Shown: positions 1 to 64,000 of the stretch, in pieces
Layout: each line of letters starts with the position of its first letter
Position numbering within the stretch: position 1 is the first letter of the stretch
NCBI GenBank assembly: GCA_947453625.1
Contig: CANGHK010000002.1
Location: 62,001 to 126,000, forward strand
Length of the DNA: 64,000 nt
DNA from: Burkholderiales bacterium
GTDB taxonomy: Bacteria; Pseudomonadota; Gammaproteobacteria; Burkholderiales; Burkholderiaceae_C
Direction: 5' to 3'
Notes under the pieces: model-generated
Databases searched by the model: none
Seen by the model: only the letters and a program-made list of their open reading frames with translations
What the model was told of the DNA's origin: nothing
Program-made: the position numbers and the translations under genes

Positions 1-693
1 CTGGCCAGCGCCGGGCTGCTGCGCTTCGTCCACACCGAGGTCGGCTGGCCCGAGGTCGGCCATGTCTTTGTGCTGGGCCTGACCACCGGCGCGCGGGTGC
101 TGGTGCTGATCGCGCTGGCCGCGCTGGTCTGGGTGCCGGTGGGGGTGTGGATAGGGCTGAACCCGCGCTGGGCCGGCCGGCTGCAGGCGCTGGCCCAGGT
201 GATGGCGGCGTTTCCGGCCAATCTGCTGTTTCCGGTGGCGGTGGTGCTGATCGTCAAGTGGCGGCTGAATCCCGACCTCTGGCTGTCGCCGCTGATGGTC
301 TTCGGCACCCAGTGGTACATCCTGTTCAACGTCATCGCCGGCGCGTCGGCCATCCCCACCGAGCTGCGTTTTGCCGCCGACAACCTGGGCTTGAGCGGCT
401 GGCTGAAGTGGCGGCGCTACCTGCTGCCGGCGGTGTTTCCCAGCTTCGTCACCGGCGCCATCACCGCCAGCGGCGGCTCGTGGAACGCCAGCATCGTGGC
501 CGAATATGTCAGCTGGGGCGACACCACGCTGCAGGCCCAGGGCCTGGGCAGCTACATCGCCCGGATGACCGCGGTGGGCGACTTTCCGCGCATCGCGCTG
601 GGCATAGGCGTGATGTGCGTGTTCGTGATGGCGCTGAACCACTTCGTCTGGCGCCCGCTCTACCGGCTGGCCGAAGGCCGGATGCATTTCTGA
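1..693 (+). CDS. ABC transporter permease, NitT/TauT type (5' end outside window)
   Basis: The frame is open from the first base, so this is the C-terminal part of a longer protein. It shows several hydrophobic membrane segments and a BPD_transp_1 fold, with the cytoplasmic coupling loop (EAA-like) around the stretch ELRFAADNLGLSGWLKWRRY. The SWNASIVAEYVSWGD segment is typical of permeases that work with nitrate, sulfonate or bicarbonate-type ATPases. In related bacteria the partner of the ATPase that follows is often a fused double permease of about 570-600 residues; whether that holds here cannot be seen. The ATPase gene begins about 20 bases after the stop, so the two are one operon. The substrate is unknown because the binding-protein gene is outside the window. 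Confidence 0.85.
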   Translation: MASAGLLRFVHTEVGWPEVGHVFVLGLTTGARVLVLIALAALVWVPVGVWIGLNPRWAGRLQALAQVMAAFPANLLFPVAVVLIVKWRLNPDLWLSPLMVFGTQWYILFNVIAGASAIPTELRFAADNLGLSGWLKWRRYLLPAVFPSFVTGAITASGGSWNASIVAEYVSWGDTTLQAQGLGSYIARMTAVGDFPRIALGIGVMCVFVMALNHFVWRPLYRLAEGRMHF

Positions 694-714
694 AAGTGCC
701 TGAAAGTGCCCGAC

Positions 715-2043
715 ATGGCCGATGTGATCCTCGAACTTCAAGCCGTGGCCAAGCATTTCCGCTCGGCCGACGGTCACCAGCGCAGCGTGCTCGAAGGCGT
801 GGACTTCGCGCTGCGCGACGGCGAGATCGTCGCGCTGCTGGGCGCCTCGGGATCGGGCAAGAGCACGCTGCTGCGCATCCTGGCCGGCTTGATCACGGCC
901 GACGCCGGCAGCGTGCTGTACCGCGGCCAGCCGCTCTACGGCCCGGCGCGGGGCATCAGCATGGTGTTCCAGTCCTTCGCGCTGTTTCCCTGGCTGACGG
1001 TGCAGCAGAACGTCGAGCTGGGGCTGGAGGCGCGCGGCGTGGCGCCCGAGGCACGCGCCAGCCGGGCCGAGAGCGCGATCGCGCTGATCGGCCTGGGCGG
1101 CTTCGAGGGCGCGCTGCCGCGCGAGCTGTCGGGCGGCATGCGCCAGCGCGTGGGCATTGCCCGCGCCCTGGTCACCGACCCCGACGTGTTGCTGATGGAC
1201 GAGGCCTTTTCGGCCCTCGACGTGCTGACCGGCGAGCGCCTGCGCGACGACATCCTGGCGCTGTGGCAGACGCCGCAGATGCCGACGCGGGCGATGCTGG
1301 TGGTCTCGCACAACATCGAGGAGGCGGTGCTGATGGCCGACCGGGTGCTGGTCTTCGCCAGCGACCCGGGCCGGGTGCAGCAGGCGCTGCCGGTGACGCT
1401 GGCCCGGCCACGCGACCCCGACAGCGCCGAGGTGCGGGCGCTGGTCGACGAGGTCTACGCGCTGATGACGCACCGCCCGCTGCGCGCGGCGCGCCCGGCC
1501 GCGCTGGCCGGCCAGCCGGCAGCGGCGCTGCTGGCCGAGCGTCTGCCCGAGGCCGATGTGTCGCGCATGGACGGCCTGCTCGACCTGCTGGCCGAGCCGC
1601 CGTTCAACGGCCGCGCCCACCTGCCGCTGCTGGCCGAGGAGACCGAGTTGACCGACGCCGAACTGCTGCCAGTGGCCCATGCCGTCGCGCTGCTGGGGCT
1701 GGCGCAACTCGAGGCGGGCGACCTGCAGCTCACGCCGCTGGGCCAGCGCTATGTAGCCGGCCACCACGGCTTGCGCCAGCAGCTGTTCGGCCAGCAACTG
1801 CTGGCCCATGTGCCGCTGGCCGCGCATATCCGCCAGGTCCTGGAGCAGTCGCCCAGCGGCGAGCTGCCCGACAAGCCGCTGCTGCGGCTGCTGGCCGACC
1901 AGCTGGGCGACCGCGAGGCCGCCCGCGTGCTGCACACGGTGATCGACTGGGGCCGGCACGGCGAAGTGTTCGAATACAACGTCACCACCCGCCAGCTCAG
2001 GCTGCCGACCGACGAGGAGGGCGACGACAGCGCGGTGGCCTGA
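715..2043 (+). CDS. ABC transporter ATP-binding protein with C-terminal AAA-associated domain
   Basis: The N-terminal 250 or so residues are a complete ABC nucleotide-binding domain of the NitT/TauT group: Walker A GASGSGKST, signature LSGGMRQRVG, Walker B VLLMDEAFSALD, and the switch histidine in VVSHNIEEA. The remaining 170 residues match the AAA-associated C-terminal domain of some nitrate/sulfonate-type ATPases, a winged-helix-like region of unproven role, possibly regulatory. I chose the ATG at 715; a GTG at 706 in the same frame is possible and neither has a clear ribosome binding site. The 10-base sequence TGAAAGTGCC is duplicated back to back at 691-710, across the permease stop codon. 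The partner is the permease just upstream. The substrate is unknown. Confidence 0.88.
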   Translation: MADVILELQAVAKHFRSADGHQRSVLEGVDFALRDGEIVALLGASGSGKSTLLRILAGLITADAGSVLYRGQPLYGPARGISMVFQSFALFPWLTVQQNVELGLEARGVAPEARASRAESAIALIGLGGFEGALPRELSGGMRQRVGIARALVTDPDVLLMDEAFSALDVLTGERLRDDILALWQTPQMPTRAMLVVSHNIEEAVLMADRVLVFASDPGRVQQALPVTLARPRDPDSAEVRALVDEVYALMTHRPLRAARPAALAGQPAAALLAERLPEADVSRMDGLLDLLAEPPFNGRAHLPLLAEETELTDAELLPVAHAVALLGLAQLEAGDLQLTPLGQRYVAGHHGLRQQLFGQQLLAHVPLAAHIRQVLEQSPSGELPDKPLLRLLADQLGDREAARVLHTVIDWGRHGEVFEYNVTTRQLRLPTDEEGDDSAVA

Positions 2044-2103
2044 TCCGCCGCCGCACTTCCGCCGACGTATTCGCCGCCAGACCGGTGCGGCCGCCTCGCC
2101 CCG

Positions 2104-3642
2104 TCACAGGTCGAACTTCACCCCTTGCGCCAGCGGCAGCGCGCCCGAGTAGTTGATGGTGTTGGTGGCCCGGCGCATGTAGTTCTTCCAGGCGTCTGAT
2201 CCCGACTCGCGGCCGCCGCCGGTCTCTTTCTCGCCGCCGAAAGCGCCGCCTATCTCGGCCCCCGAGGTGCCGATGTTGACGTTGGCGATGCCGCAGTCCG
2301 ACCCGGTGACCGACAGGAAGGTCTCGGCCTCGCGCAGATCGTTGCTGAAGATCGCCGACGACAGGCCTTGCGGCACGCCGTTCTGCAGCGCGATGGCATC
2401 AAGCAGCGTGTCGTAGCGCAGCAGGTAGAGGATGGGCGCGAAGGTCTCGTGGCAGACCACCACTGACTGGGCCGGCATCTGCACCAGCGCCGGCGCGGCA
2501 TAGAAGCCCTGTTCGCAGCCCGCCACGCTTACCCGCTCGCCGCCGCTGACCTGCCCGCCCTGGTCGGCCGCCTGGGCCAGCGCGGCCTGCATGCCCAGCC
2601 AGGCGGCCTCGTCGACCAGCGGGCCGACCAGCACGCCGTCCTGCCGCGGGTCGCCCACGCGCAGGCTGGTGCGGGCGCGCTCCAGCCGCGCCGCCAGCCC
2701 GTCGTGGATGCTGTGGTGGGCGATCACCCGCCGGGTGCTGGTGCAGCGCTGGCCGGCCGTGCCGTAGGCGCCGAACAGGATGGCGCGCACCGCCAGATCG
2801 AGGTCGGCGCTGGGCGTGACGATGATGGCGTTGTTGCCGCCCAGCTCCAGCAGGCTGCGGCCGAAGCGTGCCGCCACCCGCGGCCCCACCGCCCGGCCCA
2901 TGCGGGTCGACCCGGTGGCCGACAGCAGCGCCACGCGCGGGTCGTCGACCAGCGCCTCGCCCAGCGCCGCGCCGCCGTTCAGCACCTGGCTCAGGTGGGC
3001 CGGTGCGCCGAGGCCGGAGGCCGGGTCGGCATCCCGACCAAAACGCGCCAGCGCGCGGGCCAGCAAGGCCTGGGTGGCCAGTGCGGTCAGCGGCGTCTTC
3101 TCGCTCGGTTTCCAGACCACGGCGTTGCCGCAGACCAGCGCCAGCGTCGCATTCCAGGCCCAGACCGCGACGGGGAAGTTGAAGGCGCTGATCACGCCGA
3201 CCACGCCCAGCGGGTGCCAGACCTCCATCATCCGGTGGCCGGGACGCTCGCTGGCGATCGTCAGGCCGTGCAGCTGGCGCGACAGGCCGACCGCGAAGTC
3301 GCAGATGTCTATCATCTCCTGCACCTCGCCCAGGCCCTCGCTGCCGACCTTGCCGGCCTCCAGCGTGACGAGCGCGGCCAGCGTCACCTTGTGGGCGCGC
3401 AACTCCTCGCCCAGCAGCCGCACCAACTCGCCGCGGCGCGGCGCCGGCACTTGCCGCCAGGCCATGAAAGCGTGTTGCGCACGGCCTATCGCGGCGGTCA
3501 TCTCGGCGGGGCTGGCGGCATGTACCGCGCCGCTGGCCTGGCCGGTGATCGGCGATCGGGCGGCCAGCGCGCCGCCGCTGAAATCGGCCTCGGCCACGCC
3601 TAGGGTGGTCAGCAGTTGCCGGGCGGTGGGGTGAGGGGTCAT
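2104..3642 (-). CDS. amaB: Aldehyde dehydrogenase, ALDH7/AmaB type (piperideine-6-carboxylate / aminoadipate semialdehyde dehydrogenase)
   Basis: A 512-residue NAD-dependent aldehyde dehydrogenase. The nucleophile is Cys300 in GQRCTSTRR and the general base is Glu266 in LELGGNN; the FNFPVAVW and VWKPSEKTPL segments line the cofactor site. The C-terminal half (NVNIGTSGAEIGGAFGGEK, then the SDAWKNYMRR segment) is characteristic of the ALDH7 (antiquitin) family, whose bacterial members oxidise 2-aminoadipate 6-semialdehyde, in equilibrium with piperideine-6-carboxylate, in lysine breakdown. No other lysine catabolic gene lies beside it, so the substrate is inferred from family resemblance only. 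It is transcribed toward the ABC ATPase gene, leaving 60 bases between the convergent stops. Confidence 0.87.
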   Translation of the reverse strand: MTPHPTARQLLTTLGVAEADFSGGALAARSPITGQASGAVHAASPAEMTAAIGRAQHAFMAWRQVPAPRRGELVRLLGEELRAHKVTLAALVTLEAGKVGSEGLGEVQEMIDICDFAVGLSRQLHGLTIASERPGHRMMEVWHPLGVVGVISAFNFPVAVWAWNATLALVCGNAVVWKPSEKTPLTALATQALLARALARFGRDADPASGLGAPAHLSQVLNGGAALGEALVDDPRVALLSATGSTRMGRAVGPRVAARFGRSLLELGGNNAIIVTPSADLDLAVRAILFGAYGTAGQRCTSTRRVIAHHSIHDGLAARLERARTSLRVGDPRQDGVLVGPLVDEAAWLGMQAALAQAADQGGQVSGGERVSVAGCEQGFYAAPALVQMPAQSVVVCHETFAPILYLLRYDTLLDAIALQNGVPQGLSSAIFSNDLREAETFLSVTGSDCGIANVNIGTSGAEIGGAFGGEKETGGGRESGSDAWKNYMRRATNTINYSGALPLAQGVKFDL

Positions 3643-4026
3643 GGGCGGTCCGGGTTCAAGTGCCTGCCCGCGGGCGGGCGGGATCAGTCTATCGATTCAA
3701 GCTGTCGCGACTGCGCGCAGGCCATGACCGAGCGCTTGGCCGGCCAAGCCGGTCACTCTAGCGGCTGATGGCACAAGCCGTGCGTGGCAGGACCCACGGG
3801 CGCGCAGCGCCTGGCGCCTGGGCCTGCCGGCCCCCAGGCAAGAGCGGTTTCGGGGGACGCATCCGGGTGCATGCCCGCACCAAGCCGGTGAATGGGCTTG
3901 GTTCGCGCACCAGGCCAGCCTGCGGCCGTTGTATGCGCGCAACGCCTCGCCAGCGATTCAACATGCTGTCATCACATCCATCAACAATTCAGCTGATTCG
4001 ACATTTTTAACCGGAAAAGACCCGCC
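3643..4026. other. Divergent intergenic region between amaB and the TonB-dependent receptor
   Basis: A 384-base stretch holding the start regions of two divergent genes. Visible structure: a 16-base perfect palindrome GCTTGGCCGGCCAAGC at 3734-3749, and an inverted repeat GCCTGGG/CCCAGGC at 3816-3822 and 3833-3839 without a T tract. The last 70 bases before the receptor are AT-richer and probably hold its promoter, but I cannot assign -35 and -10 boxes with confidence. Short open frames here (for example 3768-4010) have no recognisable protein features and are not called. Confidence 0.4.
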
Positions 4027-6435
4027 ATGAAGAAGTCCACCTCCTTCCGCCTCGCCCACACCGCCCGCGCCATCGCGGTAGTCCTCGCCGGCCTGGGCGT
4101 GAACGCGACGTTCGCGCAGACCACCGACAGCGCCGATGATCCCCGCGCCAAGGACGACAGTGTGCGCATCGGCACCATCGTCATCACCGGCAAGGGTGAC
4201 CGCCTGGGCGCCGGCCAGATGCTCAACGAAGACGCCGTCAAGGGCCGCAGCACGGTCACCCGCGCGGCCACCGAGAAGGACAGGGCCACCGGCAACTCAT
4301 TCCAGGCGCTGGCGCTGCTGCCGGGCGTCAACACCTACAGCCACGATGCGACCGGCCTGTTCGGCGGCGGCATCACGGTGCGCGGCTTCGGTGGCGACCA
4401 ACTCGGGCTGACCATCAACGGCGTGCCGGTCAACGACTCGGGCAGCTATGCCGTCTACCCGATGGAATATGCCGACCAGGAAAACCTCTGCACGCAAAGC
4501 ATCGCGCAGGGCAGCCCCGACGTCGAGGCGCCGCACATCGGCGCCACCGGCGGCAGCCTGAACATCGTCAGCTGCGACCCCGAGGACAAGCAGCGCCTGC
4601 GCGTCGCCCAGACTTTCGGTGGCCTGAACCTGTCGCGCACCTTCCTGCGCCTCGACAGCGGCCGCTTTGCCGACGGCAAAGCCAAGGTCTTCGCCAGCGT
4701 CTCGCACACCGGAGCCGACAAGTGGAAGGGTTCGGGCGGCGCCAAGCGCGACCATGTCGACGCGGCCTTCGCGCTCGACCTGTCTGTCGACACGCAGATC
4801 GTCGGATCGGTGCTCTACAACCGCGCGGTCAACAACAACATCGGCACGCTGAGCCTGAAACAGCTCAACGACTTCGGCTACAACTACGACTACTCGCAGG
4901 CCTTCGTACCTGGCCATCTTCCGGGCGTCAATGGCACGGTGCAGAAGGAAACCGGCCCGTCGCCGCAGTACTACGCGCTGGCCACCAACCCGTTCGAGAA
5001 CGCCATTGCCTCGGTGTCGGCCTCGTTCCGGCTCGCCGAAGCCACCTACCTGAAGGTGCAGCCCTACTTCTGGTACGGCTACGGCACCGGCGGCGTCCAG
5101 CAGCGCGCGTTGTCCGAGACGGCCTTCCTCAACACCAGCACCAACAAGACCGGTGCTGCGGTTGACCTCAATCACGATGGCGACACGCTCGACACGGTGA
5201 TCGTCGCCAACAGCAGCGTCACCCGTACCCAGCGCCCCGGTGTCACCGCCGAGCTCAGCCACGCGGTGGGCGCGCACCAGTTGCGCGCCGGCCTGTGGTA
5301 CGAACGGGCCCAGCACCGCCAGACCGGCCCGGCGGTGGCGGTCAACGCCGACGGCAGCTCGTCGGACGTCTGGTTGCGCAATGGTCAGTTGCTGCGCCCC
5401 GACGGCACGCCCTTCGAATCGCGGGACTGGCTGACGGTGAGCCCGGCCTACCAAGCCTATGTGGCCGACACCATCAACGTGCTGGACAACAAGGGCGTGC
5501 TGCAACTCGGCCTGCGCGCGCCCCATGTCACCCGCCAGTTCACCAACACCCCCAGCGAAGCCGGCGGCAACTCGCTGATCGGTTACACCTTCGAGAAGAG
5601 CTACTCGGACGTGTTGCCGCAGGTCGGCCTGCGCTACAACCTCAGCAAGGAGCAGCAGGTCTTCGCCAGCATCGGCAAGAACTTCCGCGCGCCGCCCAAC
5701 TTCGCCTTCGCGCCGACCAACAACAACGTCACTTTCGTCGCTGGCGCACCGACGCTGTCCGGGTCGGTGCTGGCGGAAACTTCGGTTGCCACCGACCTCG
5801 GTTACCGCTTCCAGGGCAAGGACGGCAGCCTGTCGGCCACGGCCTTCCACGTCGACTTCAAGAACCGCCAGTCCAACGCCTACGACCCGGTGCTCGACAA
5901 GAGCATCTACACCAACGCCGGTTCCACCAAGAAGCAAGGCCTGGAGTTCGAGGCCGGCAGCGCGGTGTGGAAGGGCTTCTCGGCCTACGCGTCGCTGACC
6001 CTGCAGAAGGAAACCCTCAAGAGCGATCTCACCGTCGCCAAGAGCCAGCTGATCCCGCTGTCGGGCAAGCAGTTCACGCTGACGCCCAACACCATGGTCG
6101 GTACGTCGCTGCAGTTCGCCGAAGGCCCGTATTACGTTCGGGTCAAGGTCAAGTACACCGGCAGCCAGTACGCCACGCTGATGAACGACGAGCAGGTGCC
6201 GGCCTACATCACCGGTGACCTGGACGCCGGCTACAAGTTCGCCGACATCGGCATGCTCAAGAGCCCGCTGCTGCGCGCGAACCTGAGCAACATCGGCAAC
6301 GCCAAGTACCGCAACCCGAGCTCGGCGTCGGTGGTCAACGCCCAGGCCGTCGGCACGACGGCGGCCAGCACGGTGTTCTACTACCTCGGCGCGCCGCGTC
6401 TGTTCTCGCTGACGCTGAGCGCCGACTTCCAGTAA
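4027..6435 (+). CDS. TonB-dependent outer-membrane receptor
   Basis: An 802-residue outer-membrane transporter. It has an N-terminal signal peptide (about residues 1-31, ending NATFAQ), a plug domain with the segments TVTRAATEKDR, GGGITVRGFGGDQ and GVPVNDSGSYAVYPMEY, and a long beta-barrel rich in alternating aromatic and polar residues. The chain ends LFSLTLSADFQ, with the terminal aromatic at the penultimate position. The plug carries two cysteines, Cys155 and Cys183, that could form a disulfide. Energy comes from TonB-ExbB-ExbD; substrates of the family include iron chelates, cobalamin and sugars, and nothing nearby identifies this one. It stands alone between an intergenic region and a strong terminator, so it is probably monocistronic. 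Confidence 0.9.
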   Translation: MKKSTSFRLAHTARAIAVVLAGLGVNATFAQTTDSADDPRAKDDSVRIGTIVITGKGDRLGAGQMLNEDAVKGRSTVTRAATEKDRATGNSFQALALLPGVNTYSHDATGLFGGGITVRGFGGDQLGLTINGVPVNDSGSYAVYPMEYADQENLCTQSIAQGSPDVEAPHIGATGGSLNIVSCDPEDKQRLRVAQTFGGLNLSRTFLRLDSGRFADGKAKVFASVSHTGADKWKGSGGAKRDHVDAAFALDLSVDTQIVGSVLYNRAVNNNIGTLSLKQLNDFGYNYDYSQAFVPGHLPGVNGTVQKETGPSPQYYALATNPFENAIASVSASFRLAEATYLKVQPYFWYGYGTGGVQQRALSETAFLNTSTNKTGAAVDLNHDGDTLDTVIVANSSVTRTQRPGVTAELSHAVGAHQLRAGLWYERAQHRQTGPAVAVNADGSSSDVWLRNGQLLRPDGTPFESRDWLTVSPAYQAYVADTINVLDNKGVLQLGLRAPHVTRQFTNTPSEAGGNSLIGYTFEKSYSDVLPQVGLRYNLSKEQQVFASIGKNFRAPPNFAFAPTNNNVTFVAGAPTLSGSVLAETSVATDLGYRFQGKDGSLSATAFHVDFKNRQSNAYDPVLDKSIYTNAGSTKKQGLEFEAGSAVWKGFSAYASLTLQKETLKSDLTVAKSQLIPLSGKQFTLTPNTMVGTSLQFAEGPYYVRVKVKYTGSQYATLMNDEQVPAYITGDLDAGYKFADIGMLKSPLLRANLSNIGNAKYRNPSSASVVNAQAVGTTAASTVFYYLGAPRLFSLTLSADFQ

Positions 6436-6471
6436 GCCGACCTATCCCGGGGCTGTGCTCCGGTGTCGTTC

Positions 6472-6497
6472 AAAACGGGGCTCAGGCCCCGTTTTTT
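6472..6497 (+). terminator. Rho-independent terminator of the TonB-dependent receptor gene
   Basis: A perfect 10-base-pair stem, AAAACGGGGC with GCCCCGTTTT, encloses the tetraloop TCAG and runs into a six-base T tract. It starts 36 bases after the receptor stop codon. The A-tract on the other side would let it act weakly in the opposite direction too. Confidence 0.92.
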
Positions 6498-6566
6498 CAT
6501 GGCCACGCGCCAGGTAAAACCGGCCGCCACCCAGACGGGGTGGGGAACTTGGGCGCCATGGGATGC

Positions 6567-6592
6567 GACCCGACCCGACCCGACTCGACCCC
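6567..6592. repeat. Short tandem pentamer repeat (GACCC-like) in the gap before the ArsA-like gene
   Basis: About five adjacent copies of the pentamer GACCC, the fourth changed to GACTC, lie in the 328-base gap between the receptor stop (6435) and the start of the next gene (6764). The rest of the gap holds the terminator at 6472-6497 and no recognisable gene. The promoter of the following gene is presumably in the AT-richer part between about 6640 and 6750, but no clear consensus boxes are visible. Confidence 0.5.
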
Positions 6593-6763
6593 ACCCGTTC
6601 ACTCGATCGAGTCGGCGCCATCCGCGACCCTGTGCCTGCGCCGACCCAGACGACAGACAAAAGCAAGAGGCGATGCTGTTGACGGCGCGCATGATGGCGG
6701 AGACGAAGCTGTCCGGTGGCGTCCGATTGCGCGCCACCCCCCGAACCTGGACAAGGAGTGAGC

Positions 6764-8722
6764 TTGACGCAGCATCCAGTGCCGGACTTCTTGCGAGACG
6801 ATCGAATTCGCCTGCTGCTTTTCGGCGGCAAGGGGGGCGTGGGCAAGACGACTTGTGCGGTTGCGGCCGCGCTCCATTTGGCGCGGCAGCGGCCCGACCG
6901 CCAGTTCTTGCTGGTGTCGACCGACCCGGCGCACTCCTTGCTCGACTGCCTCGCGGGTGCGCCATGGCCCGAGAATCTGACGCTCCGCGAGATCGATCCG
7001 CAAGAAAGTCTGGCGCGCTTCAAGGCGCTGCACGAAGGGCATTTGCGCAGCATCGCGCTGCGCGGAACCTTTCTGGACCAGGCTGACATCGAGCAACTGG
7101 TCGGTCTGTCCATGCCGGGACTCGACGAGATGATGGCCTTGCTCGAGATCCTGGCCTGGGTCAAAGCGGAGCGTTACGCCGAGATCGTGGTGGACACCGC
7201 GCCCGCAGGACATACCTTGAGCTTGCTCGATTTGCCGCGGCTGATGCGCCGATGGCTCGCCGCGCTCGACAAGATGCTGGCGAAATATCGCTACATGGTC
7301 GAGCTGTATCGCGGGGTCTACCAGAAGGATCCGGTCGATATCTACCTCGATGAGGCGACCGCCGAGTTGGTCAGCCTGGGCGAGTTGCTGCGCTCGCCAG
7401 AGCGCTGTCGCTTCGTGCCCGTGATGCTGGCCGAGGATTTGAGTATCCATGTGACCCGGCGCATGCTGGGCGAGTTGGCCAGGCTCGGGCTGCCGGTGCA
7501 GGAGATCGTGGTCAACCGTCTGCGAGCATCGCAGCCCGATTGCCCTGACTGTGTCGAATCGCGGCGGCGCCAGGCCAGCGCCATCGATACCTTGACGCTG
7601 GCGTTCTCGCCACATGGCTTGTGGGGCTTGCCGCTCATTCTGGAGGGTGTCAGTGGCGACTACGGGCTGAGGCAATTCTGGGGCCAAGCCAGACCGCTGA
7701 CCGATGCGGCGTGGCATGACGAAGACCTGGCGGCCAGCAGTCAGCCCAAGTCTGGCCTGGCTCGGCGTCCCGCCGTCAGCCAACCGGCGCCCCTGCCGGC
7801 GCAGACCCTCAAATTGCTGCTGTTTGCCGGCAAGGGCGGTGTGGGCAAGACGACCCTGGCCTGCGCCTCGGCCCTGCGTCTGGCACGGCAACACCCCCGG
7901 CAGAAGATCCTGCTTTTTTCCATCGACCCGGCGCATTCCTTGGCGGCTTGCCTGGGTTGTCCGGTCGGGCCGGAGGAAACCGCGGTGGCGCCCGGATTGT
8001 TCGCGATCGAACTGGATGCGAAAGCCGAATTCGAGCGCCTGAAGCGCGACTATGCGGGGGATCTGACGGGGATATTCAAACGCTCTTCCGCGGCATCCGG
8101 CGTCGAACTGGCCTTTGACCGCGAGGTCATGGAGCGGATGCTGGATGTCGCCCCGATGGGCCTCGACGAGATTCTGGCGTTGACGCGCATCGTCGATTTG
8201 ATGGAGCGCGGTCGCTACGACCTGTTCGTGCTCGATACCGCGCCAACAGGCCATTTGCTGCGTTTCCTGGAAATGCCTGAGTTGATCGATCAATGGCTGA
8301 AGACGTTTTTTGGTCTGTTCCTGAAGTACCGTCAAATTTTTTGGCTGCCCAAGATCACCCAGACCATGGTGAGCTTGTCCAAGCAATTGAAGCTGTTTCG
8401 CCGGCTGCTGGTCGACGGGCAGCGTGCGCAACTCATCGCAGTGACGATTCCGACGGCGTTGGCTTTTGCCGAGACCGACGATCTGCTCGCTGCCTGCGCC
8501 CGTCTGCGGATCGCCGTGCCGGCGCTGGTCGTCAACCTGCTGACACCCGCCAATGATTGCCCGACCTGTTCAGCGCTGCATCGCCTGGAGCAGGTCTGGC
8601 TCGAGCGCTATCGGACGCTGGCGGGTGGGCGGCGCTTGGTGCAGGTCTTTCGACAACGAGAAGCCGCGGGGATTGTCCCGCTGTCTGAACTGGGCCTGGC
8701 GCTCTATGAGGCACCCGACTGA
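6764..8722 (+). CDS. Tandem ArsA/Get3-like anion-transporting ATPase (two P-loop halves in one chain)
   Basis: A 652-residue protein with two homologous ATPase halves. Each has a deviant Walker A (GGKGGVGKTT at 21-30; AGKGGVGKTT at 355-364), a SIDPAHSL/STDPAHSL switch I segment and a DTAP(A/T)GH motif (Asp144 and Asp491), the signatures of the ArsA/Get3 family. Each half also has a CxxC pair (Cys260/263 and Cys599/602), placed like the zinc-binding CxxC that holds Get3 dimers together. I chose the TTG at 6764 because AAGGAG at 6753-6758 sits five bases upstream; a GTG at 6716 in frame lacks such a site. No arsR, arsB, arsC or arsD lies nearby, so an arsenite-pump role is unsupported. Codon use looks less GC-biased than in the neighbours, which hints at transfer. 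Confidence 0.85.
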   Translation: MTQHPVPDFLRDDRIRLLLFGGKGGVGKTTCAVAAALHLARQRPDRQFLLVSTDPAHSLLDCLAGAPWPENLTLREIDPQESLARFKALHEGHLRSIALRGTFLDQADIEQLVGLSMPGLDEMMALLEILAWVKAERYAEIVVDTAPAGHTLSLLDLPRLMRRWLAALDKMLAKYRYMVELYRGVYQKDPVDIYLDEATAELVSLGELLRSPERCRFVPVMLAEDLSIHVTRRMLGELARLGLPVQEIVVNRLRASQPDCPDCVESRRRQASAIDTLTLAFSPHGLWGLPLILEGVSGDYGLRQFWGQARPLTDAAWHDEDLAASSQPKSGLARRPAVSQPAPLPAQTLKLLLFAGKGGVGKTTLACASALRLARQHPRQKILLFSIDPAHSLAACLGCPVGPEETAVAPGLFAIELDAKAEFERLKRDYAGDLTGIFKRSSAASGVELAFDREVMERMLDVAPMGLDEILALTRIVDLMERGRYDLFVLDTAPTGHLLRFLEMPELIDQWLKTFFGLFLKYRQIFWLPKITQTMVSLSKQLKLFRRLLVDGQRAQLIAVTIPTALAFAETDDLLAACARLRIAVPALVVNLLTPANDCPTCSALHRLEQVWLERYRTLAGGRRLVQVFRQREAAGIVPLSELGLALYEAPD

Positions 8723-8812
8723 GTGGGGTCGCCGCCCAGCCCGGCAGCGCCAGGCTGATGGTCAGCCAGCGCGTCAGGCGATTGGGCGCTCTGGCGCTCG
8801 GGCGTCATCGGT

Positions 8813-9907
8813 TCAGCGGCCTTGGACCTGGCCCCAGGCCAACAGCGCGTTGCGCGCTTGCGCCCGGGCCGATTCGTCCAAGAACGACGCGGCCGCCGCG
8901 TCCAGCCCCATCTGCACCAACTCGCTCCAGGCAAACCCGGCCGCCACCAGCTGGGCCGCTTCGGTGCTGTGGGCGACGCGCGACATCAGCCGGTTGTCGG
9001 TGTGGAAGGACAGGCTGACGCCCGCCCGCCACAGCGCATGGATGGGGTGCAAGGCCAGCGAAGCCGCCGCGCCGGTGTGCAGGTTGCTGGTGGGGCAGAT
9101 CTCCAGGTGCAGGCCGTGCTGGCGCACCTCGGCCCGCACCGCCGCGGCCTCGGGCCCCTGCAGCAGATCGGCCAGCCGCACGCCATGGCCGATGCGGCTG
9201 GCGCCCAGCCGGCCAGCCTCCAGCACCCGCTCGCCGGCGTCGGCCTCGCCGGCGTGCAAGGTCAAGCCCAGCCCGGAAGCGCGCACCCGGGCCAGCAAGC
9301 CGGCATGCCGGCTGGCCGGAAAGCCCGCCTCGGCCCCGGCCAGATCAAAGCCCAGCACCCGCGCCGCGCCCGGGCGTGCCGGCCACCGGTGGCAGGCGAT
9401 GGCCAGGTCGGCGGCGCGCGCGATCTGCGCATCGTTCTCGTGGCGCATCGCGCAGACGATCAGTCCGCTGGGCAGCGGGCTGCGTGACAGCCCGTCCAGC
9501 AGCGCCGCCACCGCGGTCTCGCCGGCAACGCCGAAAGGCTCGAACAGCAGCGGCGCGATGCGGAACTCGGCCAGCACGCAGCCGTCGGCGCGGGCGTCTT
9601 CCGCCGCCTCGAAGGCCACGCGCGACATCGCCTCGGGCGTGGCCATCGCCGCCACGGTGAGGTCGAAGCCGCGCAGGTATTCCGCCAGCGAGCCGGCATG
9701 GGCGCGGGCGTCGAACCAGGCCGCCAGCGCCTCTTCGTCCTCGGCCGGCGCGGCGATGCCGCGCTGGCGCAACAAGTCCAGCAGCGTGGCCACGCGCAGG
9801 CCGCCGTCCAGGTGCTCATGCAGCAAGACCTTGGGCAGGCTGCGTGCCTGGCGCAGCAGGTCGGACGGTGTGTCGGGCCGCGTGTTGGCAAGCTTGTCGG
9901 GCAGCAT
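8813..9907 (-). CDS. add: Adenosine deaminase
   Basis: A 364-residue zinc amidohydrolase converting adenosine or deoxyadenosine to inosine or deoxyinosine. Metal and catalytic motifs are present in order: HEHLDG near the N-terminus, HAGE, RIGHG (family S/RIGHG), and the TDNRLMS segment carrying the last metal-binding aspartate. The variant TDNR instead of TDDP also occurs in other bacterial adenosine deaminases. The ATG at 9907 fits the usual family N-terminus. It is divergent from the BMP-family importer that follows and belongs functionally with cdd, punA and deoA further on. It converges with the ArsA-like gene, leaving about 90 bases. Confidence 0.92.
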   Translation of the reverse strand: MLPDKLANTRPDTPSDLLRQARSLPKVLLHEHLDGGLRVATLLDLLRQRGIAAPAEDEEALAAWFDARAHAGSLAEYLRGFDLTVAAMATPEAMSRVAFEAAEDARADGCVLAEFRIAPLLFEPFGVAGETAVAALLDGLSRSPLPSGLIVCAMRHENDAQIARAADLAIACHRWPARPGAARVLGFDLAGAEAGFPASRHAGLLARVRASGLGLTLHAGEADAGERVLEAGRLGASRIGHGVRLADLLQGPEAAAVRAEVRQHGLHLEICPTSNLHTGAAASLALHPIHALWRAGVSLSFHTDNRLMSRVAHSTEAAQLVAAGFAWSELVQMGLDAAAASFLDESARAQARNALLAWGQVQGR

Positions 9908-9982
9908 CGCGGCATGCTAGCGGAGGCCCGGTGGGGCGCAGGCCGCCGCTGCCATCCCGCGCCGGGGCGGGCCAGTCCGTAG

Positions 9983-10010
9983 TTGTCGGCGGCCTGGGAC
10001 TTGCTATCCT
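9983..10010 (+). promoter_or_regulatory. Candidate sigma70 promoter for the BMP importer operon
   Basis: TTGTCG at 9983-9988 and TATCCT at 10005-10010 are separated by 16 bases and lie about 40 bases before the ATG of the binding-protein gene, in the add/bmp divergent gap. The fit is partial at both boxes. Confidence 0.38.
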
Positions 10011-10049
10011 GCCGGACACACCAAATCCAAGCTCCGGGACACCCATTCC

Positions 10050-11018
10050 ATGAACCACGCGCTGCTGGCCACGCTAGGCCTGATTCTGATCACCCCCCTG
10101 GCCCAGGCCCAGCCGGCGGTGATCTACGACATGGGCGGCAAGTTCGACAAATCCTTCAACGAGGCGGCCTATGTGGGCGCCGAGCGCTGGAAGAAGGAGA
10201 CCGGCAAGCCCTACCTCGATTTCGAGATCGCCAACGAGGCCCAGCGCGAGCAGGCGATGCGGCGCATGGCCGACAAGGGCGCCAACCCCATCATCGGTGT
10301 CGGCTTCGGCCAGGGCTCGACGATGGAAAAAGTGGCCAAGGATTTCCCCAAGCTGCAGTTCGCGATCATCGACTCGGTGGTCAAGCTTCCCAACGTCGAG
10401 TCGGTGGTGTTCAAGGAGCAGGAAGGCAGCTTCCTGGTCGGCATGATGGCCGCGCTGGCCAGCAAGTCGGGCAAGGTGGGCTTCATCGGCGGCATGGACA
10501 TCCCGCTGATCCGCAAGTTCCAGTGCGGCTACGAGCAGGGCGCCAAGTACGCCAATCCCAAGGTCGAGGTCAGCGCCAACATGACCGGCACCACGCCGTC
10601 GGCCTGGAACGACCCCAGCCGCGGCAGCGAGCTGGCCAAGGCCCAGTTCGCCAAGGGTGTCGACGTGGTCTTCGCCGCCGCTGGCGGCACCGGCGTGGGC
10701 GTCTACCAGGCGACCAAGGACGCCGGCCGGCTGGCGATCGGCGTCGACAGCAACCAGAACCACCTGCACCCGGGGACGATGCTGACCAGCATGGTCAAGC
10801 GGGTGGACGTGGCGGTGTACAAGCTGGCCAAGCAGACCCACCCGGGGCTGACCGTGCTGGGGCTGAAGGAGGGCGGCGTCGACTACGCGCTCGACCAGCA
10901 CAACGCGGGGCTGGTCAGCGCCGAGATGAAGAAGCGTGTCGACGCGGCCAAGGCCGACATCATTGCCGGCCGGATCAAGGTAGCCGACTACATGGCCGAC
11001 AACGCGTGTAAGTATTGA
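10050..11018 (+). CDS. BMP-family ABC transporter substrate-binding protein (nucleoside type)
   Basis: A 322-residue periplasmic protein of the PnrA/BMP family, whose characterised members bind purine or other nucleosides. A Sec signal peptide (about residues 1-20, ending LAQA) precedes the mature start QPAVIYDMGG. No lipobox cysteine is seen, so it is probably soluble. The segments GGKFDKSFNEAAYVGAERW, GVGFGQGSTM and FAAAGGTGVGVY are typical of the family. It opens an operon with a double ATPase and two permeases, whose reading frames overlap one after another. Location between adenosine deaminase and other salvage genes supports nucleosides as the ligand, although a sugar acid for the adjacent apionate-like operon cannot be excluded. 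Confidence 0.9.
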   Translation: MNHALLATLGLILITPLAQAQPAVIYDMGGKFDKSFNEAAYVGAERWKKETGKPYLDFEIANEAQREQAMRRMADKGANPIIGVGFGQGSTMEKVAKDFPKLQFAIIDSVVKLPNVESVVFKEQEGSFLVGMMAALASKSGKVGFIGGMDIPLIRKFQCGYEQGAKYANPKVEVSANMTGTTPSAWNDPSRGSELAKAQFAKGVDVVFAAAGGTGVGVYQATKDAGRLAIGVDSNQNHLHPGTMLTSMVKRVDVAVYKLAKQTHPGLTVLGLKEGGVDYALDQHNAGLVSAEMKKRVDAAKADIIAGRIKVADYMADNACKY

Positions 11019-12628
11019 TGTTGCCCGCGCCCGCCGGGGCGGTTTCACCAAACCCAACCCCAACCCCGGCCCCGCTGCGGCCCCCCGCCGTGCTGATGCG
11101 CGGCATCAGCAAACGCTTCGGCGTCGTGCAGGCCAACCGCGAGGTCACGCTGTCGGTGGCCGCGGGCACGGCGCATGGCATCGTCGGCGAGAACGGCGCC
11201 GGCAAGAGCACGCTGATGGCCATCCTCTACGGCTTCTACCAAGCCGACAGCGGCGCGATCGTGATCGCCGGCCGGCCGGCGCTGATCAACGGTTCGCGCG
11301 ACGCGATCGCGCTGGGCATAGGCATGGTGCACCAGCACTTCATGCTGGTCGAGCCGCTGTCGGCGCTGGACAACATCATGCTGGGCGCCGAGCCCGACTG
11401 GCGGCTGGACCGGGCCCGCACCCAGGTGCGCGCCGAGCTGCAGGCCTTGATGGACGACACCGGCCTGCAGGTGAGGCTGGAGCTGCCGGTCGAGGACTTG
11501 CCGGTGGGCGAGCGCCAGCGGCTGGAGATCCTGAAGGCGCTGTACCGCGGCGCGCGCATCCTGATTCTCGACGAGCCCACCGCGGTGCTGACGCCGCAGG
11601 AGACCGACGCGCTGTTTGTCACGCTGCGCCGCTTGCGCAACGCCGGCACCACGCTGCTGCTGATCAGCCACAAGCTGGCCGAAATCATGGCACTGTGCGA
11701 CGCGGTGACCGTGATGCGCGGCGGCGCGGTGGTGTTCGACGGGGCGATCGGCGACTGCAGTCTGGACCAACTGGCCGAGGCCATGGTCGGGCGCCGCGTC
11801 AAGCTGGGTCGCGACGCCGCCGGCGCCGCCGTGCAGCCCAGCCCCGGCGCGGTGCTGTTGGCCGCGCAAGACCTGCAGTGGCGTGATGCGGCGGGCGTGC
11901 AGCGCCTGGCCGGCGTGTCGCTGGCGCTGCGCGCCGGCGAGATCGTCGGCATCGCCGGGGTCTCGGGCAACGGCCAGAGCGAGCTGCTGGAGATGCTCGC
12001 CGGCATGGCCGCGCCGCAGGCTGGCACGCTGACGCTGGGCGACCAGACCTTCGGCCCCGGCCACTGGCTGGACCCGGCCCGCGCGCGCCGGCTCGGCCTG
12101 GCCCATGTGCCCGAGGACCGGCACCGCTGCGCCATGGTGCTGCCCTTCGCCGCTTGGGAAACCGCCGTGCTGGGCTTCGAGCGATCGCCGCGCTTTGCCA
12201 GCGCCTGGGGCTGGATGAAGCGCTCGGCGATGCGCCGCGCCACCGCCGGGATGATGGCCGCCTACGACGTGCGGCCGCGCAACCCCGACCTGCGGGCGTC
12301 CAAGTTCTCGGGCGGCAACCAGCAGAAGCTGGTGCTGGCGCGCGAGGCGCTGGCGCCCGAAGTGGCACCCCGCGTGCTGCTGGTCGGCCAGCCGACACGC
12401 GGTGTCGACATAGGCGCGATCGAGTTCATCCACGGCCGGCTGCGCGCGATGCGCGAGGCCGGCGGCGCGGTGCTGCTGGTGTCGAGCGAGCTCGACGAGA
12501 TCCTGGCGCTGGCCGACCGGGTGCTGGTGATGGACCGCGGCCGCATCGCCGGTGAACTGGCGATCGCCGATTGCAGCGAGGCCGCGCTGGGCCGGCTGAT
12601 GGCCGGCGTCGGCGCGGGGCACGCATGA
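11018..12628 (+). CDS. ABC transporter ATP-binding protein with two nucleotide-binding domains (nucleoside importer)
   Basis: A 536-residue ATPase with two fused ABC domains, as in sugar and BMP-type nucleoside importers. The first domain has Walker A GENGAGKST and Walker B ILILDEPTAVLTP; its signature is VGERQRLEI. The second has the degenerate P-loop GVSGNGQSE usual in these fusions and the signature FSGGNQQKLVLARE. The ATG at 11018 overlaps the TGA of the binding-protein gene by one base, and an in-frame TTG lies one codon before it. The stop overlaps the next permease start as ATGA, so expression is translationally coupled. An N-terminal proline-rich extension of about 25 residues precedes the conserved domain; an internal ATG at 11096 is the alternative start. 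Confidence 0.9.
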   Translation: MLPAPAGAVSPNPTPTPAPLRPPAVLMRGISKRFGVVQANREVTLSVAAGTAHGIVGENGAGKSTLMAILYGFYQADSGAIVIAGRPALINGSRDAIALGIGMVHQHFMLVEPLSALDNIMLGAEPDWRLDRARTQVRAELQALMDDTGLQVRLELPVEDLPVGERQRLEILKALYRGARILILDEPTAVLTPQETDALFVTLRRLRNAGTTLLLISHKLAEIMALCDAVTVMRGGAVVFDGAIGDCSLDQLAEAMVGRRVKLGRDAAGAAVQPSPGAVLLAAQDLQWRDAAGVQRLAGVSLALRAGEIVGIAGVSGNGQSELLEMLAGMAAPQAGTLTLGDQTFGPGHWLDPARARRLGLAHVPEDRHRCAMVLPFAAWETAVLGFERSPRFASAWGWMKRSAMRRATAGMMAAYDVRPRNPDLRASKFSGGNQQKLVLAREALAPEVAPRVLLVGQPTRGVDIGAIEFIHGRLRAMREAGGAVLLVSSELDEILALADRVLVMDRGRIAGELAIADCSEAALGRLMAGVGAGHA

Positions 12629-13749
12629 GCCGTCCCGTGGAACTGCCGCACTGGATCGATGTCGGCCTGCTGCCGCTGGTCAACCTGGCGTTGGCGCTGG
12701 CGGTCTGCGGCGTCGTCGTCGCGGTGGTCGGGTTGAACCCGCTGCAGGTGCTGACGCTGCTGGTCAAGGGCGCTTTCGGCAGCGCGTCAGGCATCAGCTA
12801 CACGCTGTACTACGCCACCACCTTCGTCTTCACCGGGCTGGCGGTGGCGGTGGCGCTGCATGGCGGGCTGTTCAACATCGGCGGCGAAGGCCAGGCGCTG
12901 ATCGGCGGCCTGGGCTGCTCGCTGGTCGCGCTGGCGCTGGGCGATCAGCTGCCGGCAGCAGTGCTGCTGCCGCTGATGGTGGCCGCGGCCATGGCCGCCG
13001 GCGCGCTGTGGGCGCTGGTGCCCGCCGCGCTGCAGGCCTGGCGCGGCAGCCATGTCGTGATCACCACCATCATGTTCAACTTCATCGCCTCCGCGCTGCT
13101 GGCCTGGCTGCTGGTGGGCGTGCTGAAGGCCCCGGGCAGCATGTCGGTCGAGACCGGGCCGTTCCCCGAGGCCGCGCACATGCCCGGCATGCACCAGGCG
13201 CTGGCCTGGCTGGGCATCGCCTGGCCGCGCACGCCGCTGAACCTGAGCCTGCTGCTGGCGCTGGCTGCGGCCGTCGCGGTATACCTCTTTCTGTGGCGCT
13301 CGCGCGCCGGCTACGCCTTGCGCGCGGTCGGGTTTTCGCCCGACGCGGCGCATTACGCCGGCATCCGGCCGCGCGGCCAGGTGATGGCCGGCATGCTGAT
13401 CTCGGGCGCGCTGGCCGGCCTGGTGGGCATCAACGAGCTGGCCGGCGTGCAGCACCGGCTGCTGCTGGACTATGTGGTGGGCGCGGGCTTCACCGGCATC
13501 GCTGTCTCGCTGATCGGCCGCAACCACCCGCTGGGCATCGTGCTGGCGTCGCTGCTGTTCGGCGCGCTCTACCAGGGCGGGGCCGAACTGGCCTTCGAGA
13601 TCCCCGGCTTCTCGCGCGACATGGTCACCACGCTGCAAGGCCTGATCGTGCTGTTCTCGGGCGCGATGGCGCAGGTCGCGGCGGCGCCGCTGGCGCGGGC
13701 CTGGGCTTGGTTGCGCCCGAACGCGGCGGCGGGAGCGGGCCATGGATGA
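12625..13749 (+). CDS. ABC transporter permease 1, nucleoside (BMP) type
   Basis: A 374-residue inner-membrane permease of the BPD_transp_2 family with about eight to ten hydrophobic segments. The segments FNIGGEGQALIGGLG and ITTIMFNFIA are typical of the NupP/YufP-like group paired with BMP binding proteins. The ATG overlaps the ATPase stop codon as ATGA. It forms the heterodimeric channel with the permease encoded next, whose start overlaps its last eight bases. Confidence 0.9.
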   Translation: MSRPVELPHWIDVGLLPLVNLALALAVCGVVVAVVGLNPLQVLTLLVKGAFGSASGISYTLYYATTFVFTGLAVAVALHGGLFNIGGEGQALIGGLGCSLVALALGDQLPAAVLLPLMVAAAMAAGALWALVPAALQAWRGSHVVITTIMFNFIASALLAWLLVGVLKAPGSMSVETGPFPEAAHMPGMHQALAWLGIAWPRTPLNLSLLLALAAAVAVYLFLWRSRAGYALRAVGFSPDAAHYAGIRPRGQVMAGMLISGALAGLVGINELAGVQHRLLLDYVVGAGFTGIAVSLIGRNHPLGIVLASLLFGALYQGGAELAFEIPGFSRDMVTTLQGLIVLFSGAMAQVAAAPLARAWAWLRPNAAAGAGHG

Positions 13750-14719
13750 GGCGCTGATCGGCGGCCTGCTGGCGTCGACGCTGCGGGTGTCGACGCCGCT
13801 GATCCTGTGCGCGCTGGCCGGCTTGCTGAGCGAGCGCGCCGGGGTGATCGACCTCGGGCTGGAGGGCAAGATGCTGCTGTCGGCCTTTGCCGCGGGCGCG
13901 GCCGGGGCCTTGACCGGGTCGTTGCCGCTGGCGCTGGCGGCGGCGATCGCGGTCGGCGTGGCGCTGTCCATGGTCCATGGTTTCGCCTGTGTCAGCCACA
14001 CCGGCGACCAGGTGGTGCTGGGCATGGCGCTGACGATGATCGCCGCCGGCCTGTCTATCGTGCTGGGCATCGCCTGGTTCAAGCAGGGCGGGCAGACGCC
14101 GCCCTTGCCTGATGCGGTGCGGCTCTCGCCCTGGTTCACGGGGCTGGCCGCGGCGATCGGGCCGCTGCCGTTGCTGGGCGCGGTCTTGGGCGCGGGTCTG
14201 CTCGGCCACCACGCGCTGGTCTACGGCGCGCTGGCGCTGGTGCCCGCGATCTGGGCGCTGCTCTACCGCACCCGGCTGGGCTTGCGGCTGCGCGCCACCG
14301 GCGAGAACCCGGCGATGGTCGACGCCGCCGGCCTGTCGGTCAAGGGCTTGCGCTACGGCGCGCTGGTGGGCAATGGCGTGCTGTGCGCGCTGGCCGGCAG
14401 CAGCCTGGTGCTGGCGCAGAACGCCAACTTCGTGCCCAACATGACGGCCGGGCGCGGCTACATGGCGCTGGCGGCGATGATCTTCGGCAAATGGCATCCG
14501 CTGGGCGCGCTCTGGGCCTGCCTGCTGTTCGGTTTTCTCGACGCGGTGGCCATCCGCTTGCAGGGCGTCGTGCTGCCGGCCGCGCTGGGCGGCGGCGCGG
14601 TGCCGGTGCAGGCGATCCAGGCCTTGCCCTACCTGATGACGGTGGTGCTGCTGGCCGGCTTCATCGGCCGCTCGCGTGCCCCGGCGGCGCTGGGCGTGCC
14701 CTACGTCAGGGAGCGTTGA
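13742..14719 (+). CDS. ABC transporter permease 2, nucleoside (BMP) type
   Basis: A 325-residue BPD_transp_2-family permease, the shorter partner of the preceding protein (NupQ/YufQ-like). It begins with an amphipathic helix followed by LLSERAGVIDLGLEGKMLLSAF-like sequence, in which the DLGLEG segment is diagnostic of these second permeases, and has about eight to nine membrane segments. The ATG lies eight bases before the end of permease 1. It ends 20 bases before the stop of the convergent GntR gene; no clear terminator is visible in that small gap. Confidence 0.9.
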   Translation: MDEALIGGLLASTLRVSTPLILCALAGLLSERAGVIDLGLEGKMLLSAFAAGAAGALTGSLPLALAAAIAVGVALSMVHGFACVSHTGDQVVLGMALTMIAAGLSIVLGIAWFKQGGQTPPLPDAVRLSPWFTGLAAAIGPLPLLGAVLGAGLLGHHALVYGALALVPAIWALLYRTRLGLRLRATGENPAMVDAAGLSVKGLRYGALVGNGVLCALAGSSLVLAQNANFVPNMTAGRGYMALAAMIFGKWHPLGALWACLLFGFLDAVAIRLQGVVLPAALGGGAVPVQAIQALPYLMTVVLLAGFIGRSRAPAALGVPYVRER

Positions 14720-14739
14720 GCGCCGCCGCGCAGCCGCCC

Positions 14740-15468
14740 CTACCCGGGCCGCGCTTGCGGCACGGCATCGAGCTGGCGGTATAGCGCATTGGCGCGCAAC
14801 AGGTGGTCGCGCATCGCCTGCTCGGCACCCGGGCCGTCGTGGCCGGCGATCGCGTCGACGATGCGCTCATGCTCGGCCAATGTCAGGTCCTCAACCCCGG
14901 GGGCACGCACGATCGACTGGTAATACTCGCTGGCCCAACTGAACAAGGCCTCGATCAGCGCCGGGAAGATCGGGTTGCCGCTGATGTGGGCGATCTCGCG
15001 GTGAAAGGCCATGTCGCGCAACAGGAACTGGTCCATGTCGGCGAGCGCCGCGCGGTGCTCGGCCAGGCGGCGGCGCAGCCGCGCCACGTCGTCGAGCTGG
15101 GCGCGTTCGGCGGCCATGCGGGCCATGCCGGCCTCCAGAAAGACGCGTGCCTCTTTCATGTGCTCGAGCATGCCGGGCTGCATGCGCAGCAGGTGTTGGG
15201 CACCGCCGGCGATCTGCGCCACCAGCAGCTGGGCCGTGGGCACCACCAACCGCGCACGCTCACCATGGGTGATCTCGACGATGCCGCCGCGCGCCAGCGC
15301 CTGCAAGGCCTCGCGCACTGCCGGGCGGCCGACGCCGTAGCACACCATCAGGTCGCGCTCGGACGGCAGGTGGTCGCCGGGCGCGAGTTCGCCGCTGCGG
15401 ATGCGTTGCTCCAGCCGCGCCAGCACCTCGTGGTAGAGCTTGCGACGCGGTATTGGCTCGATGCTCAT
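14740..15468 (-). CDS. GntR-family (FadR subgroup) transcriptional regulator
   Basis: A 242-residue regulator. The N-terminal winged helix-turn-helix (about residues 8-75) carries the GntR signature LPSERDLMVCYGVGRPAVRE; the C-terminal helical FCD domain (about 95-230) has the histidines that bind metal and acidic ligands in this subgroup. It is the last gene of the minus-strand operon apnO-RLP-kinase-gntR, 27 bases after the kinase stop. FCD regulators usually sense organic acids or sugar acids, which fits the proposed apionate pathway. The likely target is the divergent control region at 19066-19254. It resembles NanR in its N-terminal region, but no sialic-acid genes are present. Confidence 0.87.
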   Translation of the reverse strand: MSIEPIPRRKLYHEVLARLEQRIRSGELAPGDHLPSERDLMVCYGVGRPAVREALQALARGGIVEITHGERARLVVPTAQLLVAQIAGGAQHLLRMQPGMLEHMKEARVFLEAGMARMAAERAQLDDVARLRRRLAEHRAALADMDQFLLRDMAFHREIAHISGNPIFPALIEALFSWASEYYQSIVRAPGVEDLTLAEHERIVDAIAGHDGPGAEQAMRDHLLRANALYRQLDAVPQARPG

Positions 15469-15495
15469 CAGCTGAGGATACCGCAGCCTCCGCGC

Positions 15496-16944
15496 TCAGG
15501 CCCGGCCTTGGCGCACCCGACCGAAGAACTCCGGCCCGCCCATCTGGCCACCCTTGAGCACCAGCTGCAGGCCGTCGCGTTCCGGCCGCTCGGACCAGGC
15601 GCGGCACAGCGGCGCGCCTGGCGCCAGACCGGCTTCGACGCCCAGCGCGGCGATGTCCAAGGCGCTGGTCACCGCCCCCGAACTGTCGCCGCCGGCCACC
15701 ACGATGCGCCGCAGCGCCGGCACGCGGTCCAGCAGCCTGCGCATCACTTGCGCCAGGGCCAGTCCGACCTGGGTCGCCGCGGCGGCCCGCGGCAAGCCTG
15801 CGCCGGCGGCCAGGGCGTCGAAGCCGGTGACGGCGCGATCGTCGGGCCCCTCGGCCGAAAACACCAGCGGACTGCGGCCGTCGCCCAAGGCCAAGGCCGC
15901 AGCAGTCACCAGGCGGTTGATCTCGATCTCGGCCGCCGCGCCGTCGCTGTCGGCGTGCAGCACCTCGGCGATGTCCAGCCGCTGCACCGCAAAACCCTGG
16001 GCCCGGGCCCAGCCGATCTGATCGGCGGTCACCGGCGAACAACTGCCGCTGACGATGGCGATGGCATCGACCGCATCGGCCTCCGGCAGCCAGGGCTGGG
16101 CCGGCAGCAGCCCTTGCTGGCGCCAGAACGCCGCTAGCGCGTATTGCAGGCCTGACGACGAGGCGCTGAACAGGCCCGCGCCGCGACCCTGCCAGACCAG
16201 GCGCCCGACTTCGGCCAGCGTGGCCTCGTCGATCACGTCGAGCAGCACCACCGGCACGTCGTCGCCCATCAGCGCATCGCGCCGCGCTTCGCCCAGGCCG
16301 GCCTGCAACTGGGCCAGGTCGATCAGCTCGGTGCGGCGCCGTGTCTGGGCGCCCAGGTGGCGGCGCAGGTCGGCCTCGGCCATAGGCGTGACCGGATGAC
16401 GGGCCATCGTCGGATGGCGGTCCAGGCGGTAGCCCACGCCGTCGGCCACCGCGAACAGGTTGCCGAAGGCCTGGTAACGCTTCAGGCGCGGCGCGCCCAC
16501 CACCATCGGCGACCAGCGACCCGGCATCAAGGCGCAGCCCAGCTCGATGGCCCGGCCGATCGAGCCCAGGGTGGGCGAGGAGTCGAAGGTCGAGCAGACC
16601 TTGTACTGCAGGATGGGCGCACCGAAGGCCTTGAGCCGGCGCAGGCCGTCGGCCAGATGCTCGTCCATCCAGGCCGGGCTTTGGCTGCGCGCGGTGCTGG
16701 CCAGGCCAATGCAGCGCTTCCCGGCAAAGCGCGCCAGCCACTGCGGCCCGGGCGGCGACAGGAACAGCACCGTGGGCACACCGGCGGCGCTGAAGGCATC
16801 CATCACGTCGGTGGAGCCGGTGAAGTCGTCGCCGCAATAGGCCAGCAGCGGTCCGGCCGGCCAGGCGTCGTCGGCCGCGCCGGCCGGGCTGGCGCGGCGG
16901 CCGGGATCTGCCGTGGAGATTGCGCCGGGTGTCGTCGCGCTCAC
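15496..16944 (-). CDS. oiaK: DUF1537 four-carbon acid-sugar kinase family protein, probable 3-oxo-isoapionate kinase
   Basis: A 482-residue member of the DUF1537 (OtnK-like) ATP-dependent kinases. The N-terminal motif CGDDFTGSTDVMDAF binds the acid sugar, and the C-terminal nucleotide-binding domain has the segments AIVSGSCSPVTADQI and VVAGGDSSGAV. Known members phosphorylate erythronate, threonate or 3-oxo-isoapionate. The pairing with a RuBisCO-like protein and a PGDH_C-type oxidoisomerase points to the last of these. I chose the GTG at 16944 because it forms a GTGA overlap with the stop of the RuBisCO-like gene; about 30 extra residues then precede the kinase motif. The frame stays open much further upstream, but that part is antisense-type composition inside the neighbouring gene. 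The symbol is inferred from context. Confidence 0.75.
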   Translation of the reverse strand: MSATTPGAISTADPGRRASPAGAADDAWPAGPLLAYCGDDFTGSTDVMDAFSAAGVPTVLFLSPPGPQWLARFAGKRCIGLASTARSQSPAWMDEHLADGLRRLKAFGAPILQYKVCSTFDSSPTLGSIGRAIELGCALMPGRWSPMVVGAPRLKRYQAFGNLFAVADGVGYRLDRHPTMARHPVTPMAEADLRRHLGAQTRRRTELIDLAQLQAGLGEARRDALMGDDVPVVLLDVIDEATLAEVGRLVWQGRGAGLFSASSSGLQYALAAFWRQQGLLPAQPWLPEADAVDAIAIVSGSCSPVTADQIGWARAQGFAVQRLDIAEVLHADSDGAAAEIEINRLVTAAALALGDGRSPLVFSAEGPDDRAVTGFDALAAGAGLPRAAAATQVGLALAQVMRRLLDRVPALRRIVVAGGDSSGAVTSALDIAALGVEAGLAPGAPLCRAWSERPERDGLQLVLKGGQMGGPEFFGRVRQGRA

Positions 16945-18185
16945 CAGAACCCCAGCGCGGCTTGCAGCTCGGGATGGCTGCGCGCATGCTCGGCCAGCGG
17001 CACGCCGGCCACCGCGGCGTCCCAGGCCTGGCGCAGCGCGCTGACCCCGGCCGCGACACCGCCCGGATGGCCGAATATGCCGCCGCCGGCGGCGAAGATC
17101 AGGTCGCAGCCCCCCACCGCGGCATGGGTGGCGGCGGCCACCAGGCCGGTCTGGCCCGAGCTGAACACCGGCATCGCGGCGCATGGCGCGTGGTCCCACA
17201 ACGGCGTCAGAACCGCACGCGCCGCGGCGACCACGCTGGCATCGTCCTCGCTGAACTTGTTGGCCAGGCCGTTGACATGCAGGTGGTCGGCCCCGGCCAG
17301 GCGCCAGAGCTGCTGCCAGGGCGCGTAATCCCAGCCCAGCGCCGGGTGGCGGCTCAAGTAGCCCCAGCCGTTGCGGTGGGCGTGGATGGGCAGCGCGGCG
17401 TGACGGCGAAGTTCACGCAATCCCACCAGGCCGATGCTGTTCAGGCTGGCCATCACGCAGCTGCCGCCCTCGGCCAGCACCAGGTCGTGGCGGCGCTTCA
17501 TCTCGTCGAGTTCGCCGGTCAGGTTGAAGGCGAACATCGCCTGCTTGCCGGTGCGCTGGGCGCCGTCCTTGATCACCCGCATCACCGCGCGCACGCGCTG
17601 GTCGAACGGGCAGTGCGGGCCGTCGGCCTGCAACTCGTCGTCCTTGATGAAGTCGATGCCACCGTCGACCAGCTTGCGCACCTCGGCCGCGGTCTGCGCC
17701 GGGTCCAGGCCGACGCTGGGCTTGATGATGGTGCCTATCAGCGGGCCCTGGTCCACGCCGGCCAGGCGGCGGGTGCCGGCGATGCCGAAGGCCGGGCCGG
17801 GGTAGGCCGCGGCAAACGACGGCGGCAGCTGCAGCCCTGTGATGCGCAGGCCCGAGACCTGGCGCAGCTCGAACAGGTTGCCGGCGACGGTGGCCATCAG
17901 GTTGGGCAGCGACGGGCCGATGTTGGCGATCGGCCATGACAGCTCCAGCACGGAGCGGCTGAACCGCGTGCCCGGCTGGTAATGCCCGGGCAGGCTGGGC
18001 TGGTCTACGGTCTCGAGCAACTCCAGGCGCTCGATGCGGGCGCCCGAGCGCCGCTTCAGCGCCGGCGTCTCGTTGGCCAGGGCCAGGAAGGTGCCGCTGG
18101 ACTGCTCGCCGGCAATCACCTCGGCGGCCTGCCGCGGGTCGTCGCCGGTTTCGAGCCAGTAGCTGGCGTGTATGCGTTCGGTCAT
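16941..18185 (-). CDS. RuBisCO-like protein (form IV), probable 3-oxo-isoapionate-4-phosphate transcarboxylase/hydrolase or decarboxylase
   Basis: A 414-residue RuBisCO-fold protein. It keeps the carbamylated lysine and metal ligands: GGIDFIKDDE gives Lys181, Asp183 and Glu184. It also has the first active-site lysine (Lys155 in GTIIKPSVG), HAHRNG (Arg271), the loop-6 lysine (Lys310 in NGLANKF) and the phosphate loops SSGQTG and GGGIFGHPGG. The second lysine of the KPKLG motif is serine here, as in many form IV proteins, so CO2 fixation is unlikely. Two known activities fit such proteins beside a DUF1537 kinase and an apionate oxidoisomerase: OiaT (giving 3-phosphoglycerate and glycolate) and OiaX (decarboxylating to L-erythrulose 1-phosphate). 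I cannot choose from sequence alone. The start is 49 bases after apnO. Confidence 0.85.
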   Translation of the reverse strand: MTERIHASYWLETGDDPRQAAEVIAGEQSSGTFLALANETPALKRRSGARIERLELLETVDQPSLPGHYQPGTRFSRSVLELSWPIANIGPSLPNLMATVAGNLFELRQVSGLRITGLQLPPSFAAAYPGPAFGIAGTRRLAGVDQGPLIGTIIKPSVGLDPAQTAAEVRKLVDGGIDFIKDDELQADGPHCPFDQRVRAVMRVIKDGAQRTGKQAMFAFNLTGELDEMKRRHDLVLAEGGSCVMASLNSIGLVGLRELRRHAALPIHAHRNGWGYLSRHPALGWDYAPWQQLWRLAGADHLHVNGLANKFSEDDASVVAAARAVLTPLWDHAPCAAMPVFSSGQTGLVAAATHAAVGGCDLIFAAGGGIFGHPGGVAAGVSALRQAWDAAVAGVPLAEHARSHPELQAALGFW

Positions 18186-18234
18186 GGTGCGGAGCAGGTC
18201 GGTGGCGTGGCGCGGCCGCGCCCGTCGCTCCAGT

Positions 18235-19065
18235 TCAGGTGATGCGGCGGATGCTTTCGGTGATCTCGTCGCGGTCGAAGACCTTGAGCCAGTCGTCGCG
18301 CATCAGGCGCGGCTTGCCGAAGGTGATGGCCTTGTTGCAGGCGTCCGAGAACTGCCCCGGGATCTGCTTGAAGATCACTGCCGACAGGATGGTCATGTGG
18401 CCCAGCAGAAAGTCCCGCGCGCAATCGGCCGGCACGCCGCGCGACACCACCTCGTCCATCGCCTCGCGCATCACGTCGAGCAAGGTGGCGCAGACAGTCT
18501 CTGACAGCCCCGGCTCGAGCAGCGCCATCTGCTCCACCGTCACCCGGTACGAGCGCAGGATGGGCTGGTAGATCGTCCTGGCGATCGTCTCGCCGAGCGC
18601 GAAGTCCTCGTCCGTGCCCTGCATCAGCGCGCTGACCACCGACTGCGGCGCGCTGACGCCACCGAAGTAGTCCACTGCACCCGGCTTGTGCACCTCGGGG
18701 CTGAAGATCGTCGGGTGGCAGGGATGGGCGACGAAGTAGACCAGGTCCTTGCGCTCGGGCAGGTGGCCGGCAAACGGCGCCGCGGCGTCCAGCGTCATCA
18801 CCATCGTGCCGGGCTGGAGCAGCGGCGCGATCTCGGCCGCGAGCTTGCCGATCAGCGTGTCGGGCACGGCCAGGATCACCACGTCGACGCCGTCCAGCGC
18901 CACATCCGCTGACACCGCGGTGATGCCCAACTCGTCCTGCAGGCGCTGCCTGCCGACGGCGCCGGGCTCGACATGGCGCACCGTATAGGGCGAACCCATC
19001 AGGTTCTTGGACAGGCGCACGCCCATCTTGCCGCCAGCGCCGAACAGCGCAATCCGGGTACTCAT
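18235..19065 (-). CDS. apnO: PGDH_C-family NAD-dependent protein, probable D-apionate oxidoisomerase
   Basis: A 276-residue protein with an N-terminal Rossmann fold (IALFGAGGKMGVRLSKNL), the segment VILAVPDTLIGKLAAEI, and an all-helical C-terminal half like the phosphogluconate-dehydrogenase C-terminal family (PGDH_C). D-apionate oxidoisomerase, which oxidises D-apionate and moves a hydroxymethyl group to give 3-oxo-isoapionate, belongs to this family and is found with a DUF1537 kinase and a RuBisCO-like protein, as here. It is the first gene of the four-gene minus-strand operon and diverges from cdd across a 189-base AT-richer control region. A GAGAAGG-like ribosome binding site precedes the ATG. 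The assignment rests on family and context; other sugar-acid substrates remain possible. Confidence 0.75.
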   Translation of the reverse strand: MSTRIALFGAGGKMGVRLSKNLMGSPYTVRHVEPGAVGRQRLQDELGITAVSADVALDGVDVVILAVPDTLIGKLAAEIAPLLQPGTMVMTLDAAAPFAGHLPERKDLVYFVAHPCHPTIFSPEVHKPGAVDYFGGVSAPQSVVSALMQGTDEDFALGETIARTIYQPILRSYRVTVEQMALLEPGLSETVCATLLDVMREAMDEVVSRGVPADCARDFLLGHMTILSAVIFKQIPGQFSDACNKAITFGKPRLMRDDWLKVFDRDEITESIRRIT

Positions 19066-19254
19066 CTCAAAGCCTTCTCAAGTAAACTGGTATAATGATT
19101 ATCTGATGTGAGATGCCAGCAGAAAATCCGGGTATTCCCTTGGGTTTGCCCAGATCCGCCCCGCGCAGGACGGGCAATGGCCTCGTCACGGGTCACCCGC
19201 TGCGGTGCCCAGCGCGCTGCGCGCTGATACCCTTGGTTGCCAGCCACCGAGACC
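19066..19254. promoter_or_regulatory. Divergent control region between the apnO operon and the cdd-deoA operon
   Basis: This gap serves two divergent operons. Around 19080-19110 it is strikingly AT-rich for this genome and contains the perfect -10 hexamer TATAAT (19091-19096), read toward cdd, nested in the odd-spaced inverted repeat ATAAT-G-ATTAT (19092-19102), just after a single GGTATA. GntR/FadR-type regulators bind short symmetric AT-rich sites, so this is the best candidate operator for the GntR protein of the operon. No matching -35 TTGACA is seen, consistent with activator dependence or with the site being an operator only. Confidence 0.5.
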
Positions 19255-19686
19255 ATGACCCTTGCCCCGACGGACGCCCTGATGACCCAGCTCGTGGACG
19301 CCGCCCGTGCCGCCCGCGAGCGCGCCTACGCGCCGTACTCGGGCTTTGCGGTGGGTGCCGCCTTGCTCGACGAGCAGGGCCGCATCCACGCCGGCTGCAA
19401 CGTCGAGAACGCCGCCTACCCGCAAAGCCAATGCGCCGAGGCCTCGGCCATCGCCCACCTGGTGCTGGCCGGGGGCAGCCGCATCCTGGCCGCCGTGGTG
19501 GTGGGCGAGGCCGGGGGACCCGACCGGCCACCGGTCACCCCTTGCGGCGGCTGCCGCCAGCGCCTGCGAGAATTCGCTGCCGACGACATGCCCGTCTGGG
19601 CGGCCGACCTGCAGACCGTGCGGGCCCGGTTTACCCTTGGGGTATTGCTGCCCGCCAGCTTCGGACCCGGACACCTCGCACCATGA
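19255..19686 (+). CDS. cdd: Cytidine deaminase
   Basis: A 143-residue zinc enzyme that deaminates cytidine and deoxycytidine. The zinc and catalytic motifs are intact: the CAEASA segment carries a zinc-binding Cys and the catalytic Glu, and PCGGCRQ carries the other two Cys ligands. NVENAAYP and YAPYSGFAVGAAL are typical substrate-site segments. The ATG at 19255 gives the normal family N-terminus; a TTG at 19237 is an in-frame alternative. It opens the operon cdd-punA-5'-nucleotidase-deoC-deoA, and its stop overlaps the next start as ATGA. Confidence 0.92.
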   Translation: MTLAPTDALMTQLVDAARAARERAYAPYSGFAVGAALLDEQGRIHAGCNVENAAYPQSQCAEASAIAHLVLAGGSRILAAVVVGEAGGPDRPPVTPCGGCRQRLREFAADDMPVWAADLQTVRARFTLGVLLPASFGPGHLAP

Positions 19687-20510
19687 GCCCCACCTCGCTT
19701 GAATCCGCCGTAGCCCACAGCGTAGCCCGCGTCCAGGCCGCCGTGCCCGGCGCCGCGCCCCGGCTGGCGATCGTCCTCGGTTCTGGCTGGGACGCCGTCG
19801 CCGACGGCGTGACGGACTCGGTCGACATCGACTACGCCGAGTTGCCGGCCTTCCCGCTGCCTGGCGTGGCCGGCCATGCCGGGTCGCTGCGGCTGGGCTG
19901 CCTCGCCGGCAGGGCGGTCATGCTGCTGCGTGGCCGAAGCCATGCCTACGAGACCGGCGACGCCGCCGGCATGAAGGGCGCGATCCGCACGCTGGCCGCG
20001 CTGGGCTGCACGACGCTGGTTCTGACCAATGCCGCCGGCAGCCTGGTGCCCGACATGGCGCCGGGCTCGATGATGCTGATCAGCGACCACCTCAACATCG
20101 CACAGCGCAGCCCGCTGCACGGCGAGCCGGGTGCGCAGCGTTTCGTCGACATGGGCGCGGCCTACGACGCCACGCTGCGCGACCAGGCCGCTGCCGCCGC
20201 CGAGGACGCCGGCATCGAGTTGCACGAGGGCGTCTACGCCTGGGTGCTGGGCCCGCAGTTCGAGACCCCGGCCGAGATCCGCATGCTGCGCCTGCTGGGC
20301 GCGCAGGCGGTGGGCATGAGCACCGTGCCCGAGACCATCCTGGCGCGCCACGCCGGGCTCAAGGTGCTGGGCTTGTCGATGTTCACCAACCTGGGCGCCG
20401 GCATGAGCGACCAGACCCTGAGCCACGCCCACACCCTGCACACCGCGCAGGCCAGCGCCGGGCTGGCCGTGCGGCTGCTGGCGGCGATCGTGCCGGCGCT
20501 GGTGGTCTGA
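19683..20510 (+). CDS. punA: Purine-nucleoside phosphorylase (trimeric type)
   Basis: A 275-residue enzyme that cleaves inosine, guanosine and their deoxy forms with phosphate. Family motifs seen: LAIVLGSGW at the N-terminus (phosphate loop), GRSHAYETGD (related to GRFHLYEG), TNAAGSL, and MSTVPETILARHAGLKVLGLSMFTN at the base and ribose sites (given here as a single run of short motifs: MSTVPE, then GLSMFTN). The length matches the trimeric class. The ATG overlaps the cdd stop as ATGA; the reading frame extends further upstream but that part has no homology-like features. Confidence 0.9.
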   Translation: MSPTSLESAVAHSVARVQAAVPGAAPRLAIVLGSGWDAVADGVTDSVDIDYAELPAFPLPGVAGHAGSLRLGCLAGRAVMLLRGRSHAYETGDAAGMKGAIRTLAALGCTTLVLTNAAGSLVPDMAPGSMMLISDHLNIAQRSPLHGEPGAQRFVDMGAAYDATLRDQAAAAAEDAGIELHEGVYAWVLGPQFETPAEIRMLRLLGAQAVGMSTVPETILARHAGLKVLGLSMFTNLGAGMSDQTLSHAHTLHTAQASAGLAVRLLAAIVPALVV

Positions 20511-20511
20511 C

Positions 20512-22155
20512 ATGGCGCGCCCAGCGATGACCCCGAAATTGCCCGTGGCGCGGTTTGCCATCTCTGTCCTGTCGGCCGCGCTGCTGCTGGCCGGCTGCGC
20601 CACGCCACCGGCAGGACGCGCGCCGCTGCACCTGACCATCCTGCACACCAACGACCACCACGGCCGCTTCTGGACCAATGCCGACGGCGAGGGCGGGCTG
20701 GCGGCACGCAAGACGCTGATCGACGCCGTCCGCGCCGAGGTGGCGGCGGCCGGCGGCCACACCCTGCTGCTCGACGGCGGCGATGTCAACACCGGCGTGC
20801 CCGAAAGCGATATGCAGGACGCCGAGCCCGACTTCCGCGGCATGGACAGGCTGGGTTACGACGCGATGGCGGTGGGCAACCACGAGTTCGACAAGCCGCC
20901 CGCGGTGCTGGCCAAGCAGCGCGGCTGGATAGGCTTCCCGATGCTGGCAGCCAACATCTACCGGGGCGGCCAGCGCATGTTCGAGCCCTACCGCATCTTC
21001 GAGCGCGGCGGCTACCGCATCGCGGTGATGGGCCTGACCACCGACGACACCACCAAGATGGTGCTGCCCGACAACCTGCGCGGCATCGAGGTGCGCCGTC
21101 CGATCCCCGAGGCCGCGCAGCTGGTGCCGCAGCTGCGCACCCAGGCCGACATGGTGATCGCCGCCACCCACATGGGCCATTACCCGGATGGCCAACGGGG
21201 CGTCAACGCGCCGGGCGACGTCGAGATGGCGCGGGCGGTGGCCGGCCTCGACCTGGTGGTGGGCGGCCACAGCCAGAACCCCGTCTGCATGCTGGCCGAG
21301 AACCTGCGCAACGAGGCCTACCTGCCCGGCATGCCCTGCGCGCCTGACCGCCAGAACGGCAGCTGGATCGTGCAGGCCCATGAATGGGGCAAGTATGTCG
21401 GCCGGGCCGATTTCGTCCTCGACGGCGGCAAGGTCGAGCTGCTGACCTACCGCTTGCTGCCGGTCAACCTGCTGCTGCGCCAGGCCGACGGCACGAAGCG
21501 GCTCGCCGCCGCGGCCATCGACCAAGACCCGGCGACGCGCGGCTTGCTGCAAGCCTTCCAGATCGCCGGCCAGGGCAAGCTGACGGCGACGGTGGGATCG
21601 GCCGACGGCGTGCTCGACGGCGACCGCGTCCGGGTGCGCCGGCAGCCCACCAACCTGGGCAAGCTGATCGCGCGCGCGATGATGGACCGCACCGGCGCCG
21701 ACCTGGCGCTGATCAACGCCGGCGGTGTTCGCGACTCGCTGCCTGCCGGGGCCATCAGCTACCGCGACGTGCTCAAGGTGCAGCCGTTTGGCAACACCGT
21801 CGGGATCGTCGACCTCAGCGGCGCCGAGCTGCTGGCCTACCTGCAGGCGGCCGCCAAGATGACGCCGGCCTCGGGCGGCTTCGCCCAGACGGCCGGCGTT
21901 CGCATGACCATCGTCGGCGGGGTGCTGCAGCAGGCCGAGGTGGGCGGCCAGGCGATAGACCCCGGCAAACGCTACAAGCTGGCGCTCAACAACTTCACCG
22001 CCGTCGGCGGCGACGCCTACCCGCCGCTCAACACCCACCCCGGCTATGTCGACACCGGCTACAACGACGCCGACGTGCTGCGCGCTTACATCGCCGCCCA
22101 CAGCCCGATCAAGGTGGCCGACTTCGACCCCGGCGACGCGGTGGTCCGGCGCTGA
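20512..22155 (+). CDS. Surface/periplasmic 5'-nucleotidase lipoprotein (UshA/NadN-like)
   Basis: A 547-residue two-domain phosphohydrolase. Residues 1-28 form a lipoprotein signal peptide ending in LAGC, with Cys29 as the acylated residue. The N-terminal metallophosphatase domain has the dimetal motifs TNDHHGR, LDGGDVNTG, GNHEFD and the later THMGH and GGHSQNP. The C-terminal nucleotidase domain binds the base (NAGGVRDSLPAGAISY, VQPFGNTV). The protein would release nucleosides from external nucleotides for the BMP importer. It begins two bases after the punA stop; an ATG at 20527 is an alternative. The variant DHHG for the usual DxHG is compatible with metal binding. Confidence 0.88.
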   Translation: MARPAMTPKLPVARFAISVLSAALLLAGCATPPAGRAPLHLTILHTNDHHGRFWTNADGEGGLAARKTLIDAVRAEVAAAGGHTLLLDGGDVNTGVPESDMQDAEPDFRGMDRLGYDAMAVGNHEFDKPPAVLAKQRGWIGFPMLAANIYRGGQRMFEPYRIFERGGYRIAVMGLTTDDTTKMVLPDNLRGIEVRRPIPEAAQLVPQLRTQADMVIAATHMGHYPDGQRGVNAPGDVEMARAVAGLDLVVGGHSQNPVCMLAENLRNEAYLPGMPCAPDRQNGSWIVQAHEWGKYVGRADFVLDGGKVELLTYRLLPVNLLLRQADGTKRLAAAAIDQDPATRGLLQAFQIAGQGKLTATVGSADGVLDGDRVRVRRQPTNLGKLIARAMMDRTGADLALINAGGVRDSLPAGAISYRDVLKVQPFGNTVGIVDLSGAELLAYLQAAAKMTPASGGFAQTAGVRMTIVGGVLQQAEVGGQAIDPGKRYKLALNNFTAVGGDAYPPLNTHPGYVDTGYNDADVLRAYIAAHSPIKVADFDPGDAVVRR

Positions 22156-22168
22156 CCGGCCCGACCCG

Positions 22169-22960
22169 ATGACCAACCCCATGACCGACACCACCGACGA
22201 CGCGCGCACCGCGCTGGCCTGCCTGGACCTGACCAGCCTGAACGACGCCGACGACGCGGCGGCGATCAGCGCGTTGTGCGCCCGCGCGCTGGACGTGGCG
22301 GGGCGCTTGGGCGCGCCGGCCGCGCTCTGCGTCTGGCCGCGCTTCGCAGCCCAGGCCCGCGCCGCGCTGCCGCCGGCGATCCGGGTCGCGGCGGTGGTCA
22401 ACTTCCCGGCCGGTGGCAGCGATGCGGTGGCCGCCGAGGCCGAGACCCGCGCCACCGTGGCGGCCGGCGCCGACGAGATCGACCTGGTGCTGCCCTGGCG
22501 CGCCTTGCGCGACGGCGACGCGGCCGCTGCGCGGGCGGTGGTGGCGGCGGTGCGCGCGGCCTGCGCCGGCCGCACGCTCAAGCTGATCATCGAGTCGGGT
22601 GAACTCGACCGTCCGGCGCTGATCGACCAGGCCTGCCAGATCGGGCTGGACGCGGGCGTCGACTTCCTCAAGACCAGCACCGGCAAGGTGCCGGCCGGCG
22701 CCACGCCCGCCGCCGCCCGCGTGATGCTGCAGGCCATCGCCGCCCATCCGCGCGGCGGCGCCGTCGGTTTCAAGGCCTCGGGCGGCATTCGCGGCGTGGC
22801 CGATGCGGCGCCATACATCGCGCTGGTGCGCGAGATCCTGGGCGCGCAAGCGCTGACGCCGCGGCGCCTGCGCTTCGGCGCCAGCGGCCTGCTGGGCGAC
22901 ATCGAGGCCGTGCTGCAGGGCAGCGGCGCGGGCAATACCTCGGCGGCTGGCGCCTACTGA
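22169..22960 (+). CDS. deoC: Deoxyribose-phosphate aldolase
   Basis: A 263-residue class I aldolase that splits 2-deoxyribose 5-phosphate into acetaldehyde and glyceraldehyde 3-phosphate. The Schiff-base lysine is Lys168 in DFLKTSTGK and the second catalytic lysine is Lys202 in GFKASGG; the DEIDLVLPW segment contributes the catalytic aspartate. The ATG at 22169 or 22181 starts the conserved domain, 13 bases or more after the nucleotidase stop. It acts downstream of DeoA and PunA, after phosphopentomutase, whose gene (deoB) is not in this window. Confidence 0.92.
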   Translation: MTNPMTDTTDDARTALACLDLTSLNDADDAAAISALCARALDVAGRLGAPAALCVWPRFAAQARAALPPAIRVAAVVNFPAGGSDAVAAEAETRATVAAGADEIDLVLPWRALRDGDAAAARAVVAAVRAACAGRTLKLIIESGELDRPALIDQACQIGLDAGVDFLKTSTGKVPAGATPAAARVMLQAIAAHPRGGAVGFKASGGIRGVADAAPYIALVREILGAQALTPRRLRFGASGLLGDIEAVLQGSGAGNTSAAGAY

Positions 22961-22977
22961 GCGCGCGCCGGCTGCCC

Positions 22978-24306
22978 ATGTTGCCGGCCGAGATCATCCG
23001 CGCCAAGCGCGACCGCCAGCGCTTGACCGAGGCGCAGATCCAGGCCTTCGTCCAAGGCCTGGTCGATGAGAGCTGGAGCGAGGGCCAGGTGGCCGCGCTG
23101 GCGATGGCGATCCTGCTCAACGGCATGGACCGCGCCGAATGCGTGGCGCTGACGCGGGCGATGACGCTGTCGGGCCAGGTGCTGGACTGGCGCGATGCCG
23201 GCCTGGCCGGCCCGGTACTGGACAAGCATTCCACCGGCGGCGTCGGCGACAAGGTCAGCCTGGTGCTGGCGCCCATCGTCGCGGCCTGCGGCGGCGTGGT
23301 GCCCATGGTCTCGGGCCGGGGCCTCGGCCACACCGGCGGCACGCTGGACAAGTTGCAGGCGCTGCCCGGCTACACCACCGCTCCGCCGCGCGACCAGTTG
23401 CTGCGCGTGCTTCGCCATGCCGGCTGCGCGCTGATCGGCGCCGACGCCGGGCTGGCACCGGCCGACCGCCGGCTCTACGCGATCCGCGACGTCACCGCGA
23501 CGGTCGAGTCGGTGCCGCTGATCACCGCCAGCATCCTGAGCAAGAAGCTGGCGGCCGGCCTGCAAGGCCTGGTGATGGACGTCAAGCTGGGCAAGGGCGC
23601 GTTCATGAACCGCCTGGCCGACGCCCGCGCGCTCGCCACCAGCCTGGTCGAGGTGGCCGAGGGCGCCGGCCTGCCCTGCCGGGCGCTGATCACCGACATG
23701 GACCAGGTGCTGGGCCGCAGCGCCGGCAATGCGCTCGAGGTGGCCGAGAGCCTGGCTTTCCTCACCGGCGCCGAGCGCGAGCCGCGGCTGCTGGCGCTGA
23801 CCCTGGCCTTGGCGGCGCAGATGCTGGCGCTCGGTGGCCTGGCGCCGACGCTGGCCGCCGGCCAGGCGCTGGCCGAAGCGTCGCTGGTCAGCGGCCGGGC
23901 GGCGGAGTGTTTTGCCCGCATGGTGGCCGGCCTGGGCGGCCCGGCCGACGTGCTGACCGACGCGCGCCTGCCGGCGGCACCGGTGCAGATCGACCTGGCC
24001 GCGCCGCGCGACGGCGTGCTGGTGGCGATGGACACCCGCGCCCTCGGCCTGGTGGTGGTGGGTCTGGGCGGTGGACGCCGGCGCGCCAGCGACGCGGTCG
24101 ACCCCCGCGTGGGCCTGTCGCAGCTGCGCCCGCTGGGCACCTGGCTGCGCGCTGGCGAGCCGATGCTGCGGGTGCATGCGGCCAGCGCCGCCGACGCGCA
24201 GCAGGCGCTTCAGTCGGCACGGGCGGCGCTGACGCTGCGCGACGCCATGCCCGCCGACGCGATGCCCGGCCCGGTCGTCATCGAGACCCTGGGCCCGGCG
24301 CGCTGA
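22978..24306 (+). CDS. deoA: Thymidine phosphorylase
   Basis: A 442-residue pyrimidine-nucleoside phosphorylase. Clear family motifs: KHSTGGVGDKVSL (phosphate site), GRGLGHTGGTLDKL, and SKKLAAGLQGLVMDVKLGKG shortened here to its core DVKLGKGAFM. The length matches bacterial DeoA rather than the longer archaeal AMP phosphorylases. It is the last gene of the salvage operon, 17 bases after deoC. The convergent amidase gene follows after 31 bases; that gap has a 14-base GC palindrome, GGCGCGGCCGCGCC, at 24311-24324 but no T tract. Confidence 0.93.
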   Translation: MLPAEIIRAKRDRQRLTEAQIQAFVQGLVDESWSEGQVAALAMAILLNGMDRAECVALTRAMTLSGQVLDWRDAGLAGPVLDKHSTGGVGDKVSLVLAPIVAACGGVVPMVSGRGLGHTGGTLDKLQALPGYTTAPPRDQLLRVLRHAGCALIGADAGLAPADRRLYAIRDVTATVESVPLITASILSKKLAAGLQGLVMDVKLGKGAFMNRLADARALATSLVEVAEGAGLPCRALITDMDQVLGRSAGNALEVAESLAFLTGAEREPRLLALTLALAAQMLALGGLAPTLAAGQALAEASLVSGRAAECFARMVAGLGGPADVLTDARLPAAPVQIDLAAPRDGVLVAMDTRALGLVVVGLGGGRRRASDAVDPRVGLSQLRPLGTWLRAGEPMLRVHAASAADAQQALQSARAALTLRDAMPADAMPGPVVIETLGPAR

Positions 24307-24337
24307 GCCCGGCGCGGCCGCGCCGTCTGCCGCCGCC

Positions 24338-25159
24338 TCAAAGCCGCCGGTGCGCCAGCGCGGGCAGCTGCCGGCGCACCGCGGCCAGCCGTTCGGCGTC
24401 GAGCTCGCCGGCCACCACGGCTTCGCCCTCGGGCCGGCAGGCCAGCACCTCGCCCCAGGGGTCGGCCAGCAGGCTGTGGCCCCAGGTGCGGCGGCCGTTC
24501 TCGTGCAGCCCACCCTGGGCCGGCGCCAGCACATAGCACTGGTTCTCCACCGCGCGGGCGCGCAGCAGCAATTCCCAATGGGCCTGGCCGGTGGTGTGGG
24601 TGAATGCCGACGGCACCACGACCAGGTCGCAAGGCCCTTGCGGCGCGCGCATCAGCTGGCGGTAGAGCTCGGGGAAGCGCAGGTCGTAGCAGATCGACAG
24701 CCCGACCCGCCAGCCCTCGATGTCGACCGCAACCGGCTCGCTGCCGGCCTCCAGCACCCGGCCTTCGTCATAGCGCTCCTGGCCGTTGTCGAAGGCGAAC
24801 AAGTGGATCTTGTCGTAGCGCGCCACCTGCCGGCCGTCCGGGCCCCAGACGCTGCAGCTGTTGCGCACGCGCTGCGGGTCCGGCGTGCGCAGCGGCAGCG
24901 TGCCGCCCACCACCCACAGCCCCAGGTGCTGCGCGGCCTCGGCCAGCATGGCCTGGATGGGGCCGTCGCCCTCGGTCTCGGCGATGGCGAGCTTGTCGCG
25001 GTCGCTTCGGCCCAGCAGGCAGAAGTACTCGGGCAGCGCCACCAGGCGGGCGCCGCCATCGGCAGCCTCGGCCATCAGGCGCCGCGCCGCGGCCAGGTTG
25101 CGGTCCAGGTCGGGCGTGGAGACCATCTGGAGGGCGGCGATCTTGAGGGGCTGGGGCAT
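24338..25159 (-). CDS. Carbon-nitrogen hydrolase (nitrilase family), probable deaminated glutathione / omega-amidase
   Basis: A 273-residue nitrilase-superfamily amidase. The catalytic triad is visible: Glu in ALPEYFCLLG, Lys in RYDKIHLFAF and Cys in SICYDLRFPELYR. The sequence resembles the Nit1/NitB-type enzymes that repair deaminated glutathione or hydrolyse alpha-ketoglutaramate. The reading frame continues upstream to 25519, but the conserved start is the ATG at 25159 (MPQPLKIAALQM). It follows the large YhdP-like gene on the same strand after 46 bases, an arrangement common in Burkholderiales, so it is probably the second gene of that transcript. Confidence 0.87.
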   Translation of the reverse strand: MPQPLKIAALQMVSTPDLDRNLAAARRLMAEAADGGARLVALPEYFCLLGRSDRDKLAIAETEGDGPIQAMLAEAAQHLGLWVVGGTLPLRTPDPQRVRNSCSVWGPDGRQVARYDKIHLFAFDNGQERYDEGRVLEAGSEPVAVDIEGWRVGLSICYDLRFPELYRQLMRAPQGPCDLVVVPSAFTHTTGQAHWELLLRARAVENQCYVLAPAQGGLHENGRRTWGHSLLADPWGEVLACRPEGEAVVAGELDAERLAAVRRQLPALAHRRL

Positions 25160-25205
25160 GGTGGTCGTCGGGTCTGGAAAGGGTGGCCGCGACAGCGCCG
25201 CGGGC

Positions 25206-28200
25206 TCAGGGCCGGGCCGTTGCGGCGGCCGAGGCGGCCGCGGCGGCCGCCGCCGAAGCCGCCTCGGCCGCCGCGACGGCCGACCTGGACAGCTCCTGCG
25301 CCGCCACGGCAGGCAGCGGATCGAGCAGTTTGCGCTCGATGCGGTCGACCTTGGGGTCGTCCCAGCCGCCGCTGATCTGGAACTCGCGCGCGCTGGCCTG
25401 GCGCAGCGGCTCGCGCAGCAGCCACTGGCCGACGAATGCCCCCAGCGCGATCGCCGGGTTGATCGCCGCGTAGGCCAGTGACGCGCTGGCGGTGTTGAGC
25501 TCGGGCAGCACCACGACATGCAGGTCCTGGGTTTCGCGCGCGATGTCGGCGCTGCCCTCCATCAACACCACCGCCTGCACGCCGCGCAGGCGCAGGTTGT
25601 CTGTGTGGGCCACGCCCTGGCTGATGCGCAGGTCGCCGACCAGGTTGTCGAAGGCGAAACCCTCCTGGAATACATCGCGGAAGTCGAGCAGCAGCCGGCG
25701 CGGCAAGGCCTGCAGGCTGAGCACGCCGAGCAGCCGCGCCGCCCCGGCATCGGCCTTGAGGAATTGACCGCGCTCGAAATCCAGTCCCAGCGTGCCGTCC
25801 AGCGTGGGCAGGTCCAGGCCCAGTGGCGAGCCGTCCCAGCCCAGCACGCCCTTCATCTGGCCTTTCGCGCCCTTGACCAGCTGGCCCAAGCCCAGGCGAT
25901 CGAGCAGCGCCCCGCCGTCGTCGACCTCGAGCTTGAAATCGAGTGCCATGTGGCGCCTGGCCGTTCCCGCCACCGCCTGCCAGCGGCCGGTGGCGGACAA
26001 GCGGGCCTGCGGGTTGACCAGCTGCAGCCGGTTCAGCCGCCACTCGGCGCGGCCTGCAGCCTCGCCCGGCGCGGGCGGGCGGTTGACCGCCTCGACCGCC
26101 AGCCGGCCCAGCTTGTGGCCGCGCAGCTCGAAGTCCTCGACCTCGATGTCGAGCGCAGGCACGTTGGTGGGCGCGCGCTCGAGCAGGCCGGCCATCGAAT
26201 CGCCCACCCGCTCGGCCTCGGCCGGCGGCAGTGACAGCCGGGTCAGTCTGGCCTTGATGCGGCCGCCGCCGCCGACGCCGCGCGCTTCGTGGAACTCGAC
26301 ACTGCCGGCGGTCTGGTCGGCCTTGCCCTGCACCCGCCAGCCCGCGTCGCCCGGCGTGGCCAGGCGCTGCAGGTCCAGCGTCACGCCGGTGAGCCGGCGT
26401 CCGCCGGCCAGCAGTTCGCCGGTCTTGAGTTGCACCGCGTGTGGCAACCAGGCCGCCTCGGGCCCCGGCCCGGCCCCGTTCGCGCCCTCGGGTGCGGCCA
26501 GCGCGGCCCAGGCATCGAGGTCCAGGCGCGGCAGTGTCAGCACCGCGCGGCCGCCGGCCACCGGCTCGGGCAGCGGGCTGTCGTAGGCCAGCGCGCCGCG
26601 CAGCAGCCGCGGCGCCGCGGCGCCGCGCTCGAGCACCCCGCTGGCCTGCAGCGCGCCCAGCTCCAGCCGCAGCAGTTCCGGTGCTGATTCGCGCGCGCTC
26701 TTGTCCCGGCTGGCGCCCGGCTCATCCTGCGCCACGCTGCTGATGCGCAGCGGCAGGCTGCTCTCGGCCGCCTTGTGCAGTGGCGCCGGCAGGTCTATCG
26801 CCATGCCGGCGAGGTTGCTGCTCAGCTGCCACTCGGTCTGGTCGTGGCGCACGCCGACTTGCGCCCGGTAGGCCGTCTGGCCCTGCAGGCGCTGGGCCCA
26901 GCGCGCTGCGGGCCCCAGGTCGGCCAGGCGCCGCAGGCCGTCGGCGCTGGCGTTCCCGGCCAGCGCAAAGCGCAGGCTGCCATCGGCCTGGCTGCCGCCG
27001 TCGATCTGCAGCTCGCCCCCGGCGAACTGGGTCCGCAAACCGACCACCTGCAGGCTCTTGTGGCTGAAGTCGATGCGGCCGCGGGCGTTTGGCAGCAGCG
27101 GCGCGTCGGGGCGCAAGCGCAAGTCGTTGCCCGGCAGCAGCAGGCTGGCCTTGACGACGGTGTCCATCGCACGCGCCAGCGGGATGTTCAGCCCGAGCTT
27201 GAGCTCGGCCGTGCCGGTGGCGCCGGCATCGGCCAGCGCGCCGCCGGTCCACTCGCCCAGCGGCGTGGTGTTGAGGTAGCGCAGCAGGTCGGACAAGGGA
27301 CCGCGGGCCTGGCCCTCGACCTCGAGCAGCGCGCGGTCCGACAACTCGCGGATGCGGCCCTGGACCTCGCTCAGCTCCTGGCCCCAGAGCCGACCGCGCG
27401 CCTGCTGGAACTGCATCGAGTCGCGCTCGAACACCAGCTGGCCGCTGACGTTGCCGAATGCCGGCCAATGCCTGGCCGCCGCCGCCGGGTCGGGCGCCTC
27501 CGGCAAGGGCGCCAGCGTCACGTCCTGCACCCGGCCGGCGATGCGGAATTCGCCGTCCTTGCGGTTGACGAAGGGGAAATCCCACAGGTCGCCCTTGACG
27601 CGGTAGCTGACCTCGCGCAGTTCGCCGCCCTGCACCGCCTGCTGCACCCAGGCCCGGACCTGCTCGCCTATGCCCAGCGGCAGGTAGCGCGCGACCCGGT
27701 TGGCGCGGCCCTCGGCCAGCGTGCCGGCAAGTTCCAGCACGCCAGGCAGCCGTCCGCCCTTGCCGAATCCGCTGCCCGCGCCGCTGTGCCAGGTGGCGTT
27801 GAGCGCGCCGCGCGCGTCGGCGTTGTCGAAGCGGGCGTCCATCACCTTCAGCTCGATGCGCGGCGCGGCGGCCGGGTCTGGCACGGGCGGCCTGGGGCCG
27901 GTGCGGTCCGCGTCCATGCGCCAGCTCAACCTTGTCGACAGGTGGGCCAGGGCCACGCTGGCCTGCTCGAACACGCCGGGCAACTCGAGCGCACCGTCGA
28001 CCAGCTTCAGGTCGGCCTGGCCACCGGTCTCGGTGGCGCTGATGTCGAGGTCGGCGCCGCGAAAGCCGGGCCGGCCCAGGCCGCCGGGTTCGGGCGAGGG
28101 GGCGGCTGCGATCGCCAGGCCGCGGACGCCGGCCTTGACGCTGTAGTGCTCGGGGGCGTCGATGGCGCCGTCCCAGCGCGCCTGCAGCGCTTGCACCCGG

Positions 28201-29441
28201 CCCTCGGGATTGAGCTGGTGCAGCAGGCTGCGCAGACCGGCACCTATCGGCAGGCGCTCGCCCAGCTCGGCCAGCGCCTCCAGGTCGAGCCGGTCGGCGC
28301 TGAAATCGCCGCCGGTCACCGGGTGGCGGGTCGCGGGCGCCGCCGCGCCCAGGGACTGGGTCTGGCGCCAGGCCAGGCGCAGCTGGCTGGGCGCCCAGGC
28401 CGGGGTGTCGGGGCTGCTGAACGCCAGTTGCTGCACCGCCAGGGTCACGCCGGTGGCCGAGCGCTCGGCGACGAAGCGCCCGCTCAAGGCGCTGAAGCTC
28501 AGCGGCTCGAGGTCTTGCGCCAGCCGCACCGAGACCTGGCGCAACACCGCGTCAAGCGTCAGCGCGCGCGGCTGGCCCTGGTCCCAGTCGACCCAGGCGC
28601 GCAGCGCCGCCTCGCCCTGCCGCAGGTCGACCGGCAAGTCGACATGGCGGCGCAGGCTGGCCACATCGGCGCGCGGCAGGTCGGCGAACAGGCTGCCGCG
28701 CCAGCGCTGCCAGTCGCCGGTCCGGCCCAGCAGCGGCGCGCGCGCCAGCGCCCGCAGCGAGAAGCGCTGGCCCCAGTCGGCCGGCGGCGTGGCGTCTAGC
28801 CTCAACTCATGGCGCCGGCCGCGGTTGCGCAGCACCAGCAAGACCTCGCTGAGCTGCAGCGGCGGCGCGGCGCGCTGCTCGTCGACCCAGCGCAGCAGGC
28901 CGCCACGGAAGACGATCTCATGCTGCTCGAAACACCAGTCGGCGGCCGCGCTGCCCTCGACCGCGGCGTCGCTGGACGCCAGGTCCAGCCCGGCCACATG
29001 CCAGCGGCCCTGGACATCGAGCCGCACTTCGAGCCGCGCATCCTCGATCAGCAGCTGTTCGAAGCGCAGCCGCAGCGCCAGCAGCGAGGGCACCGACAGC
29101 GCGGCCGATACCCGCGGCAGGCGCAGCGCCTCGCGGCCTTGCGCGTCGCGCAAGACCACGTCGCGCAAGGTGAAAGCCGGCACCCAGCCGGCGCTGTGCA
29201 CGCTGATCTGGCCGATCTGCACCGGATGCCCCAGCGCCAGTCCGGCTTGCACCTGGATCGCCGGACGCCAATCGTCCAGACGGGGCAGAATCAACCAGTG
29301 CAGTGTCAGCCAGGCCAGCAGGGCGAGGGTCCAGGCGGCCAGCAGCAGACCCAGCCCGACCCGCAACGCGACGCGCCCGGCCCGGCGGACGGACCACCGG
29401 GAAGGCTCGCACGCAGCAGCGACAAACGACGAGAGGGACAT
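25206..29441 (-). CDS. YhdP-family AsmA-like protein (DUF3971), envelope lipid transport
   Basis: A 1411-residue protein anchored by one N-terminal membrane helix (about residues 25-50) and otherwise periplasmic. It has the repeated beta-strand pattern of AsmA/TamB/YhdP proteins, which bridge the envelope as lipid-conducting grooves; YhdP in E. coli helps move phospholipid to the outer membrane. The C-terminal region (DLRISQGVAHTDNLRLRG, then VVVLPELNTASASLAYA) is the best conserved. The ATG at 29441 is 47 codons inside a longer open frame and sits immediately before the membrane helix. The last 28 residues are mostly alanine, encoded by GCC-rich repeats. It is divergent from glnE with 128 bases between. 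Confidence 0.87.
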   Translation of the reverse strand: MSLSSFVAAACEPSRWSVRRAGRVALRVGLGLLLAAWTLALLAWLTLHWLILPRLDDWRPAIQVQAGLALGHPVQIGQISVHSAGWVPAFTLRDVVLRDAQGREALRLPRVSAALSVPSLLALRLRFEQLLIEDARLEVRLDVQGRWHVAGLDLASSDAAVEGSAAADWCFEQHEIVFRGGLLRWVDEQRAAPPLQLSEVLLVLRNRGRRHELRLDATPPADWGQRFSLRALARAPLLGRTGDWQRWRGSLFADLPRADVASLRRHVDLPVDLRQGEAALRAWVDWDQGQPRALTLDAVLRQVSVRLAQDLEPLSFSALSGRFVAERSATGVTLAVQQLAFSSPDTPAWAPSQLRLAWRQTQSLGAAAPATRHPVTGGDFSADRLDLEALAELGERLPIGAGLRSLLHQLNPEGRVQALQARWDGAIDAPEHYSVKAGVRGLAIAAAPSPEPGGLGRPGFRGADLDISATETGGQADLKLVDGALELPGVFEQASVALAHLSTRLSWRMDADRTGPRPPVPDPAAAPRIELKVMDARFDNADARGALNATWHSGAGSGFGKGGRLPGVLELAGTLAEGRANRVARYLPLGIGEQVRAWVQQAVQGGELREVSYRVKGDLWDFPFVNRKDGEFRIAGRVQDVTLAPLPEAPDPAAAARHWPAFGNVSGQLVFERDSMQFQQARGRLWGQELSEVQGRIRELSDRALLEVEGQARGPLSDLLRYLNTTPLGEWTGGALADAGATGTAELKLGLNIPLARAMDTVVKASLLLPGNDLRLRPDAPLLPNARGRIDFSHKSLQVVGLRTQFAGGELQIDGGSQADGSLRFALAGNASADGLRRLADLGPAARWAQRLQGQTAYRAQVGVRHDQTEWQLSSNLAGMAIDLPAPLHKAAESSLPLRISSVAQDEPGASRDKSARESAPELLRLELGALQASGVLERGAAAPRLLRGALAYDSPLPEPVAGGRAVLTLPRLDLDAWAALAAPEGANGAGPGPEAAWLPHAVQLKTGELLAGGRRLTGVTLDLQRLATPGDAGWRVQGKADQTAGSVEFHEARGVGGGGRIKARLTRLSLPPAEAERVGDSMAGLLERAPTNVPALDIEVEDFELRGHKLGRLAVEAVNRPPAPGEAAGRAEWRLNRLQLVNPQARLSATGRWQAVAGTARRHMALDFKLEVDDGGALLDRLGLGQLVKGAKGQMKGVLGWDGSPLGLDLPTLDGTLGLDFERGQFLKADAGAARLLGVLSLQALPRRLLLDFRDVFQEGFAFDNLVGDLRISQGVAHTDNLRLRGVQAVVLMEGSADIARETQDLHVVVLPELNTASASLAYAAINPAIALGAFVGQWLLREPLRQASAREFQISGGWDDPKVDRIERKLLDPLPAVAAQELSRSAVAAAEAASAAAAAAASAAATARP

Positions 29442-29569
29442 GGATGAGCAGCAGCGACCGGCAGGCAACAGGTGAGATCGGCCGGCGCGGGCCTGGCAGC
29501 GTGGCCAGGCCCGGGGGCAAGCGCCCGGCCTGCGCTTCAATCTAGCACAGAGCCTGCGGCGGACCGCCC

Positions 29570-32329
29570 ATGGATTCAGCACTTCTCACGCCTGACCTGT
29601 CCGGTGCGCTGGCCGAGCACAGCCGCTTCGTGCAGCGCATCCGCCGGCGTTACGCCGCCGAGCTGGCGCTGCTGCCGCCCGGCCTGCCTGACGCCGCCGC
29701 CATCACCGCGCTGGTGCAGCGGCTGCATGCCGGGGGCCGGCCGCTGGCCTCGGCGCTGCGGGTGGCGCGCCAGTTGGTGCTCGAGCGGCTGGCGGTGCTG
29801 GACGTGGAACAGGCCGCGCCGCTGGCCGACATCACCGAGACCATGACGCTGCTGGCCGAGGCCACGCTCGAGATCGCGCTGGCCACCGCCCGCGCCGAGC
29901 AGGACTTGCGCTGTGGCCCGCCGCTGGACGCCAATGGCCAGGTGATCGATTTCTGGATCATCGGCATGGGCAAGCTCGGCGCGCGCGAGCTCAACGTCTC
30001 GTCCGACATCGACCTGATCTATGTCTACGAGGACAGCGGCCAGACCGCCGGGCCGCTCGTGATCAGCGCGCACGAGTACTTCAGCGCCGTGGCCAAGCGG
30101 CTCTATGCGCTGATCGGCGACACCACCGACGACGGCTTCGTCTTCCGCGTCGACCTGGCGCTGCGGCCCAACGGCAACTCGGGTCCGCCGGTGGTCAGCA
30201 TGGCGATGCTCGAGGAGTATTTCCTGGTGCAGGGCCGCGAATGGGAGCGCTTTGCCTGGCTCAAGAGCCGGGTGGTGGCGCCGCGCGCGACCGTCGCCTC
30301 GGGGCGTGCGCTGCCGCTGCGCTCGCTGGTCAGCGCCTTCGTCTACCGGCGCTACCTGGACTACGGCATCTTCGAGGGCTTGCGTCAACTGCACCGCAAG
30401 ATCCGTGAGGAGGCCCAGCGCCGCGCCGCCGGCCGGCCCGAGCGGGCCAATGACGTGAAGCTCTCGCGCGGCGGCATCCGCGAGATCGAGTTCATCGTGC
30501 AACTGCTGCTGGTGGTGCGCGGCGGGCAGTTCCCCGAGATCCGCACCCGCTCCACCCTCAAGAGCCTGCTGCGCCTGGCCGGGCGTGGGCTGATGAAGCC
30601 CGACACGGCCACCAAGCTGGCCGCGGCCTATGTCTTCCTGCGCCAGGTCGAGCACCGCATCCAGTACCTCGACGACCAGCAGACCCATTTGCTGCCCACC
30701 GCCGACGCCGACCTGTCCTGGATCGCGAGGTCGCTAGGGCTCGCGGCCTGCGGTCCCGACGCCTGTGAATTGCTGGACCGGCTGTGCGAGATCCGCGAGC
30801 TGGTGGCCACCGAGTTCGACGCGCTGCTGCACGACGGCCAGGCGCCGGCCACCAACGGCGGCGCGCGCAATGGCTGCAAGCAGTGCGGCGCGCCGCAACT
30901 GGCCATAGACAGCGATGCGCTGCTCGACGGGCTGCCGCCCGCGCTGGCCGACCGGGTGCGTCCCTGGCGCGAGCAGTTGCGCGTGCGGGCGCTGCGCGAC
31001 GACGGCAAGCTGCGCCTGGGCAAGCTGGTCGAACGCACCGCGGCCTGCATCGCCGACCAGACCTGCACCGAGGCCGCGGCGCTGCGCTTCATCGACTGGC
31101 TCGAGCCCTTGCTGCGGCGCGACAGCTACCTCGCGCTGCTGGTCGAGCGGCCCGATGTGATGCGGCGCCTGCTGCGCCTGCTGGGGCTGGCGCGCTGGCC
31201 GATGCAGTACCTGATGCGCCACCCGGGCGTGATCGACGAGTTGTCCGACCAGCGCCTGCTCAATGAGCGTTTCGACGCGGCCGAATATGTCGCCGACCTC
31301 GAGGCCAGGCACAGCGCCTGGCAGCGCGCCGGCGAGGCCAACGAGGACGCGCTGCTCGACACCCTGCGCCACGCCCACCATGCCGAGGTCTTCCGTATCC
31401 TGGTGCACGATGTCGAAGGGCTGATCACGGTCGAGCAGGTGGCCGACGACCTCTCGGCGCTGGCCGACGCGACGCTGGGCTGCACCCTGCGCTGGGCCTG
31501 GCCGCGCTTGCGCCAGCAGCACTGCGAGACGCCGCATTTCGCCGTCATCGCCTATGGCAAGCTCGGCGGCAAGGAACTGGGCTATGGCAGCGATCTCGAC
31601 GTCGTGTTCCTCTACGATGATGCCGACGAGGCCAGCGCGGAAGACCGCGACCGGGCGCAGGAGGTCTACGGCCACTTCGTGCGCAAGCTCATCACCTGGC
31701 TGACGCTGCGCACTGCCGCCGGCGAGTTGTTCGACATCGACACCGCGCTGCGGCCCAACGGCAACTCGGGCCTGCTGGTGACCTCGATCAGCGCCTTCGA
31801 GCGCTACCAGGTCGGGCGCGGCAGCAACACCGCCTGGGCCTGGGAGCACCAGGCGCTGACCCGGGCCCGTTTCTGCGCCGGCTCGCCCGACCTGGGCACG
31901 CGCTTCGACGCCGTGCGGCGCCAGGTGCTGGCCGCGCCGCGCGACGCCGACGAACTCCGGCGCGAAGTGACAGCGATGCGCGACAAGGTGCGGGCGGCGC
32001 GTCCAGTCAAGCCCGGCCTGTACGACGTCAAGCACAGCCCGGGCGGCATGATGGATGCCGAGTTTGCGGTCCAGACCCTGGTGCTGACCGAGTCGGCCCG
32101 CCACCCCGGCCTGCTCGACAACGTCGGCAACATCGCCTTGCTGTGGCGCGCCGAGCAGGCCGGCCTGTTGCCCGCCGGCGTGGGCCAGGCCGCCGCCGAT
32201 GCCTACCGCGAACTGCGCCGGGCCCAGCACCATGCCCGGCTGGACGAGCGGCCGACCCAGTTCGCCCCCGAGAGCTTGGCTCGCGAGCGCCACGCCGTGC
32301 TGGCGCTGTGGCGGGCGGTGTTCGGCTGA
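29570..32329 (+). CDS. glnE: Bifunctional glutamine synthetase adenylyltransferase/deadenylyltransferase
   Basis: A 919-residue regulator that attaches AMP to, and removes it from, glutamine synthetase in response to PII and glutamine. Both nucleotidyltransferase domains are intact: GMGKLGARELNVSSDIDL at residue 132 onward (deadenylylation) and YGKLGGKELGYGSDLDVVF at 662 onward (adenylylation). The PNGNSGPP and PNGNSGLL segments follow each. The C-terminal part carries KHSPGGMMDAEFAVQ, typical of the family. The ATG at 29570 is the natural start. The next gene overlaps its end, suggesting a shared transcript. Confidence 0.95.
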   Translation: MDSALLTPDLSGALAEHSRFVQRIRRRYAAELALLPPGLPDAAAITALVQRLHAGGRPLASALRVARQLVLERLAVLDVEQAAPLADITETMTLLAEATLEIALATARAEQDLRCGPPLDANGQVIDFWIIGMGKLGARELNVSSDIDLIYVYEDSGQTAGPLVISAHEYFSAVAKRLYALIGDTTDDGFVFRVDLALRPNGNSGPPVVSMAMLEEYFLVQGREWERFAWLKSRVVAPRATVASGRALPLRSLVSAFVYRRYLDYGIFEGLRQLHRKIREEAQRRAAGRPERANDVKLSRGGIREIEFIVQLLLVVRGGQFPEIRTRSTLKSLLRLAGRGLMKPDTATKLAAAYVFLRQVEHRIQYLDDQQTHLLPTADADLSWIARSLGLAACGPDACELLDRLCEIRELVATEFDALLHDGQAPATNGGARNGCKQCGAPQLAIDSDALLDGLPPALADRVRPWREQLRVRALRDDGKLRLGKLVERTAACIADQTCTEAAALRFIDWLEPLLRRDSYLALLVERPDVMRRLLRLLGLARWPMQYLMRHPGVIDELSDQRLLNERFDAAEYVADLEARHSAWQRAGEANEDALLDTLRHAHHAEVFRILVHDVEGLITVEQVADDLSALADATLGCTLRWAWPRLRQQHCETPHFAVIAYGKLGGKELGYGSDLDVVFLYDDADEASAEDRDRAQEVYGHFVRKLITWLTLRTAAGELFDIDTALRPNGNSGLLVTSISAFERYQVGRGSNTAWAWEHQALTRARFCAGSPDLGTRFDAVRRQVLAAPRDADELRREVTAMRDKVRAARPVKPGLYDVKHSPGGMMDAEFAVQTLVLTESARHPGLLDNVGNIALLWRAEQAGLLPAGVGQAAADAYRELRRAQHHARLDERPTQFAPESLARERHAVLALWRAVFG

Positions 32330-32904
32330 ACGCCAGGCTGGCGCTGCCCTGGTGGGGGCTGTGCGTGCTGGCGGCCGGCGGTGCGCTGGTCGCGCAGGCG
32401 CTGGACCCCGCCGCGCTGCGCTGGCAGCCCGAGCTGGCGCTGACCCAGCCCTGGCGTTGCCTGACTGCGGCCTGGGTCCACCTCAGCCCCATGCACCTGG
32501 CGGCCAACCTGGTGGGCACCGCGCTGCTGGCCGCGCTCGGCGCGGTGGCCGGCTGCGGCCGGCGCGCGGCCGCGGCTTGGGCACTGGCCTGGCCGCTGAC
32601 CCCCTTGACGCTGCTGCTGCAGCCCGCGCTGGCCAGTTACGGCGGCCTGTCGGGCTGGCTGCATGCCGGCGTCGCGGTGGCGGCCTGGCAATTGCTGCGC
32701 GGGGATCGCGGCCAGCGCCGGCTGATCGGCGCCGCGCTGCTGGCCGGCCTGCTGGCCAAGGTGTTGCTGGAAACCCCCTGGCTGGGCCCGCTGCGCGAGT
32801 TGCCCGGCTGGGATATCGCGATCGCGCCGCTGGCGCATGCCGGCGGCGCCGCTGCCGGGCTGCTGTGCGCGCTGGTCTGCGGCGTCGGCCGCCCGGCCGG
32901 ATAG
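32308..32904 (+). CDS. Rhombosortase-like rhomboid intramembrane protease
   Basis: About 198 residues with roughly six membrane helices. The rhomboid features are HLSPMHLAANLVG in helix 2, the catalytic serine in YGGLSGWLHA and the catalytic histidine in PLAHAGGAAAG. The small size and these motifs match the rhombosortase (RrtA) group, which cleaves proteins bearing GlyGly-CTERM tails. No ATG is available: a GTG at 32308 overlaps the end of glnE by 22 bases and gives MAGGVRLNARL; a CTG at 32326 is the alternative. No GlyGly-CTERM substrate is encoded in the window. The frame open further upstream lies antiphase inside glnE and is not coding. Confidence 0.75.
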   Translation: MAGGVRLNARLALPWWGLCVLAAGGALVAQALDPAALRWQPELALTQPWRCLTAAWVHLSPMHLAANLVGTALLAALGAVAGCGRRAAAAWALAWPLTPLTLLLQPALASYGGLSGWLHAGVAVAAWQLLRGDRGQRRLIGAALLAGLLAKVLLETPWLGPLRELPGWDIAIAPLAHAGGAAAGLLCALVCGVGRPAG

Positions 32905-32914
32905 CATCGAGCGG

Positions 32915-33826
32915 ATGACCGACCGAAAAACAAGCCTCGATGGCGTGGCCATCGCCTCGCTGCTGCTGTGCTGTGGCTTGTGGGGCCTGAACCATGTCGC
33001 CACCAAGCTGACCTTGCAGGACGTGCCGCCGCTGGTCCAGGCGGGTGTTCGCTCGCTGGGCGCGGCCTTGCTGGTGGCGCTGTGGGCGCGGGCGCGTGGC
33101 CTGTCGCTGTCGCCGCGCAACGGCACGCTGGGCGCCGGGCTGCTGGCCGGCGCGCTGTTCGCGGCCGAATTCGGCTGCATCTTCGTCGGACTGCAGTTCA
33201 CCAACGCGTCGCGCATGATCGTGTTCATCTACACCGCGCCTTTCGTGGTGGCGCTCGGCATGCCCTTGCTGACGCGCACCGAGCGGCCTGGCGCGGCCCA
33301 GTTGCTGGGCCTGGCCGCGGCCTTCGGCGGCGTGGCCTGGGCTTTTGCGGAGGGACTGCAAGGCAGCGGCCGCGGCGATAGCCAATGGCTGGGCGACGCG
33401 CTGGGCGTGGCCGCCGCCCTGCTGTGGGGCGGCACCACGCTGACCATACGCGCCAGCCGGCTGGCCAGCGCCAGCCCCGAGCAGACCCTGTTCTACCAGT
33501 TGGCGGTCTCAGGCCTGCTGCTGGTGGTGGCGTCGCTGGCGCTGGGTGAAGCCTGGCCGGCGCCCGCCAGCCTGGGCCCGCGGCCGCTGGTGCTGATGGC
33601 TTTCCAGACCGTGGTCGTCACTTTCGCCAGCTACCTGCTGTGGTTCTGGCTGGTGCGCCACTACCCGGCCACGCGGGTCAGCGCGTTCACGCTGCTGACG
33701 CCCTTGTTCGGCATGCTGGCCGGTGTCGTGCTGCTCGGCGAGCCGCTGACGCTGCGCCTGGCCGTGGCCTGCGCCGCGGTGGTGCTGGGCATCGCGCTGG
33801 TCAATCGGCCGCCCCGCCGCGGCTGA
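32915..33826 (+). CDS. EamA/DMT-family membrane transporter
   Basis: A 303-residue inner-membrane protein with two EamA repeats and about ten hydrophobic helices. The opening GLWGLNHVATKLTL and the second-half segment TVVVTFASYLLWFWLV are typical of drug/metabolite exporters. The ATG at 32915 (MTDRKTSLDG) gives the normal N-terminus and lies ten bases after the rhombosortase stop. Family members export amino acids, purines or other metabolites; the substrate here is unknown. Confidence 0.87.
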   Translation: MTDRKTSLDGVAIASLLLCCGLWGLNHVATKLTLQDVPPLVQAGVRSLGAALLVALWARARGLSLSPRNGTLGAGLLAGALFAAEFGCIFVGLQFTNASRMIVFIYTAPFVVALGMPLLTRTERPGAAQLLGLAAAFGGVAWAFAEGLQGSGRGDSQWLGDALGVAAALLWGGTTLTIRASRLASASPEQTLFYQLAVSGLLLVVASLALGEAWPAPASLGPRPLVLMAFQTVVVTFASYLLWFWLVRHYPATRVSAFTLLTPLFGMLAGVVLLGEPLTLRLAVACAAVVLGIALVNRPPRRG

Positions 33827-33900
33827 TGTCACCTGGGCGTCCGGCCGGGTGCGGTGCGCCGCCTAGACTCGCGGCCGCCCCACCTTTTCAGGAGATCTCC

Positions 33901-34563
33901 ATGCTCACGCTCTGCGGTTTCAGCGTTTCGAATTACTACAACAAGGTCAAGCTGGCCTTGCTGGAGAAGAACATCCCGTTCCAGGAAGAACTGGTGATGA
34001 CCGGGTCCAGGGACGAGACCGTGCTCGGCGCCACGCCGCTGGCCAAGGTGCCGTTCATCCGCACCGAGCAGGGCTCGCTGTGCGAGAGCCAGGTGATCAA
34101 CGACTACCTGGAGGCGGCCTACCCCGCCGTGCCGCTGCTGCCGGCCGACCCGTTCGCCGCCGCCAAGGTGCGCGAGCTGTGCACCTTCATCGACCTGCAC
34201 CTCGAGCTGGTGGCGCGCGAGCTCTACCCGCAGGCCTTCTTCGGCGGCACGGTCGGCGAAGCCACGCAAGAGCGGGTGCGCAAGCAACTGGTCAAGAACA
34301 TCGCCGCCTTCAAGCGCCTGGCCAATTTCGCGCCCTATGTGGCCGGCGAGACCTTCACGCTGGCCGACTGCGCGGCCTGGGTCAGCCTGCCGCTGGTGGC
34401 GATGGCCAGCAAGAAGGTGCTGGGCGAGGACTTGCTGGCCGCGGCCGGCGTCGACTGGAAGGCCTATGCCGCGCTGATCGGCGCCCGCCCGCACGCCCAG
34501 AAGGTCGATGCCGACCGCAAGGCCGACGGCGCGCGCATGGCCGCAGCCGCCAAGCCGGCCTGA
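33901..34563 (+). CDS. Glutathione S-transferase family protein
   Basis: A 220-residue protein with an N-terminal thioredoxin-like domain (residues 1-80; the cis-proline site is in PLAKVPFIRT and the glutathione-binding segment is SLCESQVINDYL) and a C-terminal helical domain (TFTLADCAAWVSLP). A strong AGGAG ribosome binding site at 33890-33894 fixes the ATG at 33901. The class and substrate are not clear. It is followed by a strong hairpin terminator and sits convergent to the ferritin-like gene. Confidence 0.9.
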   Translation: MLTLCGFSVSNYYNKVKLALLEKNIPFQEELVMTGSRDETVLGATPLAKVPFIRTEQGSLCESQVINDYLEAAYPAVPLLPADPFAAAKVRELCTFIDLHLELVARELYPQAFFGGTVGEATQERVRKQLVKNIAAFKRLANFAPYVAGETFTLADCAAWVSLPLVAMASKKVLGEDLLAAAGVDWKAYAALIGARPHAQKVDADRKADGARMAAAAKPA

Positions 34564-34586
34564 ACAGCGGCGCCGCCCGCGCGTTG

Positions 34587-34612
34587 AAAAGCCGGCCAGT
34601 GGCCGGCTTTTT
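34587..34612. terminator. Bidirectional rho-independent terminator between gst and the ferritin-like gene
   Basis: An 11-base-pair stem, AAAAGCCGGCC with GGCCGGCTTTT, encloses the loop AGT. It has A residues on the left and T residues on the right, so it can stop transcription from either side of this convergent pair. Confidence 0.9.
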
Positions 34613-34632
34613 GCTGTCCGCGGCTGTGGCGC

Positions 34633-35505
34633 TCAGGCCGGCAGCGCGCCCGTGCTGCTGGTCTTGGCCGCGGCGGCCACGCGCAGCGTCACTTCCTTGC
34701 GATAACGGTTGAGCTCCTGCACGCTGGCGAAGCTGCGCTCCATCAGCAAGCTCATGTTGTGCAGGATGCGCTCGACCACCTTGGTCTCCCAAACGCTGTC
34801 GAACTGGATCTGCTGGTCCAGCCAAACCTCCAGCCAGGCCGGGTCGGGCAGCCGGCTCTGCACCGTGTCGCGCGGAAACAGCGTCTGGTTGACATGCAGG
34901 TTGGTCGGGTGGAGAGCCTGCGCGGTGCGCCGCGCGCTGGCCATCAGCACCCCCACCTTGGCGAAGGCGGCGCGCGCCTCGTCGCCGAACTTGACCAGCG
35001 CGCGCTTCATGTAGCGCAGGTAGGCGCCGCCGTGGCGGGCCTCGTCGCGCGCCAGGGTTTCGTAGATCTGGCGGATCACCGGCTCGGTGTGCCACTCGGC
35101 GGCACGGCGATACCAGTGGTTCAGGCGGATCTCGCCGCAAAAGTGCAACATCAGGGTTTCCAGCGCCGGCGCAGGATCGAACTCGAAGCGCACCTCGTGC
35201 AGTTCGGCTTCGGTCGGCACCAACTCGGGACGGAAGCGGCGCAGGTACTCCATCAGCACCAGCGAGTGCTTCTGCTCCTCGAAAAACCAGACGCTCATGA
35301 AGGCCGAAAAATCGCTGTCGTCGCGGTTGTCACGCAAGAACATCTCGGTGGCCGGCAGCGCCGCCCACTCGGTGATCGCGTTCATCTTGATCGTCTGGGC
35401 CTGGTCGTCGGTCAGCTTGCTCGGGTCGAAGCTGGCCCAGGCGATATCGCTGTCCATGTTCCAGCGTACGGCTTCGAGCTGTTTGAAGAGTTCGGGGTAG
35501 AGCAT
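34633..35505 (-). CDS. Diiron ferritin-like protein, acyl-ACP-desaturase-like
   Basis: A 290-residue helical protein with two diiron ExxH motifs: EEQKH (Glu77, His80) and DEARH (Glu155, His158). Further glutamates such as Glu47 and Glu125 sit at helix positions suitable for metal binding. Spacing and neighbouring residues resemble the stearoyl-ACP-desaturase branch of ferritin-like proteins more than storage ferritins, so a redox role on a fatty acyl or similar substrate is possible but unproven. The ATG at 35505 is preceded by AAGGA on the minus strand. The frame remains open upstream without homologous features. It is the only gene between the terminator at 34587 and the divergent gap before the glutathione peroxidase. 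Confidence 0.75.
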   Translation of the reverse strand: MLYPELFKQLEAVRWNMDSDIAWASFDPSKLTDDQAQTIKMNAITEWAALPATEMFLRDNRDDSDFSAFMSVWFFEEQKHSLVLMEYLRRFRPELVPTEAELHEVRFEFDPAPALETLMLHFCGEIRLNHWYRRAAEWHTEPVIRQIYETLARDEARHGGAYLRYMKRALVKFGDEARAAFAKVGVLMASARRTAQALHPTNLHVNQTLFPRDTVQSRLPDPAWLEVWLDQQIQFDSVWETKVVERILHNMSLLMERSFASVQELNRYRKEVTLRVAAAAKTSSTGALPA

Positions 35506-35666
35506 GGGAGTCCTTGCGGGGTCTGATGGTCGAGATTCTAGGCCGCCCCCTCTTGACGCCCGCTCGCCCGCCACCACCGCCCTGACCGCAGCATGGCGCT
35601 GCCCAAGCCCCCACCCGAACCACCCCATTCATTCCCATCCACCCCCCCCACCGCCCAGGAGCACCC

Positions 35667-36248
35667 ATGAAGAACCGTCTACCCATCGCCACCCTGCCGG
35701 CCCGGCTGGCCGCCGCCGCGCTTGCGCTGCTGTGCAGCGCGGTCCAGGCCGAGTCCGCCTGCCCGGCGCTGCTGCAGCAGACCCAGCCCCGGCTGCAGGA
35801 CGAAAAACCGGTCAAGCTGTGCGACAACGCCGGCAAGGTGCTGCTGGTGGTCAACACCGCCAGCTACTGCGGCTACACCTCGCAGTACAAGTCGCTGGAG
35901 GAGTTGCACGAGCGCTACCGCGACCGCGGCCTGGTGGTATTGGGATTCCCGAGCAACGACTTCTCGCAAGAGCCCGGTAGCAGCGCCGAGATCGCCGAGT
36001 TCTGCGAGAACACCTTCGGCGTGCGCTTCCCGATGTTCGCCAAGTCGCATGTCGCCGCCGGCAAGGGCGGTGCGGTCAATCCGCTGTTCGTTGCGCTGCA
36101 GCAGCGCAGCGGCCAGGCACCGAAATGGAACTTCCACAAGTACCTGGTCAGCCGCTCGGGCGAGGTGGTGATCAGCCATGCCTCCGCAGTCGATCCGAAA
36201 GACCCTGTTTTTCTGAAGGACTTGGAGAAACTATTGAAGGCAAATTGA
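35667..36248 (+). CDS. Exported glutathione peroxidase family protein
   Basis: A 193-residue peroxidase of the thioredoxin-fold GPx family. An N-terminal signal peptide (about residues 1-28, ending SAVQA) marks it as periplasmic, unusual for a family that is mostly cytoplasmic. The peroxidatic cysteine is Cys68 in NTASYCGYTSQY and the partner tryptophan is Trp154 in KWNFHKYL. The usual GFPCNQF is GFPSNDF here, but Cys113 in EFCENTFGVRF lies where the resolving cysteine of thioredoxin-dependent GPx proteins is found. An AGGAG site precedes the ATG. It lies just upstream of the lipid-modification operon, separated by a palindrome, so it may share the oxidative-stress theme. Confidence 0.88.
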   Translation: MKNRLPIATLPARLAAAALALLCSAVQAESACPALLQQTQPRLQDEKPVKLCDNAGKVLLVVNTASYCGYTSQYKSLEELHERYRDRGLVVLGFPSNDFSQEPGSSAEIAEFCENTFGVRFPMFAKSHVAAGKGGAVNPLFVALQQRSGQAPKWNFHKYLVSRSGEVVISHASAVDPKDPVFLKDLEKLLKAN

Positions 36249-36262
36249 GACTGCTTGGTCAT

Positions 36263-36284
36263 ACTTGAACTCAATAGTTCAAGT
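36263..36284. promoter_or_regulatory. Perfect palindrome, candidate operator of the FAD/DUF1365/CFA operon
   Basis: Nine-base arms ACTTGAACT (36263-36271) and AGTTCAAGT (36276-36284) flank the four-base centre CAAT. It lies eight bases before the first gene of the operon and 14 bases after the glutathione peroxidase stop. The length and symmetry fit a dimeric repressor or MerR-type activator site. An RNA hairpin is possible, but no T tract follows. Confidence 0.6.
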
Positions 36285-36292
36285 GATCGCGC

Positions 36293-37684
36293 ATGCTCTC
36301 TCCCTCCGCCACTCCGCCGCAGACGCCAGACACCCTGGATGACGCGGCGCGCCGCATGAACGGCGCCCGGCGGCGCGTGGCGGTGGTCGGCTCAGGCATC
36401 TCGGGACTGGCCGCCGCCTCGCAACTGGCCGCTCATGCCGCCGTGGTGCTGTTCGAGGCTGACAGCCACTTCGGCGGCCATGCCCATACCGTCGACCTGA
36501 CGCTGGACGGCGTGACCCACGGCGTCGACACCGGTTTCCTGGTCTTCAACCACGCCACTTACCCCAAGCTGGTGCGGCTGTTCGCCGACCTGCAGGTGCC
36601 CACCGCGCCCGCCGAGATGTCGTTTTCGGTGCAGGTGCCTGCGCTGGACCTGGAGTGGAGCGGCAGCAACCTCGACACCGTGTTTGCGCAGCGGCGCAAC
36701 CTGTTCAATCCGCGCTTTCTGTGCATGCTGCGCGACCTGATGCGCTTCAACCGCCTGACGACGGCGATCGCCGAGGCCCAGCAGGAGGCTGCGCTGCAGC
36801 AGTCCATCGCCGACTTCCTCGCCGAGCAGCGCTTCTCGGCCGCCTTCCGCGACTGGTATCTGCTGCCCATGCTGGGCTGCATCTGGAGCTGCCCGACCGA
36901 CCAGATGCTGCGTTTTCCGGTCGCCACGATGATCCGCTTCTGCCACAACCACGGGCTGATCCGCGTCACCGACCGGCCGCAGTGGCACACAGTGCGCGGC
37001 GGGTCGCGCGAGTATGTGCGCCGGCTGCTGGCGCGCATCCCCGACGCCCGGCGCAATTGCCCGGTGCTGGCACTGCGCCGCGTGCCGCCCGACAGCGCCA
37101 GCGCCGGCGTCTGGCTCGACACGGCCCAGGGCAGCGAGCATTTCGACGAGGTGGTGCTGGCCGGCCACAGCGGCCAGAGCCTGGCCTTGCTGGGGGGCCA
37201 TGCCAGCGCGGCTGAGCGGCAAGTGCTGGGCGCCATCCGCACCCAGCGCAACCGCGCGCTGCTGCACACCGATGCCAGCCTGCTGCCCAAGCGCAAGAAG
37301 GCCTGGGCGGCCTGGAACTACGCGCGCTCGGCCGACGTGGCGCAAGAGCAGTCGGCGGTCTGCCTGCACTACCTGATCAACCGGCTGCAACCACTGCCCT
37401 GGGCCCAGCCGGTGCTGGTGTCGCTGAACCCCACCCGCGAGCCCGCGCCCGGCACGCTGCACGGCGAGTACGACTACGCCCATCCGGTGTTCGACCAGGC
37501 CGCGATCGAAGCGCAGCGCCGGTTGCCGCAGATCCAGGGCCAGGGCCATGTCTGGTTTGCCGGCGCCTGGACCCGCTACGGCTTCCATGAGGACGGCCTG
37601 GCCTCAGGCTTGGCGGTGGCCGACGCCTTGCGCCAGCACTGGGCAACTCGGGGCCCTGCCGCACAGACCCGGTCGGCAGCCTGA
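36293..37684 (+). CDS. FAD-dependent amine-oxidase-like oxidoreductase
   Basis: A 463-residue flavoprotein. The dinucleotide-binding motif VAVVGSGISGLAAASQL begins near residue 26 and is followed by FGGHAHTVDL and GVDTGFLVFNHATYP; the C-terminal FAD segment is GAWTRYGFHEDGLASG. This family is regularly encoded beside DUF1365 and CFA-synthase-like proteins, and in the alphaproteobacterial counterpart takes part in making methylated or furan fatty acids. It is the first gene of an eight-gene operon; the palindrome at 36263-36284 lies just before it. The ATG at 36293 is chosen because the conserved domain starts soon after; an internal ATG at residue 22 is possible. Confidence 0.87.
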   Translation: MLSPSATPPQTPDTLDDAARRMNGARRRVAVVGSGISGLAAASQLAAHAAVVLFEADSHFGGHAHTVDLTLDGVTHGVDTGFLVFNHATYPKLVRLFADLQVPTAPAEMSFSVQVPALDLEWSGSNLDTVFAQRRNLFNPRFLCMLRDLMRFNRLTTAIAEAQQEAALQQSIADFLAEQRFSAAFRDWYLLPMLGCIWSCPTDQMLRFPVATMIRFCHNHGLIRVTDRPQWHTVRGGSREYVRRLLARIPDARRNCPVLALRRVPPDSASAGVWLDTAQGSEHFDEVVLAGHSGQSLALLGGHASAAERQVLGAIRTQRNRALLHTDASLLPKRKKAWAAWNYARSADVAQEQSAVCLHYLINRLQPLPWAQPVLVSLNPTREPAPGTLHGEYDYAHPVFDQAAIEAQRRLPQIQGQGHVWFAGAWTRYGFHEDGLASGLAVADALRQHWATRGPAAQTRSAA

Positions 37685-37698
37685 GTCCAGCATTGGTG

Positions 37699-38532
37699 AT
37701 GGCTGCAAGCATCCCGTCAGCCTCGCCCGCGATCGGCCTCGGGCTGGCTGCTCCGGCCGCCAGCGCGCTGCTCGGTATAGGCCGGGTGCGCCACCAGCGC
37801 CTGCGGCCGACGCCCCATGGCTTCGACTACCCGACCTGGTTTCTGCTGCTGCCGCTGCGCAGCCTGCGCGAGCGGCCCGACGCCACCTTGCGGCGCAACC
37901 GCCGCGGCTGGGTCAGCTTCCACGATGCCGACCATGGCGACGGCCGGGCCGATTGCCTGGCCTGGTTCGACGCCCTGCTGCACGCCGAAGGCATCAACGA
38001 TGCCCAGGGCGAGGTCTGGCTGCACACCTATCCCCGACTGCTGGGCTTCGCCTTCAAGCCGGTGAGCTTCTGGTACTGCCACCGCGGCGACGGCACGCTG
38101 GCCGCGGTGGTGGCCGAGGTCAACAACACTTTTGGCGGCCGCCACTGCTACCTGCTGGCCGGGCCCGGGCTGGCCTTCGGCCGCGAGCTGGCGGCGCGCA
38201 AGGTCTTCCACGTCTCGCCGTTCTGCCAGGTCGAAGGGGGCTACCGCTTCCGCTTCATGCGCACCGGGCTGGGTTCAGCCGACGGTCAGGGCCGAACCGT
38301 GGCCCGCATCGAGCATGACGACGCCCAGGGCCCGCTGCTGCTGACCAGCGTCAGCGGCGAGCTCGCCCCGCTGACACCGGCGCGCCTGCGCCAGGCGCTG
38401 TGGCGCATGCCCTTGCTGACGCTGGGCGTGGTGGCCCGCATCCACTGGCAGGCCTTGCGCCTGCTGGTCAAGCGAGTTCCCTTCTTCGGCAAGGGCGGCA
38501 CACCTGTTGCCCCGACTGTTCCTCTCCATTGA
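37699..38532 (+). CDS. DUF1365 family protein
   Basis: A 277-residue protein of the DUF1365 family, without a characterised activity that I can state firmly. The conserved segments are GRVRHQRLRPTPHGFDYP, YPRLLGFAFKPVSFWYC, AVVAEVNNTFGGRHCY and KVFHVSPFCQVEGGYRF. The N-terminus is hydrophobic but not a clear signal peptide. The ATG at 37699 comes directly after in-frame TTG and GTG codons and lies 14 bases after the oxidoreductase stop. In other bacteria this family is almost always next to a flavin oxidoreductase and a CFA-synthase-like methyltransferase, as here, and is needed for singlet-oxygen-linked lipid changes in Rhodobacter (from memory). Confidence 0.87.
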   Translation: MAASIPSASPAIGLGLAAPAASALLGIGRVRHQRLRPTPHGFDYPTWFLLLPLRSLRERPDATLRRNRRGWVSFHDADHGDGRADCLAWFDALLHAEGINDAQGEVWLHTYPRLLGFAFKPVSFWYCHRGDGTLAAVVAEVNNTFGGRHCYLLAGPGLAFGRELAARKVFHVSPFCQVEGGYRFRFMRTGLGSADGQGRTVARIEHDDAQGPLLLTSVSGELAPLTPARLRQALWRMPLLTLGVVARIHWQALRLLVKRVPFFGKGGTPVAPTVPLH

Positions 38533-38548
38533 GTCCCTGGCACCCCTG

Positions 38549-39784
38549 ATGACGATTCGCACCGCCACCACCTCCGTCTCCGCGCTGTCCCTGCCGGCCT
38601 CGGCCCCGCCGGCCGCACGCGCCCTGTTCGCGCTGCTGCGGCGCATTCAAGTCGGCACGCTGGACGTGCAGCTGCCCGATGGCGGCCAGTTGCGTTTCGG
38701 CACCGGTGCGGCGGGCGAGCCGCATGCCGCAGTGCGCCTGCACAACTGGAAGATGTGCGGCGCCGCGCTGCGCTCGGGCGACATCGGCTTTGCCGAGACC
38801 TTCATCGCCGGCGACTGGGCCGCCAACGACCTGGTCGCGCTGCTGTCGCTGTTCATCGTCAACCGCGAGGCAATGGAGGCCGTGGTCTACGGCACCTGGT
38901 GGGGCACGCTGCTCAACCGCGCCCGCCATCTGTTCAACCGCAACTCGCGCGCCGGCAGCAAGCGCAACATCCACGCCCATTACGACCTGGGCAATCGCTT
39001 CTACCGGTTGTGGCTGGATGAGACCATGACCTACTCCAGCGCCTGGTTCAACGGCGACTTGCAGCAGGCCACCGCCAGCGCGCAGCAGGCCAAGATGCGC
39101 CGCGCGCTGGGTGAATGCCGGGTGCAGACTGGCGACCGGGTGCTGGAGATAGGTTGCGGCTGGGGCGGCCTGGCCGAATGCGCGGCGCGCGACTTCGGGG
39201 CCCAGGTCACCGGCGTGACGCTGTCGGCCGAGCAACTCGATTTCGGCCAGCAGCGCCTGGCCCAGGCCGGCCTGCAGCAACTGGCCACGCTGCGCTTCCA
39301 GGACTACCGCGACATCGCCGACGGGCCTTACGACGCCATCGTCTCGATCGAGATGTTCGAGGCCGTGGGCCGCGAATACTGGGCCAGCTACTTCAAGACC
39401 CTGCACGACCAGCTCAAGCCCGGTGGGCGCGCCTGCGTGCAGGCCATCACCATCGCCGACGACTTGTTCGAGCGCTATGTCGCCGGCACCGATTTCATCC
39501 AGCAGTACATCTTCCCCGGCGGCCTGCTGCCTTGCCCGCGCGCCTTCCGCGAAGAAGCCGCCAAGGCCGGGCTGCAGGTCGAGAACGAGTTGGCGTTCGG
39601 CCTCGACTATGCCGAAACGCTGCGCCGCTGGCGGCAGGATTTCCTGCACCAGGACACGCAGGTGCGCGGCCTGGGGTTCGACACCCGGTTCATGCATACC
39701 TGGGAGTTCTACCTGGCCTATTGCGAGGCGGCGTTCACCAGTGGCAGCACCGACGTGATGCAGTTCACGCTGCGCCGGCCTTGA
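38549..39784 (+). CDS. CFA-synthase-like SAM-dependent fatty-acid methyltransferase
   Basis: A 411-residue member of the cyclopropane-fatty-acyl-phospholipid synthase family. The SAM site is IGCGWGG (residues 201-207) and the DFIQQYIFPGG segment is diagnostic. In E. coli Cfa the motif MFEHVG supplies a histidine that holds catalytic bicarbonate; here it reads MFEAVG with Ala272 in that place. Methyl transfer to an unsaturated phospholipid chain should remain possible, while ring closure may not, so the product may be a methylated fatty acid, as for the UfaM-type enzymes of furan fatty acid synthesis. The ATG at 38549 follows DUF1365 by 16 bases. Confidence 0.85.
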   Translation: MTIRTATTSVSALSLPASAPPAARALFALLRRIQVGTLDVQLPDGGQLRFGTGAAGEPHAAVRLHNWKMCGAALRSGDIGFAETFIAGDWAANDLVALLSLFIVNREAMEAVVYGTWWGTLLNRARHLFNRNSRAGSKRNIHAHYDLGNRFYRLWLDETMTYSSAWFNGDLQQATASAQQAKMRRALGECRVQTGDRVLEIGCGWGGLAECAARDFGAQVTGVTLSAEQLDFGQQRLAQAGLQQLATLRFQDYRDIADGPYDAIVSIEMFEAVGREYWASYFKTLHDQLKPGGRACVQAITIADDLFERYVAGTDFIQQYIFPGGLLPCPRAFREEAAKAGLQVENELAFGLDYAETLRRWRQDFLHQDTQVRGLGFDTRFMHTWEFYLAYCEAAFTSGSTDVMQFTLRRP

Positions 39785-39795
39785 GGCATCACCCG

Positions 39796-40347
39796 GTGCC
39801 GGCCCGTCGCACCCTGCTGCTCGGCCTGCTGGCCGGGGCCGGCATGGCGTCGACCGCAGCGGTGCGGGCGGCGGTCCTGACACCACCCGAGCTGGCCGCC
39901 GACCTGCCTGGCGCCACCTGGCGCGGCGCCGGACCGATGCGGTTTTTCGGCCTGGCGGTCTACGACATCCGGCTCTGGAGCCCGGCCGCGCTGGTCGGTG
40001 ACTTGTCCGCCCAGCCGCTGGCGCTCGAACTGGTCTACGCGCGCAAGCTGGCGGGTGAGCAGATCGCCAGCCGTTCGCTCGACGAGATGCGCCGCATCGG
40101 TTCGTTTGGCGACACCGAGGCCGCCGACTGGCTGGCCGCGATGGTGCAGATCTTTCCTGACGTGCAGGCCGGCGACCGCCTCACCGGTGTGCAGCGTCCG
40201 GGGCATTCGGCGCGCTTCTTCTTCAACGGCCAGCGGTGCGGCGAGGTGGTCGATGCCGACTTCACCCGCTTGTTCTTCGGCATCTGGCTGTCGCCGCGAA
40301 GCTCGCAACCCCGGTTGCGTGCGCAGTTGCTGGGCAGCGCGCCGTGA
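39796..40347 (+). CDS. Exported chalcone-isomerase-like protein
   Basis: A 183-residue protein with an N-terminal signal peptide (RRTLLLGLLAGAGMAS, cleaved near VRAA) and a chalcone-isomerase-like fold. Segments such as RFFGLAVYDIRLW, LELVYARKL and FGIWLSPRSS are typical of the bacterial Chalcone_3 group, which probably binds fatty acids rather than flavonoids. The start is a GTG at 39796, 11 bases after the methyltransferase stop. Its own stop overlaps the next start as GTGA. Periplasmic fatty-acid binding would fit the lipid-modification theme of the operon. Confidence 0.78.
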   Translation: MPARRTLLLGLLAGAGMASTAAVRAAVLTPPELAADLPGATWRGAGPMRFFGLAVYDIRLWSPAALVGDLSAQPLALELVYARKLAGEQIASRSLDEMRRIGSFGDTEAADWLAAMVQIFPDVQAGDRLTGVQRPGHSARFFFNGQRCGEVVDADFTRLFFGIWLSPRSSQPRLRAQLLGSAP

Positions 40348-41663
40348 GCGAGCGCGCTCTGGCGGCCCAGCCCGGACGGGCGGATGACGCGCCACCGGCG
40401 GCCCCGCGGCCCTGGCTGGCCGGCTTGCGCTACGGCGCTCTGGGCGCGCCACTGGCCTTCGCCGCGCTGCCGCTCTATATGCTGCTGCCCCAGCATTACG
40501 CCACCGAACTGGGCGTGCCGCTGGCCGGGCTGGGCCTGGTGCTGCTGGCCACGCGCGCTCTCGACGCGGTCGTCGACCCCTGGCTGGGCCGCTGGGCCGA
40601 CCGGCGCCTGGCCCAGCCCCGGCGTCAGGTGCTGGGCTGGGCCGCATTGGCCGCGCTGCTGATGGCAGCCGGCTTTGCGGCGCTGTTCTTTCCACCGGCC
40701 GGCAGCGCCAGCCTGCTGCTGGCCTGGTGCGCGGCTGCGCTGGTCGTCACCTGCCTGGGTTACAGCGCGCTGGGCGTGCTGCACCAGGCCTGGGGCGCGC
40801 GGCTGGGCGGCGGCGCGGCGGCGCAGGCGCGCATCGTCAGCTGGCGCGAGGGTCTGGCGCTGGCCGGCGTGCTGGCGGCCAGCATCCTGCCCGCGCTGGC
40901 CGGCATCCCGGTGATGGTGGCCGCCTGCGCGCTGCTGCTGGCGCTGGCGCTGTGGGCGCTGAGTGCGGCGCCCTTCCGCGCCGCGCCGCCGCGTGCGGTG
41001 ACTGCGTCGCCGGCGGCCGATGGCGCTGCCTGGCTGCTGCCGTGGCGCAGCGTAGCCTTCCGGCGGCTGATGGCGGTGTTTTTGCTCAATGGTGTGGCCA
41101 GCGCGATCCCGGCCACGCTGGTGCTGTTCTTCATCCGCGACCGGCTGCAGGCACCGGCGCTGGGGCCAGTCTTCCTGGCCGGCTATTTCGCCGCTGCGGC
41201 CTTGTCCATGCCGATGTGGGTGCGGGTGGTGGCGCGCGTCGGACTGGTTCGGGCTTGGCTGGCCGGCATGGGTCTGGCCGTGGTCGCTTTCGTCTGGGCA
41301 GCCAGGCTGGGCAGTGGCGACAGCGCCGCCTTCGGCGTCATCTGCCTGTTCAGCGGCTTCGCGCTGGGCGCCGACCTGGCCGTGCCCGGCGCCTTGCTGG
41401 CCGGGGTGATCCACCGCGCCGGCCATGCGCTGCGCCACGAGGGCAGCTATTTCGGCTGGTGGACCTGCGCCAACAAGCTCAACCTGGCGCTGGCCGCCGG
41501 CCTGTCGCTGCCGGCGCTGCAGGCGCTGGGCTATGCCCCGGGCGCGACCAGCGAACCCGCCCTGAACGCGTTGGCTGCACTCTATGCCGCGCTGCCCTGC
41601 CTGCTCAAGGCGGCTGCTGCCGCGCTGCTCTGGCATTACCGCAACCAACTGGAACGTCCATGA
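40344..41663 (+). CDS. MFS transporter, GPH (MelB-like) family
   Basis: A 439-residue inner-membrane protein with about twelve hydrophobic helices. The loop DPWLGRWADRR after helix 2 is the GPH-family counterpart of the MFS signature, and GALLAGVIHRAG plus SYFGWWTCANKLNLALA resemble the second-half signature of MelB-like carriers. The GTG start is fixed by the GTGA overlap with the previous gene, and its own end overlaps the next as ATGA. GPH members recur in DUF1365/CFA operons; the substrate there is not known. Confidence 0.85.
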   Translation: MSERALAAQPGRADDAPPAAPRPWLAGLRYGALGAPLAFAALPLYMLLPQHYATELGVPLAGLGLVLLATRALDAVVDPWLGRWADRRLAQPRRQVLGWAALAALLMAAGFAALFFPPAGSASLLLAWCAAALVVTCLGYSALGVLHQAWGARLGGGAAAQARIVSWREGLALAGVLAASILPALAGIPVMVAACALLLALALWALSAAPFRAAPPRAVTASPAADGAAWLLPWRSVAFRRLMAVFLLNGVASAIPATLVLFFIRDRLQAPALGPVFLAGYFAAAALSMPMWVRVVARVGLVRAWLAGMGLAVVAFVWAARLGSGDSAAFGVICLFSGFALGADLAVPGALLAGVIHRAGHALRHEGSYFGWWTCANKLNLALAAGLSLPALQALGYAPGATSEPALNALAALYAALPCLLKAAAAALLWHYRNQLERP

Positions 41664-42229
41664 CCCGATTGTCTGAACCCGGCCTGCGCCGACTTCGCCG
41701 CCTGGCTGCGGGCTTCGCGCTGACCGTGCCGCTGCTGCTGACCGCTTGCGCCAGCCCGACCCCGGCCGATTACGCCGCCCAACAGCCCACGCTGGACCTG
41801 CGCCAGTACTTCAACGGCAAGCTGTTGGCGCATGGCATCGTCACCGATCGTGGTGGCAAGGTCACGCAACGCTTCACGGTCGCGCTGACCGGCAGCTGGC
41901 AGGGCGACGAGGGCACGCTGGACGAGCAGTTCAGCTATGCCGACGGCCGCCGCGAGCAGCGCATCTGGAAGCTGACGCGCGCCTCCGACGGCCGCTACAC
42001 CGGACGCGCCGCCGACGTGCTGGGCGAGGCCCGCGGCCAGGCCGCCGGCAACGCGCTGAACTGGCGCTACACCCTGCTGCTGCCGGTCGACGGCCGGACC
42101 TGGGAGATCGATTTCGACGACTGGATGTTCCTGGTCGACGACCAGGTGATGCTCAACCGCGCAGTGATGAGCAAGTTCGGCATCCGGCTGGGCGAGGTGC
42201 TGCTGTCGTTCCAGCGCTTGCCGTCGTGA
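41660..42229 (+). CDS. DUF3833 lipoprotein
   Basis: A 189-residue lipoprotein with the lipobox LLTAC near residue 34 and a mature part of the DUF3833 family. The segments RQYFNGKLLAHGIVTDRGG, DEQFSYADGRREQRIW and MFLVDDQVMLNRAVMSKFG are characteristic. The fold is lipocalin-like by appearance. Function is not established; its constant association with CFA-like and DUF1365 genes suggests a role in handling modified lipids at the envelope. It starts with an ATGA overlap to the MFS gene. Confidence 0.83.
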   Translation: MTRLSEPGLRRLRRLAAGFALTVPLLLTACASPTPADYAAQQPTLDLRQYFNGKLLAHGIVTDRGGKVTQRFTVALTGSWQGDEGTLDEQFSYADGRREQRIWKLTRASDGRYTGRAADVLGEARGQAAGNALNWRYTLLLPVDGRTWEIDFDDWMFLVDDQVMLNRAVMSKFGIRLGEVLLSFQRLPS

Positions 42230-42257
42230 ACCGCGCCGTCCCGAGAGTCTGCCCGCC

Positions 42258-43043
42258 ATGGCACTGAACCCCCGCATCGATGATTGGCACGGCCGGCATG
42301 TCTGGCTGGTCGGCGCCTCCACCGGCATCGGCCGCGCCACGGCCAGCCGGCTGCACCGCCTGGGGGCGCAGGTCAGCGTCTCGGCGCGCGGTGCCGCCGC
42401 GCTGGACGCCTTCGTCGCCGAGCACCCAGGGTCGCAGGCGCTGGCCTTCGACGCCAGCGATGCGCCGGCCGTGCAAGCAGCAGCACAGACCCTGCTGCAG
42501 CGCCACGGTCGCATCGACCTGGTGCTGTACTGCGCCGGCCACTACAGCGCGATGCAAGCGACCCGCTTCGACCTGGCCGAGGCGCTGCGCCACCAGCAGA
42601 TCAACTATGTCGGCGCGCTCAACCTGCTCGGCGCGGTGCTGCCCGTGCTGCTGCGGCAGGCCGCGGCCGGGCAGCCGGCCCACCTGAGCCTGGTCGCCAG
42701 CGTGGCCGGCTACCGCGGCCTGCCCAACGCGCTGGCTTACGGGCCGACCAAGGCCGCGTTGATCAACCTGGCCGAGGTGCTCTATCTCGACCTGGCGCCG
42801 CAAGGCGTGGCCGTCTCGCTGATCAACCCGGGTTTCGTCGAGACCCCGCTGACGGCGCAGAACAGCTTTCACATGCCGGCGCTGATCACGCCCGAGGCGG
42901 CGGCGCAGGCGATCGTCCAGGGTTGGGCGGCGGGCGAGTTCGAGATCCATTTCCCGAAGCGTTTCACCCGCTTGCTCAAGTTGCTGCGCCAGTTGCCCGA
43001 TGCGCTCTATTTCGGCGCCATTCGGCGGGCTGTGCGTGTCTGA
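42258..43043 (+). CDS. Short-chain dehydrogenase/reductase
   Basis: A 261-residue SDR. The cofactor motif is VGASTGIGRATA, the NNAG-equivalent is YCAGHYSA, and the catalytic Ser and Tyr-x-x-x-Lys are in SLVASVAGYRG and YGPTKAAL. It would reduce or oxidise a small hydroxyl or carbonyl substrate with NAD(P). It lies 28 bases after the DUF3833 gene and its last eight bases overlap the next gene. SDRs of this group recur at the end of DUF1365/CFA operons. Confidence 0.87.
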   Translation: MALNPRIDDWHGRHVWLVGASTGIGRATASRLHRLGAQVSVSARGAAALDAFVAEHPGSQALAFDASDAPAVQAAAQTLLQRHGRIDLVLYCAGHYSAMQATRFDLAEALRHQQINYVGALNLLGAVLPVLLRQAAAGQPAHLSLVASVAGYRGLPNALAYGPTKAALINLAEVLYLDLAPQGVAVSLINPGFVETPLTAQNSFHMPALITPEAAAQAIVQGWAAGEFEIHFPKRFTRLLKLLRQLPDALYFGAIRRAVRV

Positions 43044-43488
43044 GCCGGGGCTGGTGCGCCACGCCGACGCCCGCGTTGCGCGCGTGATCGGCTGGTTCGA
43101 GGCGCTCGCGCCCGGCGACTTGCCGCAGATCGGGCAGGTCTACCAGGACCAGGCCCGCTTCAAGGACCCGTTCAACGAGGTGCAGGGGTTGGCGGCGATC
43201 AGGCGCATCTTCAGCCAGATGTTCGACACGCTGGACGGCCCGCGCTTCACGGTCATCGATGCCGTGGCCGAGGGTGACGACGCCTTTCTGACCTGGAATT
43301 TCGACTTCCGCACCCGGGGCGCGGGCGGTCGGGCGATGACCATCCACGGCGCCAGCCACCTGCGCTTTGGCGCCGACGGCCGGGTGGCGTTGCACCGCGA
43401 CTACTGGGACGTCGCCGAGGAACTGTACGAGAAACTGCCGCTGCTGGGCACGCTGATGCGCTGGCTCAAGCGGCGGGCGGGCGGCTGA
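43036..43488 (+). CDS. NTF2-like (SnoaL-type) small protein
   Basis: A 150-residue protein of the NTF2-like fold, with the typical alternation YQDQARFKDPFNEVQGLAAI, FTVIDAVAEGDDAFLTW and HLRFGADGRVALHRDYWD (each a separate segment). I chose the GTG at 43036, which overlaps the SDR stop; an ATG at 43000 would overlap it by 44 bases. Such proteins act as small isomerases or binding proteins. It is the last gene of the operon that begins at 36293. Confidence 0.8.
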   Translation: MSEPGLVRHADARVARVIGWFEALAPGDLPQIGQVYQDQARFKDPFNEVQGLAAIRRIFSQMFDTLDGPRFTVIDAVAEGDDAFLTWNFDFRTRGAGGRAMTIHGASHLRFGADGRVALHRDYWDVAEELYEKLPLLGTLMRWLKRRAGG

Positions 43489-43514
43489 GCCCGGGCTAGT
43501 TCGAGCGCTTGGCT

Positions 43515-43607
43515 GCAGGGGCTTGCCGGGCGCGTTGGCTCAAGAGCTTGCCCGCAAGCATGCGGGCAGATCCTTCGCCAAGCACTCGCAAGCCCGCAGG
43601 GGCTTGC
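43515..43607. repeat. Hairpins and a 12-base direct repeat between convergent genes
   Basis: GCAGGGGCTTGC occurs twice in direct orientation, at 43515-43526 and 43596-43607. Between and including them are two hairpins: GCCCGC/GCGGGC (43550-43555 and 43562-43567) and a perfect eight-base stem GCAAGCCC/GGGCTTGC (43588-43595 and 43600-43607) with loop GCAG. The block sits between the NTF2-like gene and the convergent corA, and may serve as a terminator without a T tract or be a dispersed intergenic repeat. Confidence 0.55.
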
Positions 43608-43618
43608 TCGGTCCTGGC

Positions 43619-44581
43619 TCAGCGCAGCCAGCCTTTGCGGCGGAAGTAGATGAAGGGCGCCGCTACCGAGGCCACCATCAGCGCCAGCGCGAACGGGTAG
43701 CCCCAGGACTGGTCGAGCTCGGGCATGTTCTTGAAGTTCATGCCGTAGATGCTGGCGATCAAGGTGGGCGGCAGCAGCGCGACGCTGGCCACCGAGAAGA
43801 TCTTGATCACCTTGTTCTGGTTGATGTTGATGAAGCCCACCGTGGCATCCATCAGGAAGTTGATCTTGTCGAACACGAAGGCAGTGTGCGAGTCGAGCGA
43901 ATCGATGTCGCGCAGGATCTGCCTGGCCTCCTCGAACTGCTCCGCGTTGAGCATGCGGCTGCGCATCATGAAGCTCACCGCGCGCCGGGTGTCCATCACG
44001 TTGCGGCGCACGCGGCCATTCAGGTCTTCTTCCTTGGCGATCGCGCCCAGCGCCGCGCCGGCGGCCTGGTCGTCGACATCCTGCTTCAGCACCCGGGCGC
44101 TGACTTTCTCCAGGCTGTCGTAGATGCCTTCGAGCGCATCGGCCGAGTACTCGGCGTCGGCGTCGTAGAGCTTGAGCAGCACGTCCTTGGCGTCGCCGAT
44201 CAGCGCCGGGATGCGGCGCGCGCGCAGGCGCAGCAGCCGGAACACCGGCAGATCCTCGCCATGGACCGAGAACAGCACGCCGTTCTTCAGGATGAAGGCC
44301 ACCCGCACGTTGCGCGGGGTGACATCGTCGTCGATCAGGAAGTCGGAGCGGATGTGCAGTTCGCCGTTGTCCTCCTCGTAGAAGCGGGCCGACTCCTCCA
44401 GATCGTCGTCGACGATGTTGTCGGGTATGGACAGGCCGAAACGGTCGGTGATCCAGCGCTTCTCGACCGCCTGCGGCGATTCGAGGTCGACCCACACCGG
44501 GCTGGCGTGAGCCAGCAGGTCGGGACTGTCGATTTCTTCTTGCACCAGCCTGCCCTGGGCCAGGGTGAACATGTTGAGCAT
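43619..44581 (-). CDS. corA: CorA-family magnesium/cobalt transporter
   Basis: A 320-residue CorA channel. The large N-terminal cytoplasmic domain ends in a long helix leading to two C-terminal membrane helices. The signature GMNF (in ASIYGMNFKNMPE) lies after the first helix and forms the pore mouth; the chain ends with the basic FRRKGWLR. The ATG at 44581 is preceded by GGAG at a six-base distance; an in-frame ATG at 44611 lacks this. It is 204 bases after the stop of the HTH-REC gene, on the same strand, and that gap has a short inverted repeat GTCACC/GGTGAC at 44689-44703 and a CATAAT box around 44742. Confidence 0.93.
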   Translation of the reverse strand: MLNMFTLAQGRLVQEEIDSPDLLAHASPVWVDLESPQAVEKRWITDRFGLSIPDNIVDDDLEESARFYEEDNGELHIRSDFLIDDDVTPRNVRVAFILKNGVLFSVHGEDLPVFRLLRLRARRIPALIGDAKDVLLKLYDADAEYSADALEGIYDSLEKVSARVLKQDVDDQAAGAALGAIAKEEDLNGRVRRNVMDTRRAVSFMMRSRMLNAEQFEEARQILRDIDSLDSHTAFVFDKINFLMDATVGFININQNKVIKIFSVASVALLPPTLIASIYGMNFKNMPELDQSWGYPFALALMVASVAAPFIYFRRKGWLR

Positions 44582-44785
44582 GGGAATCTCCAGCGCGAGG
44601 CGGTGACCCATGACGGGCGACCGGCGGTGGTCTCGAAGATGTGCGCGACTGCCGACCGCCTCACCCCAGACCTCGCCTGGCGTGGACGGTCACCGTGGGT
44701 GACTGGGGTCCAAGACATCGCTCCTGAAAGGAAGACCAAACAATTATGCACCTCCAACGGCGGTGGCCCGTCGCCCGCGCCGGCC

Positions 44786-45415
44786 TCAGGTCGTTGTCGC
44801 CAGCCTGGCGATGCGGCCTCGCACCAGCGCCTCGAGAGCGTCGAAGGGGATCGGCTTGTGGAACACCACGACCTCGGCCGGCAGGCCGCCGCGACGCTCG
44901 ATCTCCTGCGGTCTCAGCGCCGTCACGACGATGATGTCCATCTCGTCGAAGGCCGCGCCGACACTGCGCAGCGAGGCGATCATCTGGAACCCGTCCATGC
45001 CCGGCATGTTCAGGTCGGTCACCAGCACATCTGGGCAATTCTGGCCCATCAGCAGCAAGGCCTCGAAGCCGTTGTCGGCCGGCGTCACGCTCAGCGGCAA
45101 GCCCCAGTCGCTGATCACCAGGGTGATCAGCTGCAGCATTTCGGGATCGTCCTCCACCACCATCACCTTCAGCCGGGTATCGGCTGGCTCTTGGGCGGGA
45201 TTGGCCAGGACAGTACCGCCCGCCAGCGCTGCCGTGCGTTCGTCGAACAGGCGCTCGACGGCCGCGCGGGAGATTCTTCGGTGCCCTCCAGCAGTCTTCC
45301 AGGCCGGCAAGACGCCGGCCTCGACCCACAGTTGAACCGTTCGCAAGGCCACGCCCAGCCGCTCGGCGGCCTCGCGTGTTGAAAGAACGTCGTCATTCGT
45401 AGCGCTTTTTCTCAT
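44786..45415 (-). CDS. Response regulator with N-terminal MerR/excisionase-like HTH and C-terminal receiver domain
   Basis: A 209-residue regulator with inverted domain order. Residues 10-58 form a MerR/BldC-like helix-turn-helix (LSTREAAERLGVALRTVQLW, TAGGHRRISRAAVERL). Residues 82-205 form a receiver domain with acidic pair Glu88-Asp89-Asp90, the phosphoacceptor Asp134 in VTDLNMPGMDG and Lys187 in VFHKP. No histidine kinase is adjacent, so it is an orphan. The ATG at 45415 (MRKSATNDDV) gives the natural N-terminus. The 373-base region upstream is shared with hpf. Confidence 0.87.
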   Translation of the reverse strand: MRKSATNDDVLSTREAAERLGVALRTVQLWVEAGVLPAWKTAGGHRRISRAAVERLFDERTAALAGGTVLANPAQEPADTRLKVMVVEDDPEMLQLITLVISDWGLPLSVTPADNGFEALLLMGQNCPDVLVTDLNMPGMDGFQMIASLRSVGAAFDEMDIIVVTALRPQEIERRGGLPAEVVVFHKPIPFDALEALVRGRIARLATTT

Positions 45416-45788
45416 CCCGATGCCAGAACAACCGCCTCGATAGGGTGCGCGCATCGTCATGGAGTCGAGCGCTGCACGGAAACTTGGGTACCCAAAACGA
45501 CAGAATAGTCAGAACAGCCTCTGACCTAGCGGTTTTGTAAATTTCTTGCACTTTAACGCTTTTGAACAGTGAGTTCGGGAGAGATTGCGGCATTGATGAC
45601 CGGGTTGGTCAGGGCGCCGCCGCTTCATCCCGGGGCGCCGGTCGAATCGCCGCGACCGGTTTGCTGGCACACCCTTGTCACGGGCGGCAAAACGGGAGCA
45701 CACTGGCAACGGGCGGTGCGCAAGGTTGCAAGTGAAGTCCGGTTGTTGCGGCCGCCCGGTTTCCGACAAACCTCCTGAAAGGACGCTC
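45416..45788. other. Divergent control region between the HTH-REC regulator and hpf
   Basis: A 373-base stretch with no convincing gene. It holds a 12-base perfect palindrome TTGGGTACCCAA at 45484-45495 and an inverted repeat GTCAGA-N6-TCTGAC at 45508-45525, both 70-110 bases upstream of the regulator start, followed by an AT-rich patch around 45530-45570 that probably carries promoters. A sigma54-like TGGCAC at about 45663 was considered and rejected. The reading frame of hpf extends back to 45675 without homologous sequence. Confidence 0.45.
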
Positions 45789-46130
45789 ATGAACCTGACG
45801 ATCAGCGGACACCATCTGGACGTGACACCCGCCCTGCGTGAGTACGTACTCACCAAGCTGGACCGGGTCACCCGGCACTTTGATCAGGTGGTCGACATCA
45901 GTGTTCTGCTGACAGTCGAAAAGCTCAAGGAGAAGGAACGACGGCAAAAAGCCGAAGTGACGCTCCATGTCAAGGGAAAGGAAATTTTTGTCGAACAGGC
46001 CAGCGAAGACCTCTACGCCGCGATCGATCAACTGATGGACAAGCTCGATCGCCAAGTCTGCCGCCACAAGGACCGACTGCAAGACCACAAACATCCGGCG
46101 GTCAAGCGTCTGGACGCCGACTTGGTCTGA
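45789..46130 (+). CDS. hpf: Ribosome hibernation-promoting factor
   Basis: A 113-residue protein of the HPF/YfiA family, which binds the 30S decoding region in stationary phase. The sequence [20 protein letters not shown] and the middle part [23 protein letters not shown] (two separate segments) are typical, and the C-terminal basic tail is of the short-form type. An AAAGGA site at about 45778-45783 supports the ATG at 45789. It heads the hpf-ptsN-hprK group; the rpoN gene usually found just upstream in betaproteobacteria is not here. Confidence 0.93.
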
Positions 46131-46150
46131 CCGGCGAGGGCGCACCCTCC

Positions 46151-46173
46151 ACGGCCCCTGCGGGGGCCGTTTT
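46151..46173 (+). terminator. Hairpin terminator or attenuator between hpf and ptsN
   Basis: An eight-base stem ACGGCCCC with GGGGCCGT encloses the loop TGCG and is followed by a short T run. It starts 20 bases after the hpf stop. With the -10-like TATAAT at 46260 it suggests that ptsN-hprK can be transcribed separately from hpf. Confidence 0.7.
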
Positions 46174-46259
46174 GTCGAGCGGTCGGCAAGACCTGCTGCG
46201 CCGTGACAACATCCCCCGGTCGCGGGATGCATCGAGATGGCGGTGCAACAAAGGGTTTC

Positions 46260-46265
46260 TATAAT
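46260..46265 (+). promoter_or_regulatory. Candidate -10 box for ptsN-hprK
   Basis: A consensus TATAAT lies 65 bases before the ptsN start, in a short AT-rich patch downstream of the hpf terminator. The -35 position (about 46237-46242) has no TTGACA-like sequence, so this is a partial promoter call. Confidence 0.42.
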
Positions 46266-46330
46266 CAACGTTCAGTCACAGGGCCCGTGGTTGCGCCGGT
46301 CAAGAGCGGCCGTGAAGCGGGAGGAATGCC

Positions 46331-46801
46331 ATGAACCGCCTCGCCGCCATCCTGCCCGTCGCCAATGTGTTGGTGGATGTGGACGCCACCAGCAAGAAAC
46401 GTGTCTTCGAGCATGCCGGCATGCTGTTCGAAAACCACCATGCCATCGCCCGTGCCACGGTCACCGACAACCTGTTTGCGCGCGAGCGCCTGGGATCTAC
46501 CGGGTTGGGCCACGGCGTGGCGATCCCGCATGGCCGCATCAAGGGGCTGAAGAACCCGCTGGCTGCGGTGATCCGCGTCACACAGCCCACCCCCTTCGAC
46601 GCGCCCGACGATGAGCCCGTCAGTCTGCTGATCTTTCTGCTGGTGCCCGAGGCGGCCACCCAGCGCCACCTCGAGATCCTGTCGGAGATCGCCGAGATGC
46701 TGTCCGACCGCGACTTGCGCGAGCGGCTCAAGTCGGCCGAGGATGCTGCCGCGCTGCACAAACTGATCGCCGACTGGGCCCCGCTGAAGTCGGTGGCGTG
46801 A
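46331..46801 (+). CDS. ptsN: Nitrogen PTS enzyme IIA (EIIA-Ntr)
   Basis: A 156-residue PTS EIIA-2 domain protein of the nitrogen-related regulatory phosphotransfer system. The phosphorylated histidine is His67 in [10 protein letters not shown]. The segment [19 protein letters not shown] is typical. It lies upstream of hprK, the usual betaproteobacterial order, and links phosphotransfer state to nitrogen, potassium or carbon control. The ATG at 46331 is preceded by GGAGG at about 46319-46323. Confidence 0.93.
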
Positions 46802-46835
46802 AAACCGTCACCGGGCGCGGCCCCACCCATCCGCG

Positions 46836-47792
46836 ATGAAACCGACCTCGATCAGCGCCGAGGCGCTGTTTGAATCGCAGCGCGAACTGCTGCACTGGGC
46901 CTGGGTCGCCGGCCATGCCCACCCCGAGCGCCGCTTCGACGAGGCGGCGGTGCGCGATGCCCAGTCGGCGGCTGATCTGGTGGGCTACCTCAACTACATC
47001 CACCCCTACCGGGTGCAGATCGTCGGCCGCCGGGAGGTGGCCTACCTGGCCGCGTCGTCGCCAGAGGACCAGGAGCGACGGATCTCGCGCATCGTCACGC
47101 TGGAGCCGCCGGTGCTGATCGCTGCCGACGGCGTGACGCCACCCGACCGCCTGGTGGCGATGTGCGACCGGGCCGAGATTCCGCTCTTCGTCACGGCGGA
47201 GTCGGCCGGCCAGGTGATCGACTTCGTGCGCGCCTACCTGGCGCAGCTGTTCGCCGAGCGCACCACAAGGCACGGCGTGTTCATGGACATCCTCGGCCTG
47301 GGTGTGCTGCTGACCGGCGAATCCGGCCTGGGCAAGAGCGAACTCGGGCTGGAACTGATCTCGCGCGGCCACGGCCTGGTGGCCGACGACGCGGTCGACC
47401 TGTACAAGATCTCGCAGAGCGCGCTGGAGGGCCGCTGCCCGGCACTGCTGCTCAACCTGCTCGAGGTGCGCGGCATCGGCCTGCTCGACATCCGGGCGAT
47501 CTTCGGCGAGACGGCGGTGCGGCGCAAGATGCGGCTCAAGCTGATCGTTCACCTGGTACGCAAGGAGACGATGGAGCGCGAGTTCGAGCGCCTGCCCTAC
47601 GAGCCGCTGTACGAGGACATCCTGGGCATCCCGGTGCGCAAGGCGGTGATCACGGTGGACGCTGGCCGCAACCTGGCGGTGCTGGTCGAGGCCGCGGTGC
47701 GCAACACCATCCTGCAGCTGAGGGGCATCGACACTTACCAGGAATTCATCGAGCGCCACCAGAAGGCGATGCAGACAAGCGACGACGCCTGA
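46836..47792 (+). CDS. hprK: HPr kinase/phosphorylase
   Basis: A 318-residue enzyme that phosphorylates or dephosphorylates a serine of HPr. The Walker A motif GESGLGKS is at residues 161-168, followed by [20 protein letters not shown], and the HPrK signature [15 protein letters not shown]. In proteobacteria it works with PtsN and a PTS phosphorelay lacking sugar permeases. It starts 34 bases after ptsN, in the same transcript, and ends 20 bases from the convergent fur stop. Confidence 0.94.
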
Positions 47793-47812
47793 GCCGCGGC
47801 CGGTCACCCGCG

Positions 47813-48259
47813 CTACTTGTCGCGGTGCGGACAGGCCGGTTTGGTGCAGACCGCGTACAGCGACAGCGCGTGGTCCTGCAGGTCGAAGCCCCGCGTGGCG
47901 GCCACTGCGCGCTGGCGTTGCTCGATCTCGGCATCGAAGAACTCCTCGACCTGGCCGCAGGTCAGGCAGACGAGGTGGTCGTGGTGCTGGCCTTCGTTGA
48001 GTTCGAACACCGACTTGCCCGACTCGAAGTGGCTGCGCGACAGCAGGCCGGCCTGCTCGAACTGCATCAGCACCCGGTAGACCGTGGCCAGGCCGACATC
48101 AGCGCCTTCCTGCAGTAGCGCCTTGTAGACATCCTCGGCCGTCATGTGGCGCTGCGCCGTGCGCTGGAAGATCTCGAGGATCTTGATGCGCGGCAGCGTG
48201 ACCTTCAGGCCGCTGCTCTTGAGCTCATCGGCATGCGTCGTGCTTTGTCCGTTGGGCAT
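47813..48259 (-). CDS. fur: Ferric uptake regulator
   Basis: A 148-residue Fur repressor. The winged-helix DNA-binding domain has [13 protein letters not shown] and [18 protein letters not shown]; the metal sites are [19 protein letters not shown], the CLTCG pair and the C-terminal CTKPACPH pair. The ATG at 48259 is the family start; the frame is open further upstream only by chance. It is divergent from bamE, and the bamE -35 box overlaps the fur start codon, so Fur-dependent or mutual effects are conceivable. Confidence 0.95.
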
Positions 48260-48280
48260 GGCGGGGTGGGTGGCTAGAAT
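48252..48280 (+). promoter_or_regulatory. Candidate sigma70 promoter of bamE
   Basis: TTGGGC at 48252-48257 and TAGAAT at 48275-48280 with 17-base spacing, about 83 bases before the bamE start. The TAGAAT type of -10 box is common in Burkholderiales. The -35 box lies across the fur start codon. Confidence 0.5.
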
Positions 48281-48362
48281 CAATGGATCATATCCAGCGG
48301 CGTGCGTCGCGCCCAGCGCGACTGCCAGCCGCCCATCCGCCGCCCACCCGGCGACTCCAAGA

Positions 48363-48923
48363 ATGGCGGGCCTTTTGACACCTCTCACCTTTGCAAGACG
48401 CGTTGCGCCGCTGGCCCTGCTGATCGCGCTGGTCGGCTGTTCCTCGCTGCCGACGCTGCCGTCGATGACTGCTGGCGGCGACCTGCTCGGCGTCATCAAA
48501 CCCTACCGCATGGACATCGTGCAGGGCAACGTGGTGACCCAGGAGCAGGCGAAGCTGGTCAAGCCCGGCATGTCCCGGGCCCAGGTGCGGGACATCCTCG
48601 GCTCGCCTATGCTGACCGACGTGTTCCACGCTGACCGCTGGGACTATGTCTTCACCATCGTCAGGCCGGGCACCGCACCGCAGCGCCGCACCGCCGTGGC
48701 CTTCTTCAAGGGCGACGCGCTGGACCGGCTGGAGGCGCCCGAACTGCCGACCGAACTGGAGTTCGTCGCATCGATCAGCCGGGTCCGCGCCACCGGCAAC
48801 CCGCCACTGCTCGAACTGACGCCCGAGCAGTTGCAGGCCTTGCCGCTGCCGCCCAAGGCCGCCGCCGAGCCTGTGCCGCCGATGGGCGCGCTGCGCAGCT
48901 ACCCGCCGCTGGAGCCGTCTTGA
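48363..48923 (+). CDS. bamE: Outer-membrane assembly lipoprotein BamE
   Basis: A 186-residue lipoprotein with lipobox LVGC and acylated Cys26. The conserved BamE/OmlA/SmpA part runs from about residue 45 to 120: [33 protein letters not shown] and DRWDYVF. It stabilises the BamACD complex for beta-barrel insertion. The proline-rich C-terminal extension of about 50 residues is longer than in E. coli BamE but usual in this order. Its stop overlaps the dapB start as TTGA. Confidence 0.92.
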
Positions 48924-49735
48924 CCGAAGGCCGCTTGCGCATCGCCGTCGCCGGCGCATCCGGCCGCATGGGCCGGATGCTGATCGAGGCCGTGCTGGCC
49001 GCACCCGACTGCGTGCTGGCCGGCGCGCTCGACATCGTCGGTAGCGCGGCGCTGGGCCAGGACGCCGGGGCTTTCGCCGGCCGCGACACCGGGGTGGTGA
49101 TCACCAGCGACCTGCGCACCGGACTGGCCGAAGCCCAGGTGCTGATCGATTTCACCCGACCCGAGGGCACGCTGGCGCATCTGGCGGCCTGTCGCGCACT
49201 CGGCGTCAAGGCGGTGATAGGCACCACCGGCTTCACGCCGGACCAGAAGGCCGAGATCACCGGCCATGCCGGCCAACTCGCGCTGATGATGGCGCCCAAC
49301 ATGAGCGTGGGCGTCAACGTGATGCTCAAGCTGCTGGACCAGGCTGCCCGCGCGCTGAACACCGGCTACGACATCGAGGTGATCGAGGCCCACCACCGCC
49401 ACAAGGTGGACGCGCCCAGCGGCACCGCGCTGCAGATCGGCGAGGTGCTGGCGCATGCGCTGGGCCGCGAGCTGAAGGATTGCGCGGTCTATGCCCGCCA
49501 CGGCGTGACCGGCGAGCGCGACCCGTCCAGCATCGGTTTCGCCACCATCCGTGGCGGCGACATCGTCGGCGACCACACCGTGCTGTTCGCCGGCACCGGC
49601 GAGCGCATCGAGATCACGCACAAGAGCTCGAGCCGGGCGACCTACGCCCAGGGCAGCCTGCGCGCGGCACGCTTCCTGGCCAGCCGCAGCAGCGGCCTGT
49701 ACGACATGAACGACGTGCTCGGTCTGAATCAGTGA
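48920..49735 (+). CDS. dapB: 4-hydroxy-tetrahydrodipicolinate reductase
   Basis: A 271-residue enzyme of the diaminopimelate/lysine pathway. The cofactor motif is [14 protein letters not shown]; the active-site segment [15 protein letters not shown] carries the catalytic His pair and substrate-binding Lys, and IGTTGF and [12 protein letters not shown] are also diagnostic. The start is a TTG overlapping the bamE stop, supported because no ATG precedes the conserved glycine-rich loop. It is followed by a hairpin-rich gap and then the ExbB-like gene. Confidence 0.95.
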
Positions 49736-49740
49736 GCGCC

Positions 49741-49935
49741 CCCACGTCGCTTCGCTCCTGCCCCCCGAGGGGGCTGCGCCGGCACCGAACGAGCGCCTGC
49801 GCGCTCGTGAGTGGCTGGCAAAGGCCATCCGGCATGTTTGCCGGATGGCGCTCAGCCGCCCTGGGGCTGAGGCCGGACACAGCCAGTCCCTGCGGACTGG
49901 CTGTCGCCTGCCGAAGGCTCGTGGCCTCTGGCCAC
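49741..49935. repeat. Array of six hairpins, REP-like intergenic element
   Basis: Within the 220-base gap between dapB and the ExbB-like gene, six inverted repeats follow one another: GCCCCC/GGGGGC (49760-49774), ACGAGCGC/GCGCTCGT (49789-49808), an 11-base stem GCCATCCGGCA/TGCCGGATGGC (49824-49849), CTCAGCC/GGCTGAG (49851-49871), an 11-base stem ACAGCCAGTCC/GGACTGGCTGT (49879-49904) and GTGGCC/GGCCAC (49921-49935). The first, around TGCCCCCCGAGGGGGC, resembles a repeat widely dispersed in Comamonadaceae genomes (from memory). None has a T tract. Confidence 0.75.
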
Positions 49936-49955
49936 AAGCGGCCCGGCGGCGGCTG

Positions 49956-50618
<663 letters not shown>

Positions 50619-50625
50619 GGCCGCG

Positions 50626-51078
50626 ATGGCCTTCGGCCGGCTGCAGCGCAGCCCCACCTCGCAGCCTATGAGCGACATCAACATGACGCCGCTGATCGAC
50701 GTGATGCTGGTGCTGCTGGTGATCTTCATCATCACCGCGCCGCTGATGAGCGCCAGCCTGCGGCTGGACCTGCCCAAGACCGACGGCGCCCAGGTCAGCA
50801 GCGCGGTGCAGTTCGTCAGCGTGTCGGTGGACGCGCAGGGCAGGCTGTTCTGGGGCGACGAGCCGCAGTCGGAGGGCCAGTTGACGGCCCGGGTGCGCGA
50901 GGCGGCCCAGCGCCAGCCCGCCACCGAAGTGCAGCTGCGCGCCGACAAGAACGTGAGCTACGGCCGCATCGCCGAGCTGATCGGCCTGGTGCAGGCGGGT
51001 GGACTGTCGCGCATCGGCTTCGTCACCGAGACGGCCGCCCAAGCGCCTGGTGACAGGCCCGCGGACCTGCCCAAGTAG
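50626..51078 (+). CDS. ExbD/TolR-family biopolymer transport protein
   Basis: A 150-residue protein with one membrane helix (about residues 23-43) after a short cytoplasmic tail. The segment [20 protein letters not shown] carries the conserved aspartate (in PLIDVMLV) used in proton transfer. The periplasmic part includes [14 protein letters not shown] and the C-terminal [10 protein letters not shown], standard for the family. It starts seven bases after the ExbB-like gene and precedes leuS by 28 bases. Confidence 0.9.
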
Positions 51079-51106
51079 CGCGCACCCCCCTCCTACAATC
51101 GGCGGC

Positions 51107-53809
51107 ATGAACGAGAAATACGCACCCGCCGAGCTTGAAGCCGCCGCCCACGCCCATTGGGCGCAGCCGCTGTGGAACGGCCACGAGGCCTACCGCGTCA
51201 CCGAAGACGAGCACAAGCCCAAGTACTACGCCTGCTCGATGCTGCCCTACCCGAGCGGCAAACTGCACATGGGCCATGTGCGCAACTACACCATCAACGA
51301 CATGCTGGCGCGCCAGCTGCGGATGAAGGGCTTCAACGTCCTGATGCCCATGGGCTGGGACGCCTTCGGCCTGCCGGCCGAGAACGCGGCGATGAAGAAC
51401 GGCGTGCCGCCGGCGCAGTGGACTTATTCCAACATCGCCCACATGAAGGGCCAGATGCAGGCCATGGGGCTGGCCATAGACTGGTCGCGCGAGGTCGCCA
51501 CCTGCACGCCGCAGTACTACCAGTGGAACCAGTGGTTGTTCCTGAAGATGCTGGCCGCGGGCATCGCCGAGCGCCGCACCCAGGTCGTCAACTGGGACCC
51601 GGTTGACCAGACCGTGCTGGCCAACGAGCAGGTGATCGACGGCAAAGGGTGGCGCTCGGGCGCGGTGATCGAGAAACGCGAGATTCCCGGCTACTACCTC
51701 AAGATCACGCAGTACGCCGATGAACTGCTGTCGGCGGTGAACAACCCTTCTGATGCCAACTACCTCGCCGGCTGGCCCGAGCGGGTGCGCCTGATGCAGG
51801 AAAACTGGATAGGCAAGAGCGAGGGCGTGCGCTTCGCCTTCCCGCACCAGATCGCCGATGGCGCCGGCGCGTCGATTGGCGATGGCCGTCTCTGGGTGTT
51901 CACCACCCGCGCCGACACCATCATGGGCGTGACCTTCTGCGCGGTGGCGCCCGAGCATCCGCTGGCGCTGCACGCCGCCGCCTCGCAGCCCGCGGTCGCG
52001 GCCTTCATCGCCGAATGCCAGTCCGGCGGCAGCACCGAGGCCGAACTGGCGACGCAGGAGAAAAAAGGCGTGCGCACCGGCTTGACGGTGAGCCACCCGC
52101 TGACCGGCGCGGCGGTCGAAGTCTGGGTCGGCAACTACGTGCTGATGAGCTATGGCGACGGCGCGGTGATGGGGGTGCCGGCGCACGACGAGCGCGATTT
52201 CGCCTTTGCCAGGAAATACGGCCTGGCCATCCAGCCGGTGGTGGCGGTCGACGGTGAAGCGTTTTCCAGCGAGACCTGGGCCGACAGTTACGCCGACAAG
52301 CAGCGCGGGCGCTGCGTGAATTCAGGGCCCGGTTTCGAATTCCTCGACGGCCTGGCCTTCAAGCCGGCGGTGGCGAAAGTGGCGGCGCTGCTCGCCGAAA
52401 AAGGCCTGGGCGAGAAGAAGACGACCTGGCGGCTGCGCGACTGGGGCGTCAGCCGCCAGCGCTACTGGGGCACGCCTATCCCGATCATCCACTGCGACGA
52501 TTGCGGCGCGGTGCCCGTGCCCGAGAAAGACCTGCCGGTGGTGCTGCCCGAGGACTGCATCCCCGACGGCAGCGGCAATCCACTGAACAAGCGAGCCGAC
52601 TTTCTCAACGTCGGCTGCCCGACCTGCGGCAAGCCGGCGCGGCGCGAGACCGACACGATGGACACCTTCGTCGACAGCTCGTGGTACTTCATGCGCTACT
52701 GCGACCCGACGAACACCGAGCAGATGGTGGCCGACGGTACGAAGTACTGGATGCCCGCTGCCGGGTCCCAGGCCGGTGCGCCCGGGATGGACCAGTACAT
52801 CGGCGGCATCGAGCACGCGATCCTGCATCTGCTGTACGCGCGCTTCTGGACCAAGGTGATGCGCGACCTCGGCCTGGTCAGCGTCAGCGAGCCCTTCACC
52901 AAGCTGCTGACCCAGGGCATGGTGCTCAACCACATCTACAGCCGGCGCGCCGCTACCGGTGGCATCGACTACTTCTGGCCGGCCGACGTGGTCGACCTGC
53001 GCGACGAGAGCGGCAAGATCACCGGCGCGCGGCTCAAGAGCGACGGCTCGCTGGTCGACTACGAGGGCGTGGGCACGATGTCCAAGTCCAAGAACAACGG
53101 CGTCGACCCGCAGGCCTTGATCGACCAGTACGGCGCCGACACCGCGCGGCTGTTCGTGATGTTCGCCTCGCCGCCCGAGCAGACGCTGGAGTGGAACGAC
53201 GCCGGCGTCGAGGGCGCGCACCGCTTCCTGAAGCGGGTCTGGGGTTTCGGCGCCAAGCAGGCCGACCTGCTGCGCCGTGCCGGTGCGGTGCCGGCGCCGT
53301 TGCGCGCCGCGGCTCTTGACCTGCGCCGCGAGGTGCACCAGGTGCTGCGCCAGGTGAGCTACGACTACGAGCGCATGCAGTACAACACCGTGGTGTCGGG
53401 GGCCATGAAGCTGCTCAACGCGCTTGACGGCTTCAAGCCCGACGGCAGCGCGGGTGACGCCGCGGTGTTGCGCGAAGGCTTTTCGGTGCTGCTGCGCGGC
53501 CTCTACCCTGCCTGCCCGCACATCACGCACAGCCTGTGGGCCGCGCTGGGCTATGCCGACGAACTGGGCGACCTGCTCGACGCGCCTTGGCCGGTGGTCG
53601 ACGAGTCCGCGCTGCTGCGCGACGAGATCGAGCTGGTGCTGCAGATCAGCGGCAAGATGCGCGGCGCGCTCAAGGTGGCGGCGACGGCAGACCGGGCGGC
53701 GATCGAGGCTGCCGCGCTGGCCTCGCCCGAGTTCGCCAAGTTCTCCGAAGGCAAGCCGGCCAAGAAGGTGATCGTGGTGCCGGGCCGCCTGGTCAACGTG
53801 GTGGTCTGA
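51107..53809 (+). CDS. leuS: Leucyl-tRNA synthetase
   Basis: A 900-residue class I synthetase. The HIGH motif is HMGH at residues 54-57 and the second ATP motif is MSKSK at 658-662. The CP1 editing domain includes [12 protein letters not shown] and [13 protein letters not shown]; the zinc-type cysteine pairs appear in CDDCGAVPV and CPTCGKPA. The ATG at 51107 gives [12 protein letters not shown], the family start; the frame extends upstream without homology. A TACAAT box at 51094-51099 lies close to the start. It is followed by lptE and holA, the usual order. Confidence 0.96.
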
Positions 53810-53818
53810 ACGGCACCC

Positions 53819-54388
53819 ATGCCGAAGTCGCACGCTTGCCCCGGCGAACCCGGCCGCCGACGGCGGGTTCTTGCCACGCTGGCCGCGCTGCTCGGGCTCG
53901 CCAGCCTGGTCGGCTGCGGCTTCGCGCTGCGCCAGACCCCGCCGCTGCCGTTTTCCCGCATCGTGCTGACCGGGTTTGCCGACCGGTCCCCGCTGGGCAC
54001 CGAGCTGCGCGAGCGCCTGGCCTCCAGCGCGCAGGTGGTCGATACGCCGGGTCAGGCCGAGGTGGTGTTGCAGGTGCAGCTCGACCGGCGCGAAAAAGGC
54101 GTGGTCGCCTCCACCGCCGTCGGCCAGGTGCGTGAGTTGCAGTTGCGGCTCAAGTTCAGCTTCCACTTGGTCACGCCCGGCGGTCGTGAGCTCTTGCCCG
54201 CCACCGAGTTGCTGCTGTCGCGCGACATGAGCTACACCGAGACCAACGCGCTGGCCAAGGCCCAGGAAGAGGCCGAGATCTACGCCGCGATGCAGTCCGA
54301 CATCGTGCAGCAGGTGCTGCGCCAGCTGGCCCGGGCCAACCCGGCGGCGGCCGCGGCCGCCGCGGCCTCCCGCGCGCCACGGGACTAG
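53819..54388 (+). CDS. lptE: LPS-assembly lipoprotein LptE
   Basis: A 189-residue outer-membrane lipoprotein with signal peptide ending LVGC and acylated Cys33, followed by GFALRQ, a hallmark of LptE. It plugs the LptD barrel in LPS export. DRREKGVVASTAVGQVRELQL and SRDMSYTETNALAKAQEEA are further conserved parts. The tail is alanine-rich because of a GCGGCC-type repeat at about 54346-54368. It starts nine bases after leuS and ends four bases before holA. Confidence 0.93.
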   Translation: MPKSHACPGEPGRRRRVLATLAALLGLASLVGCGFALRQTPPLPFSRIVLTGFADRSPLGTELRERLASSAQVVDTPGQAEVVLQVQLDRREKGVVASTAVGQVRELQLRLKFSFHLVTPGGRELLPATELLLSRDMSYTETNALAKAQEEAEIYAAMQSDIVQQVLRQLARANPAAAAAAAASRAPRD

Positions 54389-54392
54389 AACT

Positions 54393-55502
54393 ATGCAATT
54401 GCGCGCAGAGCAACTCTCCGCCCAACTGGCCCGCAGCCTGCAGCGGATGTATACCATCCATGGCGACGAGCCGCTGCTGGCGCAGGAGGCGGGCGATGCG
54501 ATCCGCGCCGCGGCGCGTGCCGCGGGCCACACCGAGCGCAAGGTCTTCGTCGTCAGCGGTGCCCACTTCGACTGGTCGGGGCTGCTGGGCGCGGCGCAGG
54601 CGATGAGCTTGTTCGCCGAGCGCCAGCTGATCGAGATTCGCATCCCCGGCGGCAAACCCGGCAAGGACGGCTCCGAGGCCTTGCAGCGCTACTGCCAGCA
54701 CCTGGCCGACGATGTGGTCACGCTGGTCCACCTGCCCAAGCTCGACCGCCAGCAGCAGCAGGGGGCCTGGTTTGCCGCGCTCGACCAGGCCGGTGTCTCG
54801 GTCCAGGTCGTTCCGGTCGAGCGGCGCGCGCTGCCGGCCTGGATCGCCCAGCGCCTGGCGGCCCAGGGCCAGCGCGTGGCCGAGGGTGAAGCTGGCCAGC
54901 AGACGCTGGCCTTTTTTGCCGACCGGGTCGAGGGCAACCTGCTGGCCGCGCACCAGGAGTTGCAGAAGCTGGCCTTGTTGTTCCCGGCCGGTGAGCTGGA
55001 CTTCGAGCAGGTCGAGTCGGCGGTGCTGAACGTCGCGCGCTACGACGTCTTCAAGCTCGGCGAGGCGGTGCTGGGCGGCCAGACCGCCCGCGTGCTGCGC
55101 ATGCTCGACGGCCTGCGTGCCGAGGGCGAGGCCACGGTGCTGGTGCACTGGAGCCTGGCCGAGGACATCCGCGCGCTCAAGCGGGTCAAGGAGTCGCTGG
55201 CCCAGGGTCGGCCGCTGCCGATGGCGTTCAACGAGAGCCGGGTCTGGGGCGTCAAGCAGCGGCTCTACGAGCGCGTGCTGCCACTGCTGTCGGCGGACCA
55301 ACTGGGCCATCTGGTGGAGGCCGCCAGCCTGTGCGACGGCATCGTCAAGGGCCTGAAGCACCCGCAGTGGCCACTCGAGCCCTGGGAGGCGCTGACCCGC
55401 CTGGCCCTGATGCTGGTGCAGGCGGTCACCCCACCGGCTGCGCCGCGGGGCAAGTCCTGGTCGTCGCGTGCCGCGCCGCGCCTGGCGCTGGAAGCGCCGT
55501 AG
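54393..55502 (+). CDS. holA: DNA polymerase III delta subunit
   Basis: A 369-residue clamp-loader subunit that opens the beta clamp. The N-terminal region YTIHGDEPLLAQEAGDAIR and the AAA-like segment GRPGKDG-like GGKPGKDGSEAL are typical, followed by the helical collar domain (DVFKLGEAVLGGQTARVLRML). The last 25 or so residues are low complexity and basic. It is the last gene of the leuS-lptE-holA run, converging with ghrA after 11 bases. Confidence 0.93.
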   Translation: MQLRAEQLSAQLARSLQRMYTIHGDEPLLAQEAGDAIRAAARAAGHTERKVFVVSGAHFDWSGLLGAAQAMSLFAERQLIEIRIPGGKPGKDGSEALQRYCQHLADDVVTLVHLPKLDRQQQQGAWFAALDQAGVSVQVVPVERRALPAWIAQRLAAQGQRVAEGEAGQQTLAFFADRVEGNLLAAHQELQKLALLFPAGELDFEQVESAVLNVARYDVFKLGEAVLGGQTARVLRMLDGLRAEGEATVLVHWSLAEDIRALKRVKESLAQGRPLPMAFNESRVWGVKQRLYERVLPLLSADQLGHLVEAASLCDGIVKGLKHPQWPLEPWEALTRLALMLVQAVTPPAAPRGKSWSSRAAPRLALEAP

Positions 55503-55513
55503 CGGCTGGCGGG

Positions 55514-56467
55514 TCAGTAGCCGGCTTCGCGCGCCACCAAGTCGCGCAGCGGCGCACCGGCGGCCAGCGCCTCGATGTTGCGCGCCACCACCGCTGCCGC
55601 GCTGCGCGCATCGGTCATCGCGGCGGCATGCGGCAGCACCGTCACCCGCGGATGGCACCAATACGGATGATCGGCCGGCAGCGGCTCGGTGTGGAAAACG
55701 TCCAGCACCGCATGGCCGATCTGGCCGCTGGCCAGCGCGGCCAGCAGGTCGGCGTCGACCAGGTGCGCGCCGCGCGCCAGGTTGACCAGCCCGGCGCCTT
55801 GCGGCAGGCGGGTCAGCAGTCGGGCATCGATCAGGCCCCGGGTGTCGGGCGTCAGCGGCAGCAGGTTGATGACGATGCGGGCGCTGGCCAGCGCGTCGGC
55901 CAGCGCCGCGCCACCGGCCAGCAGCCGGACGCCGTCCGGCGCCGAGCGGGCGGACGCGGCCGGGCTACCGCGCCGCCAGGCCGTCACCGGGTAGCCTTGC
56001 CGGGCCAGTCGGCGCGCTACCGTGCCGCCCATCTGGCCATGGCCCAGCACCAGCACCGGCACCTCGTCGGCGCGCTGCTGGGCCTGGGGCCGCCAGAGCG
56101 CGGCTTGCTGCTGGCGCGCGTAGCCGAAGAAGCCGCGGTGCAGCGCCAGCGTGGCCCAGAGCGCGGTTTCGGCCATCGCGGCGCTCATTGCCGGGTCCAC
56201 CATGCGCGCGATCGCCACCCCGGCCGGCAGGGTCGGATCGGCCAGCAGCCGGTCCACGCCGGCCCACAGCGACTGGATCAGCCGCAAGCCCGGCAGGCCG
56301 GCCAGGCTGCCGGGGGGTGGATTGGCGACGATGGCCACGGCTATCGCCGCATCGGCCACCTCGCCGCGCGCCAGCAGCAGCCGGTGGCCCGGCATCGCGC
56401 GGCGCAATTCGTCGGCCCATTGGGCGCGCTCGGCTGCGTCCAGGTCCCCGGCCAGCAGCAGGTTCAT
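55514..56467 (-). CDS. ghrA: Glyoxylate/hydroxypyruvate reductase A (D-2-hydroxyacid dehydrogenase)
   Basis: A 317-residue NAD(P)H-dependent reductase. The cofactor motif is [15 protein letters not shown]; the catalytic residues are Arg in [10 protein letters not shown], Glu in [10 protein letters not shown] and His in LPHAAAMTD. The family length and the [12 protein letters not shown] segment match GhrA rather than GhrB. It reduces glyoxylate to glycolate and hydroxypyruvate to glycerate. The ATG at 56467 overlaps the pncC stop as ATGA, so it ends the thiL-pgpA-pncC-ghrA operon. Confidence 0.88.
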
Positions 56468-57012
56468 GGGCTTTGCCGCCCGGCTGCGGGCAGGTGATCG
56501 AGCAGGCCTTGCAGCGCGGCGGCGGCGGTGGCTTGGCGCACGGCGGCGCGGTCTCCGTCGAAGCGCTGCAGCAAGGCGCGGGATTGCACGGCGCCGTCCG
56601 CCGCCCTGCCGGCCCAGGCCAGCCAGACCGTGCCCACCGGTTTGGCCGCGCTGCCGCCGCCGGGCCCGGCCACACCGGTGACGGCAACCGTCAGGTCGGC
56701 GCGCGACCGCTGCAATACCCCTTCGGCCATCGCCAGTGCCACCGCCTCGCTGACGGCGCCTTGGTCCGCGATCAGCGCCGCGTCCACGCCCAGCATCTCG
56801 GTCTTGGCCTCGTTGCTGTAGGTGACGAAGCCGCGATCGAACCAGTCGCTCGACCCCGCCAGGTCGGTGCAGGCCGCGGCGATCAGGCCGCCGGTGCAAC
56901 TCTCGGCCGTGGCGATGCGCCAGCCCCGGGCGCGCAGGGCGTCGGCCAGCGTGGCCACCCGCGCGGCGCTGCGCGTCGGCGCGGTCATGGGGTCGTGAAT
57001 CAAGTCGTTCAT
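56464..57012 (-). CDS. pncC: Nicotinamide-nucleotide amidohydrolase (CinA C-terminal family)
   Basis: A 182-residue stand-alone CinA-domain protein that deamidates nicotinamide mononucleotide in NAD recycling. Conserved motifs: [17 protein letters not shown] at the N-terminus (catalytic Ser and Thr region), [13 protein letters not shown], and [10 protein letters not shown]. The ATG at 57012 overlaps the pgpA stop; a second in-frame ATG eight codons later is possible. The order thiL-pgpA-pncC is standard in betaproteobacteria. Confidence 0.93.
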
Positions 57013-57575
57013 GTCATCACCCTGCGCCACAGCGCGATCACCAGCAAGGTGCACAGCGCGGCCACCAGGTCGTCGAACAGGATGCCCCAGCCCTGGCGCC
57101 AGCCTATGGCCTGGCCGGGCTGCAGCTTGTAGCGCCGGTCGGCCCAGCCCACCGGGCCGGGCTTGGCGGCGTCGAAAAAGCGGAACAGCGCAAACGCCAC
57201 CGCCTGAGCGGCCAGACCGGCCGGCATCACCAGCCACAGCACGGCCCAGAACGCCACCACCTCGTCCCAGACGATGGCCCCCGGATCGGCCTGGCCCAGG
57301 TGCTGGGCGCAGCGGGTGCAGGCCCACCAGCCCAGCGCCAGCGACCCGGCGATCCCCCAGCCCCAGGGCAGCCCGCTGAAGCGGGCATCGGCCACCAGGA
57401 AGGCCGCCCAGGCCCAGAGCGTGCCCACGGTGCCCGGCGCGCGCGGCGACAGGCCACTGCCGAAACCGAGCGCGATCCAGCGCGCCGGGTGGCCCAGCAT
57501 GAAGCGCGCGCTGGCCCGGCGCGGCGCGGTGGGGCTGGTCTTGGCAATGGGGACGGGGATGTCTGCCGGGTCCAT
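57009..57575 (-). CDS. pgpA: Phosphatidylglycerophosphatase A
   Basis: A 188-residue inner-membrane phosphatase of phospholipid synthesis (PgpA). The N-terminal [19 protein letters not shown], the acidic WDEVVAF and the [15 protein letters not shown] segment are diagnostic. The last, with [12 protein letters not shown], supplies metal-binding aspartates. About four membrane helices are seen. The ATG at 57575 follows the thiL stop by two bases. Confidence 0.93.
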
Positions 57576-57577
57576 GC

Positions 57578-58558
57578 TCAGCCGCTGAAGTGGTCGAAGC
57601 CTTGCACGGCCAGCGCCAGTTCGGCTCCGGCGGCGTCGAGCAGGCGCAGCCCGGCGGCGGCCTCGATGCGGCCGATGCGGCGCACCGCCACGCCTGCCGC
57701 AGCCGCAGCCGCCAGCACGCCGGCCTCGGCCGACGGCGGCGCGCTGAACAGCAGCTCGTAGTCGTCGCCGCCGGCCAGCGCGCATTCCAGTTGCAGCGCA
57801 CGCGACTGGCGCGCCAGCACCGGGCTGAGCGGCAGCGTGTCGACCTGTATCGACGCCCCGACGCCCGAGCGCCGCAGCACATGGCCCAGGTCGCCCACCA
57901 GGCCGTCGCTCAGGTCGATCGCCGCGCTGGCCAGGCCGCGCAGACCTAGGCCCAGCGCGACGCGCGGCTGCGGCCACTCCATCGCCCGCCGCACCGCCTC
58001 GAAATCGTCCGCGCCCAGGCCGACCTGGCCGCGAAACACCTCCAGCGCCAAGCGGGCATCGCCGATGCCGCCGCCGATGGCGTGGCTGACCCACAGTGCA
58101 TCGCCGGCCCGCGCGCCGTCGCGCCGCAGCGCCTGGCCGGGCGGCACTTCGCCGAAGACGGTGATGCACAGGTTGAGCGGCCCGGCGGTGGTGTCGCCGC
58201 CCACCAGTTCGATGTGTTGTGCGTCGGCCAGCGCGAACATGCCGCGTGCGAAGCCGGCGAGAAAAGCCTCGTCGACCCGGGGCAGCGCCAGCGCCAGCGT
58301 GAACGCCACCGGCTTGGCGCCGCAGGCGGCCAGGTCGCTGAGGTTGACCGCCAGCGCCTTGTGGCCCAGCCGCTCGGGCGGCACGGTGGCCAGGAAATGC
58401 CGGCCCTCGACCAGCATGTCGCAGGACACCGCCCACTGCAGGCCGGGCGTGGGCTGCAGCAGCGCGCAGTCGTCGCCTATGCCCAGCACGGCGGTGCGCG
58501 CCGCTTGCGTCGGGCGGGTGAAGTACTTGCGGATCAGGTCGAACTCGCCCAGGGCCAT
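57578..58558 (-). CDS. thiL: Thiamine-monophosphate kinase
   Basis: A 326-residue enzyme making thiamine diphosphate from thiamine phosphate and ATP. The N-terminal [10 protein letters not shown], the metal-binding [32 protein letters not shown] and GGDTTAGPL, and the later [14 protein letters not shown] and [10 protein letters not shown] are all present in the right order. The ATG at 58558 gives MALGEFDLI. It opens the minus-strand thiL-pgpA-pncC-ghrA operon, 56 bases after the response-regulator stop; the larger open frame upstream is chance. Confidence 0.95.
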
Positions 58559-58614
58559 GGCGCGGATTGTCACCGAGGCCGGCGGCGCGCCAGGCCGTGC
58601 AGGGACAAGCGGCC

Positions 58615-59277
58615 TCAGGCCGGCGCGTCGCGCAGCAGGTTGGCCAGTTCGACCGCCGAGCGCACGCTCATCTTCTCGAACATCCTGGCCCGGTGTACTT
58701 CCACCGTGCGCACGCTGATCTCGAGCTCGTCGGCGATCTGCTTGTTGGCCAGCCCGGCGATCACCCGGTCCATCACCTCGGTTTCGCGTTCGGTCAGTTC
58801 GGCCAGCGTGCGCGCCAGCGTCTTTTGCGCGCGGCGGCGCAGGATGGCCGCCGCGCTGGCCGCCAGCGCCTGCTCGACGCGGTCGACCAGCGCGTTGTCG
58901 GAGAACGGCTTCTCGACGAAGTCGAAAGCCCCGCGCTTGACCGTGGCCACCGCGGTCGGCACGTCGCCATGGCCGGTCAGGAAGATCACCGGCAGCGTCT
59001 CGGTCAGCCCGCGCGCTACCAGGCGGTCGAACAACACCAGCCCGCTGGTGCCGGGCATGCGCACGTCCAGCAGCAGGCAGCCGGGCGAGTCGGGCCAGCT
59101 CGAGGCCAGATCGCGCGTGGCCAGCCAGTCCTCGAAGGCCTCGGCATGGGCGAAGCCCTCGGACAGCAGGCGGCGTGACCGCAGCAGCCAGGCCAGTGCA
59201 TCGCGCACCACGGCTTCGTCGTCGACCAGGTAGACCACGGGAAGACCGAGCGGGGGCGTGACATGGCTGGGCGTCAT
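58615..59277 (-). CDS. FixJ/DctR-family response regulator
   Basis: A 220-residue regulator with an N-terminal receiver domain (phosphoacceptor Asp71 in LLLDVRMPG, Lys123 in FVEKPF, acidic pair Asp19-Asp20) and a C-terminal LuxR-type helix-turn-helix (about 150-212: LTERETEVMDRVIAGLANKQ, then ISVRTVEVHRARMFEKM). It follows its kinase after 27 bases. The pair resembles DctS-DctR, which control C4-dicarboxylate uptake, and maeB, a malate-oxidising enzyme, lies divergently upstream. Confidence 0.9.
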   Translation of the reverse strand: MTPSHVTPPLGLPVVYLVDDEAVVRDALAWLLRSRRLLSEGFAHAEAFEDWLATRDLASSWPDSPGCLLLDVRMPGTSGLVLFDRLVARGLTETLPVIFLTGHGDVPTAVATVKRGAFDFVEKPFSDNALVDRVEQALAASAAAILRRRAQKTLARTLAELTERETEVMDRVIAGLANKQIADELEISVRTVEVHRARMFEKMSVRSAVELANLLRDAPA

Positions 59278-59304
59278 GGCCTGCAGTATGGTGCAAGGCG
59301 ATGG

Positions 59305-61407
59305 CTACGGCGCCGGCCCGCGCGGCAGGCTCAGCGGCAGCGTGAAGCGGAATTCGGTGCCGCCGGCCAGACCAGCCGGTCCCGCGCGTGGGTGCGCGCT
59401 GGGCAGGTTCTCGAAATCCATCGCCCCGCCATGCTGCTCGATCACCGTGCGGCACAGCGACAGGCCCAGTCCCATGCCCTCGACCTTGGTGGTGAAGAAG
59501 GGCGTGAACAGCCGCGGCGCCACCTCGGCGGCGATGCCGGGGCCGGCGTCCAGCACCGAGAACCGCACCCAGTCACCCTGCGCGCCCGCGACCCGCCGCA
59601 CCCGCAGGGTCAGCACACGCTCGGCCAGCGGCGTGTCTGCCTCCATCGCCTGCACGGCGTTGCGCGCCAGGTTGAGCAGCACCTGCTCGACCATGGTGCG
59701 GTCCACCCTGACGCGCGGCGCCGGCGGCGCCACGTCGACGTCTACCCGCACGCCGCTCTTGCGCGCCTGCAGCCGCACCAGTGGCAGCACCGATTCGATC
59801 AGCAGATCGGCGGTGACCACCTCATGGGCCGAATGGCGCCGGCGCACGAAGTCGTGCACGCTCTTGATCACCCGGCCGGCGCGCTCGGCCTGCTCGGCGA
59901 TGCGGGTCAGGGCCTGGTGCATCAAGTCCAGCGTCTGGTCGTCGGGCTCGGCCAGCAGGTTGAGCGAGCCGGTGGCGTAGCTGGCGATGGCCGACAGCGG
60001 CTGGTTCAGCTCGTGGCTGAGCAGCGAGGCCATCTCGCCCACGCTGGCCAGCCGGGCGGTGGCCTGCAGCCGCTCCTGCTGCTGGCGCGACAAGTCCTCG
60101 GCCCGGCGCTGGGCCGAGATGTCGAGCACCGCGCTCATCCAGCCGGTGTGCTTGCCCACCCCGTCGACCAGCGGGGCCTCGTAGATCATCACCGGAAAGC
60201 GCTCGCCGTCGCGACGCAGGAAGACTGTCTCGTAGCCCTGGTGCGGCGGCGCCAGTGCCGCGCCCGGGGTCAGCCGCTCGGCCTGCCGGCGCTGGTACTC
60301 GGCGGTCTGCTCGGGCGGCCAGTAGGGCGGCGGCCCGGCGCGCTGCAACTCCTCGACCGAATAGCCGACCATCGCGCAGAAGGCCGGGTTGGCATAGACG
60401 ATGCGGCCGTCGCGGTCGCGCGCGCGCAGGCCGGTCAGCAGCGAGTCCTCCATCGCCTTGCGGAAGGCCAGCGCCTCGGCCAGCAGGCTCTCGGCGCGGG
60501 CCCGGCGGCGGCCGTCGCGCAGCAGCAGCACGACCACGACGAACAGGCCGATCGACAGACCCAGCACCAGCGCGGTGGCCAGGTTGGGGATCAGCCTCGG
60601 GGCGCGCTGCACCGCGTCCACCCGCACCTGCAAGGTGGTGCCGGGCAGGTCGACCACCCGGTCGGCGATGAACACGCCGCCGCCCCGCACCGCACCGCTG
60701 CGCGCCAGCCGGGTGCCGTCGGCCTCGACGAAGGACAGTTCATGGCTGCGCCCGACCTCGGCCACCCGCACTTCGTCCAGCAGCAGCGGCAGCACGATAC
60801 TGGCCACCGTGAAGCCCACCAACTGGCCGGCCTGCTGCACCGGCACGCAGACATCCATCACCTCGACGCCATGGCCGCCGGCCAGCGGCACGAACTGGCT
60901 GCGCGAGAACATCGGCGCCATCACCCGCCGCGCGGCATCGCAAGCGACCTCGGTCTCGACGTCCATGTCGGCGCGCGGCCAATGCGCGAACAAGGGCTCG
61001 CGAAAAGGCGACTCGGCCGCCTCCAGGATGCGCGCGCCACGGTCGCGCCATTCGATGCGACCGATCTCGCGCTGCTGGCGCAGCAGGTCCCCGGCGCCGC
61101 CCGACCAGGCCTGCGGCGCGTCCGGCCGCTGCTGCAGCCCTTGCAGGCCTTGCAGCGCCATCTGGGTGCGGCGGCGGATGTCGCTGAGCGCGGCCGCTGC
61201 CACGTCGTCGCTGCGCTCCTGGGCGCGCGCTTCCTCGTAGCGCAGCGTCAGCGTCACCAGCAGGGTCTGCGCCACCAGCAGCAGTGCCACCAGCGCCGGC
61301 CACAGCAGCGCGCGTGGCGTTCGGCCGCTGGCGCGCCAGGTGGCCAGCCGTGCGGCCAGCGACGGGTCGTGGCGGGGCGGGGGACGGATCGGGGAGAGCA
61401 GGGCCAT
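59305..61407 (-). CDS. Membrane sensor histidine kinase, DctS-like
   Basis: A 700-residue kinase. A membrane helix at about residues 33-55, a periplasmic sensor region of about 220 residues, and a second helix at about 273-296 are followed by a PAS domain (MEDSLLTGLRARDRDGRIVY onward), an H-box with His465 in LSHELNQPLSAI, an N-box NLARNAVQAM and a G-box DAGPGI, ending in the HATPase domain. The arrangement, with a long double-Cache-like periplasmic part, fits C4-dicarboxylate sensors of the DctS group. Ligand identity is inferred. It is divergent from maeB with 168 bases between. Confidence 0.87.
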   Translation of the reverse strand: MALLSPIRPPPRHDPSLAARLATWRASGRTPRALLWPALVALLLVAQTLLVTLTLRYEEARAQERSDDVAAAALSDIRRRTQMALQGLQGLQQRPDAPQAWSGGAGDLLRQQREIGRIEWRDRGARILEAAESPFREPLFAHWPRADMDVETEVACDAARRVMAPMFSRSQFVPLAGGHGVEVMDVCVPVQQAGQLVGFTVASIVLPLLLDEVRVAEVGRSHELSFVEADGTRLARSGAVRGGGVFIADRVVDLPGTTLQVRVDAVQRAPRLIPNLATALVLGLSIGLFVVVVLLLRDGRRRARAESLLAEALAFRKAMEDSLLTGLRARDRDGRIVYANPAFCAMVGYSVEELQRAGPPPYWPPEQTAEYQRRQAERLTPGAALAPPHQGYETVFLRRDGERFPVMIYEAPLVDGVGKHTGWMSAVLDISAQRRAEDLSRQQQERLQATARLASVGEMASLLSHELNQPLSAIASYATGSLNLLAEPDDQTLDLMHQALTRIAEQAERAGRVIKSVHDFVRRRHSAHEVVTADLLIESVLPLVRLQARKSGVRVDVDVAPPAPRVRVDRTMVEQVLLNLARNAVQAMEADTPLAERVLTLRVRRVAGAQGDWVRFSVLDAGPGIAAEVAPRLFTPFFTTKVEGMGLGLSLCRTVIEQHGGAMDFENLPSAHPRAGPAGLAGGTEFRFTLPLSLPRGPAP

Positions 61408-61542
61408 GCTGGGCAGAGTATTCCGTCATCCGCGGGGTGGACCGCTACGCAGTTTCGCGCATGAACCGCCGTCCGCGCTGGCCTCACACTGTGGGTGCGG
61501 CGTGTCGAGTGGCCGTACCGCTGCCTGCAGCAGCGCACTGCC

Positions 61543-61548
61543 TAGAAT
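61543..61548 (+). promoter_or_regulatory. Candidate -10 box of maeB
   Basis: TAGAAT lies 28 bases before the maeB ATG, a -10 form common in this group. No TTGACA-like -35 is seen at the right distance. An AGGA ribosome binding site follows at 61566-61569. Confidence 0.35.
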
Positions 61549-61575
61549 CCGTACCCCTTCGCCCAGGACCGCTCC

Positions 61576-63882
61576 ATGCCCAATCCGGAACAAAACGCGC
61601 AAGAACGCAGTGCCGAACTGCGCCGTGCCGCGCTGGAATACCACGAGTTCCCGACCCCGGGCAAGGTGGCCATCGCCGCCACCAAGCAGATGGTCAACCA
61701 GCATGATCTGGCGCTGGCCTACTCGCCCGGCGTCGCTGCGGCCTGCGAGGAGATCGTCGCCGACCCGGCCAATGCCTGGCGCTACACCGCGCGCGGCAAC
61801 CTGGTGGCGGTGGTCACCAACGGCACCGCGGTGCTGGGACTGGGCAACATCGGTCCGCTGGCGTCCAAGCCAGTGATGGAAGGCAAGGCGGTGCTGTTCA
61901 AGAAGTTCGCCGGCATCGACGTCTTCGACCTCGAGATCAACGAGCTCAACGTCGACAAACTGGTCGACATCATCGCCGCGCTCGAACCCACTTTCGGCGG
62001 CATCAACCTCGAGGACATCAAGGCGCCAGACTGCTTCTACGTCGAGCGCAAGCTGCGCGAGCGCATGAAGATCCCGGTCTTCCACGACGACCAGCATGGC
62101 ACGGCGATCGTGGTTGGCGCAGCACTGCTCAACGGCCTGAAGGTGGTGGGCAAGAAGATAGCCGAGATCAAGCTGGTCACCTCGGGTGCGGGTGCTGCCG
62201 CGCTGGCCTGCCTGAACCTGCTGGTCAAGCTCGGCCTGCCCAAGAAGAACATCTTCGTCACCGACCTGGCGGGTGTGGTCTATCAGGGCCGGGTCGAGTT
62301 GATGGACCCGGACAAATCGGAGTTTGCCCAGGACACGCCGTTCCGCACGCTGGGCGAGGCGATGGTCGGCGCCGACGTCTTCCTCGGCCTGTCGGCCGGC
62401 GGCGTGCTCAAGGCGCCGGCAGTCGCGGCGATGGCGGCCAACCCGCTGATCTTCGCGCTGGCCAACCCGACGCCCGAGATCATGCCCGAGCAGGTCAAGG
62501 CGGTGCGCGACGACGCCATCATGGCCACCGGCCGCACCGACTACCCGAACCAGGTCAACAATGTCCTGTGCTTCCCCTACATCTTCCGCGGGGCATTGGA
62601 CTCGGGCGCGACCACGATCACCGACCTGATGGAGATCGCCGCGGTGCACGCGATCGCCGATCTGGCCCAGGCCGAGCAGAACGACGTGGTGGCCGCGGCC
62701 TATGCCGGCACCACGCTGGTCTTCGGCCCCGAGTACCTGATTCCCAAGCCGTTTGATCCGCGGCTGATGATGAAGATCGCGCCTGCAGTGGCGCGCGCGG
62801 CGTTCGAGTCTGGCGTCGCGGCGCGGCCGGTGACCGACTACGAGGCCTACGAGCAGCGGCTGCAGAGCTTCGTCTACGCCTCGGGCAACGCGATGAAGCC
62901 GATCTTCAGCCAGGCCAAGCGCGCCGCGCGCCGCAACGTGGCCTTCGCCGAGGGCGAGGACCGGCGTGTGCTGCGGGCGGTGCAGGTGATCATCGACGAA
63001 GGCCTGGCCCGGCCTTGGCTGGTCGGGCGCGCGTCGGTGATCAACGCGCGCATCGATAAACTCGGCCTGCGGCTCAAGCAGGGCCGCGACTACGAGATCG
63101 TCAACATCGACGACGACCCGCGCTACCGCGACTACTGGCAGACCTACCACCGCCTGACCGAGCGCAAGGGCGTGACCGAACAGTTCGCCAAGATCGAGAT
63201 GCGTCGGCGCCTGACCTTGATCACCGCGATGCTGCTGCACAAGGGCGAGGTCGACGGCATGATCTGCGGCACCTGGGGCTCGACCAACCAGCATCTGGCT
63301 CACATCGACCAGATCATCGGCCGCCGCCCCGGCGTCAACACCTACGCCTGCATGAACGGATTGATCCTGCCGGGGCGCCAGATCTTCCTGGTCGACACCC
63401 ATGTCAACTACGACCCGACGGCCGAGCAACTGGCCGAGATCACCATTCTGGCGGCCGAGGAGATGCTGCGCTTCGGCGTGCAACCCAAGGCAGCGCTGCT
63501 GTCGCACTCGAGTTTCGGGTCGAGCAACCAGCCCTCGGCGGTCAAGATGCGCGACGCGCTGGCGTTGATCCGGGCCCAGGCGCCCTGGCTGGAAGTGGAC
63601 GGCGAGATGCATGGGGACGCCGCGCTCGATGCCAGTTTTCGGCATGAGTTGATGCCGCGCTCGACCCTGGTCGGCGAGGCCAACCTGCTGGTGCTGCCCA
63701 ACATCGACGCCGCCAACATCTCGTACAACCTGCTCAAGACCGCTGCCGGCGGCGGCATCGCGATTGGCCCGGTGCTGCTGGGTGCGGCCAAGCCGGCGCA
63801 TATCCTGACGCCCTCGGCCACCGTGCGGCGCATCGTCAACATGACCGCGCTGACGGTAGCCGACGCCAACGCCGCCCGTTGA
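61576..63882 (+). CDS. maeB: NADP-dependent malic enzyme (MaeB type, with phosphotransacetylase-like domain)
   Basis: A 768-residue fusion. Residues 1-430 form the malic enzyme: [37 protein letters not shown], the metal site region [12 protein letters not shown] and the NADP motif [15 protein letters not shown]. From about 445 a phosphate-acetyltransferase-like domain follows ([18 protein letters not shown], then SGSSNQ-like [12 protein letters not shown]), which in MaeB enzymes is regulatory, responding to acetyl-CoA or acetyl phosphate. It converts malate to pyruvate with NADPH. The upstream two-component system for dicarboxylates suggests induction by C4 acids. Confidence 0.94.
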
Positions 63883-63916
63883 GCGGCCAGGCCAGATCGG
63901 GGTGTTGTGGGCCGCG

Positions 63917-64000
63917 CTACAAATCTTTGCACTGATCGGCCGTGAACTTACGCTTGACGGATGCCAAGAACGGGCATTCCCAGCCCACAGGCGAAGGTGA
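63917..64000 (-). CDS. Possible 3' end of an unidentified gene (starts outside window)
   Basis: On the minus strand the frame is open from the window edge to a TAG at 63917-63919, encoding 27 residues ending FTADQCKDL. The lower GC content of the last codons and the mixed polar/aromatic composition look protein-like, but the stretch is too short to identify. A plus-strand ATG at 63961 (MPRTGIPSPQAKV) competes for the same bases, so the strand is uncertain. The remaining bases after maeB (63883-63916) hold nothing recognisable. Confidence 0.25.
   Translation of the reverse strand, partial: SPSPVGWECPFLASVKRKFTADQCKDL

Follow-up and report, generated by a model that had tools for sequence, protein, structure and literature searches.

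A probable D-apionate catabolic operon of the OiaT type inserted into a nucleoside locus of a Burkholderiales bacterium

A D-apionate pathway running through OiaT was reportedly described by Carter et al. in 2018 for Xanthobacter autotrophicus. The products of OiaT are 3-phosphoglycerate and glycolate. The RuBisCO-like protein (RLP) of X. autotrophicus was reported to be a transcarboxylase/hydrolase (PMC6302742). Related gene sets are found in TRAP-type apionate cassettes (ApnO-DctP...-RLP-OiaK-GntR) of Comamonadaceae and of same-genus relatives, and in D-apiose clusters of Paraburkholderia, which comprise an ABC importer, a GFO/IDH dehydrogenase, the lactonase ApnL, an MFS protein, ApnO, RLP, OiaK and GntR. 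The OiaX-type decarboxylase belongs, like the RLP studied here, to the RuBisCO superfamily and presumably acts on the same substrate, 3-oxo-isoapionate-4-phosphate.

We analyzed computationally a stretch of 64 kb (the window), in which four genes on the minus strand at positions 14740-19065 are flanked by ABC importer genes and by cdd-punA-ushA-deoC-deoA. With the X. autotrophicus pathway this cassette has in common the set of ApnO, RLP and OiaK, and its RLP matches those of two Xanthobacter congeners in tree group and catalytic-type residues. The two Xanthobacter loci, however, carry a LysR-like gene (named by eye) where the window has a GntR/FCD regulator, and the window cassette is without their MFS permease gene and lies at a different location. 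The TRAP-type cassettes, which include the closest RLP (82% to genome G020), agree with the window in the order of the four genes and in an operator-like element; the window cassette, however, lacks DctP and is placed between cdd and nupC, the name used here for the last importer gene. The last four genes of the Paraburkholderia D-apiose clusters are also as in the window, whereas the importer, dehydrogenase and lactonase genes of those clusters are missing from the window cassette. We consider it very likely that the four genes constitute an operon of the already known OiaT type for D-apionate catabolism and that this operon was inserted into an ancestral nucleoside operon, between its nupC and cdd genes.

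Table 1. Features of the cassette and of its flanks (positions in the window)
Feature	Position	Strand	Evidence
GntR-family regulator with FCD domain, NanR subfamily	14740..15468	-	Pfam GntR and FCD; NCBIfam NF003011
OiaK, predicted 3-oxo-isoapionate kinase	15496..16944	-	GTG start; NF042436; Pfam SBD_N and NBD_C
RuBisCO-like protein (RLP), predicted OiaT type	16941..18185	-	profile scores, tree, catalytic-type positions
ApnO-type protein, predicted D-apionate oxidoisomerase	18235..19065	-	F420_oxidored-like Rossmann and PGDH_C
Operator-like element TAATCATTATACCAGTTTACTT	19080..19101	-	15-36 bp upstream of apnO; matrix match
GGGCAAACCC element	19142..19151	-	recurs ahead of apnO in some of the relatives
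Nucleoside-type ABC importer: BMP binding protein, ATPase, two permeases	10050..14719	+	Pfam Bmp, ABC_tran, BPD_transp_2
cdd, punA, ushA-type 5'-nucleotidase, deoC, deoA	19255..24306	+	NCBIfam equivalogs above cut-off, 5/5

The coordinates and families that a first-pass annotation had given for the four minus-strand genes proved correct by Pfam, NCBIfam and the exact reading frames (Table 1). The GTG start of the kinase gene overlaps the stop codon of the RLP gene, GTGA being common to both. All four genes are open and constrained, with dN below dS in 28 of 28 comparisons listed and ratios of up to 0.54 (genome G012 being counted twice, as loci L085 and L101). To the left lie genes for an adenosine deaminase family protein (on the minus strand), a BMP-family binding protein, an ABC ATPase and two permeases, and to the right genes for cytidine deaminase, purine nucleoside phosphorylase, a UshA-type 5'-nucleotidase, deoC and thymidine phosphorylase. 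The 5'-nucleotidase and adenosine deaminase genes were missing from the first-pass list. The nearest NCBIfam models of the importer ATPase and of the second permease are those of a putative B6 transporter, far below cut-off; the nucleoside label of the importer comes from the BMP protein and the neighboring genes.

In 17 of the 20 relatives having both genes on one contig, the gap between nupC and cdd measures -4 to 79 bp, against 4538 bp in the window. Because the two genes are almost contiguous in these relatives and 4.5 kb apart here, the operon is an insertion into an ancestral operon for nucleoside uptake and use, between its nupC and cdd genes, which bears out the insertion into a nucleoside locus proposed in the first-pass annotation. 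Empty sites are readable in three relatives. The empty sites of G020 and G012 are flanked by importer genes of the same kind (77-88% identity). Literature searches brought up no title concerned with an apionate cassette inside a nucleoside locus, which is weak evidence of absence.

The cassette was compared with the best 80 of at least 533 confirmed stretches from relatives (59 of the 80 at full length). Genes were counted by tblastn; the gene caller missed cdd of the window and the RLP gene in 8 of the 80 loci. RLP, OiaK and ApnO occur together in one fetched stretch in 67 of these 80 relatives, and a gene of the GntR/FCD family is present in 65. The kinase scores 754 bits with the OiaK equivalog model NF042436 (cut-off 700), the match spanning residues 77-531 of the reading P0002, whose start lies 52 residues upstream of the GTG; the next best model, 3-oxo-tetronate kinase, reaches 178 bits with a cut-off of 350. 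Its Pfam domains SBD_N and NBD_C correspond to the former DUF1537. The ApnO-type protein matches Pfam PGDH_C with 236 bits and PDB 5t57 over its full length with 452 bits, and combines the Rossmann and PGDH_C folds with OiaK and RLP nearby. The apionate-type trio recognized in the first-pass annotation is thus upheld by the kinase score and by the linkage in relatives, and the probable role of the operon is to degrade D-apionate, a sugar acid from plants.

In a tree of 65 of the 128 RLPs, with two Xanthobacter congeners standing in for the absent X. autotrophicus, the window RLP falls into a set of 19 rows together with both Xanthobacter RLPs (99/92), although the fork inside this set that divides the Xanthobacter side from the group of the window is weak (81/50). 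The six RLPs scoring above the cut-off of the OiaX equivalog model NF042437 form a separate clade (100/100). In an alignment with the RuBisCO large subunit encoded in this genome, the window RLP keeps the active-site residues K201, D203, E204, K175 and K334 of the RuBisCO superfamily (spinach numbers), and it is identical with both Xanthobacter RLPs at 22 of 22 canonical RuBisCO positions. Eight of the 22 are changed in five aligned OiaX rows, among them E60 to D, N123 to G and H327 to Q. An assignment to the MtnW-type enolases was rejected, TIGR03332 scoring 149 bits (cut-off 513.6) and NF007095 181 bits (cut-off 409). Placement with tetronate kinases and methionine-salvage RLPs had been named beforehand as evidence against the apionate reading; in the part of this comparison that was run, the tetronate kinase and MtnW models score far below the OiaK and OiaX-related models, so that the apionate reading was not refuted. 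No model for OiaT or ApnO turned up in the NCBIfam scan, and both names are accordingly based on clade, fold and context.

The GntR/FCD protein scores 304 bits with the NanR subfamily model NF003011 (cut-off 260) and is the probable local repressor of the operon. A matrix derived from the apnO upstream regions of 26 of 74 relatives, the window being excluded from the training, finds the operator-like element with 23.5 bits, and the next best site in the window has 5.7 bits. The element also stands at the MFS gene in 17 of 23 held-out loci beginning with that gene; among the best 80 of the at least 533 stretches, 28 contain no such site of at least 15 bits. Of the 26 relatives that have an operator-like site, 6 also carry the motif GGGNAA(A/G)CCC, at 68-143 bp upstream of apnO, and 20 lack it; its exact form in the window recurs in L101. 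On weak evidence, this second element is perhaps part of the control region of the cassette. Scans for sigma-70 promoters and terminators between 14600 and 19400 returned none of either.

The upstream steps and transport were searched in the draft genome (G000). The ApnL model NF049900 had no match there, while all eight genomes chosen as positive controls were matched, seven of them above cut-off; two earlier ApnL searches run without a positive control found 0 of 8 and 0 of 5 genomes. A search for the GFO/IDH dehydrogenase, likewise without a positive control and of little weight, found none in 8 genomes. A complete ApnL-dependent D-apiose pathway was accordingly not found in this draft genome. 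The genome-wide transporter search covered DctP and one MFS protein, both types adjoining the cassette elsewhere, and there was no match for DctP at E<=1e-40 or for the MFS protein of the Xanthobacter locus at E<=1e-50. Since no apionate transporter was found, the pathway may draw its substrate from within the cell or work on a different acid. With a draft genome of 127 contigs and 95.6% completeness, these absences of ApnL and of transporters are not final.

Could hamamelonate, a tetronate or some other branched or linear sugar acid be the substrate of the trio in place of D-apionate? The missing ApnL-dependent apiose route would agree with this, as would the cluster of genome G023, which adjoins genes judged by eye to be a tetronate-type cluster. 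We nevertheless hold it to be unlikely, for the kinase strongly prefers the OiaK model over that of 3-oxo-tetronate kinase, and the same families stand beside ApnL and the GFO/IDH dehydrogenase in several Paraburkholderia clusters. Highly improbable in our judgment is that the RLP is an OiaX-type decarboxylase yielding tetrulose phosphate and CO2: OiaX is indeed its nearest named NCBIfam model, but the 449 bits are far under the cut-off of 700, which 6 of the 27 among the matches listed pass with 772-786 bits, and both clade and catalytic-type residues differ. Since the RLP scores below this cut-off and groups with the Xanthobacter RLPs, we assign it to the OiaT type, as a predicted 3-oxo-isoapionate-4-phosphate transcarboxylase/hydrolase, and not to OiaX. 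Of the cleavage or decarboxylation left open in the first-pass annotation, cut-off, tree and residues thus favor the former over the latter.

That annotation had also considered co-regulation of branched-sugar and nucleoside use and had proposed asking whether the cassette travels with nucleoside genes. The operon and the nucleoside genes could form one co-regulated unit, the importer for instance carrying the operon substrate or a nucleoside-derived branched acid. They are physically adjacent, the operon brings no transporter gene of its own while DctP and the Xanthobacter-type MFS protein are unmatched in the genome, and cdd is now divergent from the apnO control region. Yet add, BMP, the importer permeases, cdd, punA, ushA, deoC and deoA were found in none of the fetched stretches of the best 80 of at least 533, importer genes of the same kind also flank empty sites, the single strong operator-like match lies beside apnO rather than beside the importer, and operon and nucleoside genes point in opposite directions. 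Co-regulation is therefore not supported, nothing found connects the two functions, and we regard such a unit as very unlikely. Least of all do we expect that the insertion rewired the nucleoside operon, so that transcription of cdd-punA-ushA-deoC-deoA, severed from that of the importer, now begins in the divergent apnO control region under the apionate repressor and the cassette, its TRAP transporter lost, relies on the BMP-type importer; if true, this would mean that the use of branched sugar acids and that of nucleosides have merged functionally.

The gene families, the insertion, the operator-like element and the lack of an ApnL match are computational results. In the D-apionate operon of the OiaT type which we favor, homology to characterized enzymes suggests that ApnO would oxidize and rearrange D-apionate to 3-oxo-isoapionate, that OiaK would phosphorylate the latter, and that the RLP, acting by transcarboxylation and hydrolysis, would split the phosphate into 3-phosphoglycerate and glycolate. 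The co-occurrence of regulator and element suggests that the GntR/FCD protein may repress apnO through the element upstream of its start codon. This element is a testable operator candidate for the apionate GntR family, and E60, N123 and H327 are candidate residues separating the compared OiaT-type from OiaX-type RLPs. The pathway is already known, and the locus represents ordinary metabolism at an unusual address: a clean natural case of a catabolic cassette, accompanied by a regulator and an operator-like element of its own, in the midst of an operon that is unbroken in relatives.

The first-pass annotation had placed four minus-strand genes here, and re-reading the gene coordinates from the sequence bore this out (table below). 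The gene spacing is that of an operon, with intergenic distances of 49 bp, a GTGA overlap and 27 bp, and the genes are under constraint (dN 0.09–0.29 versus dS 0.33–1.09 in 28 comparisons).

Coordinates of the cassette genes and of the operator-like element
Feature	Position	Strand	Location	Basis
apnO-type gene	18235–19065	-		sequence reading
RLP gene	16941–18185	-		sequence reading
Kinase gene (OiaK)	15496–16944	-		sequence reading
GntR/FCD regulator gene	14740–15468	-		sequence reading
Operator-like element	19080–19101		15–36 bp upstream of apnO	23.5-bit matrix match

On the left an ABC importer (BMP protein, ATPase and two permeases) ends 20 bp past the GntR stop codon. For its ATPase and second permease the closest NCBIfam models are those of a putative B6 transporter (379 bits, cut-off 670, and 146 bits, cut-off 465), so the label nucleoside importer derives from the BMP protein and the surrounding genes. 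Upstream, on the opposite strand, lies an adenosine deaminase gene that matches Pfam A_deaminase and scores below the NCBIfam cut-offs, preceded by a long ORF (6716–8722) that by eye encodes a single protein made up of two ArsA-like ATPase halves. On the right cdd-punA-ushA-deoC-deoA starts 189 bp from the apnO start codon, if the ATG of cdd is taken as 19255, and all five genes exceed their NCBIfam equivalog cut-offs. The UshA-type 5′-nucleotidase among them (20512–22155, 717 bits, cut-off 600) was absent from the first-pass gene list.

The kinase reaches 754 bits with the NCBIfam model of OiaK (cut-off 700) and 178 bits as a 3-oxo-tetronate kinase (cut-off 350). For the PGDH_C protein the nearest structure is PDB 5t57 (452 bits over the whole length); no ApnO model came up for it in the NCBIfam scan, and the name ApnO therefore rests on fold and context. 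The RuBisCO-like protein (RLP) stays below the NCBIfam cut-offs for the decarboxylase OiaX (449 bits versus 700) and form III RuBisCO (234 versus 497), and far below those of two MtnW-type enolase models (149 and 181 versus 513.6 and 409). The kinase score supports the proposed apionate-type trio.

Which of the two RLPs named in a passage of PMC6302742 is the decarboxylase and which the transcarboxylase is taken from their order in the sentence, in line with what Carter et al. 2018 reportedly found. With the OiaX model, matches at E≤1e-80 were found in 23 of 398 genomes of the phylum, six of them over the cut-off. In a tree of 65 RLP rows, hand-picked from 128, rooted at the midpoint only and with RuBisCO on a very long branch, these six form one separate clade (100/100) and 3nwr falls into a third group. 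The window RLP belongs to a starred five-row set with G020, G088, G012 and Acidovorax, inside a starred 19-row set (99/92) that also holds both Xanthobacter RLPs; a weak fork (81/50) within the 19-row set unites 14 rows including Xanthobacter and excluding the window. Read in that order, the passage of PMC6302742 gives the Xanthobacter autotrophicus RLP as the transcarboxylase/hydrolase. Alignment with the RuBisCO large subunit of the window genome itself allowed 22 RuBisCO positions to be compared, and at every one of them the window RLP has the same residue as the two Xanthobacter RLPs. In spinach numbering, it keeps K175, K201, D203, E204, H294, H327 and K334. The five aligned OiaX rows differ from the window RLP at 8 of the 22 positions, including E60 to D, N123 to G and H327 to Q; another of the eight, T173, is variable also within the OiaT-type group. 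The large subunit used for alignment (contig C60 of the window genome; L082, 1330–2832, minus strand) is a true RuBisCO (NF003252, 764 bits, cut-off 438), by eye of form I, and an apparent LysR-type gene lies divergent from it (L082, 2989–3918); therefore the host may also be capable of facultative autotrophy.

The cassette had been read either as an insertion or as a sign that branched-sugar and nucleoside use are co-regulated. We searched 60 genomes, including that of the window, for nupC, the last importer gene, and cdd, and found them in 23 and 24, respectively. In 17 of the 20 relatives with both on one contig the matches are −4 to 79 bp apart, versus 4,538 bp in the window genome, which argues for an insertion; the remaining three are G016 (523 bp), G013 (12,220 bp) and G072 (814 kb). 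Direct reading of the sequence showed an empty junction in G020, G007 and G012. The closest RLP (82%) is that of G020, where both it and ApnO lie on other contigs. At the same junction, among same-genus genomes, G013 (L094) has genes for an amidohydrolase, a VWA protein, TctC and a ROK kinase, and by eye a similar ROK-type gene adjoins cdd in G006 (L095/L096) and G001 (L097), where contig ends break the loci. The junction thus looks like a recurrent insertion point that receives unrelated gene sets and is not peculiar to the cassette. Further small variation is seen in G016, where the 523-bp gap holds a 103-aa ORF (L098, about 3593–4097).

For co-regulation with nucleoside use the neighborhood check gave no support. 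In the best 80 of 533 confirmed stretches (RLPs 64–79% identical; up to 9 kb fetched per side, full length in 59/80) add, BMP, both importer permeases, cdd, punA, ushA, deoC and deoA were found in 0/80. A gene like the importer ATPase occurs in 14/80 at 33–36% identity, as sugar ABC ATPases would give. The same stretches contain the kinase in 79, ApnO in 67 and a GntR in 65 cases, with RLP, OiaK and ApnO together in 67 and all four in 58. Gene calling on them gave two recurrent layouts: ABC-GFO/IDH-ApnL-MFS-ApnO-RLP-OiaK-GntR in several Paraburkholderia, with ApnL named by NCBIfam in L020 (818 bits, cut-off 750), and ApnO-TRAP-RLP-OiaK-GntR in Comamonadaceae and others.

An operator matrix, its seed chosen by eye, was trained on apnO upstream regions from the relatives, leaving out the window; 26 of 74 regions hold a site above 12 bits (23 distinct), and in many of the other 48, of which a subset was checked, another gene precedes apnO. 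Over both strands of the 64 kb there is one strong match, the operator-like element, the runner-up scoring 5.7 bits. The whole stretches have a site of at least 15 bits in 52/80 and none in 28/80. As a held-out test, 17 of 23 loci outside the training set with an MFS gene before apnO have a site of at least 15 bits at the MFS gene; those that fall short are L017, L022 and L029 (9.6–14.1 bits), L021 and both Xanthobacter loci, in which no GntR of the cassette regulator's family was called. L047 has a site, and no GntR was called there. In the controls, 20 of 4219 real stretches from other parts of these loci and 6 of 4600 shuffled stretches scored at least 15 bits; the empty-site stretches L099, L100 and L111 gave at best 3.2, 1.6 and 8.8 bits. 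The cassette regulator belongs to the NanR subfamily (NCBIfam), and the operator of E. coli NanR is given as (GGTATA)3 in a passage of PMC8012715. On the opposite strand the sequence of the element is TGGTATAA, and we infer that the cassette GntR binds it. A promoter scan of 14600–19400 returned no sigma-70-like promoter.

The D-apionate lactonase ApnL (NF049900) has no match in the window genome (a draft, 95.6% complete), in seven related genomes or in those of L035, L044, L046 and Xanthobacter L064; all eight control genomes, picked for an ApnL-like gene at the RLP locus, match, seven over the cut-off. An operon beginning at D-apionate is therefore not peculiar to this genome. As to transport, a DctP gene stands between ApnO and RLP in G007, G012 and G023; in G002, G010, G017 and G020, whose contigs break off here, it adjoins one of the two. 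At E≤1e-40 the window draft (95.6% complete) gave no DctP match. The MFS protein encoded at the Xanthobacter locus matches its own genome; at E≤1e-50 no match to it came from the window genome, G020, G012 or G007.

In the proposed pathway ApnO would convert D-apionate to 3-oxo-isoapionate, OiaK would phosphorylate this, and the OiaT-type RLP would cleave the product to 3-phosphoglycerate and glycolate, the known OiaT products, with GntR probably repressing the operon. We conclude that the cassette is a genuine apionate operon, of a kind already known but unusually placed, and that its link to the nucleoside genes is positional. It would be of interest whether cdd-deoA, severed from the importer's transcript, is driven from the apnO control region.
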